This document shows, piece by piece, positions 1 to 64,000 of a stretch of 64,000 bases of DNA; the first letter of the stretch is position 1, and every line of letters starts with the position of its first letter. Below the pieces are notes generated by a model, which saw only the letters and a program-made list of their open reading frames with translations, did not search any database and was not told where the DNA came from. The stretch is from positions 39,014,756-39,078,755 of the forward strand of contig JAPTYO010000009.1 of the NCBI GenBank assembly GCA_036873135.1, given 5' to 3'. Both the position numbers and the translations under genes were made by a program. The DNA comes from Clarkia xantiana subsp. parviflora (taxonomy: Eukaryota; Streptophyta; Magnoliopsida; Myrtales; Onagraceae).

Positions 1-2
1 CC

Positions 3-233
3 AGGTACTATAATCGGCGAGTGAAGTCCCGACAGTTCTTCGTCGGGGAGCTGGTTTGGCGTCGCAACGAGTTCACCCTTTTGGATCGAATCAACAAGAT
101 GTCACCAAAATGGGAAGGACCTTATAAGGTCGTGGGGATGCCAGCTCTGAACGCATACAAGTTGGAAGATCTCGATGGCAGAACGTTAAAGCATTCTTTC
201 AGTGGCGAACACTTGAAGAAACACCATGCTTGA
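3..233 (+). CDS. Integrase C-terminal end of the Z polyprotein (partial)
   Basis: This is the last 76 codons of a Gypsy pol ORF, read in frame from base 3 and ending at a TGA at 231-233. The sequence contains the integrase C-terminal landmarks FFVGELVWRR and SPKWEGPYKV, which form the SH3-like or GPY/F-type DNA-binding tail found in Ty3/Gypsy integrases. It is nearly identical to the ends of pol in B (to 29278) and G (from 48317). No stop interrupts it within the window. The catalytic core lies outside. The protein would act in the nucleus, joining cDNA to chromosomal DNA. Confidence 0.9.
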   Translation, partial: RYYNRRVKSRQFFVGELVWRRNEFTLLDRINKMSPKWEGPYKVVGMPALNAYKLEDLDGRTLKHSFSGEHLKKHHA

Positions 234-236
234 AGA

Positions 237-1085
237 AAGTCGCCTTAAGTGGTGCCCGAGAAAGTTGCCTTAAGTGGTGCCCGATAAAGTCGCCTTAAGT
301 GGTGCCCGATAAAGTCGCCTTAAGTGTGGCCCGATAAAGTCGCCTTAAGTGGTGCCCGATAAAGTCGCCTTAGGTGGTGCCCGATGTAAAATCGCCTTAA
401 GTGGTGTATGCTATTTATCGTTTAAATTCGATGTAACCTATCTTATGCCAATAGATAAAGAGGTTGCTTCCAAATAAGAGTTGTCCTTAGATTTATGCTA
501 AGTGTAAAAGTCGCCTTCAGTGGTGCACGGTAAAAAGTCGCCTTCAGTGGTGCACGAGAAAAGTCGCCTTCAGTGGTGCACGAGAAAAGTCGCCTTCAGT
601 GGTGCACGAGAAAAGTCGCCTTAAGTGGTGCACGAGAAAAGTCGCCTTAAGTGGTGCACGATATTAAGTCGCCTTGAGTGGTGCGCGATCCTTAGATTTA
701 TTCTAAGTATCAAAAAGCCGCCTTAAGTGGTGCACGATATTAAGTCGCCTTGAGTGGTGCGCGATCCTTAGATTTATTCTAAGTATCAAAAAGTCGCCTT
801 AAGTGGTGCACAATATTAAGTCGCCTTAAGTGGTACACAATCCTTAGATTTATTCTAAGTACCAAAAAGTCGCCCTGAGTGGGGCACGATATTAAGTCGC
901 CTTAAGTGGTGCACGATCTTTAGGTTTATCCTAAGTAATAATTAAGTCGCCTTAAGTGGTGCACGATACTAAGTCGCCTTGAGTGGTGCACGATCTTTAG
1001 GTTTATCCTAAGTAATAATAAGGTCGTCTTAAGTGATGCACACGATATTAAGTCGCCTTAAGTGGTGCAAGAGATTAAATCGTCG
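237..1085 (+). repeat. Tandem-repeat array between pol and the antisense ORF of Z
   Basis: About thirty short units of roughly 23-25 bp built around AAGTCGCCTTAAGTGGTGCA. They fall into subtypes ending in CCCGAT or CACGAGAA, and are broken by a spacer containing TTAGATTTATTCTAAGT. The same array type stands at the same place in B and G, with diverged versions in A. It lies where the sense pol transcript and the antisense aORF transcript would converge. Arrays in the 3' untranslated region are known for Tat/Ogre elements. Confidence 0.93.
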
Positions 1086-1265
1086 GGAAGGACGTACGAG
1101 GATGTCTTAAGTATCGAGGTTTCGACTTGAGAAAGCATAATAAAGCCACTAGGAGAGGTGCAATAAAAGAATCAGAACTGAGAAAGTCCGTTATTAATAG
1201 AGGTCGAAGGCCCGATGATTACAAAAGGAGGAGAATACAAAGATTCTAGCGATAAGCAGTTAGGC

Positions 1266-1667
1266 CTAATCCTTGGTAGCGGCATCAACAGGAGCAAGGT
1301 CCGCAAGGTCTAGGGCAGAAGGCTCCACAGGGTCAGCCGTTGGAGGATTGGCTATCGGGGTCATGGGATCGAGGAGTTTCCGATGAAGAAGTAGTTCCTC
1401 TTCACTCTGAACTTGTGGTATGCATTTCCGGCCTTGAGCATCGGCTTTTTTGGCGGAAACGATACATCCTTCCCGGAGAGCTGCATCATAAGCAGTGCTG
1501 AAAATTTCGTTCATAACATAGTCGAAGTTGAAAAGCTTCCTTCCCTCGAAACCAGATCCACTGTCTGAAATCAGTCATTGAAAGGGATGTTAGGTCTTCC
1601 CGGAAAATTTCAATCAAACTAAGCAAAGATGAAGGCGAACAATAGAGAAGAAACCCTTACCTGACAT
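1266..1667 (-). CDS. Shortened, spliced antisense ORF (mini-aORF) of Z
   Basis: Exon 1 is ATG TCA G at 1667-1661. A 96-bp intron follows (1660-1565) with a GTAAGG donor and a TTTCAG acceptor. Exon 2 (1564-1266) then runs to a TAG. The spliced product is 101 residues with no internal stop. Its first 45 or so residues match the N terminus of the long aORF in G and A (SGS..EGRK, STAYDAALREGC). Its last 35 or so match the aORF C terminus (EPSA, DLADLAP). The middle, with the gypsy-type 'transposase_28-like' domain and the coiled coil, is missing. B has the same fusion. Function is unknown, and whether it is expressed cannot be told from sequence. Confidence 0.65.
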
Positions 1668-1799
1668 GATAATTGAAGGCTGAAAGATGAACCTGACATT
1701 GCTGGAAGGATGGCCGAAGAAACACTAAGGTCTCAAGAGTTGCAGAAAGCCTTCGAAAATTTGTAGATGATGAGAGGAAAACTGAACCCTGGGTAAGGA

Positions 1800-1806
1800 T
1801 TTTATA
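1800..1806 (-). promoter_or_regulatory. TATA box of the Z antisense ORF
   Basis: TATAAAA on the minus strand, about 135 bp upstream of the aORF start codon. The same box in the same context (TTGCCTATAAAA or TCGCCTATAAAA) precedes the aORF in B and G, and a TATAAAAG precedes it in A. Conservation across four insertions supports a real internal promoter that drives the aORF against the direction of the element's main transcript. Confidence 0.6.
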
Positions 1807-2180
1807 GGCAAAGAGGACAGTCGAAGGGGCGCGTTAATCTGAACCGTCGAAGATGAAGCGTTTTAATCTGGACCGTTGAGATGAAACGTGCGGAATGGCA
1901 GCAGGTGCAATGATGAAATATCCTGAAAAGTACTTTTCAGAAAAAGCAGACACAGAGAATCAGGCACGGGTACTGATGACGTCACTTCACTATCTGCTGC
2001 ATTTAATGAACTGGGGAACCGAGGAGACCCCTGGGATTTGGCAGTTATCTACAAAACGCTGAGGATACGTGGAGGAGAAGACTGATGACATTAAGTAACT
2101 GAACCAAGGAACAGATCCCCGACTCTAGTATTGGAAAATCGGCAGTTGGAAGACACGACGAACTAAAAGTCCCTCATGTC

Positions 2181-2191
2181 TTGGGGGCAAA
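2181..2191 (+). other. Polypurine tract of Z
   Basis: TTGGGGGCAAA directly abuts the LTR start TGATGGG. The same tract borders the 3' LTRs of B (31033-31043) and, in reverse complement, A and G. It is the expected plus-strand DNA primer site. Confidence 0.85.
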
Positions 2192-2888
2192 TGATGGGTC
2201 CGATTATAGTCGTCAGGCCCTTTAACGGCGAAGAAACGGCAAACAGGCCCACCAGGCCCAGAGTAAGGGTCAAGATGACCTAGGAGAAGGGTCCCGATGA
2301 AGGTAGTCCCGACGAAGCAAGGTCCCGACAGAGTCGATCCCGACAGTGGAGCTGGAAGCTCCCGATGAAAAGCCTTTAAGTAGGCCCCGATGATAAATCC
2401 CTGAGAATGATTGGCCCTGTCACGATGACGAGGGGCCCCGAGCGGTGAAACAACAAGATAACTCTGGAGTCCCCGACGGGAGTCGGGACTCGTTATCAGA
2501 GGATAAAGCCAAGATATGCGGGGCGTGGCCGAGATACACGGAACGTGGTTAAGATACACGGATCGTGGCCGAGATACGCGGGGCATGGCTAAGATACGCG
2601 AGATCACGTACGAGATAAGCGGGATACGGGCTAACCACCCCTAACGGTTCGCCAGGTACCTGAGGCATCTCTTTGCCTATAAAAGGGCAGGAGGTCACCT
2701 CAGATCATTGACGTTGAGTTGAATACAATTTGATATCTGTTACTTGCCAGCCAGACGAAGTACTCATTTAAGCATCGGAGAGGGATTCTGGGTCACCGCC
2801 CGGTCTATCCCCTCTTGCAGGATTGCGTGGAGCAAAGGAGCTAGGATTGCCGTCAAGATCCATACTGGAGTTCCACCGTGATCCAACA
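2192..2888 (+). repeat. 3' LTR of Z (697 bp)
   Basis: Begins TGATGGG and ends CCAACA. It contains CG-rich U3 repeats of about 20 bp (GATACGCGGGGCGTGGCC type, 2513-2610), a TATAAAAG box at 2678-2685 and the shared block TTAAGCATCGGAGAGGG at 2768-2784. The start and end match the LTRs of B and G. Only one LTR is in the window, so the start is set by the polypurine tract and the end by homology to B. Confidence 0.9.
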
Positions 2889-3002
2889 GTTCACAAATCC
2901 GTTTCCAACGATTTCCTCGTGAAACCTATGATACTATTACCAAGACAATTGTTTAAGACCATGGATAGATCTTTGGAGTGTGCAAAATTTTACGTTCTTT
3001 AC
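2889..3002 (-). pseudogene. Copia element D reverse transcriptase fragment, left of A
   Basis: About 110 bp between the ends of Z and A. Read on the minus strand, it continues the Copia reverse transcriptase that stops at 14521 on the other side of A: it matches E at about 56641-56755 (VCKL..IYGLKQ region). It contains stops and no usable frame. Together with 14521-15320 it shows that A split D at TTTAC (2998-3002, repeated at 14516-14520). Confidence 0.8.
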
Positions 3003-3762
3003 TGTTGGATCACGGGCGAAGCTCCGTTACGTGCTTGACGGAAGGCTTGGACTCCTGGGCTCCGCGTAATCCTGCAAAAGGGGATGACCTGGGTGGTGAC
3101 CCAGAATCCCTCTCCGATTCTTAAATGAGTATGTAATCAATGGGGTGGCAGCAGGAATCTAAGTGCGTATTAGATGATTAGGGTTTTCTGAGGTAACTTC
3201 TTCCTTTATATAGGAGGAGAAGTTACTCAGTTACCTGTGGCCGTGATTGGCCGTTTTGCCCATGATTCCGTGTATCTCGCCACGATTCCGTATATATCGT
3301 TAGGGATTCCGTAGATTTCGCCCCACGCTCCGCATATCTTACCCATACTCCGCGTATCTCGGGCATGCCTTGCGTATCTCGGGGGACTTATCTATATCTT
3401 TAACCGTCTCCCACTACTCTATCTAGTAGGCGGGTTTCTCGGTCTTTATCCTCTGATCACAAGTCTCGACTCCTGTCGGGGACTCCAGAGTTATCTCATT
3501 CTAGATCACCACCCAGGACCCCTTGTCTCACGAGACGGGTCCAGCCTCTGCGGGGCTTTCATCATCGGGGCCTTTGCTAAGGCATATCGGGGCCTACTCG
3601 GAGGCTTCTTGTCGGGAGCACTCAGCTCATACATCGGGACCGCTAAAGTCGGGACCCTTCACACTGGGCCTCTGGGCCTTCCAGGCTTTTCACGAGGCCC
3701 ACTGGACCTACTCGCCGTCCATTGGCTGTTAACGGGGCTAACGATTACATCGGAACCCATCA
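3003..3762 (-). repeat. 3' LTR of A (760 bp)
   Basis: On the plus strand it starts TGTTGGATCACGG and ends CCCATCA. It pairs with 13756-14515 at equal length. A TATA element (tttatata) lies about 215 bp from its plus-strand start. The reverse complement of TTAAGCATCGGAGAGGG is present with one base changed (GATTCTTAA). Confidence 0.95.
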
Positions 3763-4453
3763 TTTGCCCCCAAGACATGGGGGACTTTTAATTCGTCGTG
3801 TCTTCCATTTTCAGATCTTTTGACCTCGCTATCGGAGGCTTTCGTCTCTACACCTCCTGATAACGCCGTCAGAGGCTTTTATCTTCAAGTCTTTTGATAT
3901 CTCCATCGGAGGCTTTTGCCTTGCGCGTGATTGTCGTACGACAGAGTTTCTTACTCATGATTACCTCGGGCCCACCAGACCCCATAGACAGTTGCCAAAT
4001 CCGAGGAGACTCCTCGGTTACTGTAGGATTAAATGCCTGGGGATAAGGAAACGACGTTTAAATTGGCGTGACTGTTGCTTTCTGAAAAAGCAGCTGTGAC
4101 GTCACTCACGTCCTTTCCGTACTTGTACCCTATAATCTCGGCGATTAAGATCGTGTCGTTTCCTCTTCAACGGTCCAGAATAGGCCCGTCCAGCTGTCTC
4201 TTCCGTACCGTCTTCATCATTTCAACGATCACGATTGAATCGTTTCGTCTTCCACGGTCGAGATTAAGTCCTTTCATTTGTTCTTTTGCTTATAAAAGCT
4301 GAGACCTTGGCATTATTCACTTCTTCTTCACTCTCTCAATTTCTGCTGTTCTTGCATTCGAAGCTTCTCCTCCAAGTTCTTCTTGCTGTTCAAGTGATCC
4401 AAGGCTTTCAATCTTTCAACCCACTCTTCATCTTCTTTCGACGATCATCCATT
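3763..4453 (+). promoter_or_regulatory. A: polypurine tract and upstream region of the antisense ORF
   Basis: The tract (reverse complement of TCTTGGGGGCAAA) is at 3763-3775. The rest, about 680 bp, has no convincing ORF. It ends in a TATAAAAG box at 4291-4298, followed by a pyrimidine-rich leader and the aORF start at 4454. The same arrangement is in G (44438-44997). This is the likely promoter and 5' leader of the aORF. Confidence 0.6.
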
Positions 4454-7078
4454 ATGTCTGGTAAGGATCTTCTTTTCTATTTTCTTGATTTACTGATGTT
4501 TGTTCTTCTTTTCTCAAATCTTCTTGTTCGTGACCGTTTTTAGACAAGGCTAGTTCTGAGGCTAGGGCCCCTTTCATCTTTGAATTGGCCGTTAATGAGA
4601 TTTCTGAGGCTTCGTACGAGGTTGCTCTCCGAGAGGGCTGCATTACCTTGGATTGGGAGCCTCGTTTCCCCTACGAGTCTCAGCCTGCCGTCCGAAGGAA
4701 GCACATCGTCACTCGTCCTCGAGAGTGGGAAGTGTTCGTCTCTGCCGGACAAATAAGCGCGGGGATTCGGTTCCCCTTCTGCGGGAACTTGGTGGAGATG
4801 TGCAATTTTTACAAGACACACCCTTGTACTTTCTCTCCACACGCCATCCGCGTGTGGAATGCCTTCCAGCTCCTATGCTTTCGCCAGCAGTGGACGTACA
4901 GTCTGCTGCTCTTCCGCACCTTCTATGGAATGAAGTGCAACAAGGCTGGTGTCTGCTCCTTCTCCCCCCGACTCCCCAAGTGGACAAAGGAGCAACTTTC
5001 ACGTTTCGGCTGGGACAGCGAGACCTGGAAGTTCCACAAGGATTGAGTGCTGATTCGTGACTCGGGGTCTCACAACAGCGGATGGAAGAAGTATTACCTC
5101 TTCGTCCAACACAGCTCTGTCCCATGGCCTCAAGGGGAGGTCGTGGCGGACCCTGCCCCCAAGCTTTTGGACTACACTGAGGATGACCTCAACACTCTCC
5201 AAATGGTTCAGCTCTACCGTTGGGGAGACAACTTCATACCCCTCGACGCCAACAAGCTCCTGGAGAAGGACTTGATTCACATCGGCGTCCGACTCCTCGA
5301 CTCCGTTTCCAAAGATTTAGTCATCTGGGTAACGCTTCTAATCATCTTGTCTTTTATTTTTGCAGCCAAGAAGGCATCTCTGCTGACTAGTCTCATGTTG
5401 AAGCAGGGCGAGACTGACGCCGTCCCTGGTGGATCCAAGAGGAAGCGAAAGTCTCTGAAGAAGGGCGCCTCCTCTTCCGCCACCCCATCTGCTGCCCCTC
5501 CGACCGAAGAACAGGTCGTGGCTAAGAAAGCCAGGAGGGAGGAGATAGATCAGGCCTTCGGGGCTACCACCGTCGAGGAAGGTAAGCGCGTTCGTCGTGC
5601 TATTAAGAAATATAGGAAGCTGGTTCCCCAGGAGTTTATCCCCGCTGATCGGGAATCGCGCGTTCGGGAAATCAAGAACATCCTTCGAGGAGAAGTCCCC
5701 CGCGTTCTCAAGGCGGGATATTACAACTTCCTTGGGAAGGACCAGCATCTCGAACGCCAAATTCTCTGGTGGAATTCTTCCTGATTATATTCGTCCTGCC
5801 ACCGCAGGTCCATCGGAGGCTCCTGCTCCGACGAAGGCTACCACTCCAGCGGAGACTGCGGCTCCGCAAGAGCTCATGGTGGAGGATACCCCGACGGAAG
5901 ACCAGTTCTGTCAGGTGACTAATTTGGAGGCCTCTCCTTCCTCCGAGGATCCCAATGAGGGTGCCCTGCTTCCCCGCGGTAAGTCCAGACAAAGCAGCCT
6001 GAGGCCCGTCGTGAGAGACGCGTCCCGGAGCCCTCCTCCCGAGCTCCGCACTCCTACTCCTGAGCCTCCTCCGACCGAGGTAGCTCCTCCCGCTGATGAA
6101 GCCGAGGTTATCCCTCCTATTCCGATGGATGAAAATCTTTACAAGATTTACACCCCCGACCAGGCGACGGCTCCCTGGCGTCCGATCGAATCCCTCCAAG
6201 GGTTTTCGGTTCGACGGGGAAATCTTCATCCTGACTTGGCCCTGCATCTGCTGGCAGGGTCAATTCCTCCCGCTTTGAGACAGCCGCTTTGCTTATCGCG
6301 GGAGGACATCGAAGAGGAGTTCCGCGCTATGGCCGTCCGTCGGATGGAGGTAATACTTTACCTTTGCTTTGTTTTCTTCATTGCCTTTGCCTTTGACCAT
6401 CGGATCCTAATCCTTTTTCCTTTCGCCTTAGGAAACCCAGACGTGCTGGCCAAGCTCCAGGCAGACCTCGACGAGGCTGTGGCGGCCAAAGACAAGATGG
6501 CCAAGGAGAAGGCTCTCCTTGACGAGATGGCCAAGGGCCTGCTTAAGCAGGTTCAAGATCATGAGGTCGTCTTGCGTCGGGAGCAGAGGATGATGCAGGA
6601 GGACCATCGACGGCACGAGGCGGAGAAGGAGCAGCTCCACCGCGAGAAAGGCGTTTTCGCGGATCTTCTCGCGGAGACCATGGCGAGGTTCGAGACCGAG
6701 AGGGCTGAGTTCTCTGCCAAGCTGGCTGAGGCAAAGGCTCAGGCCCACGAGGAGGGTCGTCTGCGGGGTCGCGAGGAGTATCGGGACTCTGAAGATTTCA
6801 AGGCGGAAGCCGTGGGATTCTACAAGGCCGAGATGGAGAACGTTCTATTCAACGCCATTGAGGAACTTTATACAGCACACGAGGGCTCCATCGACTTTCA
6901 GAAGTCCGAGACCCTTGCCCCCTTCGCCGAGAAATACTTCAACCTCCCCGCGGAGAGCGATGAGGCCGATGCTGCGGACCCGACTCCGCAGACTGCGGAG
7001 CCTTCTGCCCAGGTCCCTCCGAATCCTGCTCCCTCCGATGCTGCTGAAGATCCGACCTCCAACAAGGACCAAGTTTAG
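4454..7078 (+). pseudogene. Long antisense ORF (aORF) of A, gypsy-type 'putative transposase_28-like' protein
   Basis: Exon 1 is ATG TCT G (4454-4460). The intron is 4461-4543 (GTAAGG...TTTTTAG). Exon 2 starts at 4544 and reads into a domain with FPFCGNLVEM and PHAIRVWNAFQLLCFRQQW, the pattern of the plant 'putative gypsy type transposon' family (Pfam Transposase_28-like). A basic stretch (KRKRKS), a Pro/Glu-rich low-complexity region and a long Lys/Glu-rich coiled coil (about 6450-6800) follow, ending at 7078. A second intron fits 6350-6431. Damage: a TGA at 5044-5046, a frame change near 5777 where G has about 10 extra bases, and a one-base frame problem after the second intron. No function is established for this family, and 'transposase' is only a database label. 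Confidence 0.8.
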
Positions 7079-7219
7079 CGCTTTATATTTTTAGTCCTTG
7101 TAGTTTCTCCTTGTCTTCTTTATCCTTTGTACCGGAACCTCTTTGGCCTTCGGGCCTTTATATAAACAGTTTCTTTTCATCTGTTTTGGCCCCGATACTC
7201 GTTTGCACTTATTTAAAGC

Positions 7220-7950
7220 GGCTTTAAATTTGTTACTCAGAACGTTCCGATGCACCATTTAAGATGACTCCATACGTCCTTCCGACGCTTTACTCGAGAT
7301 TTTACCACTTAAGGTTTCTTATCTAATCGGGACTTTACCACTTAAGGTTTCTCGTCCAACCAGGACTTCACCACTTAAGGTTTCTCGTCCAATCGGGACT
7401 TCACCACTTAAGGTTTCTCGTCCAAAACCGGGACTTTACCACTTAAGGTTTCTCGTCCAATCGGGACTTTACCACTTAAGGTTTCTCGTCCAATCGGGAC
7501 TTCACCACTTAAGGTTTCTCGTCCCTGCCTTTCAAGACCATTTTTCACACCCTTTAGGGCTTTTATCGCGCCAACTCAGACGGCTTTAATCGTACCCTTT
7601 AAAGGCTTTTATCGCGTCTTTGTCAGACGACTTTCGCGGACCCGTTAAGGCTTTTTCGTACCCGTTAAGGCTTTTGGCCGCATCATATAGACGACTTACG
7701 CGGACCCATTAGGGCCTTTTCGTACCTAGGCTTTTGGTTGCATCATATAGACGACTTACACATACCCCGTAGGGCTTTTGTCCGTACCTGTTAAGGCTTT
7801 TGGCCGCATCATATAGACGACTTACGCTTACCCCGCAGGGCTTTTATCCATACCTCGTAGGGCTTTTGGTCGCGCCATAAAGGCGACTTACTCGTACCTC
7901 ATAAGGCTTTTATCGTACCTCGGAAGGCTTTTGTCGCGTCCTTTAGGACG
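7220..7950 (+). repeat. Two tandem-repeat blocks between aORF and pol of A
   Basis: Block 1 (about 7290-7530) has eight or so units of about 31 bp around CCACTTAAGGTTTCTCGTCC. Block 2 (about 7545-7945) has longer diverged units with GACGACTTACGCGGACCC and AGGGCTTTTGGCCGCATCAT. Both read on the minus strand as relatives of the AAGTCGCC...AAGTGGTG repeats of Z, B and G. They lie between the converging stop codons of aORF (7078) and pol (8075). Confidence 0.9.
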
Positions 7951-8074
7951 TCTTACTAACAGTTAGAATAAATCTAAAAGCAATTTGATCGGAAGCAACT
8001 TCTTTTATTAATAACTTAAAGCTTTGCTTACATCGGATTGATAGATAACTTGCGCCATTCGCGGCGACTTAATA

Positions 8075-9541
8075 TCAAACATGATACTTCTTCAAGTGTT
8101 CGCCACTGAAGGAATGCTTCAACGTCTTGCCATCAAGGTCCTCTAGTTTGTATGCATTGGGGGCTGGCATCCCTACGATCTTGTAAGGTCCCTCCCATTT
8201 TGGTGATAGCTTGTTGATCCGATCTTGATGAACGAACTCGTTCCTCCGCCAGACAAGTTCTCCCACGAAGAATTGTCGGGACTTGACACGCCGATTGTAA
8301 TATCGGGCTGTTGCCAAACGCATCCGAGGCTGGACTTCATCAGACTTCCACCTCTTTTCCTCGAGTAAGTCTAAGTCTAGACGTCTCAGTTCCTCGTTTG
8401 TCAGAGGCTCGTAGTATTTTGCGCGATGGGACGCCACCGCTATCTCCACGGGAGCGACTGTCTCCGTGCCATAGACCAGGCCAAACGGAGTTTCCCCTGT
8501 CGATTGCTTGGGTGTTGTTCTAACAGCCCACAGCACGTTCTCGAGCTCATCCAGCCAATGGCCCTGCAAGGCGTAGACTCTCTTCTTCAAACCATCCATC
8601 ACGATCTTGTTGGCTGATTCCACTTGGCCATTAGTCTGAGCGTGGCGGACTGAAGCGGTCCGATGTTCGATGTTCAACTCCTCCAGGTACTCCTTGAACT
8701 GAGCCCCATTAAACGGAGGGCCGTTGTCGCTGATCAACACTCGAGGAACCCCATACCGGGATATGATCTGAGTTTGAAGGAACTAGAGGATCTGCTGCCC
8801 TGTCATCTTGGCCAATGCCTTAGCCTCTATCCACTTTGAGAAGTAATCGATGGCCACGAGCAAATACTTGCACTGACCTTTCGCTTGGGGAAGAGGTCCC
8901 ACCAAGTCAATCCCCCATTGCGCGAAGGGCCATGCACTCCTGATGGGCCCTTAAGTCCGCGGCGGGAGCCACGATATTTGGAGCGTACCTCTGGCGCGCA
9001 TCACAGGATTGGACCATCGCTGTCGCTTCCTTGTTCATCGATGGCCAATAGTAACCTAGGTTCAACGCCTTCCTCACGATAGATCGGGCCCCTTCATGAC
9101 AGGCCGCGACTCCTTCGTGTAGCTCTCTCAGGATCCGGTTCGTGTCAGGCTCCGCCACGCATTTCAGAAAAGGCTTCACATGCCCCTTCTTGTATAACTG
9201 GTTGTCCACCATCGCGTAGTCGTTCGCAATCCGACGCAGCCTGACAGCTGCTACATCATCATCGGGGAGTGCCCCCGTAGTCAGATATATGACCATCGGG
9301 GTCATCCAGGTGGGTTTCTCTTCTTCCTCCGATCCTGCTTCCACATCGCATACCTCCGATGGATCGATGGTTGAAATAATCACTCTCTCCAGGAAGTGCA
9401 CCTTCCGATTCTCCTCAGGGGCCACTCCTAGAGCGAACTTGCTTAAGGTGTCTGCCTCCGCGTTTTATTCCCTTGGGATTGCCTCGATATCGAAGCTTTT
9501 GAAGCCTCCCTTCAAAGTTTGCACCTCGTGCAAGTACTTCC
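8075..9541 (-). pseudogene. A: integrase region of pol (frameshifted)
   Basis: Minus-strand pieces at 9425-8907 and 8740-8075 form the integrase. The zinc-binding N domain is present (HEGVAACHEGARS), but its second C-terminal cysteine has changed: CDAR where B has CDTC. The core contains SDNGPPF and QTNGQVESANK, giving the D-x35-E spacing. The tail is LVWRRNEF and SPKWEGPYK. Frame changes occur near 9540 and 8910, and a TAG lies near 8791. The stop is at 8075. The family joins cDNA to target DNA; this copy is inactive as written. Confidence 0.9.
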
Positions 9542-12500
9542 TCATTGTTTGACTCTTGGCTTCATAGTCCCCTGGACTTGATTCACGATCAAGCTGGCAT
9601 CGCACTTCACTTTCAAATGGTCGACCCCCGTACCCTTGGCAATCTTAAGGCCTGTGATGAGGGCCTCATACTCCGCTTCATTGTTGGTGGCCTTATATGT
9701 CAAGGCCAAGGCATATCGCAGGGGGTCGCCTCCACCGGGCGGTATCAATACAAATCCTGCCCCCGAGCCTTCTACACTCGATGAACCATCAGTGTACATC
9801 TCCCAGGTGTTCTCCTCATTTGGCTGTTCTGGCTGTTCTGTTATCGGGACTTCCAGATCGGGTGCCGTAGACTCAGCTATAAAATCCGCCAATTCCTGGC
9901 CCTTAATAGCAGTTCGCGGAGCAAAGTGGATACGGAACTCCGTAAGCTCGATGGCCCATTTCACCAATCTCCCCGACGCCTCCGGTCGGTTCAAAAAGTG
10001 CTTCAAGGGCTGATTTGTCAATACTGTAGCCTCATGGGCATGGAAGTAAGGTCGGAGCTTCCGAGCGGCAACGATCAACGCAAAGAGATACTTCTCAATA
10101 GCGGGATAATTCATTTCATGTTTGGCAAATGCCTTGCTTACATAATAGACAGGCACTTGGTTGCCTTTGACAATCTTAATCAACACAGAACTAACAGCAA
10201 CATCAGAAACAGCCAAATAGAGATAAAGTGGCTCGCCTGGAGCCGATTTCGCCAACGGCGGGAGGGTACGGAGATGCTGCTTGAGTGCCTTGAATGCCTC
10301 CTCGCACTTGTCGGACCATTCGAACTTCTTGTGGGCCCTTAGCACATCAAAAAATGGCATGGCTCTGTCACTCGCCTTGGATAGGAATCGATTCATCGCG
10401 GCCAACCGGCCATTCAACACCTGGACCTCCCGATGAGTCTTCAGGGACTGCATCTCCTCGATTGCTCGCAGCTTCTCGGGATTCACCTCGATTCCTCTCT
10501 GGCTCACCATGAACCCTAGGAACTTCCCCGAGTTCACCCCGAAAGCACACTTGTCTTGGTTCAATCGAACCTGATGAAACCTCATCCGTTCAAACGCTGC
10601 CGCCAAGTTTTGGACATGGTCTCCTGCCTGTCCGGACTTTACGAGCATGTCATCCACATATGCCTCCATGGTCTTCCCCAACATGTCTCCGAATAACTTG
10701 TTTACCATCCGCTGGTAAGTTGCTCCGGCGTTGATCAATCTGAAGGGCATCACGTCGTAGTGGTAGACGTCACTGTCAGCGTAGAAAGCTGTGTGGGGGG
10801 CATCCTCCTTCGCCATCTTGATCTGGTTGTATCCGGAGTAAGCATCCATGAAGCTCAGCAGCTCATGTCCCGATGTAGCATCCACCAACTGGTCGATCCT
10901 TGGGAGCGGATAACAATCCTTCGGGCAGGCCTTGTTCAAGTCGCGGAAGTCGACACACATCCGCCATTTCCCATTACTCTTTCTCACCAGGACCGGGTTA
11001 GCGACCCAAGTCTGGAATCGGAGTTCCTTGATGAATCCAGCGTCGAGCAGTCTGCCCACCTCTTGCTGGATTGCGATTCTCTTGTCCGCGCCCATCGGAT
11101 GCCTCCTCTGCGCGATAGGCTTTATCGTGGGGTCAATCTTCAGCTCGTGCACAATCACGTCGGGGCTGATTCCTGGCATATCACTCGGGGACCAGCGAAA
11201 CAGCTCCTTGAACTCCTTCAGAAGCTCGATCAACTCTCGAGCTCTTTCCTCCGATAGAGCAGATCCGATCTTCACCTTCCTCCGAGGTCCATCGATCTCA
11301 ACTTCCTTTAGATCCTCCATGGGAGCTGGCCGCCCAAACTCCTCTCGAGGATCGGCATCGGTTTGTAGGACAGCCATGGCTTCCCTTCTTCTCCTTCGAG
11401 TGGCATTGAGGTAACATTTTCGTGACGCCACTTGGTCGCCTTTAACTTCTCCGACACCATGGTCAGTCGGGAACTTCATCTTCTGGTGGACTGTCGAGGC
11501 AACCGCCATGAGAGGGTTGATGGTGGTCCTCCCGATAATAGCGTTGTACGTTCCTGCGGATTCTACCACGACGAAATCCACGTTCCGCCGTTCCATCTTC
11601 CAGCCGCTACCAAACTCTACTGGTAAGGTAATCATCCCCACCGGATAGGAAGTCGATCCAGAGAAGCCCACCATCGGGAAGTTCACCTGCGTCAGGTCCT
11701 TCTTCGTCCTTCCCATGGCCTCCAAGGCATCCATGAAGAGAATGTCGGAGGAGCTCCCTCCATCTATCAGGATCCGCTTCATCTCGAATCCGTCCACGTC
11801 TCGGGTCACGACAAAGGCGTCATCGTGGGGGCTTTCCACGCCTATCAAATCTTCCGTCGAGAAAGAAATCACCATTTCCTCCTTCAGAGTCCACGACCGG
11901 GACCTCTTGCCTAGCACCACAGCAGCTGAGATGCGGGAAGCATAATTCTCCCGTGAAGCGGTGGTATCTCCTCCCGCTGCCATTCCTCCGTGAATGACGT
12001 TAATGGTCCCCCGTCTCTCCTTACGGGTTCCGGAACCAGAGGGCTCCGACTCGACCTTCTTCTTCTTCGGGGATCGATCACGGGACTTTGAACGGGACCG
12101 CGACCGACTCCTGGAACGGGAGCGGCACCTTCCCCTTCCGACGAACTCCTTCAGCTTCCCCTTCTGGATCAGCTTCTCTATCTCCTTCTTCAGCTCCCGA
12201 CAGTTATCTGTGTCGTGACCATTGGCTCGATGGTACCGACAATAACGATCCGAGCGACCTCCCAAGAATTCTCCTTCCTTCCTCGGGGGGTATCGGGCAA
12301 GACCCTGCCGATCCATCACAGCTAGCACGGAGGTCATCGAGCTGTTGATGGGGACACTACGACCTTCGCGGTTATCCTTCTTCGGGGGACGCCTGTCCTC
12401 CCTTCTTTCGGGGCGACCACGGTTCCTACTCCCTTCCGACTTGTCGCTCCCTTTGCGATCATCCGACAGCTTGGACGATGGCTTTCCTCTTCCCGATTTC

Positions 12501-12559
12501 GGAGGATCAAGCTCTCCGGCAGCAATCTTCGACTCCTGGACGTCGATTTGCTGTTTCAC
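9542..12559 (-). pseudogene. A: Gag C terminus, protease, reverse transcriptase and RNase H
   Basis: A continuous 1,005-codon frame on the minus strand. In order it has a zinc-binding motif C-x2-H-x4-H-x4-C (YCRYHRANGHDTDNC, about 12230), an Arg/Ser repeat tract, a protease with active-site motif LIDGGSSSD (near 11760), reverse transcriptase with YVDDMLV (near 10650), and RNase H starting MYTDGSSS with the E and D residues of the fold (ALTYKATNNEAEYEAL, VKCDASL). It opens after a one-base deletion relative to B in the gag/pol joint, so it is cut off from the upstream Gag. It ends in a frameshift before integrase. The key catalytic residues are intact. Confidence 0.92.
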
Positions 12560-13701
12560 CCTCGCTTGCAGGCCTCCATACTCCCCACAGCCTTCACGGC
12601 TACACTATGCATCAGATCGGACCCATATGGAGCGGATAGGTTCCGAAGGAAAGTGCGGATTTTCTCTCCCTCCGATATCTCCTCATCGATCTCCGCAGCA
12701 CTGGCAGTGAATCGTTGGTAGTAATATGCCAACGATTCGTCGGGTCTCCGTACCACCTGGGTCAAGGACCTTACACTCTTCAGAAGACGCCTCCGACCTT
12801 GATACTGCTTGATGAAGCGATCGTGCATATCAGCTCAGCACGTGATGCTTCCTGGCGGGAGGCTGAAGAACCAGGTCATGGCCCTTTCTCCCAGGGTGAT
12901 TGGGAACAGCGAACATATGAGGTCATCGTTCGAAGTCCTACCCATACAGGCCTAGACATGTCTCTGCACATGGCGAACTGGGTCCCCTTCACCATCGTAC
13001 TCCTTGATGGTTGGAATACCTAGCCCGGGCGGGGCAACGGTATCTATCAGCCGCGGAACGAAAGGATGACTGGATCGATCCCTCAGCTCCGATGTCATCT
13101 GCTTCTGGTCACCCATGCAGATGCTGACGATCTTCACCACCTGATCGGGGGTGATGGGGCCATTCAGGGGAATGGTCCTGTTTTGCACTGGTCCTGGGCC
13201 GTCGTCCACGAATTTCTCCAAGTGCGCGGGTTCCTTACCCCTACTTCTGGGCGGAACCTCCTGAACCTCCTGTTCTTCTGGGACCTCCCTCGGAGGGGGT
13301 GGAGGTAACTCTTCTTGCGGAGGCAATTCCTCTGTCCTCCTAGCAGCCTCTCTCTTGTCCAGCAAGGCCTCCATGGCAGCCAAAAACATGGGCATAGCAT
13401 CTGCTACCGCCTTGGCAAACTCCGAGTTCGAAGACGACCCTTCTTCCCTTCGCGGGACTCCTTCTCCTCTACGCCCCACCGGGTTCGGGGGAGCTTCGTC
13501 CTCCTCCCTTCGCGGGATATCTTGCCTGTTCATCTCCGTGTCTCGGACTGAGACCTCATAACCATCACCATGCCCCCCCGTCTGGGAAAAAGCGGGGTTC
13601 TCACCTTGTTCAGCAACACGTTCCGACAACGGGGAATTCACAGTTCCTGCGGGACGAGAACTGCCAGCCTGAACCTGCTTCTTCTTGCCACCACCGGCCA
13701 T
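12556..13701 (-). pseudogene. A: Gag
   Basis: Starts at an ATG (13701-13699) 36 bp inside the primer-binding site and runs through a disordered Pro/Glu/Arg-rich N terminus. The conserved segment TIPLNGPITPDQVVKIV and the Retrotrans_gag core (FFSLPPGS, MHDRF, RRRLLKSVRSLTQVV, DEEISEGEKIRTF) follow. Two in-frame stops break the core: TAG at 12952-12954 and a TGA just upstream of MHDRF, where B has tryptophan. A one-base deletion near 12575 shifts the frame into the next ORF. Gag would build the cytoplasmic particle; this copy cannot make it whole. Confidence 0.9.
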
Positions 13702-13736
13702 TGATCTGGTAGAAACTATCTTGACTTTTCGTAAGT

Positions 13737-13754
13737 TTCCCACAGACGGCGCCA
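13737..13754 (-). other. Primer-binding site of A
   Basis: TGGCGCCGTCTGTGGGAA on the minus strand, one base from the 5' LTR. The identical 18-mer is in B (23806-23823) and G (52214-52231). It would pair with a tRNA 3' end GGCGCCA; I do not assign the tRNA. Confidence 0.85.
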
Positions 13755-13755
13755 A

Positions 13756-14515
13756 TGTTGGATCACGGGCGAAGCTCCGTTACGTCCTTGACGGAAGGCT
13801 TGGACTCCTGGGCTCCGCGTAATCCTGCAAAAGGGGATGACCTGGGTGGTGACCCAGAATCCCTCTCCGATGCTTAAATGAGTATGTAATCAATGGGGTG
13901 GCAGCAGTAATCTAAGTGTGTATTAGATGATTAGGGTTTTCTGAGGTAACTTCTTCCTTTATATAGGAGGAGAAGTTACTCAGTTACCTGTGGCCGTGAT
14001 TGGCCGTTTTGCCCATGATTCCGTGTATCTCGCCACAATTCCGTATATATCGTTAGGGATTCCGTAGATTTCGCCCCACGCTCCGCATATCTTACCCATA
14101 CTCCGCGTATCTCGGGCATGCCTTGCGTATCTCGGGGGACTTATCTATATCTTTAACCGTCTCCCACTACTCTATCTAGTAGGCGGGTTTCTCGGTCTTT
14201 ATCCTCTGATCACAAGTCTCGACTCCTGTCGGGGACTCCAGAGTTATCTCATTCTAGATCACCACCCAGGACCCCTTGTCTCACGAGACGGGTCCAGCCT
14301 CTGCGGGGCTTTCATCATTGGGGCCTTTGCTAAGGCATATCGGGGCCTACTCGGAGGCTTCTTGTCGGGAGCACTCAGCTCATACATCGGGACCGCTAAA
14401 GTCGGGACCCTTCACACTGGGCCTCTGGGCCTTCCAGGCTTTTCACGAGGCCCACTGGACCTACTCGTCGTCCATTGGCTGTTAACGGGGCTAACGATTA
14501 CATCGGAACCCATCA
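13756..14515 (-). repeat. 5' LTR of A (760 bp)
   Basis: Starts TGTTGGATCACGG on the plus strand and ends CCCATCA, followed by TTTAC. It has a TATA element at 13958-13965 (minus strand) and the conserved block, reverse complement of TTAAGCATCGGAGAGGG, at 13861-13877. Confidence 0.95.
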
Positions 14516-14520
14516 TTTAC

Positions 14521-15320
14521 CAGGAGTAATGAAACCCTCTGGCTGCTCCATATAGATCTCATCCACCAGGTTTTCGTGGAGAAATGCGGTCTTAAAATCC
14601 ATTTAATGCAGGCTCGTGATCGAGGCTTGCAATAAGGGCAAGTATGGCCCCGACTCTGGTGTAACGCACAGTCGATGAGTTTGTTTCATCAATGTCCACT
14701 CCGTGAATTTGGGTGTATCCTTTCGCAACTAGTTGGGCTTTGTATCGCTCGATTTCTCCATCAGCAGTGAGTTTGAGTTTCAAGACCCAATTTGCCCCTA
14801 TAGCTATGCATTTAGCAGGTAAATCAACCAAATACCAAACTGAATTGGCTTTCATTAAGGTGATCTCTTCGTCCATTGCTTTCCTCCATTCCTTTGCTTG
14901 AGGTCCTTCCATCGCTTGCTTAACCGTTACCGGTTCGTCAACAGACGTTAGAGTGAGAATCTCACCCCTTTTGATAGGATACTTCTTGGGAGAAGTTCGT
15001 TGCCTTTGACTATGTCTAGGCTTGTTAATCCCATCTTGAGTCTGATCGATACTCCCACTCGGAATAATGCTTCTTATTGGAGCATAACACCCACTGGGAA
15101 TAATGGCAGTGCTAGAACCTTGACTAACAACTTTCCTTGGACGTCTTCTTGGTCTCGGGATTCTACCTCCGAGATTAATTCCTTGATCACTAGGATCTTG
15201 AACCAAGTTGTTCGTACCACTCCCACTGGGAAAAATGGGTAGTTGTGTCATTATTGGATTTTCATCCAACGGTTCAGCGACGTGAATATCAGGTTTCAAC
15301 TTGATTCGCATTAGCAGCAT
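14521..15320 (-). pseudogene. D: N-terminal part of Copia reverse transcriptase
   Basis: Minus-strand ORF of 242 codons (15320-14592) that continues to the A junction at 14521. The first half is low complexity with repeated PSG motifs (LPIFPSGSGTN, AIIPSGCY, SIIPSGS). The second half is the Copia reverse transcriptase start: AMEGPQAKEWRKAMDEEI, WVLKLK, ERYKAQLVAKGYTQ. The segment just upstream of the A junction encodes PEGFITPG. The frame breaks near 14590 (a stop where relatives read on). Copia RT copies genomic RNA in cytoplasmic particles; this fragment lacks the catalytic YVDD half. Confidence 0.85.
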
Positions 15321-15333
15321 TAGTGATTTGATT

Positions 15334-15364
<31 letters not shown>

Positions 15365-15376
15365 GGGGGGGGGGGG
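15334..15376. repeat. (GT)n followed by 29 consecutive G
   Basis: GT dinucleotides from about 15334, then an unbroken run of 29 G (15348-15376). On the coding strand of D this is poly-C just upstream of the reverse-transcriptase ORF. A run this long is prone to length error in sequencing and could form a G-quadruplex. Confidence 0.9.
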
Positions 15377-18300
15377 ATGAGCCCTCCCACTGGATTTACT
15401 ATGATAATGTTTCCATCATCATTTACTATGTCATTCACTTGTGCTGTGTCAAATCTCCCACTCGAAGTAAGTGGGACCTGAAATCATCGTCATCCTTTTC
15501 CAGTTCGATCAAGACTTCGTCTGTTTCTAAGCATTGGAATTTCGTCCTCAAGCTTTGTAATGTTACATGTTCGACCACGACATCATAATTTAAGCTAATT
15601 AAACATGTATCACTCGAGAGTAGTCCGTCTCTTTTATCCAAATACTTGTTTAATGCGCAAATTAATGTCGCAAGCTGACAAAGTGCAACCCTTATCATTC
15701 CTTTTAGCTAATTATGGTAGCGTGCTCAACCGATTATTCGGAACATAGTATTACTTTTATGTGAGTCAACCGATTTTCATCCCATAGGGAACATAGTTGT
15801 TGAACTCTAACATTATGTAATTTTAAACTATGCTTCTTGAATTGTTTTTATTGAAATGAATGTCCAGCCAAACTTATCATTCAAGGCTTATAGTGGCATA
15901 GTCATTTTACTGACTACTTCATTTCGTTTGTCAACTCATTCAGAGACTTATCCACCTCTTGAGCTATGCATTTAAGCGTTCGCCTATGCGATAGGTGATA
16001 TTATACAAGTTCGTGGTAGCTTTTGAAGCATACCTCTGACTTTCGTATAAGTAATCAATGAGTTATTCCATAAATGGTCATAAACGAAAATTCAGCATTC
16101 ATTCATTAAAATATTTCATTATTAAATTTGTACTTTGAAACGATGTGTTCCGTCTTTCGAGGTACACTCACGCATGGCGCCTTAAAACCAGTTGTATCCC
16201 GTTGTTTTGAATCGTTTCGTTTCCAAATTCAAATCAATTTAATCCAATCGGTTTCGAACATGTTCAATCATTACGGAAAATTACATTCAATGGAGTACTA
16301 ACAGATAAGAAATACTAAATATTTCGATCTAGCTACGCAATCGATGAGTTTATTCAGTTCAGTCGTCCTGACTGAGATGACAGAGTATGTGAATCGTTTC
16401 GTTTTATTCGACCACTTTTACTTGGCCGGAATTTTGGTTCTAACCCGTAGTTATGTTATTTGTATTTTCGTTTCGGATCATTCTCGTTTAACTGAGACGT
16501 TAAATTGATAAGCAAATTGAGCTTCAAATCGAGCAATAATTACTTTATTCAATAACTCCGAGTCTCAAAATAACCAAAATTTTAGTAACGAACAACGAAC
16601 GATAAATTACAATGGTATAGTTCTTGATCTGAAGTTCGAATATCTGATCCATGATTGTCGCGCATATAGTCAAGAACTTTGAGTCACGTTGAACATCTCA
16701 TCTGAGTAAATTCACGAGTGAATTACTTCAAATGATCTGCGTCCGTATAAAACATTTTACAGCTTCATACATATGACCTACGAGGCGTATTTGAGACACA
16801 CTTTATCAACGGGGTTTAATCCACCGAATTATCGTATAGGACCTATTCGGTCCAGTTCTCTTCTTGCTAGCGGATCATGGTTCACTTCTTTCGAACTCAC
16901 TATGGTGAGCAGATAAGGTCTCCCTTTCACTGCTGTGGTTACTGTACTTGATTAGTCTCAAGGTTATTGAGCCCTGTCAATATCAAACAACCATATACAT
17001 CATTTCCATGTTGACCTTTCATCCTTAAGATCCGATGCGGGTTTTACGCCAACATCCATGAAAAGAGAGAAGACTATCACATTCAACCGAAACATTTCTA
17101 GCGTTTGCATCCTTGCTTCCACCGAGGCGGATGCGAAGGGATACTAAGCTGTAACATTGTCTGGTTTCAATTCAATTCTTCTTCAATCCCCTTTTACCAA
17201 GGTCGAATGTATCATCATATATGCGTTCAGATCATCAAAGAACCTACTCCAATTTCTATAGGAAACAAATTGTCACATTCATTTCTCATTGTCAAAATCA
17301 TACAGATTACTATATTCATCCGTAATTGTCCTCCCTACTTTTCGAAATCGTAGTAGAGAGTTCAAAACACACTCCAATTTTATTCATCATAATCAATACC
17401 ATCAAGATTGCAAGTAATATCGAATCGTACTAATTCAGCAACCTCACACATTGATGATTATGCAAATCAGGAAGACAATAAAATTTTGAAAAAATTGCAA
17501 ACATCGGATTATCTATTAAGATGGAACACAACAAATAGTGATCCCTCAATCATCTAGACCAAACCGACCGCCAGTAAACCGAGGGAAGGGGGTCCGTGAA
17601 AGAGTTCACACTACCGTCGTGTTCAATCTAATAGATCAGTCTTTTGAAAACGGTTATTATATTGCAAATTATCGTAACGAGAATTTTCAAATAAGCATAC
17701 CCAATCTTAGCTTTCCCAAGGCCCTTTTGATTTTTTTTGAAAAATTATCCGATAATTTGCGCATGCATAATATTATATCACGCCATAAACATATAACAAA
17801 CCAAACAACATTCTTACGCGTCATGCTCTAATTTTCCTAGCATACATAATTCTACGTAAAGTAAATTATCACATGCTTTCAGTCCTGAAAATTCTAGCAT
17901 ACGTGTCAAAACATGCAACTTTCGCACACTTCATGCACAATTGGCGACTGGAATTTTCGGTTTTGAAAATATTAGTTGCTTTTTTGCAATTCATGCTTAC
18001 AATCAATCATGCGAAATTTCTAGACATGTATTCTAGGTACTTGCAATCAGCATAGCATGTCTATCCTATTGCGCAAACCATATATTTAAATCCTAGAGCT
18101 CAATGCTCGTAATATATTTTCCAGCTAGCTTGACGAAATCAATACGACATTTCTAATTTATGTTGCAGAAAGTAAACAATTGCAATTCAGCCCACTAATA
18201 TAATCAAATCCCAAAAACATGCATATCCGAGATCCATCCCCATAATCGTAACCAGGCATTAGGGTTTTAGCCGAAAACGTGTTAAAACGCAAACCCTAAG

Positions 18301-18819
18301 AGCATTGTTTAGGCTAATTTTAAAGTTAAAAAAGATTTTGGATTTAAGATTTGACATCCTACTTTATTGAACATTTAAATTTTCCAAATTTTTTAAAAGT
18401 TGGTTTGGTCCAATTTAAATTCCGGTTCGGGTCGGTCCGATTTTGTCTGAAACTGTTCAATAAAATAAGATTGTGGTTCGGTTCATCACTCGAAACCGGT
18501 TCAGTTTAGATTCACTTTTTACCTAGGTCCAACCCTACCCATCTAGGTAGGTCCGATCAAGAAAACCCGGATTGGTTTAACCCGCTCCGTTAATGCAAAT
18601 TGGATTTGCACATAAACCCTAGTGGGTTCGGCCAAAATACTTCTCTTGGGCTAAATAGAGTTTTAAAATCAACCAAAAACTTAACTTAGCCTACACGAAA
18701 TATTAATTATGTAAAATAATTTCCAACATTGCCAATATATACATAAAATTCGGCACATACATTATTAATATATATAAAGATTGTCAAGATTCTATCTTTA
18801 AGATGTAAATCAATCAACA

Positions 18820-18879
<60 letters not shown>

Positions 18880-19491
18880 TGTCAAATATATATTTAGGGA
18901 TATAATATATAGACAATATATTTTCTCAATCTTTTTTAACTAAATCCTATCTGTATATCTTTATTACTATCTTTAACTAAATATATTGATAGTTTATATA
19001 TTTTACTATATAATGTGAATCTTTCCTTATCTTTCCAATTTATAGATATATTGTTTCCTTTAATAAAATTAAATATGGTAACAAGTATATCCATATACTA
19101 GGCCGGCCGAATTTTATTACTTGCTCCCCAAGAAATTAAAAATTTTACCTAATAATTCACCTAGGGTTTTTCCGTCATAACACCAATAATTGGAAAAATT
19201 GTCAAATTTTAAGATCAAACACGATTATGATCATGAATCAAAAAAGTGTTCTTGATAAAACTCATCGTGTTCTTGAAGATTACAAACATCAAACTTAAAT
19301 TTAAACATAAATTTCGGCACCAATCTTTAAAAACATGTATAATCTGAAAATTTTAAGTTTTTAAAGATCAAAAACATGAAATTATGTTTCAAATTTCGGT
19401 GTTCATGATGAAAAATTTCGGATTTTTATAAAACTTCAAGAACATCAGTTTATAAAAAATTTAAGAACTCTTAACCTTGACCTGAGACCAC
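15377..19491 (-). other. D: long region without coding frames between LTR and reverse transcriptase
   Basis: About 4.1 kb. A short minus-strand ORF (15698-15435, 87 codons) has a counterpart with stops in E, and may be a decayed integrase tail. Otherwise no gag, protease or integrase motif is visible. The stretch 15700-18060 is homologous in reverse to E (20028-20713 and 53864-55700). 18300-19490 is AT-rich with a long TA repeat. Next to the LTR (19477-19490) is TGGTCTCAGGTC on the minus strand, a possible but unusual primer-binding site. Confidence 0.6.
18823..18880. repeat. (TA)n microsatellite
   Basis: Nearly pure TA repeats over about 58 bp in an AT-rich part of D. Any open frame crossing it is an artefact of the repeat. 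Confidence 0.95.
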
Positions 19492-20027
19492 TGTTGGATT
19501 ACGGGGACGTAATACTACGGAGTGCTAAACGTGTACATGCAAGTAAACTAATTACGCAGCAGAATAATGTACACATACCATAGCTTTCCTGCCCAAAAAC
19601 GATGTGGAGGGAGTTCTGATCCTCCGGTCGGAACCCGTAAAATTTCTTTGTGAGAAGAAGTCCTACGCGGTATAAGCTCCACAGCAAATCCTCTAATCGA
19701 TTCTTCAACGGGGACAGAACCTCGGACTGATTATGGTGTGCCGAAATCTCTACTAAGGGGGTGAGAGGGTTTCTCTCAAGTTCCTCAATGGAAGGACTTA
19801 TGAATTACTTGATATATAAAACCACTTAGGAGACTCCCCTATATATAGGATTGGTGGAGTGGACAAAAGTCCACTCCAACCAATGTGGGACTAGGGTTCG
19901 GCCGAACCACCTATTAAGGGAGGGAGAACCAATTGGGCCTCCCATGTCAATTAGGAATTGGGTCAAGCCCAATTAACCTAATGTGACATTTACCTAATTA
20001 TCTTAGGTAATATTCTTAATATTAACA
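19492..20027 (-). repeat. 5' LTR of Copia D (536 bp)
   Basis: Plus-strand ends TGTTGG...TTAACA. Read on the minus strand it resembles the E LTR at about 58953-59470: TCACATTAGG, the GACATGGG...GGCCCA region, the GGCCGAAC box, a TATATATAGG promoter element, and a shared GTAGGnCTTCT block. Only one LTR of D is in the window, so the ends are set by the TG/CA rule and by homology. Confidence 0.8.
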
Positions 20028-20713
20028 GGCTACCATTTACGGCGCCACGTCACCATATGCTAACCCAAATATGTATGATTGATGTGGATGTTACATGTTT
20101 GACACGTATGCTAGAATGTTAAGGATGAAGTTACATTTGATAATTTACTTGTAAGTAGAATTATGAATGCAAGCATGAGTTCCTCGGAACATTAGATGCA
20201 TGACGCGTAAGCATGTGTGTGTGTGTGATGAATGTTACTGACATATGGTTATTTATATGGGTAGTAGAATTATGTATGCATGAGTGAATTCATCGGAATT
20301 ATTTTCCAAAATAAAAAGGGCCTTGGGAACGCCAAGATCGGGTATGCTTATTTTAAAATTCTCGTTCCGGTAATTTGCGATTAAAACCATTTTAAGAGAC
20401 TGATCTATTGGATAGAAGACGACGATAGTGTGAACTCTTTCACAGCCATCTTCCATTGGTTTATTGGTGGTCGGTTGGTTTAGATGACTGAGGAATCACT
20501 ATCTGTCGGATTCTATTTCAATGGATATTTGACGTATGCAATTCATTCTCAAAATGTTATTGTCTCCCTGATTTTTGCATAATCATCGATGTGTTAGTAT
20601 GAATTGGTTGAATTAGTGCGATTCGATATTCCTCGCAATCTTGATGGTATGAATAATGATGAATAAATAGAGTACGTGTTGAACTCTCTACTAACATTCC
20701 GAATAGTGGAGAG
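20028..20713 (+). mobile_element. Copia element E, fragment left of F
   Basis: Plus-strand homologue of D's untranslated region (reverse of 17370-18060). It reads on without a gap across F: the last five bases, GAGAG (20709-20713), recur at 53864-53868, and the sequence after them continues the match to D at about 17350. A minus-strand 67-codon frame at 20253-20456 has a counterpart on the other strand in D, but it is not a known protein. Confidence 0.8.
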
Positions 20714-21073
20714 TGTTAGGTTATAGGTTTCAGGTCAACGGGTCACCGGCCTAAATCCTATTCCTCACTGGTGAACTAGCGGATCCTGTGTTTCCTGAGT
20801 TCGGTCGTTCTGATCCGTATCCTTCTGCCCTTCTCCTTCTCTTCTCCACGTGCCCTGTAAGAGGGGCAATATCAAGCACGGAGGGGGGGGGGGGGTGGTG
20901 CTTGATGTACCCTCTCCGATGCTTAAGTCAGTACGTTTCTTTCTAGAGAGATAAAGCTAGAGAGATGTCAGAGCTAAATTGTACAATTAGCCAAGATGAT
21001 CAAATGAATGGTGGAAAGGTTGTATTTATAGGCAACAGTGTCATTAAGGTGGCTTAATGACATCGTTAACCTT
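20714..21073 (-). repeat. 3' LTR of F, first part (cut by C)
   Basis: Starts TGTTAGGTTATAGG like 53076. It holds the reverse complement of TTAAGCATCGGAGAGGG (20910-20926), a G run of about 13 (7 in the other LTR), and a TATA box on the minus strand at 21023-21030. It is cut at 21073 by Copia C; ACCTT (21069-21073) is repeated at 35499-35503. Confidence 0.93.
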
Positions 21074-21351
21074 TAAAAGCTTTAGTAGGTTGAATCATTT
21101 GTTGATTGATGATTAGGGATTACAATGCAAGAGGTAAACTATATATATACTAGGTGATAAGGATCACCAACTAGGACTAACTATCCTATGTGCCTAACTT
21201 GGTGCACCAAGGTGCATATACCATGTAACATGTACTACATGATATATGCACCATATAATAGCCTTATACAATCATCTAATGACATGATGGAAGTAAATGC
21301 AAGTGTAAGTATCAAGATGCAATGTGAGCATATCAACTTATATACTCTATA
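21074..21351 (-). repeat. 3' LTR of Copia C (278 bp)
   Basis: Plus strand TAAAAGCTTTAG ... TCTATA. The polyprotein stop codon lies in its first bases (21347-21349), and a purine-rich tract (minus strand, GATGGGAGAA) abuts it at about 21352-21361. Confidence 0.93.
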
Positions 21352-23082
21352 TTCTCCCATCATTTTCTTCTTCTTCTCTTCTTTCTTGGAAGACATCCTT
21401 GATTCCATATAGCTTTAGCAAAGCTAAGTGCTGATTCTTTACCAATGCCTTGGTAAGCAAGTCAGCAAGTTGTTCCTTTGAAGGAATGTAATGGACACCA
21501 ATGATCCCTTGTTGAATATGGTGTCTTGTGAAGTGGCAGTCTAGCTCAATGTGCTTGGTGCGCTCATGGAACATGGGATTCTTTGCAATCTTCACAGCTG
21601 CCTGGCTATCTGTGTGTATTGGGATAGGAAGATTTACTTGTATGCCAAGTTCCTTGAGTATTCTCCCCACCCAAAGTGCCTCCTGAATTGCAACTCTTAG
21701 ACATCTATACTCTGCTTCAGCACTTGATAAGGAAATGGTGTCTTGCTTCTTTACTTTCCAGGCTATCATGGCTTCACCTAGCTTGACACAATAAGCACTG
21801 ATTGATTTCCTACTAAAGGGGCAAGCAGCCCAATCAGAGTCACAAAACAAGCTCAAATTGAGTTTGTTGTTGGAAGGATAGATCAATCCTTGTCCCGGAG
21901 TGCCTTTAATGTATCTGATGACTCTTATGACTGCATCATGATGAGACTTCTTTGGTTTGTCAACAAATTGACTAAGTCTTTGTACTGAAAAGCTAATGTC
22001 TGGCCTTGTCATTGTAAGATATAGCAACTTGCCAATGATCCTCCTATAAGAAGTGGCATCATCCAAGAGTGTATCATCAGTGTTTGAGTTAGTTGCTTTG
22101 TCATACTCATGTGTGGTGAGTTTGACATTGAATTCCATAGGGGTTTCAGCAGGCATTGCAGCCCCTAGGCCAGCATCTTCAATAAGCTCAATTGCATACT
22201 TCCTTTGGTTGATTACAAGACCTCTATCTGATCTTGCAACTTCTAGTCCCAAAAAGTATCTCAAGTCTCCTAAATCCTTCAGTTTGAAGTGTGTTTGGAG
22301 TGTGCTTTTTAATTGATTGATCATCTTGGTGTTGGAACCAGTGATTAGAAGATCATCAACATAGGTGAGAAGAAAAACTTTGTCATCACCTTGTATCTTG
22401 GTGAACAAGGAATGATCTGAGGCACATTGCTTGTACCCATTCTTCAATAAGGTTTGGGTGAGCTTGATGTTCCATTGTCTTGAAGCTTGTTTGAGACCAT
22501 ACAATGACTTCTTGAGCTTGCATACATGTTTGGGATATCCCTCAAGAGACTTGGAATGATTGAAACCTTGGGGAATGTCCATATGCACTTCTTCATTTAG
22601 ATCACCTTGAAGAAATGCATTGTTTACATCCACGTGGTACAATCCCCATGACTTGGCAGCTGCCAAAGCTTATATGATCCTCACTGTGTCTATTTTGACA
22701 ACATGGGAGAATGTCTCATTGAAATCAGTCCCTTCAATCTGAGTGAATCCCTTGGCAACCAATCTTGCTTTGTATCTCTCAATGGAACCATCAGAATTGT
22801 ATTTGACTTTAAATACCCATTTGCAACCAATTGAAGATTTGCCTTGTGGAAGTTCCATTAGCTCCCAAGTGTTGTTGTTCTGAAGGGCTTGCATTTCTTC
22901 CTTCATAGCTAAGATCCATTTTGGGTCTTTGATTGCTTGTTTATAAGTGGTTGGTTCTTTGATCTTGTCAAAGGCAACCAAGAAGCATTTGTATTGTGGA
23001 CCCAAGTTGTCATAGGATACATACTTCTCCATTTCAAAAATGACATTTGAACTTGATCTTTGTTTGAGTTCAGCAAGCCTTG
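21347..23082 (-). pseudogene. C: reverse transcriptase and RNase H
   Basis: Minus-strand frame from the B junction to the stop at 21347. It has the Copia RT opening (TYKQAIKDPKWILAMKEEMQ, WVFKVKYNSDGS, ARLVAKGFTQIEG), VNNAFLQG, the catalytic YVDDLLITG, and RNase H with CDSDWA, SLSSAEAEYR and HTDSQAAV. The only lesion is a TAA at 22670-22672. It is in frame with the integrase half at 31760 once B and one duplication copy are removed, so B broke a continuous gene. Confidence 0.92.
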
Positions 23083-23087
23083 CACTC

Positions 23088-23804
23088 TGATGGGTTTCAC
23101 TACAGCCGTTAGGCCCTTTAACGGTGAGGAAACGGCGAACAGGCCCACTGGGCCCTAAAATAGAGGTCAAGAAGACCAAGGTGAAGGGTCCCGACGTGGG
23201 GAGTCCCGATGATGAAAGGTCCCGACAGAGTCGGTCACGACAGGTGAGCTGGAAGCTTCCGATGAGAAGCCTTTAAGTAGGCCCCGATGACGAATCCCTA
23301 AGAATGATTGGCCCTGTCACAATGACTAGGGGCCCCGAGCGGTGACACAACGAGATAACTCTAGAGTCCCCGATGTTAGTCGGGACTTGCTATCAGAGGT
23401 TAAGGCCGAAATACGCGGGGCGTGGCAGAGATATGCGGAGCGTAGCTAAGATACGCGGAGCGTGGCCGAGATACGCGGGGCGTGGCCGAGATAAGCGAGA
23501 TCATGGCCTAGATAGGCGGGATCGTGCCCGAGATACGCGGAATACGGGCTAACCACCCCCAACGGTTCACCAGGTAACGGAGGTACCTCTTCGCCTATAA
23601 AAGGGCAGAGGTCACCTCAGATCAATTAAGTGGTGATATACACTTTGAGATTACTGCTTGCCAGTCCATACGAGATACTCATTTAAGCATCGGAGAGGGA
23701 TTCTGGGTCACCGCCCGGTCTATCCCCTCTTTGCAGGACCACGTGGAGCGAAGGAGCTAGGATCGCCGTCAAAGACCGTACCGGAGTTCCACCGTGATCC
23801 AACA
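23088..23804 (+). repeat. 5' LTR of B (717 bp)
   Basis: Starts TGATGGGTTTCAC, ends CCAACA. U3 has a tandem cluster of GATACGCGG(A/G)GCGTGGCC-type units (23408-23545). TATAAAAG is at about 23597, and TTAAGCATCGGAGAGGG at 23683-23699. The primer-binding site follows one base after the end. Confidence 0.95.
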
Positions 23805-23841
23805 TTGGCGCCGTCTGTGGGAAGCGTAACAAAAAGCTGAT

Positions 23842-25277
23842 ATGCCTTCTACTCGTTCCATGGCGGCTGGCAAGCAAAGAAGACAAGGACATTCTGGTGG
23901 TTCCCGTCATCCTGCTGCGACGACTTTGAATTCACCACCAGAGCGTGAGGAAGACCAGAACCTCCCTGCTGCTGAGGTCTCCCAGACAGGGGGGGACATA
24001 ACGAAGGTCCCGAAGATGCTGCTGCTCAACACCAGGAGAATAGGGGGCAGGAGGCTCCTCCCAATGCGGACCTGACAAGGGCTGTGGCGGAGGCCATGCC
24101 AATGTTTCTGGCAGCCGTGGAGGCTCTCTTAGATCGGAGAGAGGCCGTGAGAAGGCAAGAGGAGATGCCCCCACTAGAGGAAGCGCCCACACCAGCGGAG
24201 GCTCAGAATGTGCGGGAGGCCCAACCCCGAAACCAGGGCGGGAGCAAGGAGTCCGCTCAACCAGAGCGATTCGTGGTCGATGGGCCAGGACCAGTGCAGC
24301 ACAGGACCATTCCTTTGAATGATCCCATCACCCCCGACCAGGTGGTAAAGATCGTGAACATCTGCATGGGAGTGCAGAAGCCACTGGTGTCGGAACTAAG
24401 GGATCGGTCCACTCACCCCTTCGTTCCCCGACTGATAGACACCCTCGCCCCGCCAGGGCTGGGTATCCCCATAATTAAGGAGTACGATGGCGAAGGAGAC
24501 CCAGTTCGTCACGTCCAGAAGCACCTCATGGCGTGTCTGGGCAGAGCCCCGACTGAAGATATCGTGTGTACGCTGTTCCCGAACACACTTGGTGAGAGAG
24601 CCCTAACCTGGTTCTTCAGTCTGCCGCCAGGATGCATCACTTGTTGGGCAGATATGCACGACCGATTCATTCTGCAGTACCAGGGTCGTAGACGTTTGCT
24701 GAAGAGTGTGAGGTCCCTGACCCAGGTGGTACAGAGACCCGACGAGTCGCTGGCACACTACTACCAGCGGTACACTGCTAGCGTGGCGGAGATGGACGAG
24801 GAGATTTCGGAGGGCGAAACCATCCGTACCTTCATTCGGAACCTGACAGCCCCCTACGGTTTCGACTTGATGCACAGCGTTGCTGAGAAAGCTGTGTGGA
24901 ATATGGAGGCACTGCAGAAGAGGGTGAAGCGGCAAATCGATGTCCAGGATTCGAAGATAGCCGCTGGAGAGCTTGAGCCCCCGAAGTCGAATAAGGGGAA
25001 ACAGTCGGTTAAGCCTTTGGACGATCGTAAGCCGAAGGATAAATCCGAGAGCAGTCGGAATCGAGGCCGCCCTGATCGGAGGGATGATAGGCGTTCCTCG
25101 AAGAAGGACAAGCGGGATGACCATGACATTCCTCTCAACTGCTCCATGGCGGAGGTGTTAACGGTCATGGAACGACAGGGTATTTCCAGATACCCCCCCG
25201 AAGAAAGAAGGAGAATTCCTGGGATCCCGCACCGATCGTTACTGTCGATTTCACCGTGCAAATGGTCACGACACTAA
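23842..25277 (+). pseudogene. B: Gag
   Basis: ATG at 23842, 18 bases after the primer-binding site. The first frame (MPSTRSMAAGK...) runs to about 24075 but shifts near 24000; the remainder is open from 24084 to 25277. It contains PITPDQVVKIV, the Retrotrans_gag core (GDPVRHVQKHL, FFSLPPG, ADMHDRF, RRRLLKSVRSLTQVV, EEISEGETIRTFIRNL) and a basic tail (RNRGRPDRRDDRR). A run of seven C near 25193 (six in A) shifts the frame and ends it early, before the zinc-binding motif. Two small indels are the only visible damage. Confidence 0.92.
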
Positions 25278-28200
25278 CCATTGCCGGGAGCTGAAGAAGG
25301 AGATAGAGAAGCTGATCCAGAAGGGTAAGCTTAAAGAATTCGTGGGGGAGAAGCGGTGTCGATCCCGCTCTCAGTCTCGATCGCGGTCCCGTTCCCGATC
25401 CCGCGATCGGTCCCCAAAGAAAAAGAGATCCGACCCGGAGTCGTCTGGTGCCCGTAAGGAGAGACGGGGCACTATCAATGTGATTCACGGAGGATTCACG
25501 GCTGGAGGTGATACCTCGTCCTCTCGGGAGGTTTACGCCTCTAGAATTCCTACTGCTGTGGTGCTGGGTAAGAGGTCCCGATCCTGGACCCTGAAGGAAG
25601 AAATGGTGATCTCCTTTTCATCGGAGGATCTGGTAGGCGTGGAGACTCCGCATGATGACGCCTTGGTCGTGACCTTGGATGTGAACGGGTACGAGATGAA
25701 GCGGATTCTGATCGATGGAGGGAGCTCCTCCGATATTCTATTCATGGATGCGCTGGAGGCCATGGGAAAAACGAAGAAGGATCTGAAGGAGGCGAACTTA
25801 CCGATGGTCGGATTCTCTGGCTCTACCTCTTATCCGCTAGGAGTGATCACCTTACCAGTAGAGTTTGGTAGCGGATGGAAATCGGAGAGGAGGAACGTGG
25901 AGTTTGTGGTATTGGAGCCCGCGGGGACCTACAACGCGATCATCGGGAGAACCACCATCAACCCTCTGATGGCAGTTGCCTCGACTGTGCACCAGAAGAT
26001 GAAGTTCCCGACTGACCATGGAGTCGGAGTGGTCAAAGGCGACCAGGTGGCTTCCAGGAAATGTTATGTCAACGCCACCCGAAGGAGGAGACGAGAGGCC
26101 ATGAATGTCCTCCAGACAGATGTCGATACTAGAGAGGAGTTTGGGCGTCCCGCCCCCATGGAGGATTTGAGGGAGGTCGAGATTGACGGGCCTCAGAGGA
26201 AGGTGAAAATCGGGTCAGCTTTGACCGAGGAGACAGCCCGAAAATTGGTCGATCAATTGGAGGAGTTCAAGGAGCTGTTTGCCTGGTCTCCGAGTGACAT
26301 GCCAGGAATCAGCCCCGATGTGATCGTGCACGAGTTAAAGATTGATCCCGCGATCAAACCTATCACGCAGAAAAGGCGTCTGATGGGCACAGACAAGAGG
26401 ATCGCGATCCAGCAGGAGGTGGGCAGGTTGCTCGATGCTGGGTTTATCAAAGAGCTCCGATTCCAGACTTGGGTTGCTAATCCGGTACTGGTGAAGAAGA
26501 CCAACGGGAAATGGCGGATGTGTGTTGATTTCCGCGACCTGAATAAGGCTTGCCCGAAGGACTGTTACCCGCTCCCGAGAATCGACCAGCTGGTGGATGC
26601 CACATCGGGACATGAGTTGTTGAGCTTCATGGATGCGTACTCGGGCTACAACCAGATCAAGATGGCTAAGGAGGACGCTCCTCACACAGCATTTTATGCA
26701 GCTAGTGACATTTATCACTACGATGTCATGCCTTTCGGGTTGATCAATGCCGGGGCAACCTACCAGCGGATGGTGAACAAGCTGTTCGGAGATATGCTAG
26801 GGGAGACCATGGAGGCTTACGTGGATGATATGCTGGTGAAGTCCCGACAAGCTGAGGATCATGTGCACAACCTAGCCATGGCGTTTGAGCGGATGAGGCT
26901 TCATCAGGTTCGCTTAAACCCGACAAAATGCGCCTTCGAAGTCCACTCAGGGAAGTTTCTGGGCTTTATGGTGAGCCAGAGAGGAATTGAGGTGAATCCC
27001 GAGAAGCTGAGGGCGATCGAGGAGATGCAGTCTCCGATAAACCATCGGGAGGTGCAAGTGCTGAATGGCCGACTGGCTGCAATGAATCGCTTCCTGTCCA
27101 AGGCAAGTGACCGATCAATGCCATTTTTTGAAGTCCTGAGGGCCAACAAGAAGTTTGAGTGGACCGACAAGTGTGAAGAAGCGTTCCAGGCACTCAAGCA
27201 GCACCTTCGCACCCTCCCACCGTTGGCGAAACCGGTTCCAGGTGAGCCGCTCTATCTTTACTTGGCTGTTTCTGAATTTGCCATTAGCTCTGTGTTAGTG
27301 AAGGTTGTGGAGGGTAATCAAGTCCCCGTCTATTATGTAAGCAAGGCGTTTGCCAAGTCTGAAATGAATTATCCTGCCGTTGAGAAGTATCTCTTTGCGT
27401 TGATTATAACTGCTCGGAAGCTGAGGCCTTATTTCCACGCACACGAGATCACTGTGTTGACGAACCAACCCCTAAAGCATTTTTTGAACCGACCGGATGC
27501 GTCGGGGAGATTAGTGAAATGGGAAATAGAGCTTAGTGAGTTTCGCATACACTTTGCTCCAAGAACGGCTATTAAGGGCCAGGCATTGGCGGATTTCATA
27601 GCAGAATCTACAGCCCCCGATCTGGAAGAAGCGGGCCCTGTAGAGGGGGCAACCATGGAGGTCCCGACAGAAGAACAACCAGAGAGGGCAGAGCAATCAG
27701 AACAGCCAAACGAGGAAAATACCTGGGAGATGTACACGGATGGCTCCTTGAGTTCAGACGGATCAGGAGCAGGCTTTGTGTTGATACCACCGGGTGGAGG
27801 TGAGCCGCTTCGATATGCCTTGGCTTTAACGTTTAAGGCCACGAAAAATGAATCGGAGTATGAGGCTCTTATCACGGGCCTAAAAATTGCCAAAAGTACG
27901 GGAGTTGCTCACTTAAGAGTGAAGTCTGACGCGGCCTTGATTGTGAACCAGGTCCAAGGGCGATATGAGGCGAAGAGCCCGATGATGAAAAAATACCTTC
28001 GTGAGGTGCAAGTCTTGAAGGAAAGCTTTAAAAGTTTTGACATCGAGGCGATCCCGAGGGAGGAAAACGTGGAGGCAGACGCCTTGAGCAAATTTGCCCT
28101 GGGGGCACCCTTGGAGGAAAATCGGAAGATACATTTCTTGGAGAAGGTGATCTTATCGACCACCGACCCAACACAGGTATGTGCCATTGAAGCAAGATCG

Positions 28201-28722
28201 GAGGAGGAGCCCACTTGGATGACCCCGATAATCACGTACCTGACTACGGGGGCAGTCCCTGATGATAAAGTAGTAGCTAACAGGATACGTCGGATCGCGG
28301 CTAATTACATGATGCTGGACAATCAGCTGTACAAGAAGGGATGGGTCTCGACTCCGTACTTGAAGTGTGTGGCTGAGCCCGACACAAGTCGAATCCTGAA
28401 AGAAGTGCATGAAGGGATCGCGGCTTGTCATGAAGGGGCCCGATCCATTATGAGGAAAGTGCTGAACTTGGGCTATTATTGGCCTACGATGAGAAAGGAA
28501 GCGATGGCGTTGGTCCGATCCTGTGACACGTGCCAAAGGTACGCCCCGAGCATTGTGGCTCCGGCTGCTAACCTGACATCCATCAAGAGCGCTTGGCCCT
28601 TCGCGCAGTGGGGCATCGACTTGGTGGGACCTCTTCCACAAGCACAAGGTCAATGTGACGGAGTATCTGGAGGAGTTGAATATCGAGCATCAGACAGCTT
28701 CTGTACGCCATGCTCAGACTAA
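25278..28722 (+). pseudogene. B: protease, reverse transcriptase, RNase H and start of integrase
   Basis: One frame of 1,126 codons from 25342, with a short in-frame segment before it carrying the rest of the zinc motif. In order: an Arg/Ser/Asp tract, a protease with LIDGGSSSD (about 25705-25731), reverse transcriptase with KWRMCVDFRDLNKACPKD, PFGLINAGATYQ and YVDDMLV (about 26817), RNase H (MYTDGSLS), then the integrase zinc domain HEGIAACHEGARS and SCDTCQRY. It breaks at about 28652, where roughly 175 bp of the integrase core is deleted and the frame shifts. RT and RNase H look intact. Confidence 0.93.
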
Positions 28723-29278
28723 TGGCCAGGTGGAATCAGCCAACAAAATCGTGATGGATGGCTTGAAGAAGAGGGTCTATGCCTTGGAGGGCAAATGGCT
28801 GAACGAGCTGGAAAACGTGTTTTGGGCCGTTAGAACGACGCCCAAACGAGCAACTGGGGAGACTCTGTTTGGCCTTGTTTATGGCACGGAGGCTGTTGCT
28901 CCCGTGGAGGTGGCCGTAGCATCCCATCGGATGAGATATTACGAGCCTCTGACGAATGACGAAATGAGACATCTGGACTTGGACTTACTCGAAGAGAAGA
29001 GGCGGGAAGCCGACGAAGTCTAGGCTCGAATGCATTTGGCGACGACCACGTATTACAATCGGCGAGTTAAGTCCCGACAATTCTTCGTCGGGGAGCTGGT
29101 TTGGCGTCGCAACGAGTTCACCCTTTTGGATAGAATCAGCAAGATGTCACCAAAATGGGAAGGACCTTACAAGGTCGTGGGGATGCCAGCCCCGAATGCA
29201 TACAAGTTGGAAGACCTCGATGGCAGAGTATTAAAGCATTCTTTTAGTGGCGAACACTTGAAGAAACACCATGCTTGA
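28653..29278 (+). pseudogene. B: integrase C-terminal part
   Basis: Continues after the deletion with EYLEELNIEH and QTNGQVESANK (the catalytic Glu), then NELENVFWAVRTTPK and the tail LVWRRNEF and SPKWEGPYK. A TAG at 29021-29023 (CAG in relatives) interrupts it. The first two catalytic Asp residues and the stretch between GPLPQAQGQC and KEYLEELN, present in G, are missing or disrupted, so B cannot encode active integrase. Confidence 0.92.
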
Positions 29279-29990
29279 TGAAAAGTCGCCTTAAGTGGTG
29301 CCCGAAAAAAGTCGCCTTAAGTGGTGCCCGAAGAAAGTCGCCTTAAGTTGTGCCCGATGTAAAATCGCCTTAAGTGGTGTAAGTTATTTGTCGTTTGAAT
29401 TCGATGTAAGCAAATTTTGTGCCATCAATGAATAAAGAGGTTGCTTCCAATCAAGATTATTCTTAGATTTATTCTAAGCATTATTTAGTCGCCTTGAGTG
29501 GTGCACGAGAAAAGACGCCTTTAGTGGTGCATGAGAAAAGTCGCCTTGAGTGGTGCACGAGAAAAGTCGCCTTGAGTGGTGCACGAAATAAAGTCGTCTT
29601 AAGTGATGCATGAGAAAAGTCGTCTTAAGTGATGCATGATTCTTAGATTTACTCTAAGTATTGTTAAAGTCGCCTTGAGTGGTGCACGAGAAAAGTCGCC
29701 TTGAGTGGTGCACGAGAAAAGTCGCTTTGAGTGGTGAACGAAATTAAGTCGTCTTAAGTGATGCATGAGAAAAGTCGTCTTAAGTACAGCATGAGAAAAG
29801 TTGTCTAAAGTGATGCATGAGAAAAGTTGTCTTAAGTGATGCATGATTCTTAAATTCACTCTAAGTATTGTTAAAGTCGTCTTAAGCGATGCACGAGATT
29901 AAGCCGCCTCAAATGGTGCACGATGATAAGTCACCTTAAGTGGTGCAAGTTAGTAAATCGTCTTAAGTGATGTACGAGAATATCTTAAGT
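29279..29990 (+). repeat. Tandem-repeat array of B
   Basis: Units of about 23-25 bp of the AAGTCGCCTTGAGTGGTGCA type with TTAGATTTACTCTAAGT spacers, as in Z. It lies between the pol stop (29278) and the mini-aORF stop (30144). Confidence 0.93.
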
Positions 29991-30143
29991 ATCGAGGTTT
30001 CGACTTAAGTAAATACAAGTAAAGCCACTTGGAGAAGTGCACAGAAAAATCGGAACTAAGAATGTTTGATATTAATGGGGCTCAAAGGCCCAACGATTAC
30101 AAAATGAGGAGAATACAAGGACTCTAAAGATAAGCAGTTAGGC

Positions 30144-30526
30144 CTAGTCCTTGTTTGCGGCATCAATGGGAACAAGGTCAACAAGGTCTGTGGCAGAAGG
30201 CCCCACAGGGTCAGCTGCTGGAGGGTTGACTATCGGGGTCATGGGATCGAGAAGTTTTCGATGAAGAAGTAACTCCTCTTCACTTTGAACTTGTGGTATG
30301 CATTTCCTGCCTTGAGCATCGGCTTCTCCGGTGGGGAGGGATGCATCATAAGCAGTGCTGAAAATCTCGTTCAGAGCAAAGTCGAAATTGAAGGGCTTCC
30401 TTCCCTCGGAACCAGATTCACTGTCTGAAATCAGCCAGGGAAAGGGACATTGGGTTTTTCCGGGAAATTACAAACAAACTAAGCAGAGATGAAGGCGAAC
30501 AATAGGAAGAAACCCTTACCTGACAT
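30144..30526 (-). CDS. Shortened, spliced antisense ORF (mini-aORF) of B
   Basis: Exon 1 ATG TCA G at 30526-30520, intron 30519-30425 (GTAAGG...TTTCAG), exon 2 30424-30144 ending in TAG. The product is 95 residues and open. It has the same fusion as in Z: N terminus of the long aORF (SGSEGRKPFNFD), a unique middle (ADAQGRKC, SEEELLLHRKLLD), and the aORF C terminus (DPVGPSATDLVDL). Five codons are missing at the joint compared with Z (frame kept). A TATAAAA box is at 30659-30665 on the minus strand. Function unknown. Confidence 0.65.
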
Positions 30527-31043
30527 GATAATTGGAGGTTGGAAGAATGAACTTGACCTCGCCGGAAAAATGACCGGAGGAACACCAAGGTCTCAGGAGT
30601 TGCAGAGAGCTTTTGAAAATTCGTAGATGGTAAGAAGAAACTATACCCTGGGTGAGGGTTTTATAGGCGAAGAGGACAGTCGAAGGGGCGCTTTAATCTG
30701 AACCGTCGAAGTTGAAGCGTTTTGATCTAGACCGTTGAGATGATACGTGCGGAATGGCAGCAGGTGCAATGATGAAATAGCCTGAAAAAGCACTTTTCAG
30801 AAAAAGCAGACACAGAGAATCAGGCACGGGTACTGAGGACGTCACTTCGTTATCTACTGCATTGGATGGCTGGGGAACCGAGGAGTCCTCTCGGATTTGG
30901 CAGTTATCCACAGGGTAGTGAGGAAACGTGAACACTCATACTGAGTGACTATGCCAAGGGAAAGATCCCCGACTTCGATGTTGGGAGGTCGGGAGTTGAA
31001 AAGACACGACGAAAATGAAAGTCCCTCATGTCTTGGGGGCAAA
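30527..31043 (-). promoter_or_regulatory. B: upstream region of the mini-aORF and polypurine tract
   Basis: About 500 bp holding the TATAAAA box (30659-30665, minus strand) and, at 31033-31043, the polypurine tract TTGGGGGCAAA. No other ORF stands out. It is alignable with Z (1668-2191) and G (44438-44997). Confidence 0.6.
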
Positions 31044-31759
31044 TGATGGATTTCACTACAGCCGTTAGGCCCTTTAACGGTGAGGAAACGGCGAACAGGC
31101 CCACTGGGCCCTAAAATAGAGCTCAAGAAGACCAAGGTGAAGGGTCCCGACGTGGGGAGTCCCGATGATGAAAGGTCCCGACAGAGTCGGTCCCGACAGG
31201 TGAGCTGGAAGCTCCCGATGAGAAGCCTTTAAGTAGGCCCCGATGACGAATCCCTAAGAATGATTGGCCCTGTCACGATGACGAGGGGCCCCGAGGGTGA
31301 CACAACGAGATAACTCTGGAGTCCCCGATGTTAGTCGGGACTTGCTATCAGAGGTTAAGGTCGAAATACGCGGGGCGTGGCCGAGATACGCGGAGCGTAG
31401 CTAAGATACGCGGAGCGTGGCCAAGATACGCGGGGCGTGGCTGAGATAAGCGAGATCATGGCCTAGATAGGCGGGATCGTGCCCGAGATACGCGGAATAC
31501 GGGCTAACCACCCCAAACGGTTCACCAGGTAACTGAGGTACCTCTTCGCCTATAAAAGGGCAGAGGTCACCTCAGATCAATTAAGTGGTGATATACACTT
31601 TGAGATTACTGCTTGCCAGTCCATACGAGATACTCATTTAAGCATAGGAGAGGGATTCTGGGTCACCGCCCGGTCTATCCCCTCTTTGCAGGACCACGTG
31701 GAGCGAAGGAGCTAGGATCGCCGTCAAAGACCGTACCGGAGTTCCACCGTGATCCAACA
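31044..31759 (+). repeat. 3' LTR of B (716 bp)
   Basis: Starts TGATGGATTTCAC, ends CCAACA, followed by CACTC. Roughly 16 substitutions or single-base gaps from the 5' LTR, including one in the conserved block (AAGCATAGG for AAGCATCGG). Confidence 0.95.
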
Positions 31760-34469
31760 CACTCCTCCTAGGGGGTGGTGGGTGTAGTTGTGCAATTCTC
31801 AGGCTCCTTCTTAGATTGGAAGGTTGGGGTGGAGCTTCTTCAATTGGTTGTTGAGGTGCCTGAACCTCAATCTGAGGTGCTTGATCATCCATTTGAGGTG
31901 TAGGAACCTCAATGGGAGGAGTGTTGCTTGATATATCCATGTCAAAATAGGATGGACTCTCAGGTTGTAAATCCTCAAAGGGTTGCTTGACTCCCAAGCA
32001 AGATGGAATAAGAGCCTTTAGAGCATCCTTTGACATGCTAAAGGGGAAGATATCTTCATGGAAATGAACATATCTTGAAACATGAAAGACTGAGTTTGAA
32101 ATGTTCATCACAAGGTACCCTTTTTGGGAGGTTGAATATCCCATTAGAATGCATGGTTCAGCCCTTGGACTAAACTTGTCATGGTTGTTCAATTTGGTTG
32201 AAAAGCATAAACAACCTATAGTTCTCAAGTGATGAAGGGAAGGGGCTTTGCCATATAACACTTCTATAGGTGACTTGAACTTCAAGATAGAAGTGGGTAG
32301 CCTGTTGAGTAAGTAACAAGCATTGAGTATGCAATACCCCCAATGCCTCAATGGCATGGATTCTTGAAACCTTATAGCTCTAGCAATGTTGAGGATGTCC
32401 CTATGTTTGCGTTCCACCCTTCCATTTTGTTGTGGTGTATGCACACAACTAGTTTGATGGAGGATGCCAAATTGAAGAAGCAAATCTTTGCAAACTGAAT
32501 TGATGAACTCAGTCCCATTATCACTCCTCAAAGTCTTGACCATTGTACCAAATTGATTCTTCACCATGATTAAGAAATTCTTGATGTGCAAGAAAGTGTC
32601 ACTTTTGTGCCTCATCAAGTAAACCCAAGTTGCCCTTGAGTGGTCATCAACAATGGTCAAGAAATATTGATTGTTCTTGAAGGTTGGCACTTTGTAAAGA
32701 CCCCATAAATCCATGTGAACCAAATCAAAAGGCTTTGAAGCGATAGAATCACTTATTGGAAATGAAAGTCTAGATTGTTTTGCAAGAGGACAAATAGTGC
32801 ATTGTTTGATACAACCACATGTCTTATTCAAGCCTAAAACATCCAAATGATTCAAATATTGTTATGAGACATGGCCCAAACGCCTATGCCATCTCAATAC
32901 TTCATCCTTATTCTCCAAGCAAGTAGCTGCTAACTTCCTTGGGCTTGAAGGCACCGCATCCTTCAAAGTGTATAGTCCTTTATTTCATTCCCCAATCACC
33001 ATGGACTTGCCACTCTGGCCCTGAAGTAACACATGATCACAAGTAAAGATCACTTTGTAATTTAACTGGCTAGGTAACCTAGATACAGAGATCAGATTGA
33101 ACTTGAAGTCAGGGACCAAGAGTATGTTGGTCAATGTGAATCCACTTGAGAAAGAGCAAGAACCAACATGAGTCACTTTGCACTTGTGACCATTAGGCAA
33201 GTGCACATATTGGTGATCAGAATCACTCTTCTTCAAATCATGTAGCCACTCAATTTGATGAGTGGTATGATTAGTAGCACCTGAGTCAACTATCCAAACC
33301 ATAGAATCACTAGATATACCTGCCATGTTGACATGAGCTTGATCCACATCTTCAAAGCTTAGAGGTGTATGATCAAAATGATCATTATGGGCAGCAACAT
33401 GTTGGATCCTTTTGTCAGCTGTGCCATGAAATATCCTTTTGTCCTTGGCTGCCACATGCTCAATTGTGCTTGAGTTGCCACCTTCTTCAACAATATTGGC
33501 TGAATTCCAATTCCTCTTAGGAGCATTTGGATTTGTTTGATGAATTGGGTGATCATATGGGTAGCCATGCTTGATGTAGCAATTGTCTTCAATGTGACCT
33601 CTCTTGCCACAATAGTTGCAAGTATTGAGTGGTCTCCCACTTGAAGGATTAAAGTTGCTTCTACCAAAGCCATTTCCTCTTCCAATGCCATTGCCTCTTG
33701 CAAAGCCTCTTCCCCTTGCATATCCTCTTCCATTGCCTCTACCACCACCATAGGATGGGTGCTTTCCAGTGAATAAGGCAGTTGCCTCACCCACATCACC
33801 AATGGAACCAGAGATTGTCCTTTGGCTTTCTTCTTGTACCAACACAGAGAAGGCAATGCTAAGAGAAGGAAGTGGTTGTCTCATAAGCAAGGTGCTCCTA
33901 ATGTGTCCATAGGAGTCATTCAGTCCCAAAAGGAATGCCATCAACTTCTACTTCTCCTTGTGTTCATTAACAATGGCAATGTCCCCAACACATTGAAGAT
34001 CCAAATCATCAATATAAGCAAGAGCATCCCAGAGTTGCTTCATTTTGGCAAAGTATTCAGTGATGGAGAGCACACCTTGAGATGTTTGGTAAATCTCCCT
34101 TGTTAATTGGAAGATTTGTGTGCCATCCACCTTATCAAAAATCTCCTTCAAGTCATTCCAAATGGAAGAAGCAGTTGTGTTGTAGACCAAACCATTCACC
34201 AAATCCTTGGCCACAGTATTCCTCAACCATGTCTTGACAATTGCATTTGCTCTATCCCATTTCACTCTATCATTGACATCAACATCAAATCTTGTGAATG
34301 TGCCATCTATAAAACCAAGCTTGTTCTTTACCAACAAGCCTTCCCTGATTGAGGTGCTCCAAAAATGATAGTTGGAGGTCCCTTGAAGTTGGAAAGGGAT
34401 GAGCATATGGCCAGTGGTGTCTGAGGGGTGTATGTAAAGGGGGTCATCAACATTGGTGTCTTGAGCCAT
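31760..34469 (-). pseudogene. C: Gag, protease and integrase
   Basis: Minus-strand frame starting at the likely ATG at 34469 (MAQDTN). It has Copia Gag (SNYHFWSTSIREGLLVKNKL), a zinc knuckle CNYCGKRGHIEDNC (about 33575-33620), protease WIVDSGATNHTT (about 33270), a pre-integrase HRRLGHVS, and integrase with the C-x2-C pair, HMDLWG, RSDNGTEF and QQNGRVERKH (D-x35-E kept). In-frame stops: TAG at 33948-33950, TGA at 32985-32987 and TAA near 32861. No frameshift. After GRVERKH the frame runs to the B junction, where it joins 23082 in phase. Confidence 0.92.
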
Positions 34470-35220
34470 ATTGTAACCCAAGCAACACAAGTAGGTATCA
34501 AAATGGAGTCAGAGGAAACTAAATCCAAGAAATCAGCTGCCAGAAATCCAAGCAAAATGGCATGCACAAGGTTGCACTACAAACAAAAGTAGTACACCAA
34601 GGTTGTTGATAGTAAGACAAAATCCAGCTCACTCTTTGGTATTGTCCGTACAATTCCGCAACAAAATTCGTGATGTTCAAAGCTTGAAGATCAACAGAAA
34701 TGGATTCGAAGCCATTCTCCATTGATGAAAGCTCAGAATTCATGAAGATATGAACACAAAGCTCAAAGCAGTCACAAATACTCCTCAGCCGAGCAATGTG
34801 TATGCAAGTGAATCCAAGCAATGAATATCCAGATTTCAAGCAAGAGGCGCAGCTGAAATAAGTTCAAAATCCATATCCAAATCTAGAGAAGCAATACAAA
34901 CTCTAGAAAATGATAGTATCAAACACGCAATCAGCTCAACAAGGCTGAATTCTTCAAGAAAAAGCAAACTAGTACTAAGTCATCTTGGCTTTGCTTAGTC
35001 TAGGTGCAGATCTATCTATGCGTGTTGAGTTCTTGAAATTCCACTTACTAGATGTCCATTCTTAAGTAAGAAATGGATTCTTGAAGTAGAAAAGATGATC
35101 CACGAAGCTGAATTTGCCAATCCACACTTGAACAAGGTGAATGTTAAGGCAAAATTTTGAAGAAACTTGGTCTTCTTTAGCTTTGTGGTTGCGCCGCCAT
35201 TTGAGGTGGCTCTGATACCA
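34470..35220 (-). other. C: 5' leader and primer-binding site
   Basis: About 740 bp between LTR and Gag without a coding frame. The end next to the LTR (35208-35220) is TGGTATCAGAGCC on the minus strand, complementary to initiator tRNA-Met, the usual Copia primer. Confidence 0.85.
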
Positions 35221-35498
35221 TAAAAGCTTTAGTAGGTTGAATCATTTGTTGATTGATGATTAGGGATTACAATGTAAGAGGTAAACTATATATATACTAG
35301 GTGATAAGGATCACCAACTAGGACTAACTATCCTATGTGCCTAACTTGGTGCACCAAGGTGCATATACCATGTAACATGTACTACATGATATATGCACCA
35401 TATAATAGCCTTATACAATCATCTAATGACATGATGGAAGTAAATGCAAGTGTAAGTAACAAGATGCAATGTGAGCATATCAACTTATATAATCTATA
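35221..35498 (-). repeat. 5' LTR of Copia C (278 bp)
   Basis: Plus strand TAAAAGCTTTAG ... TCTATA, followed by ACCTT. Three differences from the 3' LTR. Confidence 0.93.
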
Positions 35499-35900
35499 AC
35501 CTTTAAACACAATTAATTAGCCCTTGATCATATAATTAGAACCTTAAAGCACGGAGAGGTCGGAAATAATCTGAGTGTGGGAGTCGGAAAATGGTACCGG
35601 GGCCCTTGGGGGTGGGGAGAAAATCCGACCCCCAAGGGTAGGGGTTGGGTGTGACCACCCAACCCTTCCCTAGGGGAGATAGGGTTGGCCAACCCTATCT
35701 CCCCTAGGGGAGATCGGGTTGGCCCACCCGATCTCTCTTAGGGGAGGTCAGGTGTGGCCACCCGACCTCACCTAGGTGAGTTTGCCGCGGTCTGGACGAG
35801 TATTTTTGCCTCGTCCGGACCGTTGGTGTTTCCGCGGGGTGTTAAGGTCGAAGTTTCAATTTATAATCACAACGGGTTCAAATTGGGCGTATATCCATCA
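35499..35900 (-). repeat. 3' LTR of F, second part
   Basis: Begins with the second copy of ACCTT and ends TATATCCATCA. It contains the cluster of inverted repeats (35603-35776). Compared with the 5' LTR it lacks about 35 bp near 35865. The tract next to it (35901-35914) is GACTCGGGGGCATG on the minus strand. Confidence 0.9.
35603..35776. repeat. Ladder of five inverted repeats in the F 3' LTR
   Basis: Consecutive hairpin-forming palindromes: arms 35603-35613/35628-35638; 35642-35651/35656-35665; a perfect 42-bp palindrome 35668-35709 centred on TTGGCCAA; about 35707-35740; and about 35741-35773. Stems carry related cores (GATAGGGTTGG, GATCGGGTTGG, GGTCAGGTGTGG). The same ladder is in the 5' LTR at 53531-53705. 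Confidence 0.9.
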
Positions 35901-36509
35901 CATGCCCCCGAGTCAACCAATGGCCTGACCCTTGATTGACTCTATTTTAGGATGGTATGACACGCGCAATTTGAAGCCGGGATTTTACCTTTTGTCGGAA
36001 TCCTTACTTACCCATGGGTGTGTGTCTCTGTCTCTGCCCCCTGTCTTATAAGATAGAGGAATTGCAAATGTCAGAATAGCACGGACACGTGCCCAAGCGT
36101 GTGTCCGTCTGAGATGGAAATAATAAATCCCAAACTGCTACGGGCGTATACTCGGGAAATATACGCTCGTATGGGGATGCAACACGAATACAGCTAAACG
36201 AGTCCATGCTTCAATTTCATGCCGGGGTAAGCCTAAGTGGAGAAATTTTTTAATTTTGGTCTAAAATTTTTCTAAGTATAGGATACTTAAAAAATATACC
36301 TATATGGTGTTAACTTGGGTGGAAATATGCCTAACCATAGTCTAAGGGAGGTAAAGATGATAGTTTTTCCTTTAAACCTTAGATCTCTTTTAATTTTAAA
36401 TGGAGGGTTGTGATTGTGTCACTTTAAAAAACCCTACACCTTTTCAAATATATAGAGGAGTAAAGAAATTACCTCACTTAGCCACCATTGTCATCTTTTC
36501 CTTTTTTCC
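35901..36509. other. F: non-coding stretch after the polypurine tract
   Basis: About 600 bp, AT-rich toward the end, with no supported gene. It may be part of the leader of F's antisense ORF, by analogy with A and G. Confidence 0.5.
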
Positions 36510-36850
36510 TCACACTTGGAGACCAAGGGAGGAATTCTTGCACACCAAGGGAGGGGGCTGGCCAGAAATTCCGGTGGAGGAGGTGGAATTCCGGCCAGCA
36601 CGGACACGGCGGCACGGTTCTGGGACGGCGACGGAGGCTCCCGGCGGCACGGCGGAGGCGAGGTGATCCGACGGCTCGAGGCGGCGTGGACCAGGGCGGA
36701 GACAGCGGACGACGACGAAGCTGTCACGGACGACGGCAGCGTCTGGTCCGGCAGGGGCGGGCGACAACGAGGCGGTGCAGCTCCGGCGTGACTCGAGGTG
36801 GCCTCCGGCGACGGCGGGGTCTGGTTTCCGGCGACCCCAAAATTTGAACT
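36510..36850. other. F: GC-rich island of unknown origin
   Basis: About 340 bp rich in CGG and GGCGAC, in sharp contrast to the AT-rich flanks. Several frames are open on both strands through lack of AT-rich stops, so I do not call a gene. It could be a captured piece of host 5' gene sequence or a CpG-rich promoter for the antisense ORF downstream. Confidence 0.45.
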
Positions 36851-37483
36851 CCGGACCCGTCTATCACATCGGGTCGGGTTTTCCGAAGGTCCACTCTTTT
36901 CCTTTCCGTTACCGTATAAAAAGCCGAAATTTGAATTGCCGCTATTTGATTGAGTGCGTGATTGCTGTAGATAGTCGTTTGTCCGGAGATAATTTTTGCT
37001 CGTTTAGACTATTCCCGCTTGAATTTGACGTCGTGGCACCATTTGGATGTTGATTTCCATTGAGGGGCTTAATCGTAATTTTGCCCGGGAATTGGTTTTT
37101 TGGTTCGAGCAAAATTGCCCGATTTTGCCGTTGTAGTGTCCCTAGCACGTGTTCATTGCCTTCATTGGGTGCCTTTGAGTCTTTGGTTGTTGTTTGTCGG
37201 GTACCGTGGTATGCCTAGTCTTTCCGGAAATCTTCTTATCTTGACACCTGTCGTGCCGTGACAGGTATTATACTCGTGGTGGTGTCCCCGTACACAAACT
37301 TGGCAGAGGCGCTATATCCTTCGAAGGATGAGTAAGTTTCTCTTTCTTTCTATTCGTCGCGTTGCTTTCTTTCCTGCCATTAGTTCGGTGTCGGATTTTG
37401 AGCCGTATACTGAGCCGGGGTGTTAGTCGGAGCCTGATTCGAGCTTAGAATTTCTCACTGCCTTTGATTTAGGTCTCGCTGCT
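36851..37483 (+). promoter_or_regulatory. F: putative promoter and first exon region of the antisense ORF
   Basis: A TATAAA box is at 36915-36920. Near 37330 an ATG is followed at once by GTAAGT, resembling exon 1 plus donor of the aORF in A and G, and a CCATTAG acceptor is near 37378-37384. The frame from there into 37484 has one TAG (37424-37426). I cannot fix the true exon 1 phase. Confidence 0.4.
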
Positions 37484-39579
37484 TTGTCGAAGAACTACCT
37501 GACTAGGTCCGACTATAACGAGCATGTTACCTTAGGTGACATTTGTCCCTTAGATGAGCCTTTATATCCCTTCCTTCCTTCTTTGGGAAACACCCGCCAG
37601 ACAGTGACAGAGCCCCCCAGGGGGAAGGTTGTTGTTTATCCTTCCCAGATTCGGTATGGATTGCGGCTGCCTTATTGCGATGAGCTTGTAGAATTGAGTA
37701 GATTCTTTAGGATCTCCCCTGTGAACCTTGCCCCCAGTGCTATCCGCGTCTGGGTGGGCTTCCGGGTGTTATGTCACTGGTACTCCTGGAAGTATTCATT
37801 GGTTTTGTTCCGGTGCTTCTTCAGATTTCAGTATCAGAAGAAGGTAGGCTTCGTGAGTTTTGTGACTCGCTATCCGTCCCTCAAAGATTCCCAATTTGCT
37901 GATTTCGGGTTGAGCGGGGTTGAGTGGGATACTTCTCTTCGTTTCGTGGCCTGGAGCGATCACTCGGCGAGCCACTGGGCCAAACATTTTTTCTTTATCA
38001 CGGATCGATATGTTACCTGGCCGGTTTTGAATGAGGATCGATTAGACGGCTGGCCTGCCTTTGGGGAGTTCTCTTCTGTGGACTTAGAGACTATGAAGAC
38101 CATCTATGAGAGCCACAGGACCCAGTCTTACTGCCCTGTGTCCTTGGTGACCGAGACAGATCTCTATGAGGCAGGGATTAGTTTGACTCCTGACTCCGGG
38201 GGTTCGGTATGTTACTTAGTCTTCTCATCTATATTTATTTTATGTTTTTCCCTTGTAGGTTGGTTTCACGGGAAAAAGTATAATGTGCAGGCAGCACCGG
38301 TCGATATGAGCAAGAGGAGGGCTCCCTCCAGCTCTACTCCGAAGAGGTCCCCTATGCCTGGGAAGACTGCTGGGGCCTCTGGTATACTTCCTTCTTTCTT
38401 CTCTTATGGTATACTTGTGTTTTTCTTACGCTGTCTTCCTTGTATTGTTAGGGCACTCTCCTTTGGTGACCGAGAGAGTCGTCTCTGTGGGCAAGGGCTC
38501 TGGACCTTCTAAGTCCAAGTCACGGAGGTCCGACTCTGAGGCCGGGGCCTCGGCTGTCAAGAAGAAGAAGGCTGCAGATCCTCCTCCCCCTGGTGTTCGT
38601 TCCCCGACCCTGTCTCGCGACAAAGAGATAGTGGTCGAAGAGGTGCCTTCCCAAGCTGATAAAGGGAAGCGCCTTACTAATGAGGATATCGTTGGATCTG
38701 AGTGGACTCCTTTTGCTGGGTTGAAGGAGTTTCACTTTGACAGCGGTTCCTCCTTGCGTACCCCGGAGGTTGGCATTCGTGTGCTTCGCGGTGCCATCGC
38801 CCCTGGTGATCATGCTCCTCAGCCTAAGTCTCCTAGGGAGACCCGGCATTTCGTTCAGGGTGTGTTATCCCGTTATGTACCTGTGAGTGGTGTCTCTCTT
38901 CCCTTTTTACTTTCATGTGGTTGCTTTTCCAGTTACTTATCCCTTGTTGAATTTTCAGGGTATGTCCGACATGGTGAACATGTCATCCCTTGCGCTTGAG
39001 CTGTCAGATGAAAAGAAGGCTCTTGAGGATAACCAGGTATCCCTGAAGGCGGAGCTTGCCACTGCCTCTGAGAAGGCTCGCCTGTCTGACTTGCAGATGC
39101 AGGAGCTTAGGGACCAGGTTTCTCTACTTGAGACTACCGTGGGTAGTTTGCGCCGTGAGGCTGATGTTGCATCGTCACTCCATGCTGAGGAGTTGAGAAA
39201 TCTTGAGGCAAGGTGCCGGGCGGAGGAGAGAGCTTTTGCGGTATCTGAGTACAAAGCTTCCTTTGCCTTTACTGCTGATTACAGCGTTCGGCTGAACCAA
39301 GAGATGAACCAGTTTGGCGAGTACCCTGTTGATCATATCTTCCGTATTGATCCCCAGTTTCTCGTCAATGATCTGGGTGACTTTGGACCATATGCTACTG
39401 GTTATATGGCCGTTCTTAGGGGTCAAGCCGCCGTTGCTGATGAGCCTGCCCCTGCACAGGTGGATGCTATACCTGTTGATGTTGATAGTTCGGGCTCTTC
39501 CTCCTCTTCTTCGGTCTCTGTTGGTGGTTCTTCCTCAGAGGGTCAGGACTATGAGGACTCTCCAGCAGGCTCTGGTTGA
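37484..39579 (+). CDS. Antisense ORF of F, gypsy-type 'putative transposase_28-like' protein
   Basis: Two introns with clean phase, 38382-38451 (GTATAC...GTTAG) and 38883-38958 (GTGAGT...TTTCAG), join a frame of 649 codons ending at 39577-39579. The N-terminal domain has YGLRLPYCDELVELSRFF and APSAIRVWVGFRVLCHW, matching the A and G aORFs. A basic region (KSKSRRSD, KKKK) follows, then a coiled coil (LALELSDEKKALEDNQ, about 38970-39260), an FAFTADYSVRLNQEM region, and a Ser-rich acidic tail. The last intron is at the same place as in A and G, just before the coiled coil. The frame shown starts at TTG; a TAG upstream (37424) separates it from a likely exon 1, so it may be slightly damaged. Function unknown. 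Confidence 0.7.
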
Positions 39580-40452
39580 TATGCTGATATCACTTTATCT
39601 TTGTACATATGACTTTACTTTTCCTCCCCTTTAACGGGTTGAGTGTTTCTCCCCTTGATGGGTCGAGTTCATCTTGGGATTGCTATACTTGAGATTTTGT
39701 GTTGGTTTCCTTCTTCGCATGGTTATGTTGGCGGTGTGTGAAACACTTGCCTTTGGTGGTGGTATGCATGGTGTGTGGGACACCTGCCTTTTGATGGGTA
39801 CTTCGTATGCTTCTGTATATATTCCTTTGACTATGAACTCTTCTTTTCTTTGTGATTTCCTTTACTTAACTCTCTTTTGTGTTTTCCTTCATATTGTACC
39901 TGCTATCTCATCAAGAAAAAACGTTATGTGTTCTTCATACAACTTTACTTTGCAATTATTTTCTCATGGGATCCTTCTTAGTATGGTGCAATGATCTCTT
40001 CCGATACCCTCTAAAGATACGCTCTTGGGGGCGTCGAAGGTCGTAGTATAAAAACTACTCTCAAGATACGCTCTTGGGGGCGTCGAAGGTCGTAGTATAA
40101 AAACTACTCTCAAGATACACTCTTGGGGGCGTCGAAGGTCGTAGTATGAAAACTACTCTCAAGATACGCTCTTGGGGGCGTTGAGGGTGTTGTTGACTTG
40201 AAGTCATATCTGCGTAAGGATAACATAATGATTGTATCACCACCTTCTTTGAAAGATACGTTTGAGTAACTTCTACTTCTTTAGGAGCATTCATGCTTTA
40301 TGTACACTTGGGGTGCCTTGGATGGATCCAGACACCCTTTGGAGGAAATCAAAGATACTTGTAGAGTCGGAGTAACTTCTTGAGTTCTCCTTCTCAAAAG
40401 TTGTTTCTGGAAAACTCAAAATGCTTGAACATGCAAAGTGCTGAAAATTAAA
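39580..40452. repeat. F: region between the convergent ORFs, with a 49-bp tandem repeat
   Basis: Four units of 49 bp start at about 40014, 40063, 40112 and 40161 (AAGATACGCTCTTGGGGGCG core). They lie between the aORF stop (39579) and the polyprotein stop (40453), as the arrays of Z, A, B and G do. Outside the repeat (39580-40010 and 40200-40450) I see no gene. Confidence 0.85.
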
Positions 40453-43400
40453 CTAAGGATATGGGGTGGTGAGTGTGTCTGTTGCCACGTACTCCTTTAG
40501 GCCTCCTTTGTAAATCATCTCCTCCACTTCTATCTTCAACACCATGTAATCATTAGTTTGATGCCCCCAGGTCCCATGGTACTCACACCATTCCTGTGCA
40601 TCTCTTCCTAGGAAGGCCTTGCCCTCCTCCTTGCATGTGGGTAGCTCTTCCTTGAGGTACTTCTGAAAAATTTCTTCTATCTTCACTGTAAGGGGTGTGA
40701 ATTTGAAGTTTACACCTCCTTCCAGTGTGTCAGTCTCTCTTCCTTCTTCAAGGACTTCTTCCCATTGCCCTATCTCTTTTGCGAACGCCTTGTCCAGCCT
40801 CTCTTTGAGCTCCCTCATTGTGCTTGTCATGACCACCTCATAGAGCCCTCCATATGCTTCAAATGAGGTTGGATGCAAGTTTCTAAGGAAGGCCCTTACG
40901 ACCTCTCTTGTTGTGATGTCCATGCTTGCACCATAGTTGAAGAATCTGTTAAAGTAGCTTAATATGGACTCCTTTGGCATTTGCTTGACGTCGTCTATAT
41001 ATCGGAAACCCTTTTCAATGGATTCCCTTGTTCTCTTTCCTTCTGCATTCTCTGGCTGCCAAGGTATGCTTGTTACCTTTACAGCCTTACCTATCTGCTT
41101 CTTCTTAGCTAGCCCCTGAAAGAACTGCCTACTCAAGCGGAGTATAACTCCCTTTTTCATCTTTCCCTGCCTTAGCCTTTTCATCACCTTTTCTTTGTCC
41201 TGGATGGCCCCAGTCATGACCATAGCCACTGTGTCTGACTTGTGAGATTCACGTCTCATGGAGTTGACGTAGCATTGCCTTGCAGTGCGTTGATCACCCA
41301 AGACTTCCCCAATTCTGTTTTCGGTGATATACTTCAGTTTCTGATGCACGGTAGATGGCACAATTTCATATGGATTTATGGTTGTTCTTCCTAGGATCCC
41401 GTTGTAGGCTCCCAAGCTTTCAACCACCATGAAGTTGATATTCACTCTCAGCTGTGTCCATCCTTGGCCCATGGTCACTGGCAGGGTTATCATTCCTAGG
41501 GGATAACTTGTTGCCCCTGAGAAGCCAACCAGAGGGAAGTTGACTGGTTTGATGTCTGCCTTTGTTTTTCCTATCTCTTCCAGGACCCTCAGGCTTAGGA
41601 GGTCTGCAGAACTGCCCCCATCTACCAGTATTCTTTTTACATCGAAGTTATTGATGTCCATCGTGATGACTAAAGCATCATCGTGCGGGAAGACAATATG
41701 ACTCTTGTCCTTCTCCGAGAACTCAATCTTCATCTCCTCTCCTTCTCTTGGTCTCTTTCTCCACTTTAGTACTGAGCTCAGCTTGGATGCATAAACCTCC
41801 CTTGCATTAGCTGTTGGGCCACCTGATGCCACTCCTCCATGTATCATGTTTATAGTCCCCCTCTGGTTAGGTGGGGGATTATAATCTACCTTGTCTTTGC
41901 CTTTATCCTTGTATGATGGCCCTAGCTGTATACTGTTGCCACCGTGATCAACAAACTGTTTTAGCTCCCCTCTTTGGATGATATTGTTGATACTTAGATT
42001 CAAGCTAAAGCATTCGTTCGTATCATGACCATATGCCTCATGGTTATCACACCATCTATCCTTGTGTGTCCCTACCATTGGCGCTCTCCATCTTACGGGG
42101 GGAGACCATAATTTCTGATTTCTCATCTCTCTTAGGACCACTGCTGGGGTGGTGTTCAATGGTATGAACTTGATAACATTTATATCCATAGCCTTCAGTG
42201 GCTCACCCATCTGATTTCTTTGTTGAGGCGGACGCCACTCCTGTTGCCTTATGGGTTGAGGTGCCTGAGGTGGCTTTCCCTTATTCTGCTTTGTGTTGTC
42301 CTCATTTGCTGCTTGAATCTTGGATTTCTTACTCACCCTGTGCCTCTCTAGGTCTATATGAGTTTTCACTCTCCCTGCTAGCTCCTCTAAGGTGCTTGCT
42401 GGTTTCTTGGCCATCTTTTCTGCCAATGTGGACCCGAAGCGGCCTAGGTTTCTTATGAAGGCTCTTATTATTTCACCTTCGGTGATGTCGCCCTGTATGT
42501 CTGCTATGTTCTGGTTGAACCTAGTGTAGTAATCAGCCAAAGATTCATCATTTTCCTGCTTCACATCATCTAGGGAGCCTGTTCCTTTTAGTAGCTTCCT
42601 TTCTCCTAGGTATCTCTGAAGAAACTTTGCCTTTAGCTGCGCCCATGAGTGGATGCTTTCAGTAGGTAGGCTAAAGAACCAATGTGACACCACCCCTGAT
42701 AGGGTGTTTGGAAATAAGAGTGCCTTGTAGCGGTCATCAGTAGTTCTCCCGAATAGAGAGGCTTCATGCTGTTGAATGTGCTCCAAAGGGTCTCCCTTGC
42801 CATTGTACTTTGCTATCTGTATTGTATGCAAGGAGTCTGGCACTTTGTTCATTTCCAACTCCCTCGCGAAGGGGTGGTTCGTGTTGTCACTCAGGAAGTG
42901 CAGTCCGTTTCTCTTTGACTCACTTATCTTCCTCACTATCATGGCTTCTATCTCCTCCGGGGTAATCATCACCGGCGTTGGAGTATAGTCTCTCTGATAT
43001 CCTCCATAGTTATAAACTGGGCTTGCTGGGATCCCTTGTCCATGCTGGTACGGACTGTAGGCGTATCCCTGATATCCCTGTTGGGTTACTTGGTGGAATT
43101 CTTGCCTCCTTGGAGGTCTTGCCTGTCTATCTGCCCCCAGCGGGGTGTATGCCCTGGCGTCCTGCTGTGTCTGTTGCTGCCTTGGAGGCACAAACTGCTG
43201 CCTTCCCTCTGGGGGTGGCCTTTGGTTATCTCTTCTTTGTTCTTCTCGCTGCCCTGTTGGAGGGTGCGAGTGGTGTTCTTCTTCTGGGACTTGTTCTTCG
43301 TCATGAACTTCTTCCTCTTCATGCTGGTGTTGCCTTCCTTGCCTGTTCCTCAGGGTCTCTCTATAGGCTAGTAGCTCATCCAACGCGCTCATCAACCCCG

Positions 43401-43734
43401 GAGTCACTGTATGTGCTCCTTGTGAGTATGCGGGCCTTGTGTTGGTTATGTGGGCGCGATTGTCGTTCCTTTGAGCCGGCATCCCATATGGATATCCTTG
43501 AGGTTGTGCCTCATAGTAGTATCCCTGAGGAGGTGCCGTGTATTGAGATGGCACTCCTTGTTGCTCCCCTTCTCTTTGTGGCCTCCTAGCCAATGGAGTT
43601 GAGGCTGTGGAAGACTCAGCCCCAGCTGGACGTGAAGGTCCTCCTTCCTGGTTGTTAGGCTGGGGTGCCTGTGAGGTTACCTGAGGCTCTGGGTGTACAT
43701 GCTGTTTCTCTGGGTTAGGCTGCCTTGATGGAGG
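40453..43734 (-). CDS. F polyprotein: Gag, zinc motif, protease, second Gag half, second zinc motif
   Basis: Open on the minus strand from the G junction to the stop at 40453. With the first 25 codons on the far side of G (52951-53024) it is about 1,116 codons in one frame. In order: a Gln/Pro/Glu-rich N terminus; Retrotrans_gag core (GDPLEHIQQHEASLF, FFSLPTESIHSWAQ, RAFIRNLG; about 42380-42830); zinc motif WCDNHEAYGHDTNEC (about 42012-42056); protease LVDGGSSADLL (about 41610-41640); a conserved CYVNSMRR. Where other elements begin reverse transcriptase, it instead has a second Gag C-terminal half (DDVKQ, SYFNRF, VVRAFLRNL; about 40790-41010) and a second zinc-like motif WCEYHGTWGHQTNDY (last Cys changed to Tyr). 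No reverse transcriptase, RNase H or integrase follows. Confidence 0.88.
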   Translation of the reverse strand, partial: PPSRQPNPEKQHVHPEPQVTSQAPQPNNQEGGPSRPAGAESSTASTPLARRPQREGEQQGVPSQYTAPPQGYYYEAQPQGYPYGMPAQRNDNRAHITNTRPAYSQGAHTVTPGLMSALDELLAYRETLRNRQGRQHQHEEEEVHDEEQVPEEEHHSHPPTGQREEQRRDNQRPPPEGRQQFVPPRQQQTQQDARAYTPLGADRQARPPRRQEFHQVTQQGYQGYAYSPYQHGQGIPASPVYNYGGYQRDYTPTPVMITPEEIEAMIVRKISESKRNGLHFLSDNTNHPFARELEMNKVPDSLHTIQIAKYNGKGDPLEHIQQHEASLFGRTTDDRYKALLFPNTLSGVVSHWFFSLPTESIHSWAQLKAKFLQRYLGERKLLKGTGSLDDVKQENDESLADYYTRFNQNIADIQGDITEGEIIRAFIRNLGRFGSTLAEKMAKKPASTLEELAGRVKTHIDLERHRVSKKSKIQAANEDNTKQNKGKPPQAPQPIRQQEWRPPQQRNQMGEPLKAMDINVIKFIPLNTTPAVVLREMRNQKLWSPPVRWRAPMVGTHKDRWCDNHEAYGHDTNECFSLNLSINNIIQRGELKQFVDHGGNSIQLGPSYKDKGKDKVDYNPPPNQRGTINMIHGGVASGGPTANAREVYASKLSSVLKWRKRPREGEEMKIEFSEKDKSHIVFPHDDALVITMDINNFDVKRILVDGGSSADLLSLRVLEEIGKTKADIKPVNFPLVGFSGATSYPLGMITLPVTMGQGWTQLRVNINFMVVESLGAYNGILGRTTINPYEIVPSTVHQKLKYITENRIGEVLGDQRTARQCYVNSMRRESHKSDTVAMVMTGAIQDKEKVMKRLRQGKMKKGVILRLSRQFFQGLAKKKQIGKAVKVTSIPWQPENAEGKRTRESIEKGFRYIDDVKQMPKESILSYFNRFFNYGASMDITTREVVRAFLRNLHPTSFEAYGGLYEVVMTSTMRELKERLDKAFAKEIGQWEEVLEEGRETDTLEGGVNFKFTPLTVKIEEIFQKYLKEELPTCKEEGKAFLGRDAQEWCEYHGTWGHQTNDYMVLKIEVEEMIYKGGLKEYVATDTLTTPYP

Positions 43735-44437
43735 TGTTGGATCACGGCGGAACTCCGGTACGGTCTTGACGGCGATCCGAGCTCCTTTGCTCCACGTAAT
43801 CCTGCAAGAGGGGATAGACCGGGCGGTGACCCAGAATCCCTCTCCGATGCTTAAATGAGTAACTCGTATGAACTGGCAAGCAGGAATCTCAAAGAGTGTA
43901 TCTCAAAAACGTAATCAGATCTGAGGTAACCTCTGCCCTTTTATAGGCGGAGAGGTACCTCAGTTACCTGGTGAACCGTTGGGGTGGTTAGCCCATATTC
44001 CGCGTATCTCGGGCACGATCCCGCCTATCTAGGCCATGATCTCGCTTATCTCGGCCACGCCCCGCGTATCTCGGCCACGCTCCGCGTATCTCATCCACGC
44101 TCCGCGTATCTCGGCCACGCCCCGCGTATCTCAGCCTCAACCTCTGATAGCAAGTCCTGACCAATATCGGGGACTCCAGAGTTATCTCATTGTGTCACCG
44201 TTCGGGGCCCCTCGTCATCGTGACAGGGCCAATCATCCTCAGGGATTCATCATCGGGGCCTACTTAAAGGCATTTCATCGGGAGCGTCCAGCTCACCTAT
44301 CGGGACCTTTCATCATCGGGACCTCCCTCTGTCGGGACCCTTCGCCTTGGCCTTCTTGTCCTCCTTTTAGGGCCTAGTGGGCCTATTCACCGTTTCCTCG
44401 CCGTCAAAGGGCCTAACGGCCATAGCGAAACCCATCA
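43735..44437 (-). repeat. 3' LTR of G (703 bp)
   Basis: Plus strand TGTTGGATCACGGCGG ... CCCATCA, then the polypurine tract (reverse of TCTTGGGGGCAAA). It has U3 units of the CGCGTATCTCGGCCACGC type (about 43998-44140) and the conserved block at 43838-43854. Confidence 0.95.
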
Positions 44438-44997
44438 TTTGCCCCCAAGACATGAGGGACTTACAGTTCATCGTGTCTTTCAACTCCCGACCTCCCGACA
44501 TCGGAGTCGGGGACATTTCCCTTGGTACAGTCACTTGATACAAATATTCTCATTCACGTTTCCTCGATGCCTTGAGGATAACCACTAAATCCAAGAAGAC
44601 TCCTCGGTTCCCCAGCCATTAAATGCAGCAGATAACGAAGCGACGTCTTTGGCACCCGTGCCTGATTTTTCGCGCCTGCTTTTTCTGAAAAAGTGCTTTT
44701 CAGGCCGTTTCATCATTACACCCGTTGCCATTATGCACGTTTTATCTCAACGGCTCAGATCAAAACGCTTCGACTTCGACGATTCAGATTAGAACGTCCT
44801 TTCGACTGTCCGCTTCGCCTATAAAACCCTAACCCTAGGCACAGTTTCCCTTTTACCGTTTCCGAAATTTCAAAAGCTCTCTGCAACTCTGAGAACTCAA
44901 GCTCTGCGATTTCGAAGACTCAAGTGCTTCTCCGGCCTCCTGTTATCCGATCAACTTTCCGGCAACCTTCAGATCATCCTTCCTACCTCGAGTCATC
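44438..44997 (+). promoter_or_regulatory. G: promoter region of the antisense ORF
   Basis: TATAAAA at 44820-44826 in TTCGCCTATAAAACCCTAACC, about 170 bp before the ATG at 44998. Its context matches the aORF TATA boxes of B and Z. The leader between is rich in CT and CAACTCT motifs. Confidence 0.6.
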
Positions 44998-47730
44998 ATG
45001 TCTGGTAAGGATTTATTCTTCGTTGCTCGTATATCTTTTCGTTCATCCTTGCTCGTTCGTAATTTTCCGAAAAACCCAATGCGCCTTTCCTTGCCATGGC
45101 TGATTTCAGACAGTGGATCCAGTTCCGAGGGGAGAAAGCCCTTCAATTTCGACTATGCTCTCAACGAGATTTCCAGCACTGCTTACGATGCAGCTCTTCG
45201 AGAGGGATGCATCACCTCTACCTGGGAACCTCGCTTCCCATATCCTTGGCCCCGCCTCTCGAGTAACCTTGAGGTTACTCGTCCCCGGAAAGGGGAGGTA
45301 TTTGTCTCTACGGGGCAAATATCAGCGAGGATTCGATTCCCCTTCTGTGGCAACCTTGTTGAGATGTGCCAACACTACAAGACGCATCCAACCACTTTCT
45401 CTCCCCACGCCATCCGCCTATGGAACGCCTTCTAGGTCCTCTGCTTCCGACAGAAGTGGGTTTACAGCCTCAAGCTCTTCAGAACCTTCTACGGGATAAA
45501 GTGCAACGAGGCAGGGGTTTGTGCCTTCTACCCCCGGATGCCCAAGTGGAACAAGACGCAACTCCCGTTGAGCAGCTGGACCAGTGACACCTGGAAGGTG
45601 GTCAAGGGTCGGGGACTCCTGGTCGACACAGGGTCCGATAACAGTGGGTGGAAGAGGAGCTATTTCTTCATCCAGAACTCCTCGATCCCGTGGCCCCGAT
45701 GGGAGGTGGAAGCGGACTCTCCTCCCGCTTACCACACCTACTCTGATGAAGACTTCCAGACTCTTCATCTCATCCAGCTCTACCGATGGGGGGAGTCCTA
45801 TACTCCCCTTGATGCCAATTCTCTCGTGGATCGGGACCTGGTGAATGCCGGGATCCGACTCCTCGACATAGTCTCCGGGGGTCAACTCTTCGACAGCCCC
45901 TCCAATATGGTTTCTTGGGTAACGTCTCTAATCTTTGTTTTTTACTGTTTGCAGCTAAGAAGGTATCCGTGCTGACCAATCTGATCCTTAAGCAGGGGGA
46001 GACCGATGGTGTCCGCCCTACGCGGAAGAGGAAGTTAGCCAAGAAGGCTGTTGCTCCGTCGGGATCTCCCTCCTCGGAGAGGCCAAAGCGGAGCCGCGTG
46101 GAGGTGGACAAACTCTTCGATGTCCAGACTGCTGAAGAAGGTAAAAAGCTCCGCCTCGCTATTAAATCGTACAAGAAGCTAGTTCCGTAGGAGTTGATCC
46201 CTTCGACCATGGAGGCCCGCATCGCCGATGTTAAACGTGTCTCCGAGGGGAAACTCCTCGTGTCCTGAAGGCGGGCTACTACAACTACCGCGGGAAGGAC
46301 CAATATGTTTCTCGGCGCATCGTTTGGTGTAAGGGTCCTAACGAACTTCCTGATTATGTTTCTGAAGCCTCCTCTCGTCCTCTAGGTGCAGGTCACTCGG
46401 GAGCTCCGTCGGGTGCTGGAGCTTCAGCAGGTGCACCATCTTCAGCAGGGGCGCCTCCTTCAGCAGGGGCACCACTTTTCTCTGGTGGAGAGACCCCGAC
46501 CGGCGATCAATTTCATTGGGTGGAGAACCTGGACTCCTCCGAGGAGACTGATGAGGGCGGCTCCCTTATCCATCGTCGGAGGACGGGGCAGTCCCCATTG
46601 AAACACACCTCCAAGGGTCTGCCCCCCTCGCCTTCTTCACAACAGCGACAGCCGTCGCCCATCCACGACTTCACTCCTTCCCCAGCCCGGGGCGAGTCGG
46701 AGGCACGCCCCTCCGCGACTCGAGTCGGCCCTTCTCTTCTCCCCCTCGACGGGAGTTTTTACAAGGTCTTGGACCCCGCGCAGAAGGATGCTCCCTGGAC
46801 CCCGATCCAAACGCTGCAAGGGGTCCAGCTCCGACAGGGGGACACGTACCCCGAGCTGGCTCCACATCTGCTAGCAGGCTCGATCCTGCCCACTATGAGG
46901 TATCCGATTTCCTTAGATCGGGAGGACATCCGCCGGGATGTTCAAGAGATGTCCATGCGTCGGATAGAAGTAAGACTTTCACTTTTCTCTCCTTCATCAA
47001 TAAGACCGGTTGCTCATCTGCTAACACTTCTCTCCCTTCCTTCGCAGGAGATGGGGGACATCAACCGTTTCCTGGGGTACATCTTCGCCTTCGAGGAAGC
47101 CCTGGAGCAGGAGCGGGCTAAGGGGGCTCCCGCAGTCATAGCTAACCTTGAGGAGGATCTCGCGGCCTCCGAGTCTTCGCGGGGAAAACTGGCCAAGTAG
47201 CAGGCCATCCTCGACCGAAAGACTCGGGACCTCCAAAAGCAGGTTCGTGACTTCGAGGGGCTCCTGAAGCGGGAGCGGCAGGAGCGGCGAATTGCCGAGG
47301 ACAAACTTGTCCTTGAAAAGAAGGCTCTGGGGAAGCAAATCGCTGGGGTTCCTGCGCAGCTGGTCGCGGCCGAGACCAAAGGCCGGGAGGATTATCGGAG
47401 GTCCGAAGACATCCAGGCAGATGCAGTGAAGTTCTGCAACGCGGAGGTGGAGAACACCCTCTTCAACGCAGTCGAGGAACTCCACCTGGAGTATGGCGAC
47501 GCCATCGACTTCGACAAGTCTCCATCTCTCGCTCCCTTCGCGAAGAAATAATTTGCCCTCTAGGAGGAGAGTGATGAGGGGAGCACCCCCGCGGTTGTTG
47601 AAGGCACGACGGAACCTCCAAGTGCTGACGCCCCGATAATCGACCCTCCAGGGGCTGAACCTGTGGAGCCTTCTGCCACAGATCTTGTGGACCGTGCTCC
47701 CGCTGATGCCGCCGACAAGGACCAAGCCTA
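44998..47730 (+). pseudogene. Long antisense ORF (aORF) of G
   Basis: Exon 1 ATG TCT G (44998-45004), intron 45005-45109 (GTAAGG...TTTCAG), exon 2 from 45110 (SGSSSEGRKPFNFDYALNEI). Domain motifs IRFPFCGNLVEM and FSPHAIRLWNAF match A. A later intron fits 46970-47047 (GTAAGA...TCGCAG). The Pro-rich middle and Glu/Lys coiled coil follow, and the C terminus is EPSATDLVDRAP ... KDQA, ending at about 47730. Stops: TAG at 45433-45435 and near 46188, TAG near 47198, TAA and TAG near 47550-47562, mostly where A has CAG. A frame problem lies near 45920. Once a full-length protein of about 700 residues; now decayed. Confidence 0.8.
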
Positions 47731-48316
47731 AATGCTTTATCTTTAGAGTCCTTGTATTTTTCCTCATTTTTTTAATCCTCAGGCCTTTGAGCCCTCATAA
47801 ATATCAGACTATCGTAGTTCCGATTTTCCATTGCACTTCTCAAAGCGACTTTCAACACATCACTTAAGACGATTTAATCGTGCCAACTAAGGCAATTCAA
47901 TCCGCATCACTTAAGACGACTTAACCACCTGCACCACCTAAGGCGACTTAATATCGTGCACCACTTAAGGCGACTTTTCCAACACTTATAATAAATCCAA
48001 GAATCATGCATCACTTAAGATGACTTAATCTCGTGCATCACTTAAGACGACTTTATCTCGTGCATCACTTAAGACGACTTTATCTCGTGCATCACTTAAG
48101 ACGACTTTATCTCGTGCACCACTTAAGGCGACTTTTAAACAACACTTAGAATAAATCTAAGAATAATCTGATCGGAAGCAACCTCTTTATTCATTGATGT
48201 CACAAAACTTGCTTACATCGAATCAAACGATAAATAACTTACACCACTTAAGGCGATTTTACATCGGGCACCACTTAAGGCGACTTTTCATCGGGCACCA
48301 CTTAAGGCGACTTTTC
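47731..48316 (-). repeat. Tandem-repeat array of G
   Basis: From about 47872 to 48312, units of the reverse complement of AAGTCGCCTTAAGTGGTGCA, with TTAGATTTATTCTAAG spacers. It lies between the aORF stop and the pol stop. Confidence 0.93.
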
Positions 48317-49404
48317 TCAAGCATGACATTTCTTCAAGTGTTCGCCACTAAAAGAATGCTTCAATACTCTGCCATCGAGGTCTTCCAACTTGTACGCATT
48401 CGGAGCTGGCATCCCCACGACCTTGTAAGGTCCTTCCCATTTTGGTGACATCTTGTTGATCCGATCCAAAAGGGTAAACTCGTTGCGACGCCAAACCAGC
48501 TCCCCGACAAAGAATTGTCGGGACTTAACTCGCCGATTGTAATACCTGGCCGTCGCCAAATGCATTCGAGCCTGGACTTCGTCGGCTTCCCACCTCTTCT
48601 CTTCGAGCAAGTCCAAATCCAGACGTCTAATTTCATCATTCGTCAAAGGCTCATAATATCTCATGCGATGGGACACCACAGCTACCTCCACCGGAGCAAC
48701 AGCCTCCGTGCCATAAACAAGGCCAAACGGAGTCTCCCCAGTTGATCGTTTGGGTGTCGTTCTAACAGCCCAAAGCACGTTTTCCAGCTCGTTCAGCCAT
48801 TTGCCCTTCAAGGCATAGACCCTTTTCTTCAGGCCATCCATCACTATTTTGTTGGCTGATTCCACCTGGCCATTAGTCTGAGCATGATGGACAGAGACTG
48901 TCCGATGCTCGATGTTCAACTCCTCCAAATACTCCTTCACTTGAGCCCCGTTAAACGGTGGACCATTATCGCTGATCACCACCTTGGGAATCCCGTATCT
49001 GGATACAATATGAGTCTGGAGAAACTTGACGATCTGGTTCCCCGTCGTCTTGGCCAACACCTTAGCTTCTATCCATTTCGAAAAATAATTGATAGCAACC
49101 AGCAAATATTTACACTGACCTTGTGCCTGTGGGAGAGGTCCCACCAAGTCGATGCCCCACTGCACGAAGGGCCAAGCACTCTTGATGGACGTCAGATTAG
49201 CAGCCGGAGCCACGATATTCGGGGCATACCTCTGGCACGCGTCACAGGATCGGACCAACGTCGTCGCCTCCTTGCTCATTGTAGGCCAATAATAGCCCAA
49301 GTTCAACACTTTCCTCATAATGGATCGGGCCCCTTCATGACAAGCCGCGACCCCTCCATGCACCTCCCTCAGGATTCGACTTGCTTCAAGTACGGAGTCG
49401 AGAA
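48317..49404 (-). pseudogene. G: integrase
   Basis: 348 open codons (49363-48317) with HEGARSIMRK and SCDACQRY (zinc domain), WGIDLVGPL, SDNGPPFNG and QTNGQVESANK (D,D-x35-E complete), then LVWRRNEF and SPKWEGPYK. The best integrase in the window. A deletion and frame change near 49370-49405 separate it from RNase H. Confidence 0.92.
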
Positions 49405-52196
49405 CTAGCCCTTCTTGTATAGCTGATTGTCCAGCATCACGTAGTTAACCGCAATCCGACGTATCCTATCATCTACTACTTCATTATCGGGGACTGCCCC
49501 CGTAGTCAGGTACGCGACTATCGGGGTCATCCAAGTGGGCTCCTCCTCCGATCCTGCTTCAATAGCACACACCTCCGACGGGTTGGTGGTCGACAAGATC
49601 ACCTTTTCCAAGAAGTGCACATTCCGGTTTTCCTCCAAGGGTGCCCCCAAGGCAAATTTTTTCAAGGCATCCGCTTCCACGTTCTCTTCCCTCGGGATCG
49701 CCTCAATGTCGAAACTTTTGAAGCTCTCTTTCAAGACTTGCACCTCACGAAGGTACTTTCTCATCATCGGGCTCTTTACCTCATATCGCCCTTGGACTTG
49801 ATTCACAATCAAACCCGCGTCACACTTTACTCTCAAGTGAGCAACTCCCGTACCTTTGGCAATTTTCAGGCCTGTGATAAGAGCCTCATACTCAGCTTCG
49901 TTGTTCGTGGCCCTAAACGTTAAGGCCAAAGCATATCGAAGGGGCTCACCCCTGCCTGGTGGTATCAGCACGAACCCTGCTCCTGACCCATATGAACTCG
50001 AGGAGCCATCCGTGTACATCTCCCAAGTATTCTCCTCGTTTGGCTGTTCTGATTGCTCTGCCATCTCTGGTTGTTCTGCTATCGGGACCTCCATGGTTAC
50101 CCCCTCTACAGGGCCCGCTTCTTCCAGATCGGGGGCTGTAGATTCTGCTATGAAATCCGCCAACGCCTGGCCCTTAATAGCCGTTCTCGGAGCAAAGTGT
50201 ATGTGAAACTCACTAAACTCGACTGCCCATTTCACTAATCTCCCCGACGCATCAGGTCGGTTCAGAAAATGCTTCAGAGGCTGATTCGTCAGCACAGTAA
50301 TCTCATGCGCGTGGAAGTAAGGCCTCAGCTTCCGAGCAGTAATAATCAACGCAAAGAGATACTTCTCAACGGCGGGATAATTCATTTCAGATTTGACAAG
50401 CGCCTTGCTTACATAATAAACGGGGACTTGATTACACTCAACAACCTTCACTAACACAGAGCTAATGGCAAATTCAGAAACAGCCAAGTATAGATAGAGC
50501 GGCTCGCCTGGGACCGGTTTCGCCAACGGCGGGAGGGTGCGAAGGTGCTGTTTGAGTGCCTAGAACGCCTCTTCACACTTGGCAGTCCACTCAAACTTCT
50601 TGTTGGCCCTCAACAGTTCAAAAAACGGCATGGATCGGTCACTTGCCTTAGATAGGAAGCGATTCATTGCAGCCAGTCGGCCATCAGCACTTGCACCTCC
50701 CGATGATTTACCGGAGACTACATCTCCTCGATCGCCCTCAGCTTCTCGGGGTTCACCTCAATTCCTCTTTGACTCATCATAAACCCCAAAAACTTCCCCG
50801 AGTGGACTCCGAAGGCGCACTTAGTCGGGTTCAAGCGAACCTGATGAAGCCTCATCCGCTCAAACGCCGTAGCTAGGTTGTGCACATGATCCTCAACTTG
50901 TCGGGACTTCACCAGCATATCGTCCACGTAAGCCTCCATGGTTTTCCCCAGCATATCTACGAACAGCTTGTTCACCATCCGCTGGTAGGTTGCCCCGACA
51001 TTGATCAGTCCGAAAGGCATGACATCATAATGATAAATGTCACTATCGGCATAAAAGGCAGTGTGGGGGGCATCCTCCTTAGCCATTTTGATCTGATTAT
51101 AGCCCGAGTACGCATCCATGAAGCTCAACAGCTCATGTCCTGACGTGGCATCCACCAACTGGTCGATTCTCGGGAGCGGGTAACAGTCCTTCGGGCAAGC
51201 CTTATTCAGGTCCCGGAAATCAACGGACATCAGCCATATCCCATTGCTCTTCTTCACCAGCACCGGGTTAGCGACCCAAGTCTGGAATCGGAGCTCCTTG
51301 ATAAACCCAGCGTCGAGCAACCTGCCCACTTCCTGCTGGATTGCGATCATCTTGTCTGCGCCCATCGGACGCCTCTTCTGCGCGATAGGCTTGATCGCGG
51401 GATCGATCTTCAACTCGTGCACGATCACATCGGGGCTGATTCCTGGCATGTCACTCGGGGACCAGGCAAACAGCTCCTTGAACTCCTTCAGTAGATCGAT
51501 CAATTCTCGGGCTGTCTCCTCAGCCAGAGCAGACCCGATTTTCACCTTCCCCTGAGGTCCGTCAATCTCGACCTCCTTAAAATCCTCCACAGGGGCGGGA
51601 CGCCCAAACTCCTCTCTCGGATCAACATCGGTCTGGAGGATAGTCATGGCCTCCCGTCTTTTCCTGCGGGTGGTATTAATATAGCACCTCCTGGAAGCCA
51701 CCTGGTCGGGGGTAATAGGACCATTAAGGGGAATGGTCCTATGCTGCACGGGTCCTGGCCCATCGACCACAAATCTCTCTGACTGATCGGGCTCCTTACC
51801 CTTGTCCTGGCTCCGAGGTTGGGCCTCTTGCACATTCTGAACCACTGCTGGTGGGGGCACTTCCTCCCTTGGTGGGGGCACCTCCTCTTGTCTCCTCGCA
51901 GCCTCTCTCCGATCTAAGAGAGCCTCCACGGCCGCCAAAAACATCGGCATGGATTCCGCCACAACCTTCGTCAGGTCCGCATTTGGAGGAGCCTCCTGCT
52001 CCCTATTCTCTTGGTGCTGAGCAGCATCTTCGGGGACTTAGTTGTGCCCCCCTGTCTGGGAGACCTCAGCAGGGAGATTCTGGTCCTCAGCACGCTCCGA
52101 TGGTGAATTCAGAGTCGTCCCGGCAGGATGACGGGAACCACAAGACTGTCCTTGTCTTCTTCGCTTGCCAGCCGCCATTGAACGAGTAGAAGTCAT
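49405..52196 (-). pseudogene. G: short Gag start fused in frame to reverse transcriptase and RNase H
   Basis: Starts at the ATG at 52196 (MTSTRSMAAG region, like B). A TAA lies at 52038-52040, then the frame is open from 51962. It reads TIPLNGPITPDQV and passes directly to ASRRCYINTTRR, so all of the Gag core, zinc motif and protease are gone. Reverse transcriptase is complete (PFGLINVGATYQ, YVDDMLV) up to a TAG at 50718-50720; a one-base deletion near 50680 and a second TAG near 50561 follow. RNase H (MYTDGSSSSYG) is open from 50526 to a TAG at 49405. The joint preserves frame. Confidence 0.9.
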
Positions 52197-52213
52197 ATTA
52201 GCCTTTTGTCACG

Positions 52214-52231
52214 TTCCCACAGACGGCGCCA
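52214..52231 (-). other. Primer-binding site of G
   Basis: TGGCGCCGTCTGTGGGAA on the minus strand, one base inside the 5' LTR; identical to A and B. Confidence 0.85.
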
Positions 52232-52232
52232 A

Positions 52233-52950
52233 TGTTGGATCACGGCGGAACTCCGGTACGGTCTTGACGGCGATCTGAGCTCCTTTGCTCCACGTAATCC
52301 TGCAAGAGGGGATAGACCGGGCGGTGACCCAAAATCCCTCTCCGATGCTTAAATGAGTATCTCGTATGAACTGGCAAGCAGGAATCTCAAAGAGTGTATC
52401 TCAAAAACGTAATCTGATCTGAGGTAACCTCTGCCCTTTTATAGGCGGAGAGGTACCTCAGTTACCTGGTGAACCGTTGGGGTGGTTAGCCCATATTCCG
52501 CGTATCTCGGGCACGATCCCGCCTATCTAGGCCATGATCTAGCTTATCTTGGCCACGATCCCGCCTATCTCGGCCACGCTCCATGTATCTCAGCCACGCT
52601 CCGCGTATCTCGGCAACGCCCCGCGTATCTCAGCCTCAACCTCTGATAGCAAGTCCCGACCAATATCGGGGACTCCAGAGTTATCTCATTGTGTCACCGC
52701 TCGGGGCCCCTCGTCATCGTGACAGGGCCAATCATCCTCAGGGATTCATCATCGGGGCCTACTTAAAGGCATCTCATCGGGAGCGTCCAGCTCACCTATC
52801 GGGACCGACTCTGTCGGGACCTTTCATCATCGGGACTCCCTCTTTTGGGACCCTTCGCCTTGGCCTTCTTGTCCTCCTTTTAGGGCCCAGTTGGCCTATT
52901 CACCGCTTCCTAGCCGTTAAAGGGCCTAAAGGCCATAGCGAAACCCATCA
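52233..52950 (-). repeat. 5' LTR of G (718 bp)
   Basis: Plus strand TGTTGGATCACGGCGG ... CCCATCA, then GGAGG. Conserved block (reverse) at 52336-52352. It has an extra 15 bp or so (GACTCTGTCGGGACC region) relative to the 3' LTR. Confidence 0.95.
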
Positions 52951-52955
52951 GGAGG

Positions 52956-53024
52956 TATAGGCTGTCTCTCTCGCCTATTGCCCCTAGGTGGGCGGTTATG
53001 TCTAGACGCTAAGCTATTCGTCAT
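52956..53024 (-). CDS. First codons of the F polyprotein
   Basis: ATG at 53024-53022, about 35 bases inside the F primer-binding site; 23 codons to the duplication, then it continues in phase at 43729 across G. It is basic and Arg-rich. No stop. Confidence 0.75.
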
Positions 53025-53057
53025 CGCTCTTGTGATTGCCAGGCTTTCTATTCGAAA

Positions 53058-53073
53058 CACACGGACGGCGCCA
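53058..53073 (-). other. Primer-binding site of F
   Basis: TGGCGCCGTCCGTGTG on the minus strand next to the 5' LTR of F. The first ten bases are identical to those of A, B and G, and the rest diverges. Confidence 0.75.
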
Positions 53074-53075
53074 AG

Positions 53076-53863
53076 TGTTAGGTTATAGGTTTCAGGTCAA
53101 CGAGTCGCCGGCCTAAATCCTATTCCTCACTGGTGAACTAGCGGATCCTGTGTTTCCTGAGTTCGGTCGTTCTGATCCGTATCCTTCTGCCCTTCTCCTT
53201 CTCTTCTCGACGTGCCCTTAAGAGGGGCAATATCAAGCACGGAGGGGGGGTGGTGCTTGATGTACCCTCTCCGATGCTTAAGTCAGTACATTTCTTTCTA
53301 GAGAGATAAAGCTAGAGAGATGTCAGAGCTAAATTGCACAATTAGCCAAGATGATCAAATGAATGGTGGAAAGGTTGTATTTATAGGCAACGGTGTCATT
53401 AAGGTGGCTTAATGACATCGTTAACCTTTAAACACAATTAATTAGCCCTTGATCATATAATTAGAAACTTAAAGCACGGAGAGGTCGGCGGAAATAATCT
53501 GAGTGTGGGAGTCGGAAAATGGTACCGGGGCCCTTGGGGGTGGGGAGAAAATCCGACCCCCAAGGGTAGGGGTTGGGTGTGACCACCCAACCCTTCCCTA
53601 GGGGAGATAGGGTTGGCCAACCCTATCTCCCCTAGGGGAGATCGGGTTGGCTGACCCGATCTCCTCTAGGGGAGGTCGGGTGTGGCCACCCGACCTCACC
53701 TAGGTGAATTTGCCGCGGTCCGGATGAGTATTTTTGCCTCGTCCGGACCGTTGGTGTTTCCACGGGGTGTTTGGGTCGAAGTTTCGATTTATAATCACTA
53801 ACGGGGTGATCGAAATGAAACGATTTGGAAGTCAACGGGTTCAAATTGGGCGTATATCCATCA
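53076..53863 (-). repeat. 5' LTR of F (788 bp)
   Basis: Plus strand TGTTAGGTTATAGG ... TATCCATCA, then GAGAG. Conserved block (reverse of TTAAGCATCGGAGAGGG) at 53265-53281, TATA box (minus) at 53378-53385, hairpin ladder at 53531-53705. It preserves the uninterrupted site into which C inserted in the other LTR (GTTAACCTTTAAACAC, about 53420-53435). Confidence 0.93.
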
Positions 53864-55918
53864 GAGAGGACAACTACAGATGAATATGGTAGTCTGTATG
53901 ATTTGGACAATGTGAAACGAATGTAATAATTTGTTCCACCAAGAATAGGAGTAGGTTCTTTGATGATCTCAACGCGCATGTGGTGATACATTCAACCTTG
54001 GTAGAATGGGGTTGAAGAAGACTTCAATAGCGACCAAACAATGTTACAACTTGATATTCCTTTGCATCCACCACAGTGGAAGCAAGGATGCAAAAGCAAG
54101 AAATGTTTCGGTTGAATGTGATGGTCTTCTCTCTTTTCATGGATTTTGGAGTAGAACCCGCATCGGATCTTCAGAATGAAAGGTCAACATGGAAAAGATG
54201 TATATGGTTGTCTGATATTGACAGGACTCAATGAACTTGAGATTAAACAAGTACAGTAACCAGAGAAGTAAAAGGGAAACCTTCTCTGCTCACCATACTA
54301 GGTTCGAATGAAGTCGACAATGATCTGCATATTATAGAGAGAACTTGACCATAAAGGTCTTATACGATAATCCGGTGGGTTAAACTATGCTGATAAAGTA
54401 CGTCTCAAGTACGCCTCGTAGGTCATGTGTATGAAGCGGTAAAATGTTTTATACAGACACAGATCATTTGACGTGATTCACTCATGAATTTACTCAGATG
54501 TTATGTTTAACATGGCTTAAAGTTCTCGACTATCTATGCGACAATCATGGATCAAATACGCGATCTCCAGATCAAGAACCCTACCATTTTCATTTATCGT
54601 TCGTTTGAGTTACTAATATTTTAGTTATTTCGAGATTTAGATTTATTGAATAAAGTAGTTTCCGTTCGATTTGAAATGTGATCTACTTGTTAAAATTAAT
54701 CGACCCGATTGAGAGGATCGATCCAAAAATAAATTTTGGCCAGGTAAGAGTGGTCGAATGAAACGAAATGATTCACGTACTCTGTCATCTCAGTCAGCAC
54801 GACCAAGCTGAACTGTATAAACCCATCGATTGCGTAGCTAGATCGAATAATGTAACTCTTTCTTTATTATTAGTACTCCATTGAATGAAATAAAATGTAA
54901 TGATGATCATGTTTGAAACCGATTGGATTAAATTGGATTAAATTCAGAAATGAAACGATTATACTAAGGAATGGAACCTCGATAAAATTGCGCTATGCAC
55001 AAGTGGACCTCGAAAGACGGAACACATCGTTTCTAAGTACGAGTTTAATAATGAAGTGTTTGAATGATGATGTGCTGAATTTTCGTTTGCATTCCTTCGG
55101 AAACAACTTATTGATAACATTTACATCGGTAAGAAGTAGGCTTCGAAAGCTACTACAACCTTGTAAAAGTATCAACTGATGCATAAGGTGAAAACCTAAA
55201 ATACTCATTTCAGATATGGAATAAAATCTCTGATAAGTTAGCCAACAATGAAGGATGAAGTCGGTTAAATGATTTTCCTTCCATAAGCCTTGAACGATAA
55301 GTCAGGCTAGGCATTCAAGTTAAAAGACACACTTCAAGAAGCAAAGTTTGTATTTACATAATGTTGGAGTCATTCTATCAAATGTTCCCTATGGGATGAT
55401 GAAAGATGATTCACATAAATATAAAACTTTGTTCCATTGATATCGGTAAGGTACGTCGCCATTAAAGCTGAAGGGTGATAATGAGTTAAATCATATCACC
55501 ATGCGACATTAATTTGCGCAATAAACACGTATTTAGGAAAAGAGTAAGTCAGTTACTCTTAGAAAATACTTGTTTAAAGCTTGATTTATAAAATGGTGTC
55601 GTGGTCGAACATGAGACATTACATCACTAAGAGGGCGAATTTTCCATATGCATGAACAGTTTCAATCAACGTAGTCATGATCAAAACGGAGCAGAATAAC
55701 GATGACAATCAGGTCCCACTTAATTCGAGTGGGAGAGATTTGAACCAACAACTCAAGTGAATGAAATGGTAAATGATAATGGGGACATTTTCATAGTAAA
55801 TCCAGTGGGAGGAATAAACCCTACCACAAGTAATCACTGTTGCTGTTGGGACGAATCAAGTCGAACCTGATGGTCAAAATTGTTGAACCAGGAATAACAC
55901 AACTACCTATATTACCCA

Positions 55919-57775
55919 TTGTTCCCAGTGGGAGTGATCCAACTATACTTGGTTCCTGATCCTAGTGATCAAGGAATGCATCTCGGAAGTAAAACCCCGA
56001 GACCAAGAGGTTGCAATAGGAAAGTTATAGGTCAAGGTTCTAACACTGCTGTTGTTCCTAACAGAGACGATGCTCCGATCAGAAGAATTTTTCCGAGTGG
56101 GATGATTATTCCCAATAGAAATGCTTCTACGGTAAGAAGCGTTATTCCGAGTGGGAGAAAATATCAGACTAATAAGTGGGACTCATAATGCCTAGACAAG
56201 AGTCAAAGGCAAGTATCCCATTGAACAAAGTGAAACCCCGCTCAAACTGTTGGCAAGCACTGGAAAGACCTCAAGTGGAGAAATGGAAAGAAATAATAAA
56301 TGAGAGAGATCGCCTAAATGAAAGCCATTATAGTCTTTAGTTGATTTACCTGCTAAACACAGGGGCATAAGGATAATGTGAGCCCTTAAAGAAGGCTCAC
56401 CACTGATGGAAAAGGTCGAACAACCTTACTTACTGCGAAAGGACTTGCCCAATTCACGGAGTGGACTTTGATAAGAGAAACTCAGTGACTGTGTGTAAAA
56501 CCACGGTTATGGCCATTTATGGTCCTGGTCGCAAGTCTCGATCTAGAGCTGCACCAAATAAATGTTGAGACCGCAATCCTCCACGGAAACCTAGAAGGAA
56601 GAGATCTACATGGAGCTACCAGAGGGTTTCATTACTCCTGGTAACAAACGTAAAGTTTGTAAACTCCAAAGCTCTATCTACGGTCTTAAACAGTCATTTC
56701 GGCAATGGTACCTCAAATTCCACGGGAAAATCGTAGGAAACAGGTTCGTGATTCTTCACGTGGATCCGTGCGTAGGTCTAAGTATATCATCTTAACCTTA
56801 TACGTGGACGACATACTCATTGCTGCAAACGACGTGAGTTTCATGAACAAGTCAAAGGCCTGGTTAGCATATGTATTTGAGATGAAAGACACGGGAGAGG
56901 CCACGTATATCTTGTGCATTAAAATTGCTAGAGATCGGGCTACCCAGAAGTTGTGTCTATCTTAGGAAGCCTATATCAACAAGTTGTTGAAAAGTTTCAT
57001 ATTACAGGATGCCAAACCCGTGGATACGCCGGTGGTATTTGGGTGCGCACTGTCTAAACGTGACGGCCCCAAGAACCTGTCGGAGCGTGAATAGATGAAG
57101 GGTGCATAATATTTAAGCATAGTTGGTATTTTGATGTACGCCATGCAATGCACCCGTCCGGATATCTATTACGCTGTGGGCCTAGTACCAGGTTTCTAAT
57201 CAGAACCTGGCTATCAACATTTAAAGGCAGTAAAACGAATAATTCGTTATATGAAAGGTACAGCCGACTATGCTCTGTGCTATGAGGGCGGGAAGTTAGA
57301 ATTGACCGGTTACAGTGACGCCGACCATGGTGGCGATCTGGATGATCGTAAGTCCACCACATGAGGAGTATTTCTCCTTGCTAATGTCGTCATTTCATGG
57401 ACGAGCAAGAAGCAAACCTGTGTTGCGCTGTCAAAAATGGAATCAGAATTCGTTGCTCTCTCTAAGAATGCACAGGAAGCAGTCTGGATGAAAAGGCTTC
57501 ATACTGCGTTGCTTGGTGGTGACGTTGAACGTAAACCTGTAAAGGTGTTCTCCGACAGTCAGGCAGCTATTGCGGTAGTTAAGAATCCGAAGTACCATAG
57601 TAGGACCAAACACATTGATGTGAAATATTTCTATGCTAAATCGATGGTAGAAGACAATATAATCACTTTGGAATACTTGTCCACTGATAATATGATTGCG
57701 GACCCATTAACTAAGCCACTACGCAGGGAAATATTAGAAAAGCATGTAGAACTGCTTGGATTGCATAGGGTTTAG
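55919..57775 (+). pseudogene. E: decayed Copia reverse transcriptase and RNase H
   Basis: Fragments in several frames. 55919-56188 carries PSG motifs like D. 56610-56795 has ELPEGFITPGNKRKVCKL and IYGLKQ. 56795-56965 has YVDDILIAAND. 57437-57775 is a clean RNase H end (MESEFVALSKNAQEAVWMKR, VFSDSQAAIAVVKNPKYHS, KHIDVKYFYAKS, ADPLTKPL) ending in TAG. Stops and frame changes lie between. No integrase or Gag is recognised upstream. Confidence 0.88.
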
Positions 57776-58952
57776 AAATGGCATGTATCTTTGATAACAT
57801 TTTGATATTAGAAAGTTACATTTTTTAAGCGAAAGAATTGCAACTGGGTTTATGATCAATCGATCATAATTTTTTGATTACATCAAATTTACGGTCTATA
57901 AACTGACTCATAGGAGGACGCAATCTTCTGCCAAAACTCTGTCGAATATGGGCCTTACCTAGTCACACAGGTACGGTCGTCTTGCGATGGAGGGAGGCCT
58001 CCACTATGCAAGGCTGGCTAAGAATTAGGGGGATAAACCTGATTGAGCAGAATGATTATCTATAGTCGAAGTAACTCGACGTGATTCTCGTTCTGCAGAT
58101 CGTTGTGCTGAACTTCGTTCGTCATAAATCCACATTTTGGGCCGGATGAAAATCTGTGATAGCATGATTGACATGTCCCATTCATGTTGACTCAAAAGGT
58201 TCAGGTATGCTATCAACGCATGCTTCATACTACGCGTGCCATGTTCAACCACGGGGTCACCGCTCAGTTGTGCTAGGAAGGAATCCTCGTGATTCTGGCG
58301 GGCGCAAACTTCTTCACCTCGAGCGTGTGATTAATCCCGAGAGCCTTAAAAGAGGCACTCGAAGTATCCTCATGGACACAGAACTCGTGCCTAAGGTCAG
58401 GCTCAATGCTAGCTTCCCGGCGTAAGAGCGTAGTGCTGAACTAAAAGGCCCAGTGACCACGTCTTTGGAAACTGGTTGGGTTTGACTAATGGTATGAGCG
58501 ATGGGGATGGTCAAGTTCACCTGTAGTTCACCGATTCTTGTATTCACTAGGTGGCCACCAGCCGGATATTAGTTGAAGGTTGTGAATACTTGTACGGATG
58601 CCTTGGAGAAGTGTTCCTATGTGGAAACTAGGCAAATGGAGAATTATCAGCTGACCTAGGATATAGCGCGGTACAATATATAAATGTTGTTTATAATAGG
58701 TTGATTAGAGAAATGGGAATCAACGTTCCGCGGACGCTACAATACTCCTAACAGATGAGTAGCACAATGCCCGTCGTATCCGCCGGTCGCACGGCAAACC
58801 TCATATGAACTATTCGAAAGCAAGGAGCAGATCGAAGGAGTGAAATGTTGATGCAGATTTGGACGACAATACATTAACAGGCACCCTCCCATTCCAGCGA
58901 GTGGGAGCTGTAAGCATATAGTGATGGACGGCGTAATTGGTAGCCCATAATA
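57776..58952 (+). other. E: 3' untranslated region
   Basis: About 1.2 kb between the pol stop and the LTR; short frames on both strands have no recognisable product. It ends in the polypurine-like tract GAGTGGGAG. Confidence 0.6.
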
Positions 58953-59470
58953 TGTATAGTTTACCTAAGGAAATTAGGTATATGTCACATTAGGTAATTG
59001 GGCCTGACCCATATCCCAATTGACATGGGTGGCCCAAAATTGAACCTCCACAATTACATAGGCCGGCCGAAATATAGAGAGGAGGTGAAGTGGAATTTTG
59101 TCCACTTTACTCCTCCTATAAATAAGAGGTGTCAGGGATTTTTAGGGTAAATCATAATTCCCTCACAAGAGAGTTTTGGAGAGAAAAATCCTCTTACCAC
59201 ATCACACTAGTTCGGCCGAACCCCTTACCTCATCGAAGGTGTGCCAAATTTCTTTCGAGCAAACTCTCCAGAGATTTGTCCCTGTGCCAAGAATCGATCA
59301 GAGGCTTTTCTGTGGAGCTGCACCACGTAGGGCTTCTCTAACAAGAACCTCTACGGGTCCCGACCGGAGAATTGTGAACTCCCTATCGAGAAGATCTTGG
59401 GTCTTTGGATCATCTTAAAGGTATGTGTGAAACTTCCGCTGCATAATTGATATTACTAGCAGGTGCCTGT
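58953..59470 (+). repeat. 3' LTR of Copia E (approximate ends)
   Basis: Starts about TGTATAG and resembles the D LTR: TCACATTAGG, GACATGGG, GGCCGGCCGAA, a TATAAATAAG promoter box at about 59118, GTGTGCCAAATTTC, and TCCCGACCGGAGAA. The right end is uncertain by some tens of bases because no second LTR is available. Confidence 0.65.
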
Positions 59471-59568
59471 TTTGGATGACTTGTCTTGTGGTAGAGCCTT
59501 ATTTGCTTTCTTTATGTGGCTAGATGCTTGAACTTCTTATGAAGTTATCATGTAATGATTTATATATA

Positions 59569-59826
59569 GGGTTAACAGGTCTTTTGTTCCATGATGTTTG
59601 ACCACTTTTGGGTGTCAATTCCCCCAAATTTGAACAAAATTGAAAGTTTAAGGTGGATCACGTGACTTGCACATGTCACTTAACGAAAAAAAATGGACGG
59701 AATGTAACGATCGGACCAAAACTAGATAAATCTGCAAATATATGGTACCAAAACTAAGCCAAAAAAAAATCATGGACCAGAACTCAAAAGTGGTCTAACA
59801 TCATGGACCAAAAGATATGTTAACCC
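59569..59826. mobile_element. MITE-like element with about 42-bp terminal inverted repeats (258 bp)
   Basis: Left end GGGTTAACAGGTCTTTTG...GACCACTTTTG (59569-59610) matches the reverse complement of the right end (59785-59826) at most positions. No coding capacity. Internal sequence has further GGACCA repeats. Flanks are AT-rich (TTATATATA and TTTATAAAC), so no clean target duplication can be asserted. A Mutator- or hAT-derived MITE is possible. Confidence 0.65.
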
Positions 59827-59883
59827 TTTATAAACATGCAACCGTTGTCATATATTTATAGTATTGTTGTTGTGTTTTGCTGA

Positions 59884-60370
59884 GAGGGTTGCCCTTGTGG
59901 GTCTTCCCTTTTCATTTGGAAGGGTTGCCTTGTGGGTCTTCCCCTTTTCATTTAGAAGGGTTGCCCTGAGGGTCTTCCCCTTTTCTTCAGAAGGGTTGCC
60001 CTTATGGGTCTACCCCTTTTCATTCGGCAGGGTTGCCCTTGTGGATCTTCCCCTTTTCATTCGAAAGAGTTGCCCTTATGGGTCTTCCCCTTTTCATTTG
60101 GAAGGGTTGCCCTTATAAGTCTTCCCTTTTTCATTTGGAAGGGTTGCTCTTATAGGTCTTCCCCTTTTCTTCGGAAGGGTTGCCCTTAAGGGTGTTCCTC
60201 TTTTCATTTGGAAGGGTTGCCCTTATGGGTCATCCCCTTTTTATTCAGAATGGTTGTCTTTATGGGTCTTTCCATTTTCATTTGGAAAGGTTGCCCTTAT
60301 GGGTCTTCCCCTTCTCATTCGGAAGGGTTGCCCTTATGGATCTTCCCCTTTTCATTCGTAGATGACACCT
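59884..60370. repeat. Tandem repeat of H, about 37 bp per unit
   Basis: About 13 units of GGAAGGGTTGCCCTTATGGG then TCTTCCCCTTTTCATTC. It follows the H polyprotein stop (60545) in the position of the arrays in F and the Tat elements. Long frames here (for example 59864-60118) are repeat translations. Confidence 0.93.
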
Positions 60371-60544
60371 TCTCTTTTATGAGTGATGGTGCATTTCTTC
60401 TTTCCTCATGTGCCCTGAAAAGCATCTAGTTCATTTAGTCGTATCGCCAGAACTTACATAAGAAAAGTCTAAATGGAGTCGGAGGATCTCCTTCAAGTAC
60501 TTATGCTTAAACAAGAAAGAAAGATAAATGAGATAATCTCCACT

Positions 60545-61381
60545 CTAGGTGGGTTCGAACTCTAGTTCCTTAGTTGCTATTTCCTCATCGAGACGTCCTG
60601 CATGGATTTCCTCCTCAACCTCCAACCGAAGGGCTAGGCACTTGTTGGTGCTATGCCCCCAAGTCTTATGATATTCGCACCACTCTTCCACTTCCGTTCC
60701 TAGAAAGACCCTCGGTGATTCCAAAGGTGGAGAAATTTGATCATAGAAAACCCTCTCATACGGCTCTTCCATCTCAATTTTGAGAGGTGTGAAGTGGACA
60801 GTTCATCCATCAACTAGCCTGTAGTATGCTGTCTCATCCTCCTCTTCATTTTGCATTGCTTGGGATAGTCTCTACTTGAATTCTTCCACCAACGTTATGG
60901 TAGCGATACCAATATCCCCTCCAAAATACTCCTCAGTGTCCCTTCTCAGATGCCTAAAGAAGGCTCTTACGAACTCATTCTTGGTGATTTTCAAGTCAGA
61001 TGCTGTCGTTGCTAGCCGCACAAAATAGCTTCTTATCAACTCGTCTCCCTTCTATTGGATGCCATCCATATACTCATGATTCTGGCTTATCACTCTCCTC
61101 TTTCTCTTCCTTTCTTTCTTTGCATTCAACTCTTCTATAAAAATGGTTTGTTCATGACGCTCTTGCCTCTTCCTTTTCCTAAAGATGTCTTTGGCTGCAT
61201 TTAGAAGGTTGCTTTCTGCCCCCTTTACTATGCCCAACAGTCCCTTCCATCCTTGTCCGACTCCTCTTGTAGGTTTATCCTTTGGTGCCTGTGTGAATGC
61301 TATAGGTAACCCCTGCTGCGCCCTTCTCCTCATGGCATTCAGGTAGCATTTCCTGAAAGTTGATTGGTCTCCTAACACTTT
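60545..61381 (-). pseudogene. H: post-protease linker, second Gag half and second zinc motif
   Basis: Reads RKCYLNAMRRR (as in F and the Tat elements), then a Lys/Arg-rich linker. A Gag C-terminal half follows (SYFVRLATTASDLKITKNEF then VRAFFRHL), then TVHFTPLKIEME, and WCEYHKTWGHSTNKC with the full C-x2-H-x4-H-x4-C motif. The stop TAG is at 60545-60547. In-frame stops lie near 61040, 60875 and 60803. No reverse transcriptase. Confidence 0.82.
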
Positions 61382-61559
61382 ATGCCATTCGGTGTTTGGA
61401 ACTTCATATTTTGTTGCACAGTGGATGAAACTATTCGGTTTAGGTTAATATTTGTGCGGCCTAGTATCCCGTTATGCGTGCCTAGTTCCTCCACCACTAC
61501 GAAGGTTACCTTTAGTTGGACCTGCTCTCATCCTTCGCCAAAGGTTACCGGAAGGGTTA

Positions 61560-61844
61560 TTATTCCATGAGGAAATGTAGTTTCTCCGCAAAACTCACCA
61601 GCGAAAAGTTTACGGGCTTGAGGTCCCGTTCTGTCCTTCTGATTTCCTTCACCACATCGATATGAAGAATGTCTGTGGAACTACCCCCGTCCAGCAACAT
61701 TCTTTTCACATCGTATTCGGCAATGTCCATTGTGATAACCAACACGTCATCGTGTGGGTATACCACATACTTTAGATCCTCGTCTGAAAATGTTATCTTC
61801 ATGTCCTCAACTGGCATTTGGAGTTCCAAATACGGGCATCTCAT
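61560..61844 (-). pseudogene. H: protease
   Basis: MKITFSDEDLKYVVYPHDDV then LVITMDIAEYDVKRM and active-site LLDGGSSTDILH (about 61680). It matches the F protease closely. The frame breaks after FSLVSF, where relatives read GFSG. Confidence 0.85.
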
Positions 61845-62154
61845 TCACTTGGGCTACATAAACCTCTCTTAAGTTGAAAATCACTCTACCCGCTGCCATG
61901 CCACCATGGGTTACATTGATAGTTCGTTTTCTACTTGGTGGGGATGGGAAGTCCTCCATCTTTTCTCTTCCCTTTCCTTTCGCAGTGGGTTTTGCTTGGA
62001 GACTTATTTCTCTATTTCTTTCATCTTTAACAAAAAAATTTAGCATACCTTCTTGGATGTAATTCTCTATATCGCGCTGCAGATCGAAACAATTATCAGT
62101 GTGGTGCCCATTGACATCATGGTATTCACGCCATTGTTCCATATTGTTTCCCAT
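61807..62154 (-). pseudogene. H: zinc region before the protease
   Basis: WREYHDVNGHHTDNC (first Cys changed to Arg), then a basic linker and RTINVTHGGMAAG, the segment conserved before the protease in all Tat elements here. It overlaps the protease fragment in a different frame. Confidence 0.82.
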
Positions 62155-62296
62155 TCTTCCCTTCCTTTTTTTAGTTGGGATTCTCTATATCGCGCTGCAG
62201 ATCGAAACAATTATCAGTGTGGTTCCATTGACATCATGGTATGCACGCCATTGTTCCATATTGTTTCCCATTCTTCCCTTCCTTTTTTCAGTTGGA
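62062..62296. repeat. Tandem duplication of about 118 bp in H
   Basis: 62062-62179 and 62180-62296 are near-identical copies of the zinc-motif region (ATTCTCTATATCGCGCTGCA...). The second copy has a one-base loss, putting it out of frame. Confidence 0.9.
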
Positions 62297-62299
62297 TGA

Positions 62300-63388
62300 G
62301 TCCATAAGTTGAGTCTCTTCATTTCTTGCAGTATTACTTAGACGTCCCTTGTGAGAGGGGTGAAAACAATGTTGTGGATGCTTTGGGGTTTTATTTGTTC
62401 GCTGGCCCTTGGCCCTCCTTGTGGAATCCATGCCTGCCTTCTAGGTGGTTGTTGTGCTTGTTGTGACTTTCCCTTTACTAGCTTTTTGTTGTCTGGTGTA
62501 AGGACTTCATTTCTCTTTTTTTTTTCGATTTGATCGTGAACTTTCCAAATCGATATACGCCTTGACCCTTTCAGCCAGCTCCCACAATTAGTTGATTGGT
62601 AACACTTCCACATTGTCAGCTAGTGGCGCCCCTCGGCGTCCCAAGTTTCTTATGAAAGAACGCACGATCTCCCCCTCCGAGAGCTCTGGTGCTATTTCTG
62701 AGATATTCTAATTGAATCTTGTATAGTAACTTGCCAGAGATTTATCAAATCCTTGTCTCACATCATCTAGGGCTGAATCACCCTTCAAAAGTTGTCTATC
62801 TCCTAGGTGTTGCTGGATAAAGTTGTCTTTCAAGTCAGCCTATGAAGCAATTGATTCCTGAGGTAGACTGAAAAACCAATATGAGGAGTTTCCTGAGAGA
62901 GTTGAGGGGAATAGCATTGCGTAGTGATCCTCATCAAAAGTTCTTTCCAGAAGCGAAGTTTCATGCTTTTGAATGTGTTGTATTGGATCTCCTTTCCCAA
63001 CGTAGTCAGGTATTCAACGAGGTGCCACATTCGGTGGCATCATGACATGGATAAGCTCTTAAGTGAAAGGATGTGAAGCCCTATCCCTTAGCCTGTGCAT
63101 GGCTCATCCCTTGGAATCATTTATCTTCTTAGCTATGAAGTCTTCTATCTCCTCATTCGTGAGGGCCAGTGTAGCCATGTTCTGTTGTCTTTCAGTCAGG
63201 GGTCTAGCATACCCTTGGGCAGCATTCGCCTGGTAATTGGCATTCCTTCTGCTGAGAATACTCCCTTCCATGGTTCTGCTCACTGTAGGATTGGGTGTGT
63301 GCATGTTGATGTCCCCACATTGACCTTGGAGGTGATACCTGGTATCTTGGCTGCTCATGCCTTAGGTTTTCCCTCATACGTTCCTTGA
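62300..63388 (-). pseudogene. H: first Gag domain
   Basis: Pieces reading LTNEEIEDFIAKKINDSKG, GKGDPIQHIQKHE, SYWFFSLPQESIAS, LLKGDSALDDVRQGF, SYYTRFN, EGEIVRSFIRNLG align with F's first Gag domain. Several in-frame stops and frame changes. The N terminus is cut by element I. Confidence 0.8.
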
Positions 63389-64000
63389 TGTTGGATATAC
63401 ACCCAAGCTTATTATAAATTGGTCCCCATAATTGGGCCACAATGGATTATAATTCGAAACTTGGAAAAAGGACACCCGAGGCCCAACACTTAGTCCCGAA
63501 AGCACTCCGAGTGGCGAAATCCACTCGAGAAGACCCTGAGTGGAAAAACCACTCGGAGATAATCCGAGCAAGGACCCTTGCTCGGGTTACCCAAGCAAGG
63601 CACTAGGGGTACCCCCCCCCCCCCCCTCCGTCCGGACGATTTCCCCTCGTCCGGAGCCCTATCCTCGGACGATATACAGCCCGGGGCTCGCCCTCGAAGG
63701 TCATTCCCACACACTTAACCACATTAAGCTCATCTACGGTCGAACCAAGGTCAAGTACAACATATTTCCGGTCAATGTCAACTTATATTACAAGCTGCCA
63801 CAACCGGACCAGGAAAGCACTGGAACCGGGGCGGTCCAATTGGAACTTTATAAATAGAGACCTCCTCTCCTCATTTGAAGATAATCTATCACTCTCCCTC
63901 TACGCTCATTACCTCTCTCTAAAGCCTATACTCATTTAAGCATCGGAGAGGGAAGGTCGAGCAGCACCCCCTCCTCCTTTGGTTTCGGTACTGACCCTTT
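63389..64000 (+). repeat. Element I: start of a Tat-related 5' LTR (partial)
   Basis: Starts TGTTGGATATACACCC where H's Gag stops matching. It contains a C run of about 16 (63610-63626), a TATAAATA box at 63849-63856, and TTAAGCATCGGAGAGGG at 63936-63952. It runs off the window, so neither the end nor the duplication can be seen. Confidence 0.65.

What the first reader, a model, noticed from the sequence alone, without database searches (positions are those of the whole stretch)
40453..53024. Non-autonomous retrotransposon F with a duplicated Gag module in place of reverse transcriptase, RNase H and integrase
The F polyprotein is open for about 1,116 codons once insertion G is skipped. It reads Gag core, C-x2-H-x4-H-x4-C motif, protease (LVDGGSSADLL), the conserved CYVNSMRR, then a second Gag C-terminal half (DDVKQ, SYFNRF, VVRAFLRNL) and a second zinc-like motif. 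RT, RNase H and integrase are absent anywhere between the LTRs. Gag-only elements (TR-GAG type) are known, but a protease flanked by two Gag halves is not a form I recognise. An intact frame implies it was maintained while mobile, so the second Gag half may do something: co-assembly with a partner particle, RNA packaging or dominant interference. That role is inference.
Basis: partly seen in the sequence, partly recalled or inferred. Interest (0 to 1): 0.88.

Follow-up and report, generated by a model that had tools for sequence, protein, structure and literature searches.

The report
Retrotransposon lineage with a second Gag
A plant jumping gene has lost its own copying enzymes and carries in their place a second, partial copy of its shell protein; a distant cousin in the same stretch of DNA has the same design, so it looks like a lasting type of element and not a one-off accident.

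Summary
F is an LTR retrotransposon on the minus strand with true ends 20714-53863 (TSD GAGAG). Two later insertions break it: a copia element (holding another element) in its 3' LTR, and G (43735-52950, TSD GGAGG) in its reading frame. One open frame encodes complete Gag, protease, the CYVNSMRR junction, a linker, and a second partial Gag (C-terminal capsid half plus zinc-knuckle-like motif). No RT, RNase H or integrase was found. Downstream lie a tandem array and an antisense ORF with Transposase_28 (PF04195), both typical of Retand-type Ty3/gypsy elements.

The main new result is a second element, K (63103-60563). It has the same order (Gag, PR, CYLNAMRR, linker, Gag2, stop) but is far diverged (gag1 54%, gag2 36% amino-acid identity). 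A nucleotide alignment of gag2 shows codon periodicity (p = 4e-5), so gag2 was kept as protein, less strictly than gag1. F is therefore not a fresh deletion derivative.

Best reading: a non-autonomous, Zeon/TR-GAG-like Retand lineage that supplies Gag and protease, borrows Pol in trans, and uses Gag2 in particle assembly or RNA capture. Self-restriction like Ty1 p22 is an open alternative. Gag2's role is inference; the host genome could not be searched.

The parts
53076..53863 (-). F 5' LTR (788 bp, TG...CA)
   Evidence: blastn against 20714-21077 and 35497-35900; TSD GAGAG at both outer ends
20714..21077 (-). F 3' LTR, outer part (split by copia H)
   Evidence: 96.4% identical to the matching part of 53076-53863
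35497..35900 (-). F 3' LTR, inner part (split by copia H)
   Evidence: 95.3% identical to the matching part of the other LTR, plus the exact LTR end
53045..53075 (-). primer binding site region of F, core TGGCGCCGT, the same core as G
   Evidence: read; primer tRNA not identified
53022..53024 (-). putative start codon of the F frame; the leader frame is open from here to insertion G
43735..52950 (-). insertion G (9216 bp): LTR pair plus RT, RNase H and IN in separate ORFs, no gag core or PR; interrupts the F frame
   Evidence: LTR pair; TSD GGAGG; Pfam; gag-PR deletion
42913..43734 (-). F polyprotein N-terminal region, rich in P, Q and E
   Evidence: no match in 53864-64000
41947..42912 (-). 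gag1: complete Gag (PF03732 plus C-terminal part plus zinc knuckle)
   Evidence: tblastn pieces 54% and 30% to K, 32-44% to E1 and E2
42010..42051 (-). gag1 zinc motif C-x2-H-x4-H-x4-C
   Evidence: sequence
41347..41700 (-). aspartic protease, approximate limits (LVDGGSSADLL at 41596-41628)
   Evidence: PR region 54-55% to E1 and E2, 41-55% to K in four pieces; no Pfam hit
41251..41274 (-). CYVNSMRR junction, the last stretch shared with the PR-RT region of E1/E2
   Evidence: only the first 14 codons of the junction query align to E1 and E2; CYLNAMRR in K
41014..41250 (-). linker, open in F and K, hardly alignable between them
40453..41013 (-). gag2: C-terminal capsid half plus zinc-like motif, then stop
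40546..40587 (-). gag2 zinc-like motif C-x2-H-x4-H-x4-Y (last Cys replaced in F; CHHC in K at 60638-60679)
40009..40188 (.). tandem array, 49-bp unit x 3.7, 264 bp beyond the gag2 stop
37427..39579 (+). antisense ORF region (apparently spliced), Transposase_28 in 37427-38512
   Evidence: PF04195 E 4.3e-7, 30.5 bits over cut-off 26.2; homologous to antisense ORFs of E1 and G; splice sites read by eye
60563..63103 (-). element K: decayed second example of gag1-PR-CYLNAMRR-linker-gag2
60563..61090 (-). K gag2, 36% aa identity to F gag2, intact CHHC motif, stop close to the same place
59885..60358 (.). tandem array, 37-bp unit x 12.9, about 200 bp beyond K gag2

Best explanation
F and K belong to a non-autonomous lineage of Retand-type (Ty3/gypsy, Tat clade) retrotransposons. 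In their common ancestor, everything after the protease-RT junction (CYxNxxRR) was replaced by a linker and a second, N-terminally truncated Gag. [Shown: anatomy, shared order and breakpoint in two diverged elements, protein-level constraint on gag2, no RT/RH/IN found. The single common origin is inferred from these.] The element makes its own Gag and protease and depends on a Pol-encoding relative for reverse transcription and integration, as is held for Zeon and Cinful in maize. [Inferred.] Because gag1 and gag2 sit in one frame, gag2 is made one-to-one with gag1. The likeliest role is that it enters the particle through its C-terminal capsid half and adds an RNA-binding knuckle, filling the place normally held by Pol and helping capture F RNA or partner Pol. 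[Inferred, weaker.]
For: Complete element with 5-bp TSD. Intact frame: 0 stops in 274 codons of 40456-41277, 0 of 2000 shuffles. gag2 is homologous to gag1 (z 24) and to K gag2 (z 46; 0 of 1000 shuffles each). K has the same order and junction and a stop just after gag2. Nucleotide alignment of F and K gag2: 94% in phase, differences by codon position 76/165, 59/166, 100/165, Fisher p 3.8e-5 for position 3 against 1+2. Retand marks: Transposase_28 antisense ORF, tandem array, 4,552-bp 3' region, 788-bp LTR and 7,959-bp internal region without G, all within the published ranges (PMC11963269). PBS core TGGCGCCGT shared with Pol-bearing G. Split Gag/Pol precedent: Cinful/Zeon and 25 maize families (PMC8547701, passages). 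A TR-GAG, a copia one, transposed in Arabidopsis (PMC8704663, passages).
Against: Only two elements, both in one 64-kb window; no further copy found in the collections that could be searched. K is decayed and cut short, so its 3' part and any antisense ORF cannot be seen (none matched). No partner sharing F's LTRs was found: the LTRs of E1, E2 and G match F's over a 24-bp block and otherwise hardly at all. Nothing here tests assembly or RNA binding. F gag2 has lost the last zinc ligand, which argues against an essential zinc-binding role in F itself. Constraint rests on one pair with saturated synonymous sites, so no dN/dS figure is reliable; gag2 is less conserved than gag1 and PR. The linker comparison has almost no power (22-23 in-phase columns per codon position).
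Confidence: 0.6

Rival explanations
1. Gag2 is a self-encoded restriction factor like Ty1 p22/p18: an N-terminally truncated Gag that joins growing particles and blocks or tunes assembly, either of F itself (copy-number control) or of competing relatives. (This differs from the best explanation only in gag2's role, so the odds overlap.)
For: [quoted passage not shown] gag2 sits behind a protease that could release it.
Against: It is fused one-to-one to full Gag, whereas p22 comes from a separate sub-genomic transcript. F needs a partner's Pol, so harming partner particles could harm F. No functional data.
Confidence: 0.2
2. The ancestor was autonomous with gag-PR-gag2-RT-RH-IN, and F and K each lost Pol later; gag2 then belongs to a whole autonomous clade, not to a non-autonomous lineage.
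For: Only non-autonomous or truncated members could be seen here, and the host genome was out of reach.
Against: Both F and K end in a stop just after gag2 and both run into a tandem array; no Pol remnant was found in either. Of the 8 public homologues of gag1-PR, 3 match gag2 only at the knuckle of their one gag and 5 not at all; 7 of the 8 carry an RT domain and one (P0007) ends soon after PR.
Confidence: 0.15
3. Gag2 has no specific job: it is a passive C-terminal filler kept open because a frame must continue past the protease for folding or protease activation.
For: The linker is open in both F and K (0 stops in K's 92 codons) although it hardly aligns; gag2 is less conserved than gag1 and PR.
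Against: Codon periodicity and the EWCEYHxTWGHxTN motif shared by both gag2 copies point to constraint on its own sequence. P0007 shows that a gag-PR protein can end soon after PR.
Confidence: 0.12
4. F is an accident: a single recombinant that joined two Gag fragments, with no evolutionary history.
For: Template switching makes such chimeras; G in the same window shows an in-frame gag-PR deletion at an 11-bp repeat.
Against: K has the same design at high divergence.
Confidence: 0.03

Closest known systems
Retand lineage (Ty3/gypsy, Tat clade), including its non-autonomous members (PMC11963269)
   Same: Antisense Transposase_28 ORF, tandem array, long 3' region, LTR and internal size, 5-bp TSD
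   Different: Its table of 63 clusters marks GAG as present or absent, and I saw no second GAG in the parts read (abstract, passages, section 6, first part of section 11); its mining needed an intact RT, so F-like elements would have been missed
Zeon (Gag) / Cinful (Pol) pair of maize (PMC8547701)
   Same: Gag-coding, Pol-less element, presumed to be complemented in trans; Cinful-1 is placed in Retand (PMC6317226; PMC11963269)
   Different: Zeon is described as coding for GAG; no PR-Gag2 tail is mentioned in the passages read
TR-GAG elements (PMC8704663, passages)
   Same: LTRs and a Gag frame without RT/RH/IN
   Different: TR-GAGs carry a single ORF encoding GAG; F adds protease, gag2 and an antisense gene. 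The one seen to transpose is a copia element
Ty1 p22/p18 restriction factor (PMC8458377, abstract)
   Same: N-terminally truncated Gag encoded by the element itself
   Different: p22 comes from a sub-genomic transcript within GAG and is identical to Gag's C-terminal half; gag2 is an old diverged relative of Gag fused behind PR
Window elements E1 (3003-14521) and E2 (23088-31759)
   Same: gag-PR-CYxNxxRR homologues of F (PR 54-55%)
   Different: Followed by RT/RH/IN; gag2 matches only their single gag

Membership tests
Retand lineage | Antisense ORF with Transposase_28 (PF04195) near the 3' LTR | tested here: met
   E 4.3e-7, above Pfam cut-off
Retand lineage | Long region before the 3' LTR (published 2,933 to about 6,560 bp), about half with tandem arrays | tested here: met
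   4,552 bp with a 49-bp x 3.7 array (PMC11963269)
Retand lineage | RT clusters with Retand RT | not testable with these tools
   F has no RT
Retand lineage | Second RNase H (aRH) between RH and INT (PMC6317226, passage) | not testable with these tools
   F has neither RH nor INT
[quoted passage not shown]
   PR, gag2 and an antisense ORF are also present
Non-autonomous Gag partner (Zeon type) | Gag present, Pol enzymes RT/RH/IN absent | tested here: met
Non-autonomous Gag partner (Zeon type) | Pol partner with shared LTR signals in the same genome | tested here: inconclusive
Ty1 p22-like restriction factor | Gag C-terminal half without the N-terminal half | tested here: met
   by sequence only
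Ty1 p22-like restriction factor | Made from an internal transcript | not testable with these tools
   no transcript data
Ty1 p22-like restriction factor | Inhibits particle assembly in trans | not testable with these tools
   needs an assay

The most novel reading that the evidence does not exclude
A long-lived class of plant retrotransposons has swapped Pol for a dedicated truncated Gag (Gag2) that works as a trans-acting factor on particles: either a built-in, p22-like brake, or a device that loads F RNA and a partner's Pol. If so, self-encoded truncated-Gag control evolved independently outside yeast, and as a fused module.
Probability: 0.25. Interest if true: 0.82.

Novelty: new variant of a known kind. 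Interest (0 to 1): 0.6.

Why it matters
Non-autonomous retrotransposons are often read as leftovers of deletion. Two diverged elements with the same Gag-PR-Gag2 design and protein-level constraint on Gag2 suggest a lasting strategy in which Pol was traded for a second Gag. A survey anchored on RT cannot see such elements, so they may be overlooked. It also gives a concrete test of whether truncated-Gag interference, known from Ty1, exists in plants.

Tried and rejected
Simple RT deletion: rejected, since K has gag2 in place of RT. gag2 as the gag of another nested element: rejected, since it is in frame with PR in F and lies in the same place in K. Linker as a diverged capsid N-terminal half: no support (830 of 1000 shuffles reach the score). 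Chance open frame: rejected. dN/dS: synonymous differences near saturation (pS 0.69-0.92 over the 22 segments, dS infinite in 19 and 1.9-3.2 in 3), so I used codon-position counts on a nucleotide alignment instead. The segments there were chosen from the protein matches, which favours conserved stretches. I ran seven segments; besides those in the main text, the gag1 C-terminal stretch gave 42/104, 48/104, 63/103 (81% in phase), PR C-part 20, 15, 47 of 71, PR middle 27, 17, 49 of 81, and gag2 knuckle part 23, 16, 36 of 57.

Led nowhere: AlphaFold models of linker-gag2 and of gag1 with 5 and 4 sequences (mean pLDDT 40.9 and 40.6), so no fold search was made; PDB profile search with the gag1 alignment (0 hits); protein database with gag2 (none of 2693 candidates at E<=0.001; none of 966 at E<=0.01); viral contigs (no match); Pfam on gag2 and on PR alone (nothing above cut-off). 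A control search with gag1-PR found 8 proteins, 7 with plant names, at 25-36% identity (only the 7993 candidates sharing most words were scored), so the database holds plant elements but this search found nothing close to F. Host species not identified. Papers (10 searches, all used): 'duplicated gag' and 'gag duplication' with retrotransposon gave 0; 'second gag' gave 1, by its title off topic, not opened; a search for elements lacking reverse transcriptase gave 1, on mammals, not opened; six phrases such as 'two gag domains' and 'tandem gag' gave 11, of which I opened two (one passage unrelated, the phrase not found in the other); a six-term search gave 2, judged by title and abstract start. 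The library is limited, so absence from print is not shown.
Full report
What is there. The window is a nest of plant LTR retrotransposons. F lies on the minus strand. Self-comparison of the window and reading of the ends put its LTRs at 53076-53863 and at 20714-21077 plus 35497-35900; the latter is split by a copia element, H (about 21074-35498, with 278-bp LTRs), which itself holds E2 (23088-31759). F's outer ends carry the 5-bp duplication GAGAG. G (43735-52950, duplication GGAGG) sits inside F's frame. Without G, F's internal region measures 7,959 bp (subtraction of coordinates).

The frame. 40453-43902(-) is open for 1149 codons, the first 56 of them in G's LTR. The leader is open from the ATG at 53024-53022 to the insertion site, and the codon phases on the two sides agree by arithmetic, giving about 1,116 codons. 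The order is: N-terminal P/Q/E-rich region; complete gag1 (PF03732, E 9e-16); CHHC knuckle; protease with LVDGGSSADLL; CYVNSMRR; linker; gag2; stop. Against the Pol-bearing elements E1 and E2, similarity runs through PR (54-55%) and stops after the CYVNSMRR junction (14 codons aligned in each). In E1 and E2 the frame goes on to RT from there; in F the linker begins instead.

Gag2 is real. BLASTP of the first part against the last part: 55 of 218 columns identical, E 6e-14. Shuffle test: z 24, 0 of 1000. It covers the second half of the PF03732 stretch and the knuckle, not the first half; the linker is not detectably Gag (830 of 1000 shuffles score as high). gag2 is about as similar to E2's gag (z 26) as to gag1 of F (z 24), so the duplication or acquisition is old, or gag2 evolved fast; these data do not decide which.

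A second example. K (63103-60563, minus) has gag1 (54% over 196 columns, then a weaker piece at 30%), PR in pieces (41-55%), CYLNAMRR, linker and gag2 (36% over 185 columns) in the same order, with stop codons and frame changes. Its gag2 keeps an intact CHHC motif and ends in a stop close to where F's does. No RT, RH or IN match (E<=0.01) was found in 53864-64000. K is broken at about 63389 by other sequence (read), and copia-like sequence lies on its far side, so its ends are not visible.

Constraint. Synonymous differences between F and K are near saturation. In nucleotide alignments of matched segments, differences by codon position are 76/165, 59/166 and 100/165 for gag2 (94% of columns in phase), and 81, 49 and 121 of 196 for the first part of gag1; Fisher p for position 3 against 1+2 is 3.8e-5 and 7e-11. 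The linker gives no signal (p 0.80), but only 26% of its columns are in phase, so that test is nearly empty. gag2 is thus constrained, less than gag1 and PR. K's stop density is alike in gag1 (7 of 364) and gag2 (3 of 176), as expected of decay after insertion. Limits: one pair, saturated, one member decayed, segments chosen from protein matches.

Lineage. Between gag2 and the 3' LTR, F has a 49-bp tandem array and an antisense, apparently spliced gene whose first long ORF matches Transposase_28 (E 4.3e-7, over cut-off). Related antisense ORFs occur in E1 and G; E1's scores below the Pfam cut-off (E 0.0014) and G's two tested pieces give no Pfam hit. A survey of 617 Viridiplantae assemblies describes this 3' structure as characteristic of Retand elements (PMC11963269; abstract, passages, section 6 and the first part of section 11 read). 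It reports non-autonomous Retand clusters lacking GAG, GAG and AP, or RH and INT, and I saw no second GAG in it; but it started from intact RT domains, so F-like elements were outside its reach. Retand membership of F rests on these features; RT phylogeny cannot be tested.

How it probably works. Gag without Pol has a precedent: in maize, Zeon codes for GAG and Cinful, a Retand element, for polyprotein domains, and 25 maize families keep GAG and POL in separate copies (PMC8547701, passages). A copia element with a single GAG ORF was seen to transpose in Arabidopsis (PMC8704663, passages). F should therefore supply Gag and protease and borrow Pol. F and G share the PBS core TGGCGCCGT, and the LTRs share a 24-bp block; that is compatible with cross-use but shows nothing. 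For gag2, a part in assembly or RNA capture is my first choice because it is made one-to-one with gag1. [quoted passage not shown] PMC8458377 abstract). Neither is tested.

Verdict. It is a new variant of a known kind: non-autonomous Retand-type elements, with Pol replaced by a conserved second partial Gag. With K beside it, it is very unlikely to be an accident of one copy. The odds given for the explanations overlap, since the p22 rival differs only in gag2's role.

Noticed in passing
51690-51710 in G; compare E2 24335-24346 and 26040-26051: G lacks the gag core and protease through a deletion that keeps the frame, flanked in E2 by the 11-bp repeat CGACCAGGTGG. G is thus Pol without Gag, the mirror image of F.
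   Followed up: partly
42010-42051, 40546-40587 (F); 62029-62295, 60638-60679 (K): F has an intact knuckle in gag1 and a Cys-to-Tyr change in gag2; K has an intact knuckle in gag2 and Arg for the first Cys in gag1. Each keeps one intact knuckle; it may be chance.
   Followed up: no
20714-53863: LTR divergence does not follow the nesting order: F 20 substitutions in 756 sites (two pieces), G inside it K2P 0.0335; H 0.011, E2 inside it 0.021. Small counts; LTR dating should be used with care here.
   Followed up: partly
53265-53288 and LTRs at 2760, 13861, 23676, 43838, 52336: A 24-bp block in F's LTR is 92% identical in the otherwise different LTRs of the E1/E2/G families (E-values 3e-4 to 1e-3): possibly a shared cis signal.
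   Followed up: no
62062-62295: 117-bp tandem duplication (2.0 copies, 96% matches) around the gag1 knuckle of K.
   Followed up: no
63389-64000: K is broken by what looks like another LTR starting TGTTGG; a stretch of it (63895-63977) is 77% identical to part of F's LTR.
   Followed up: no
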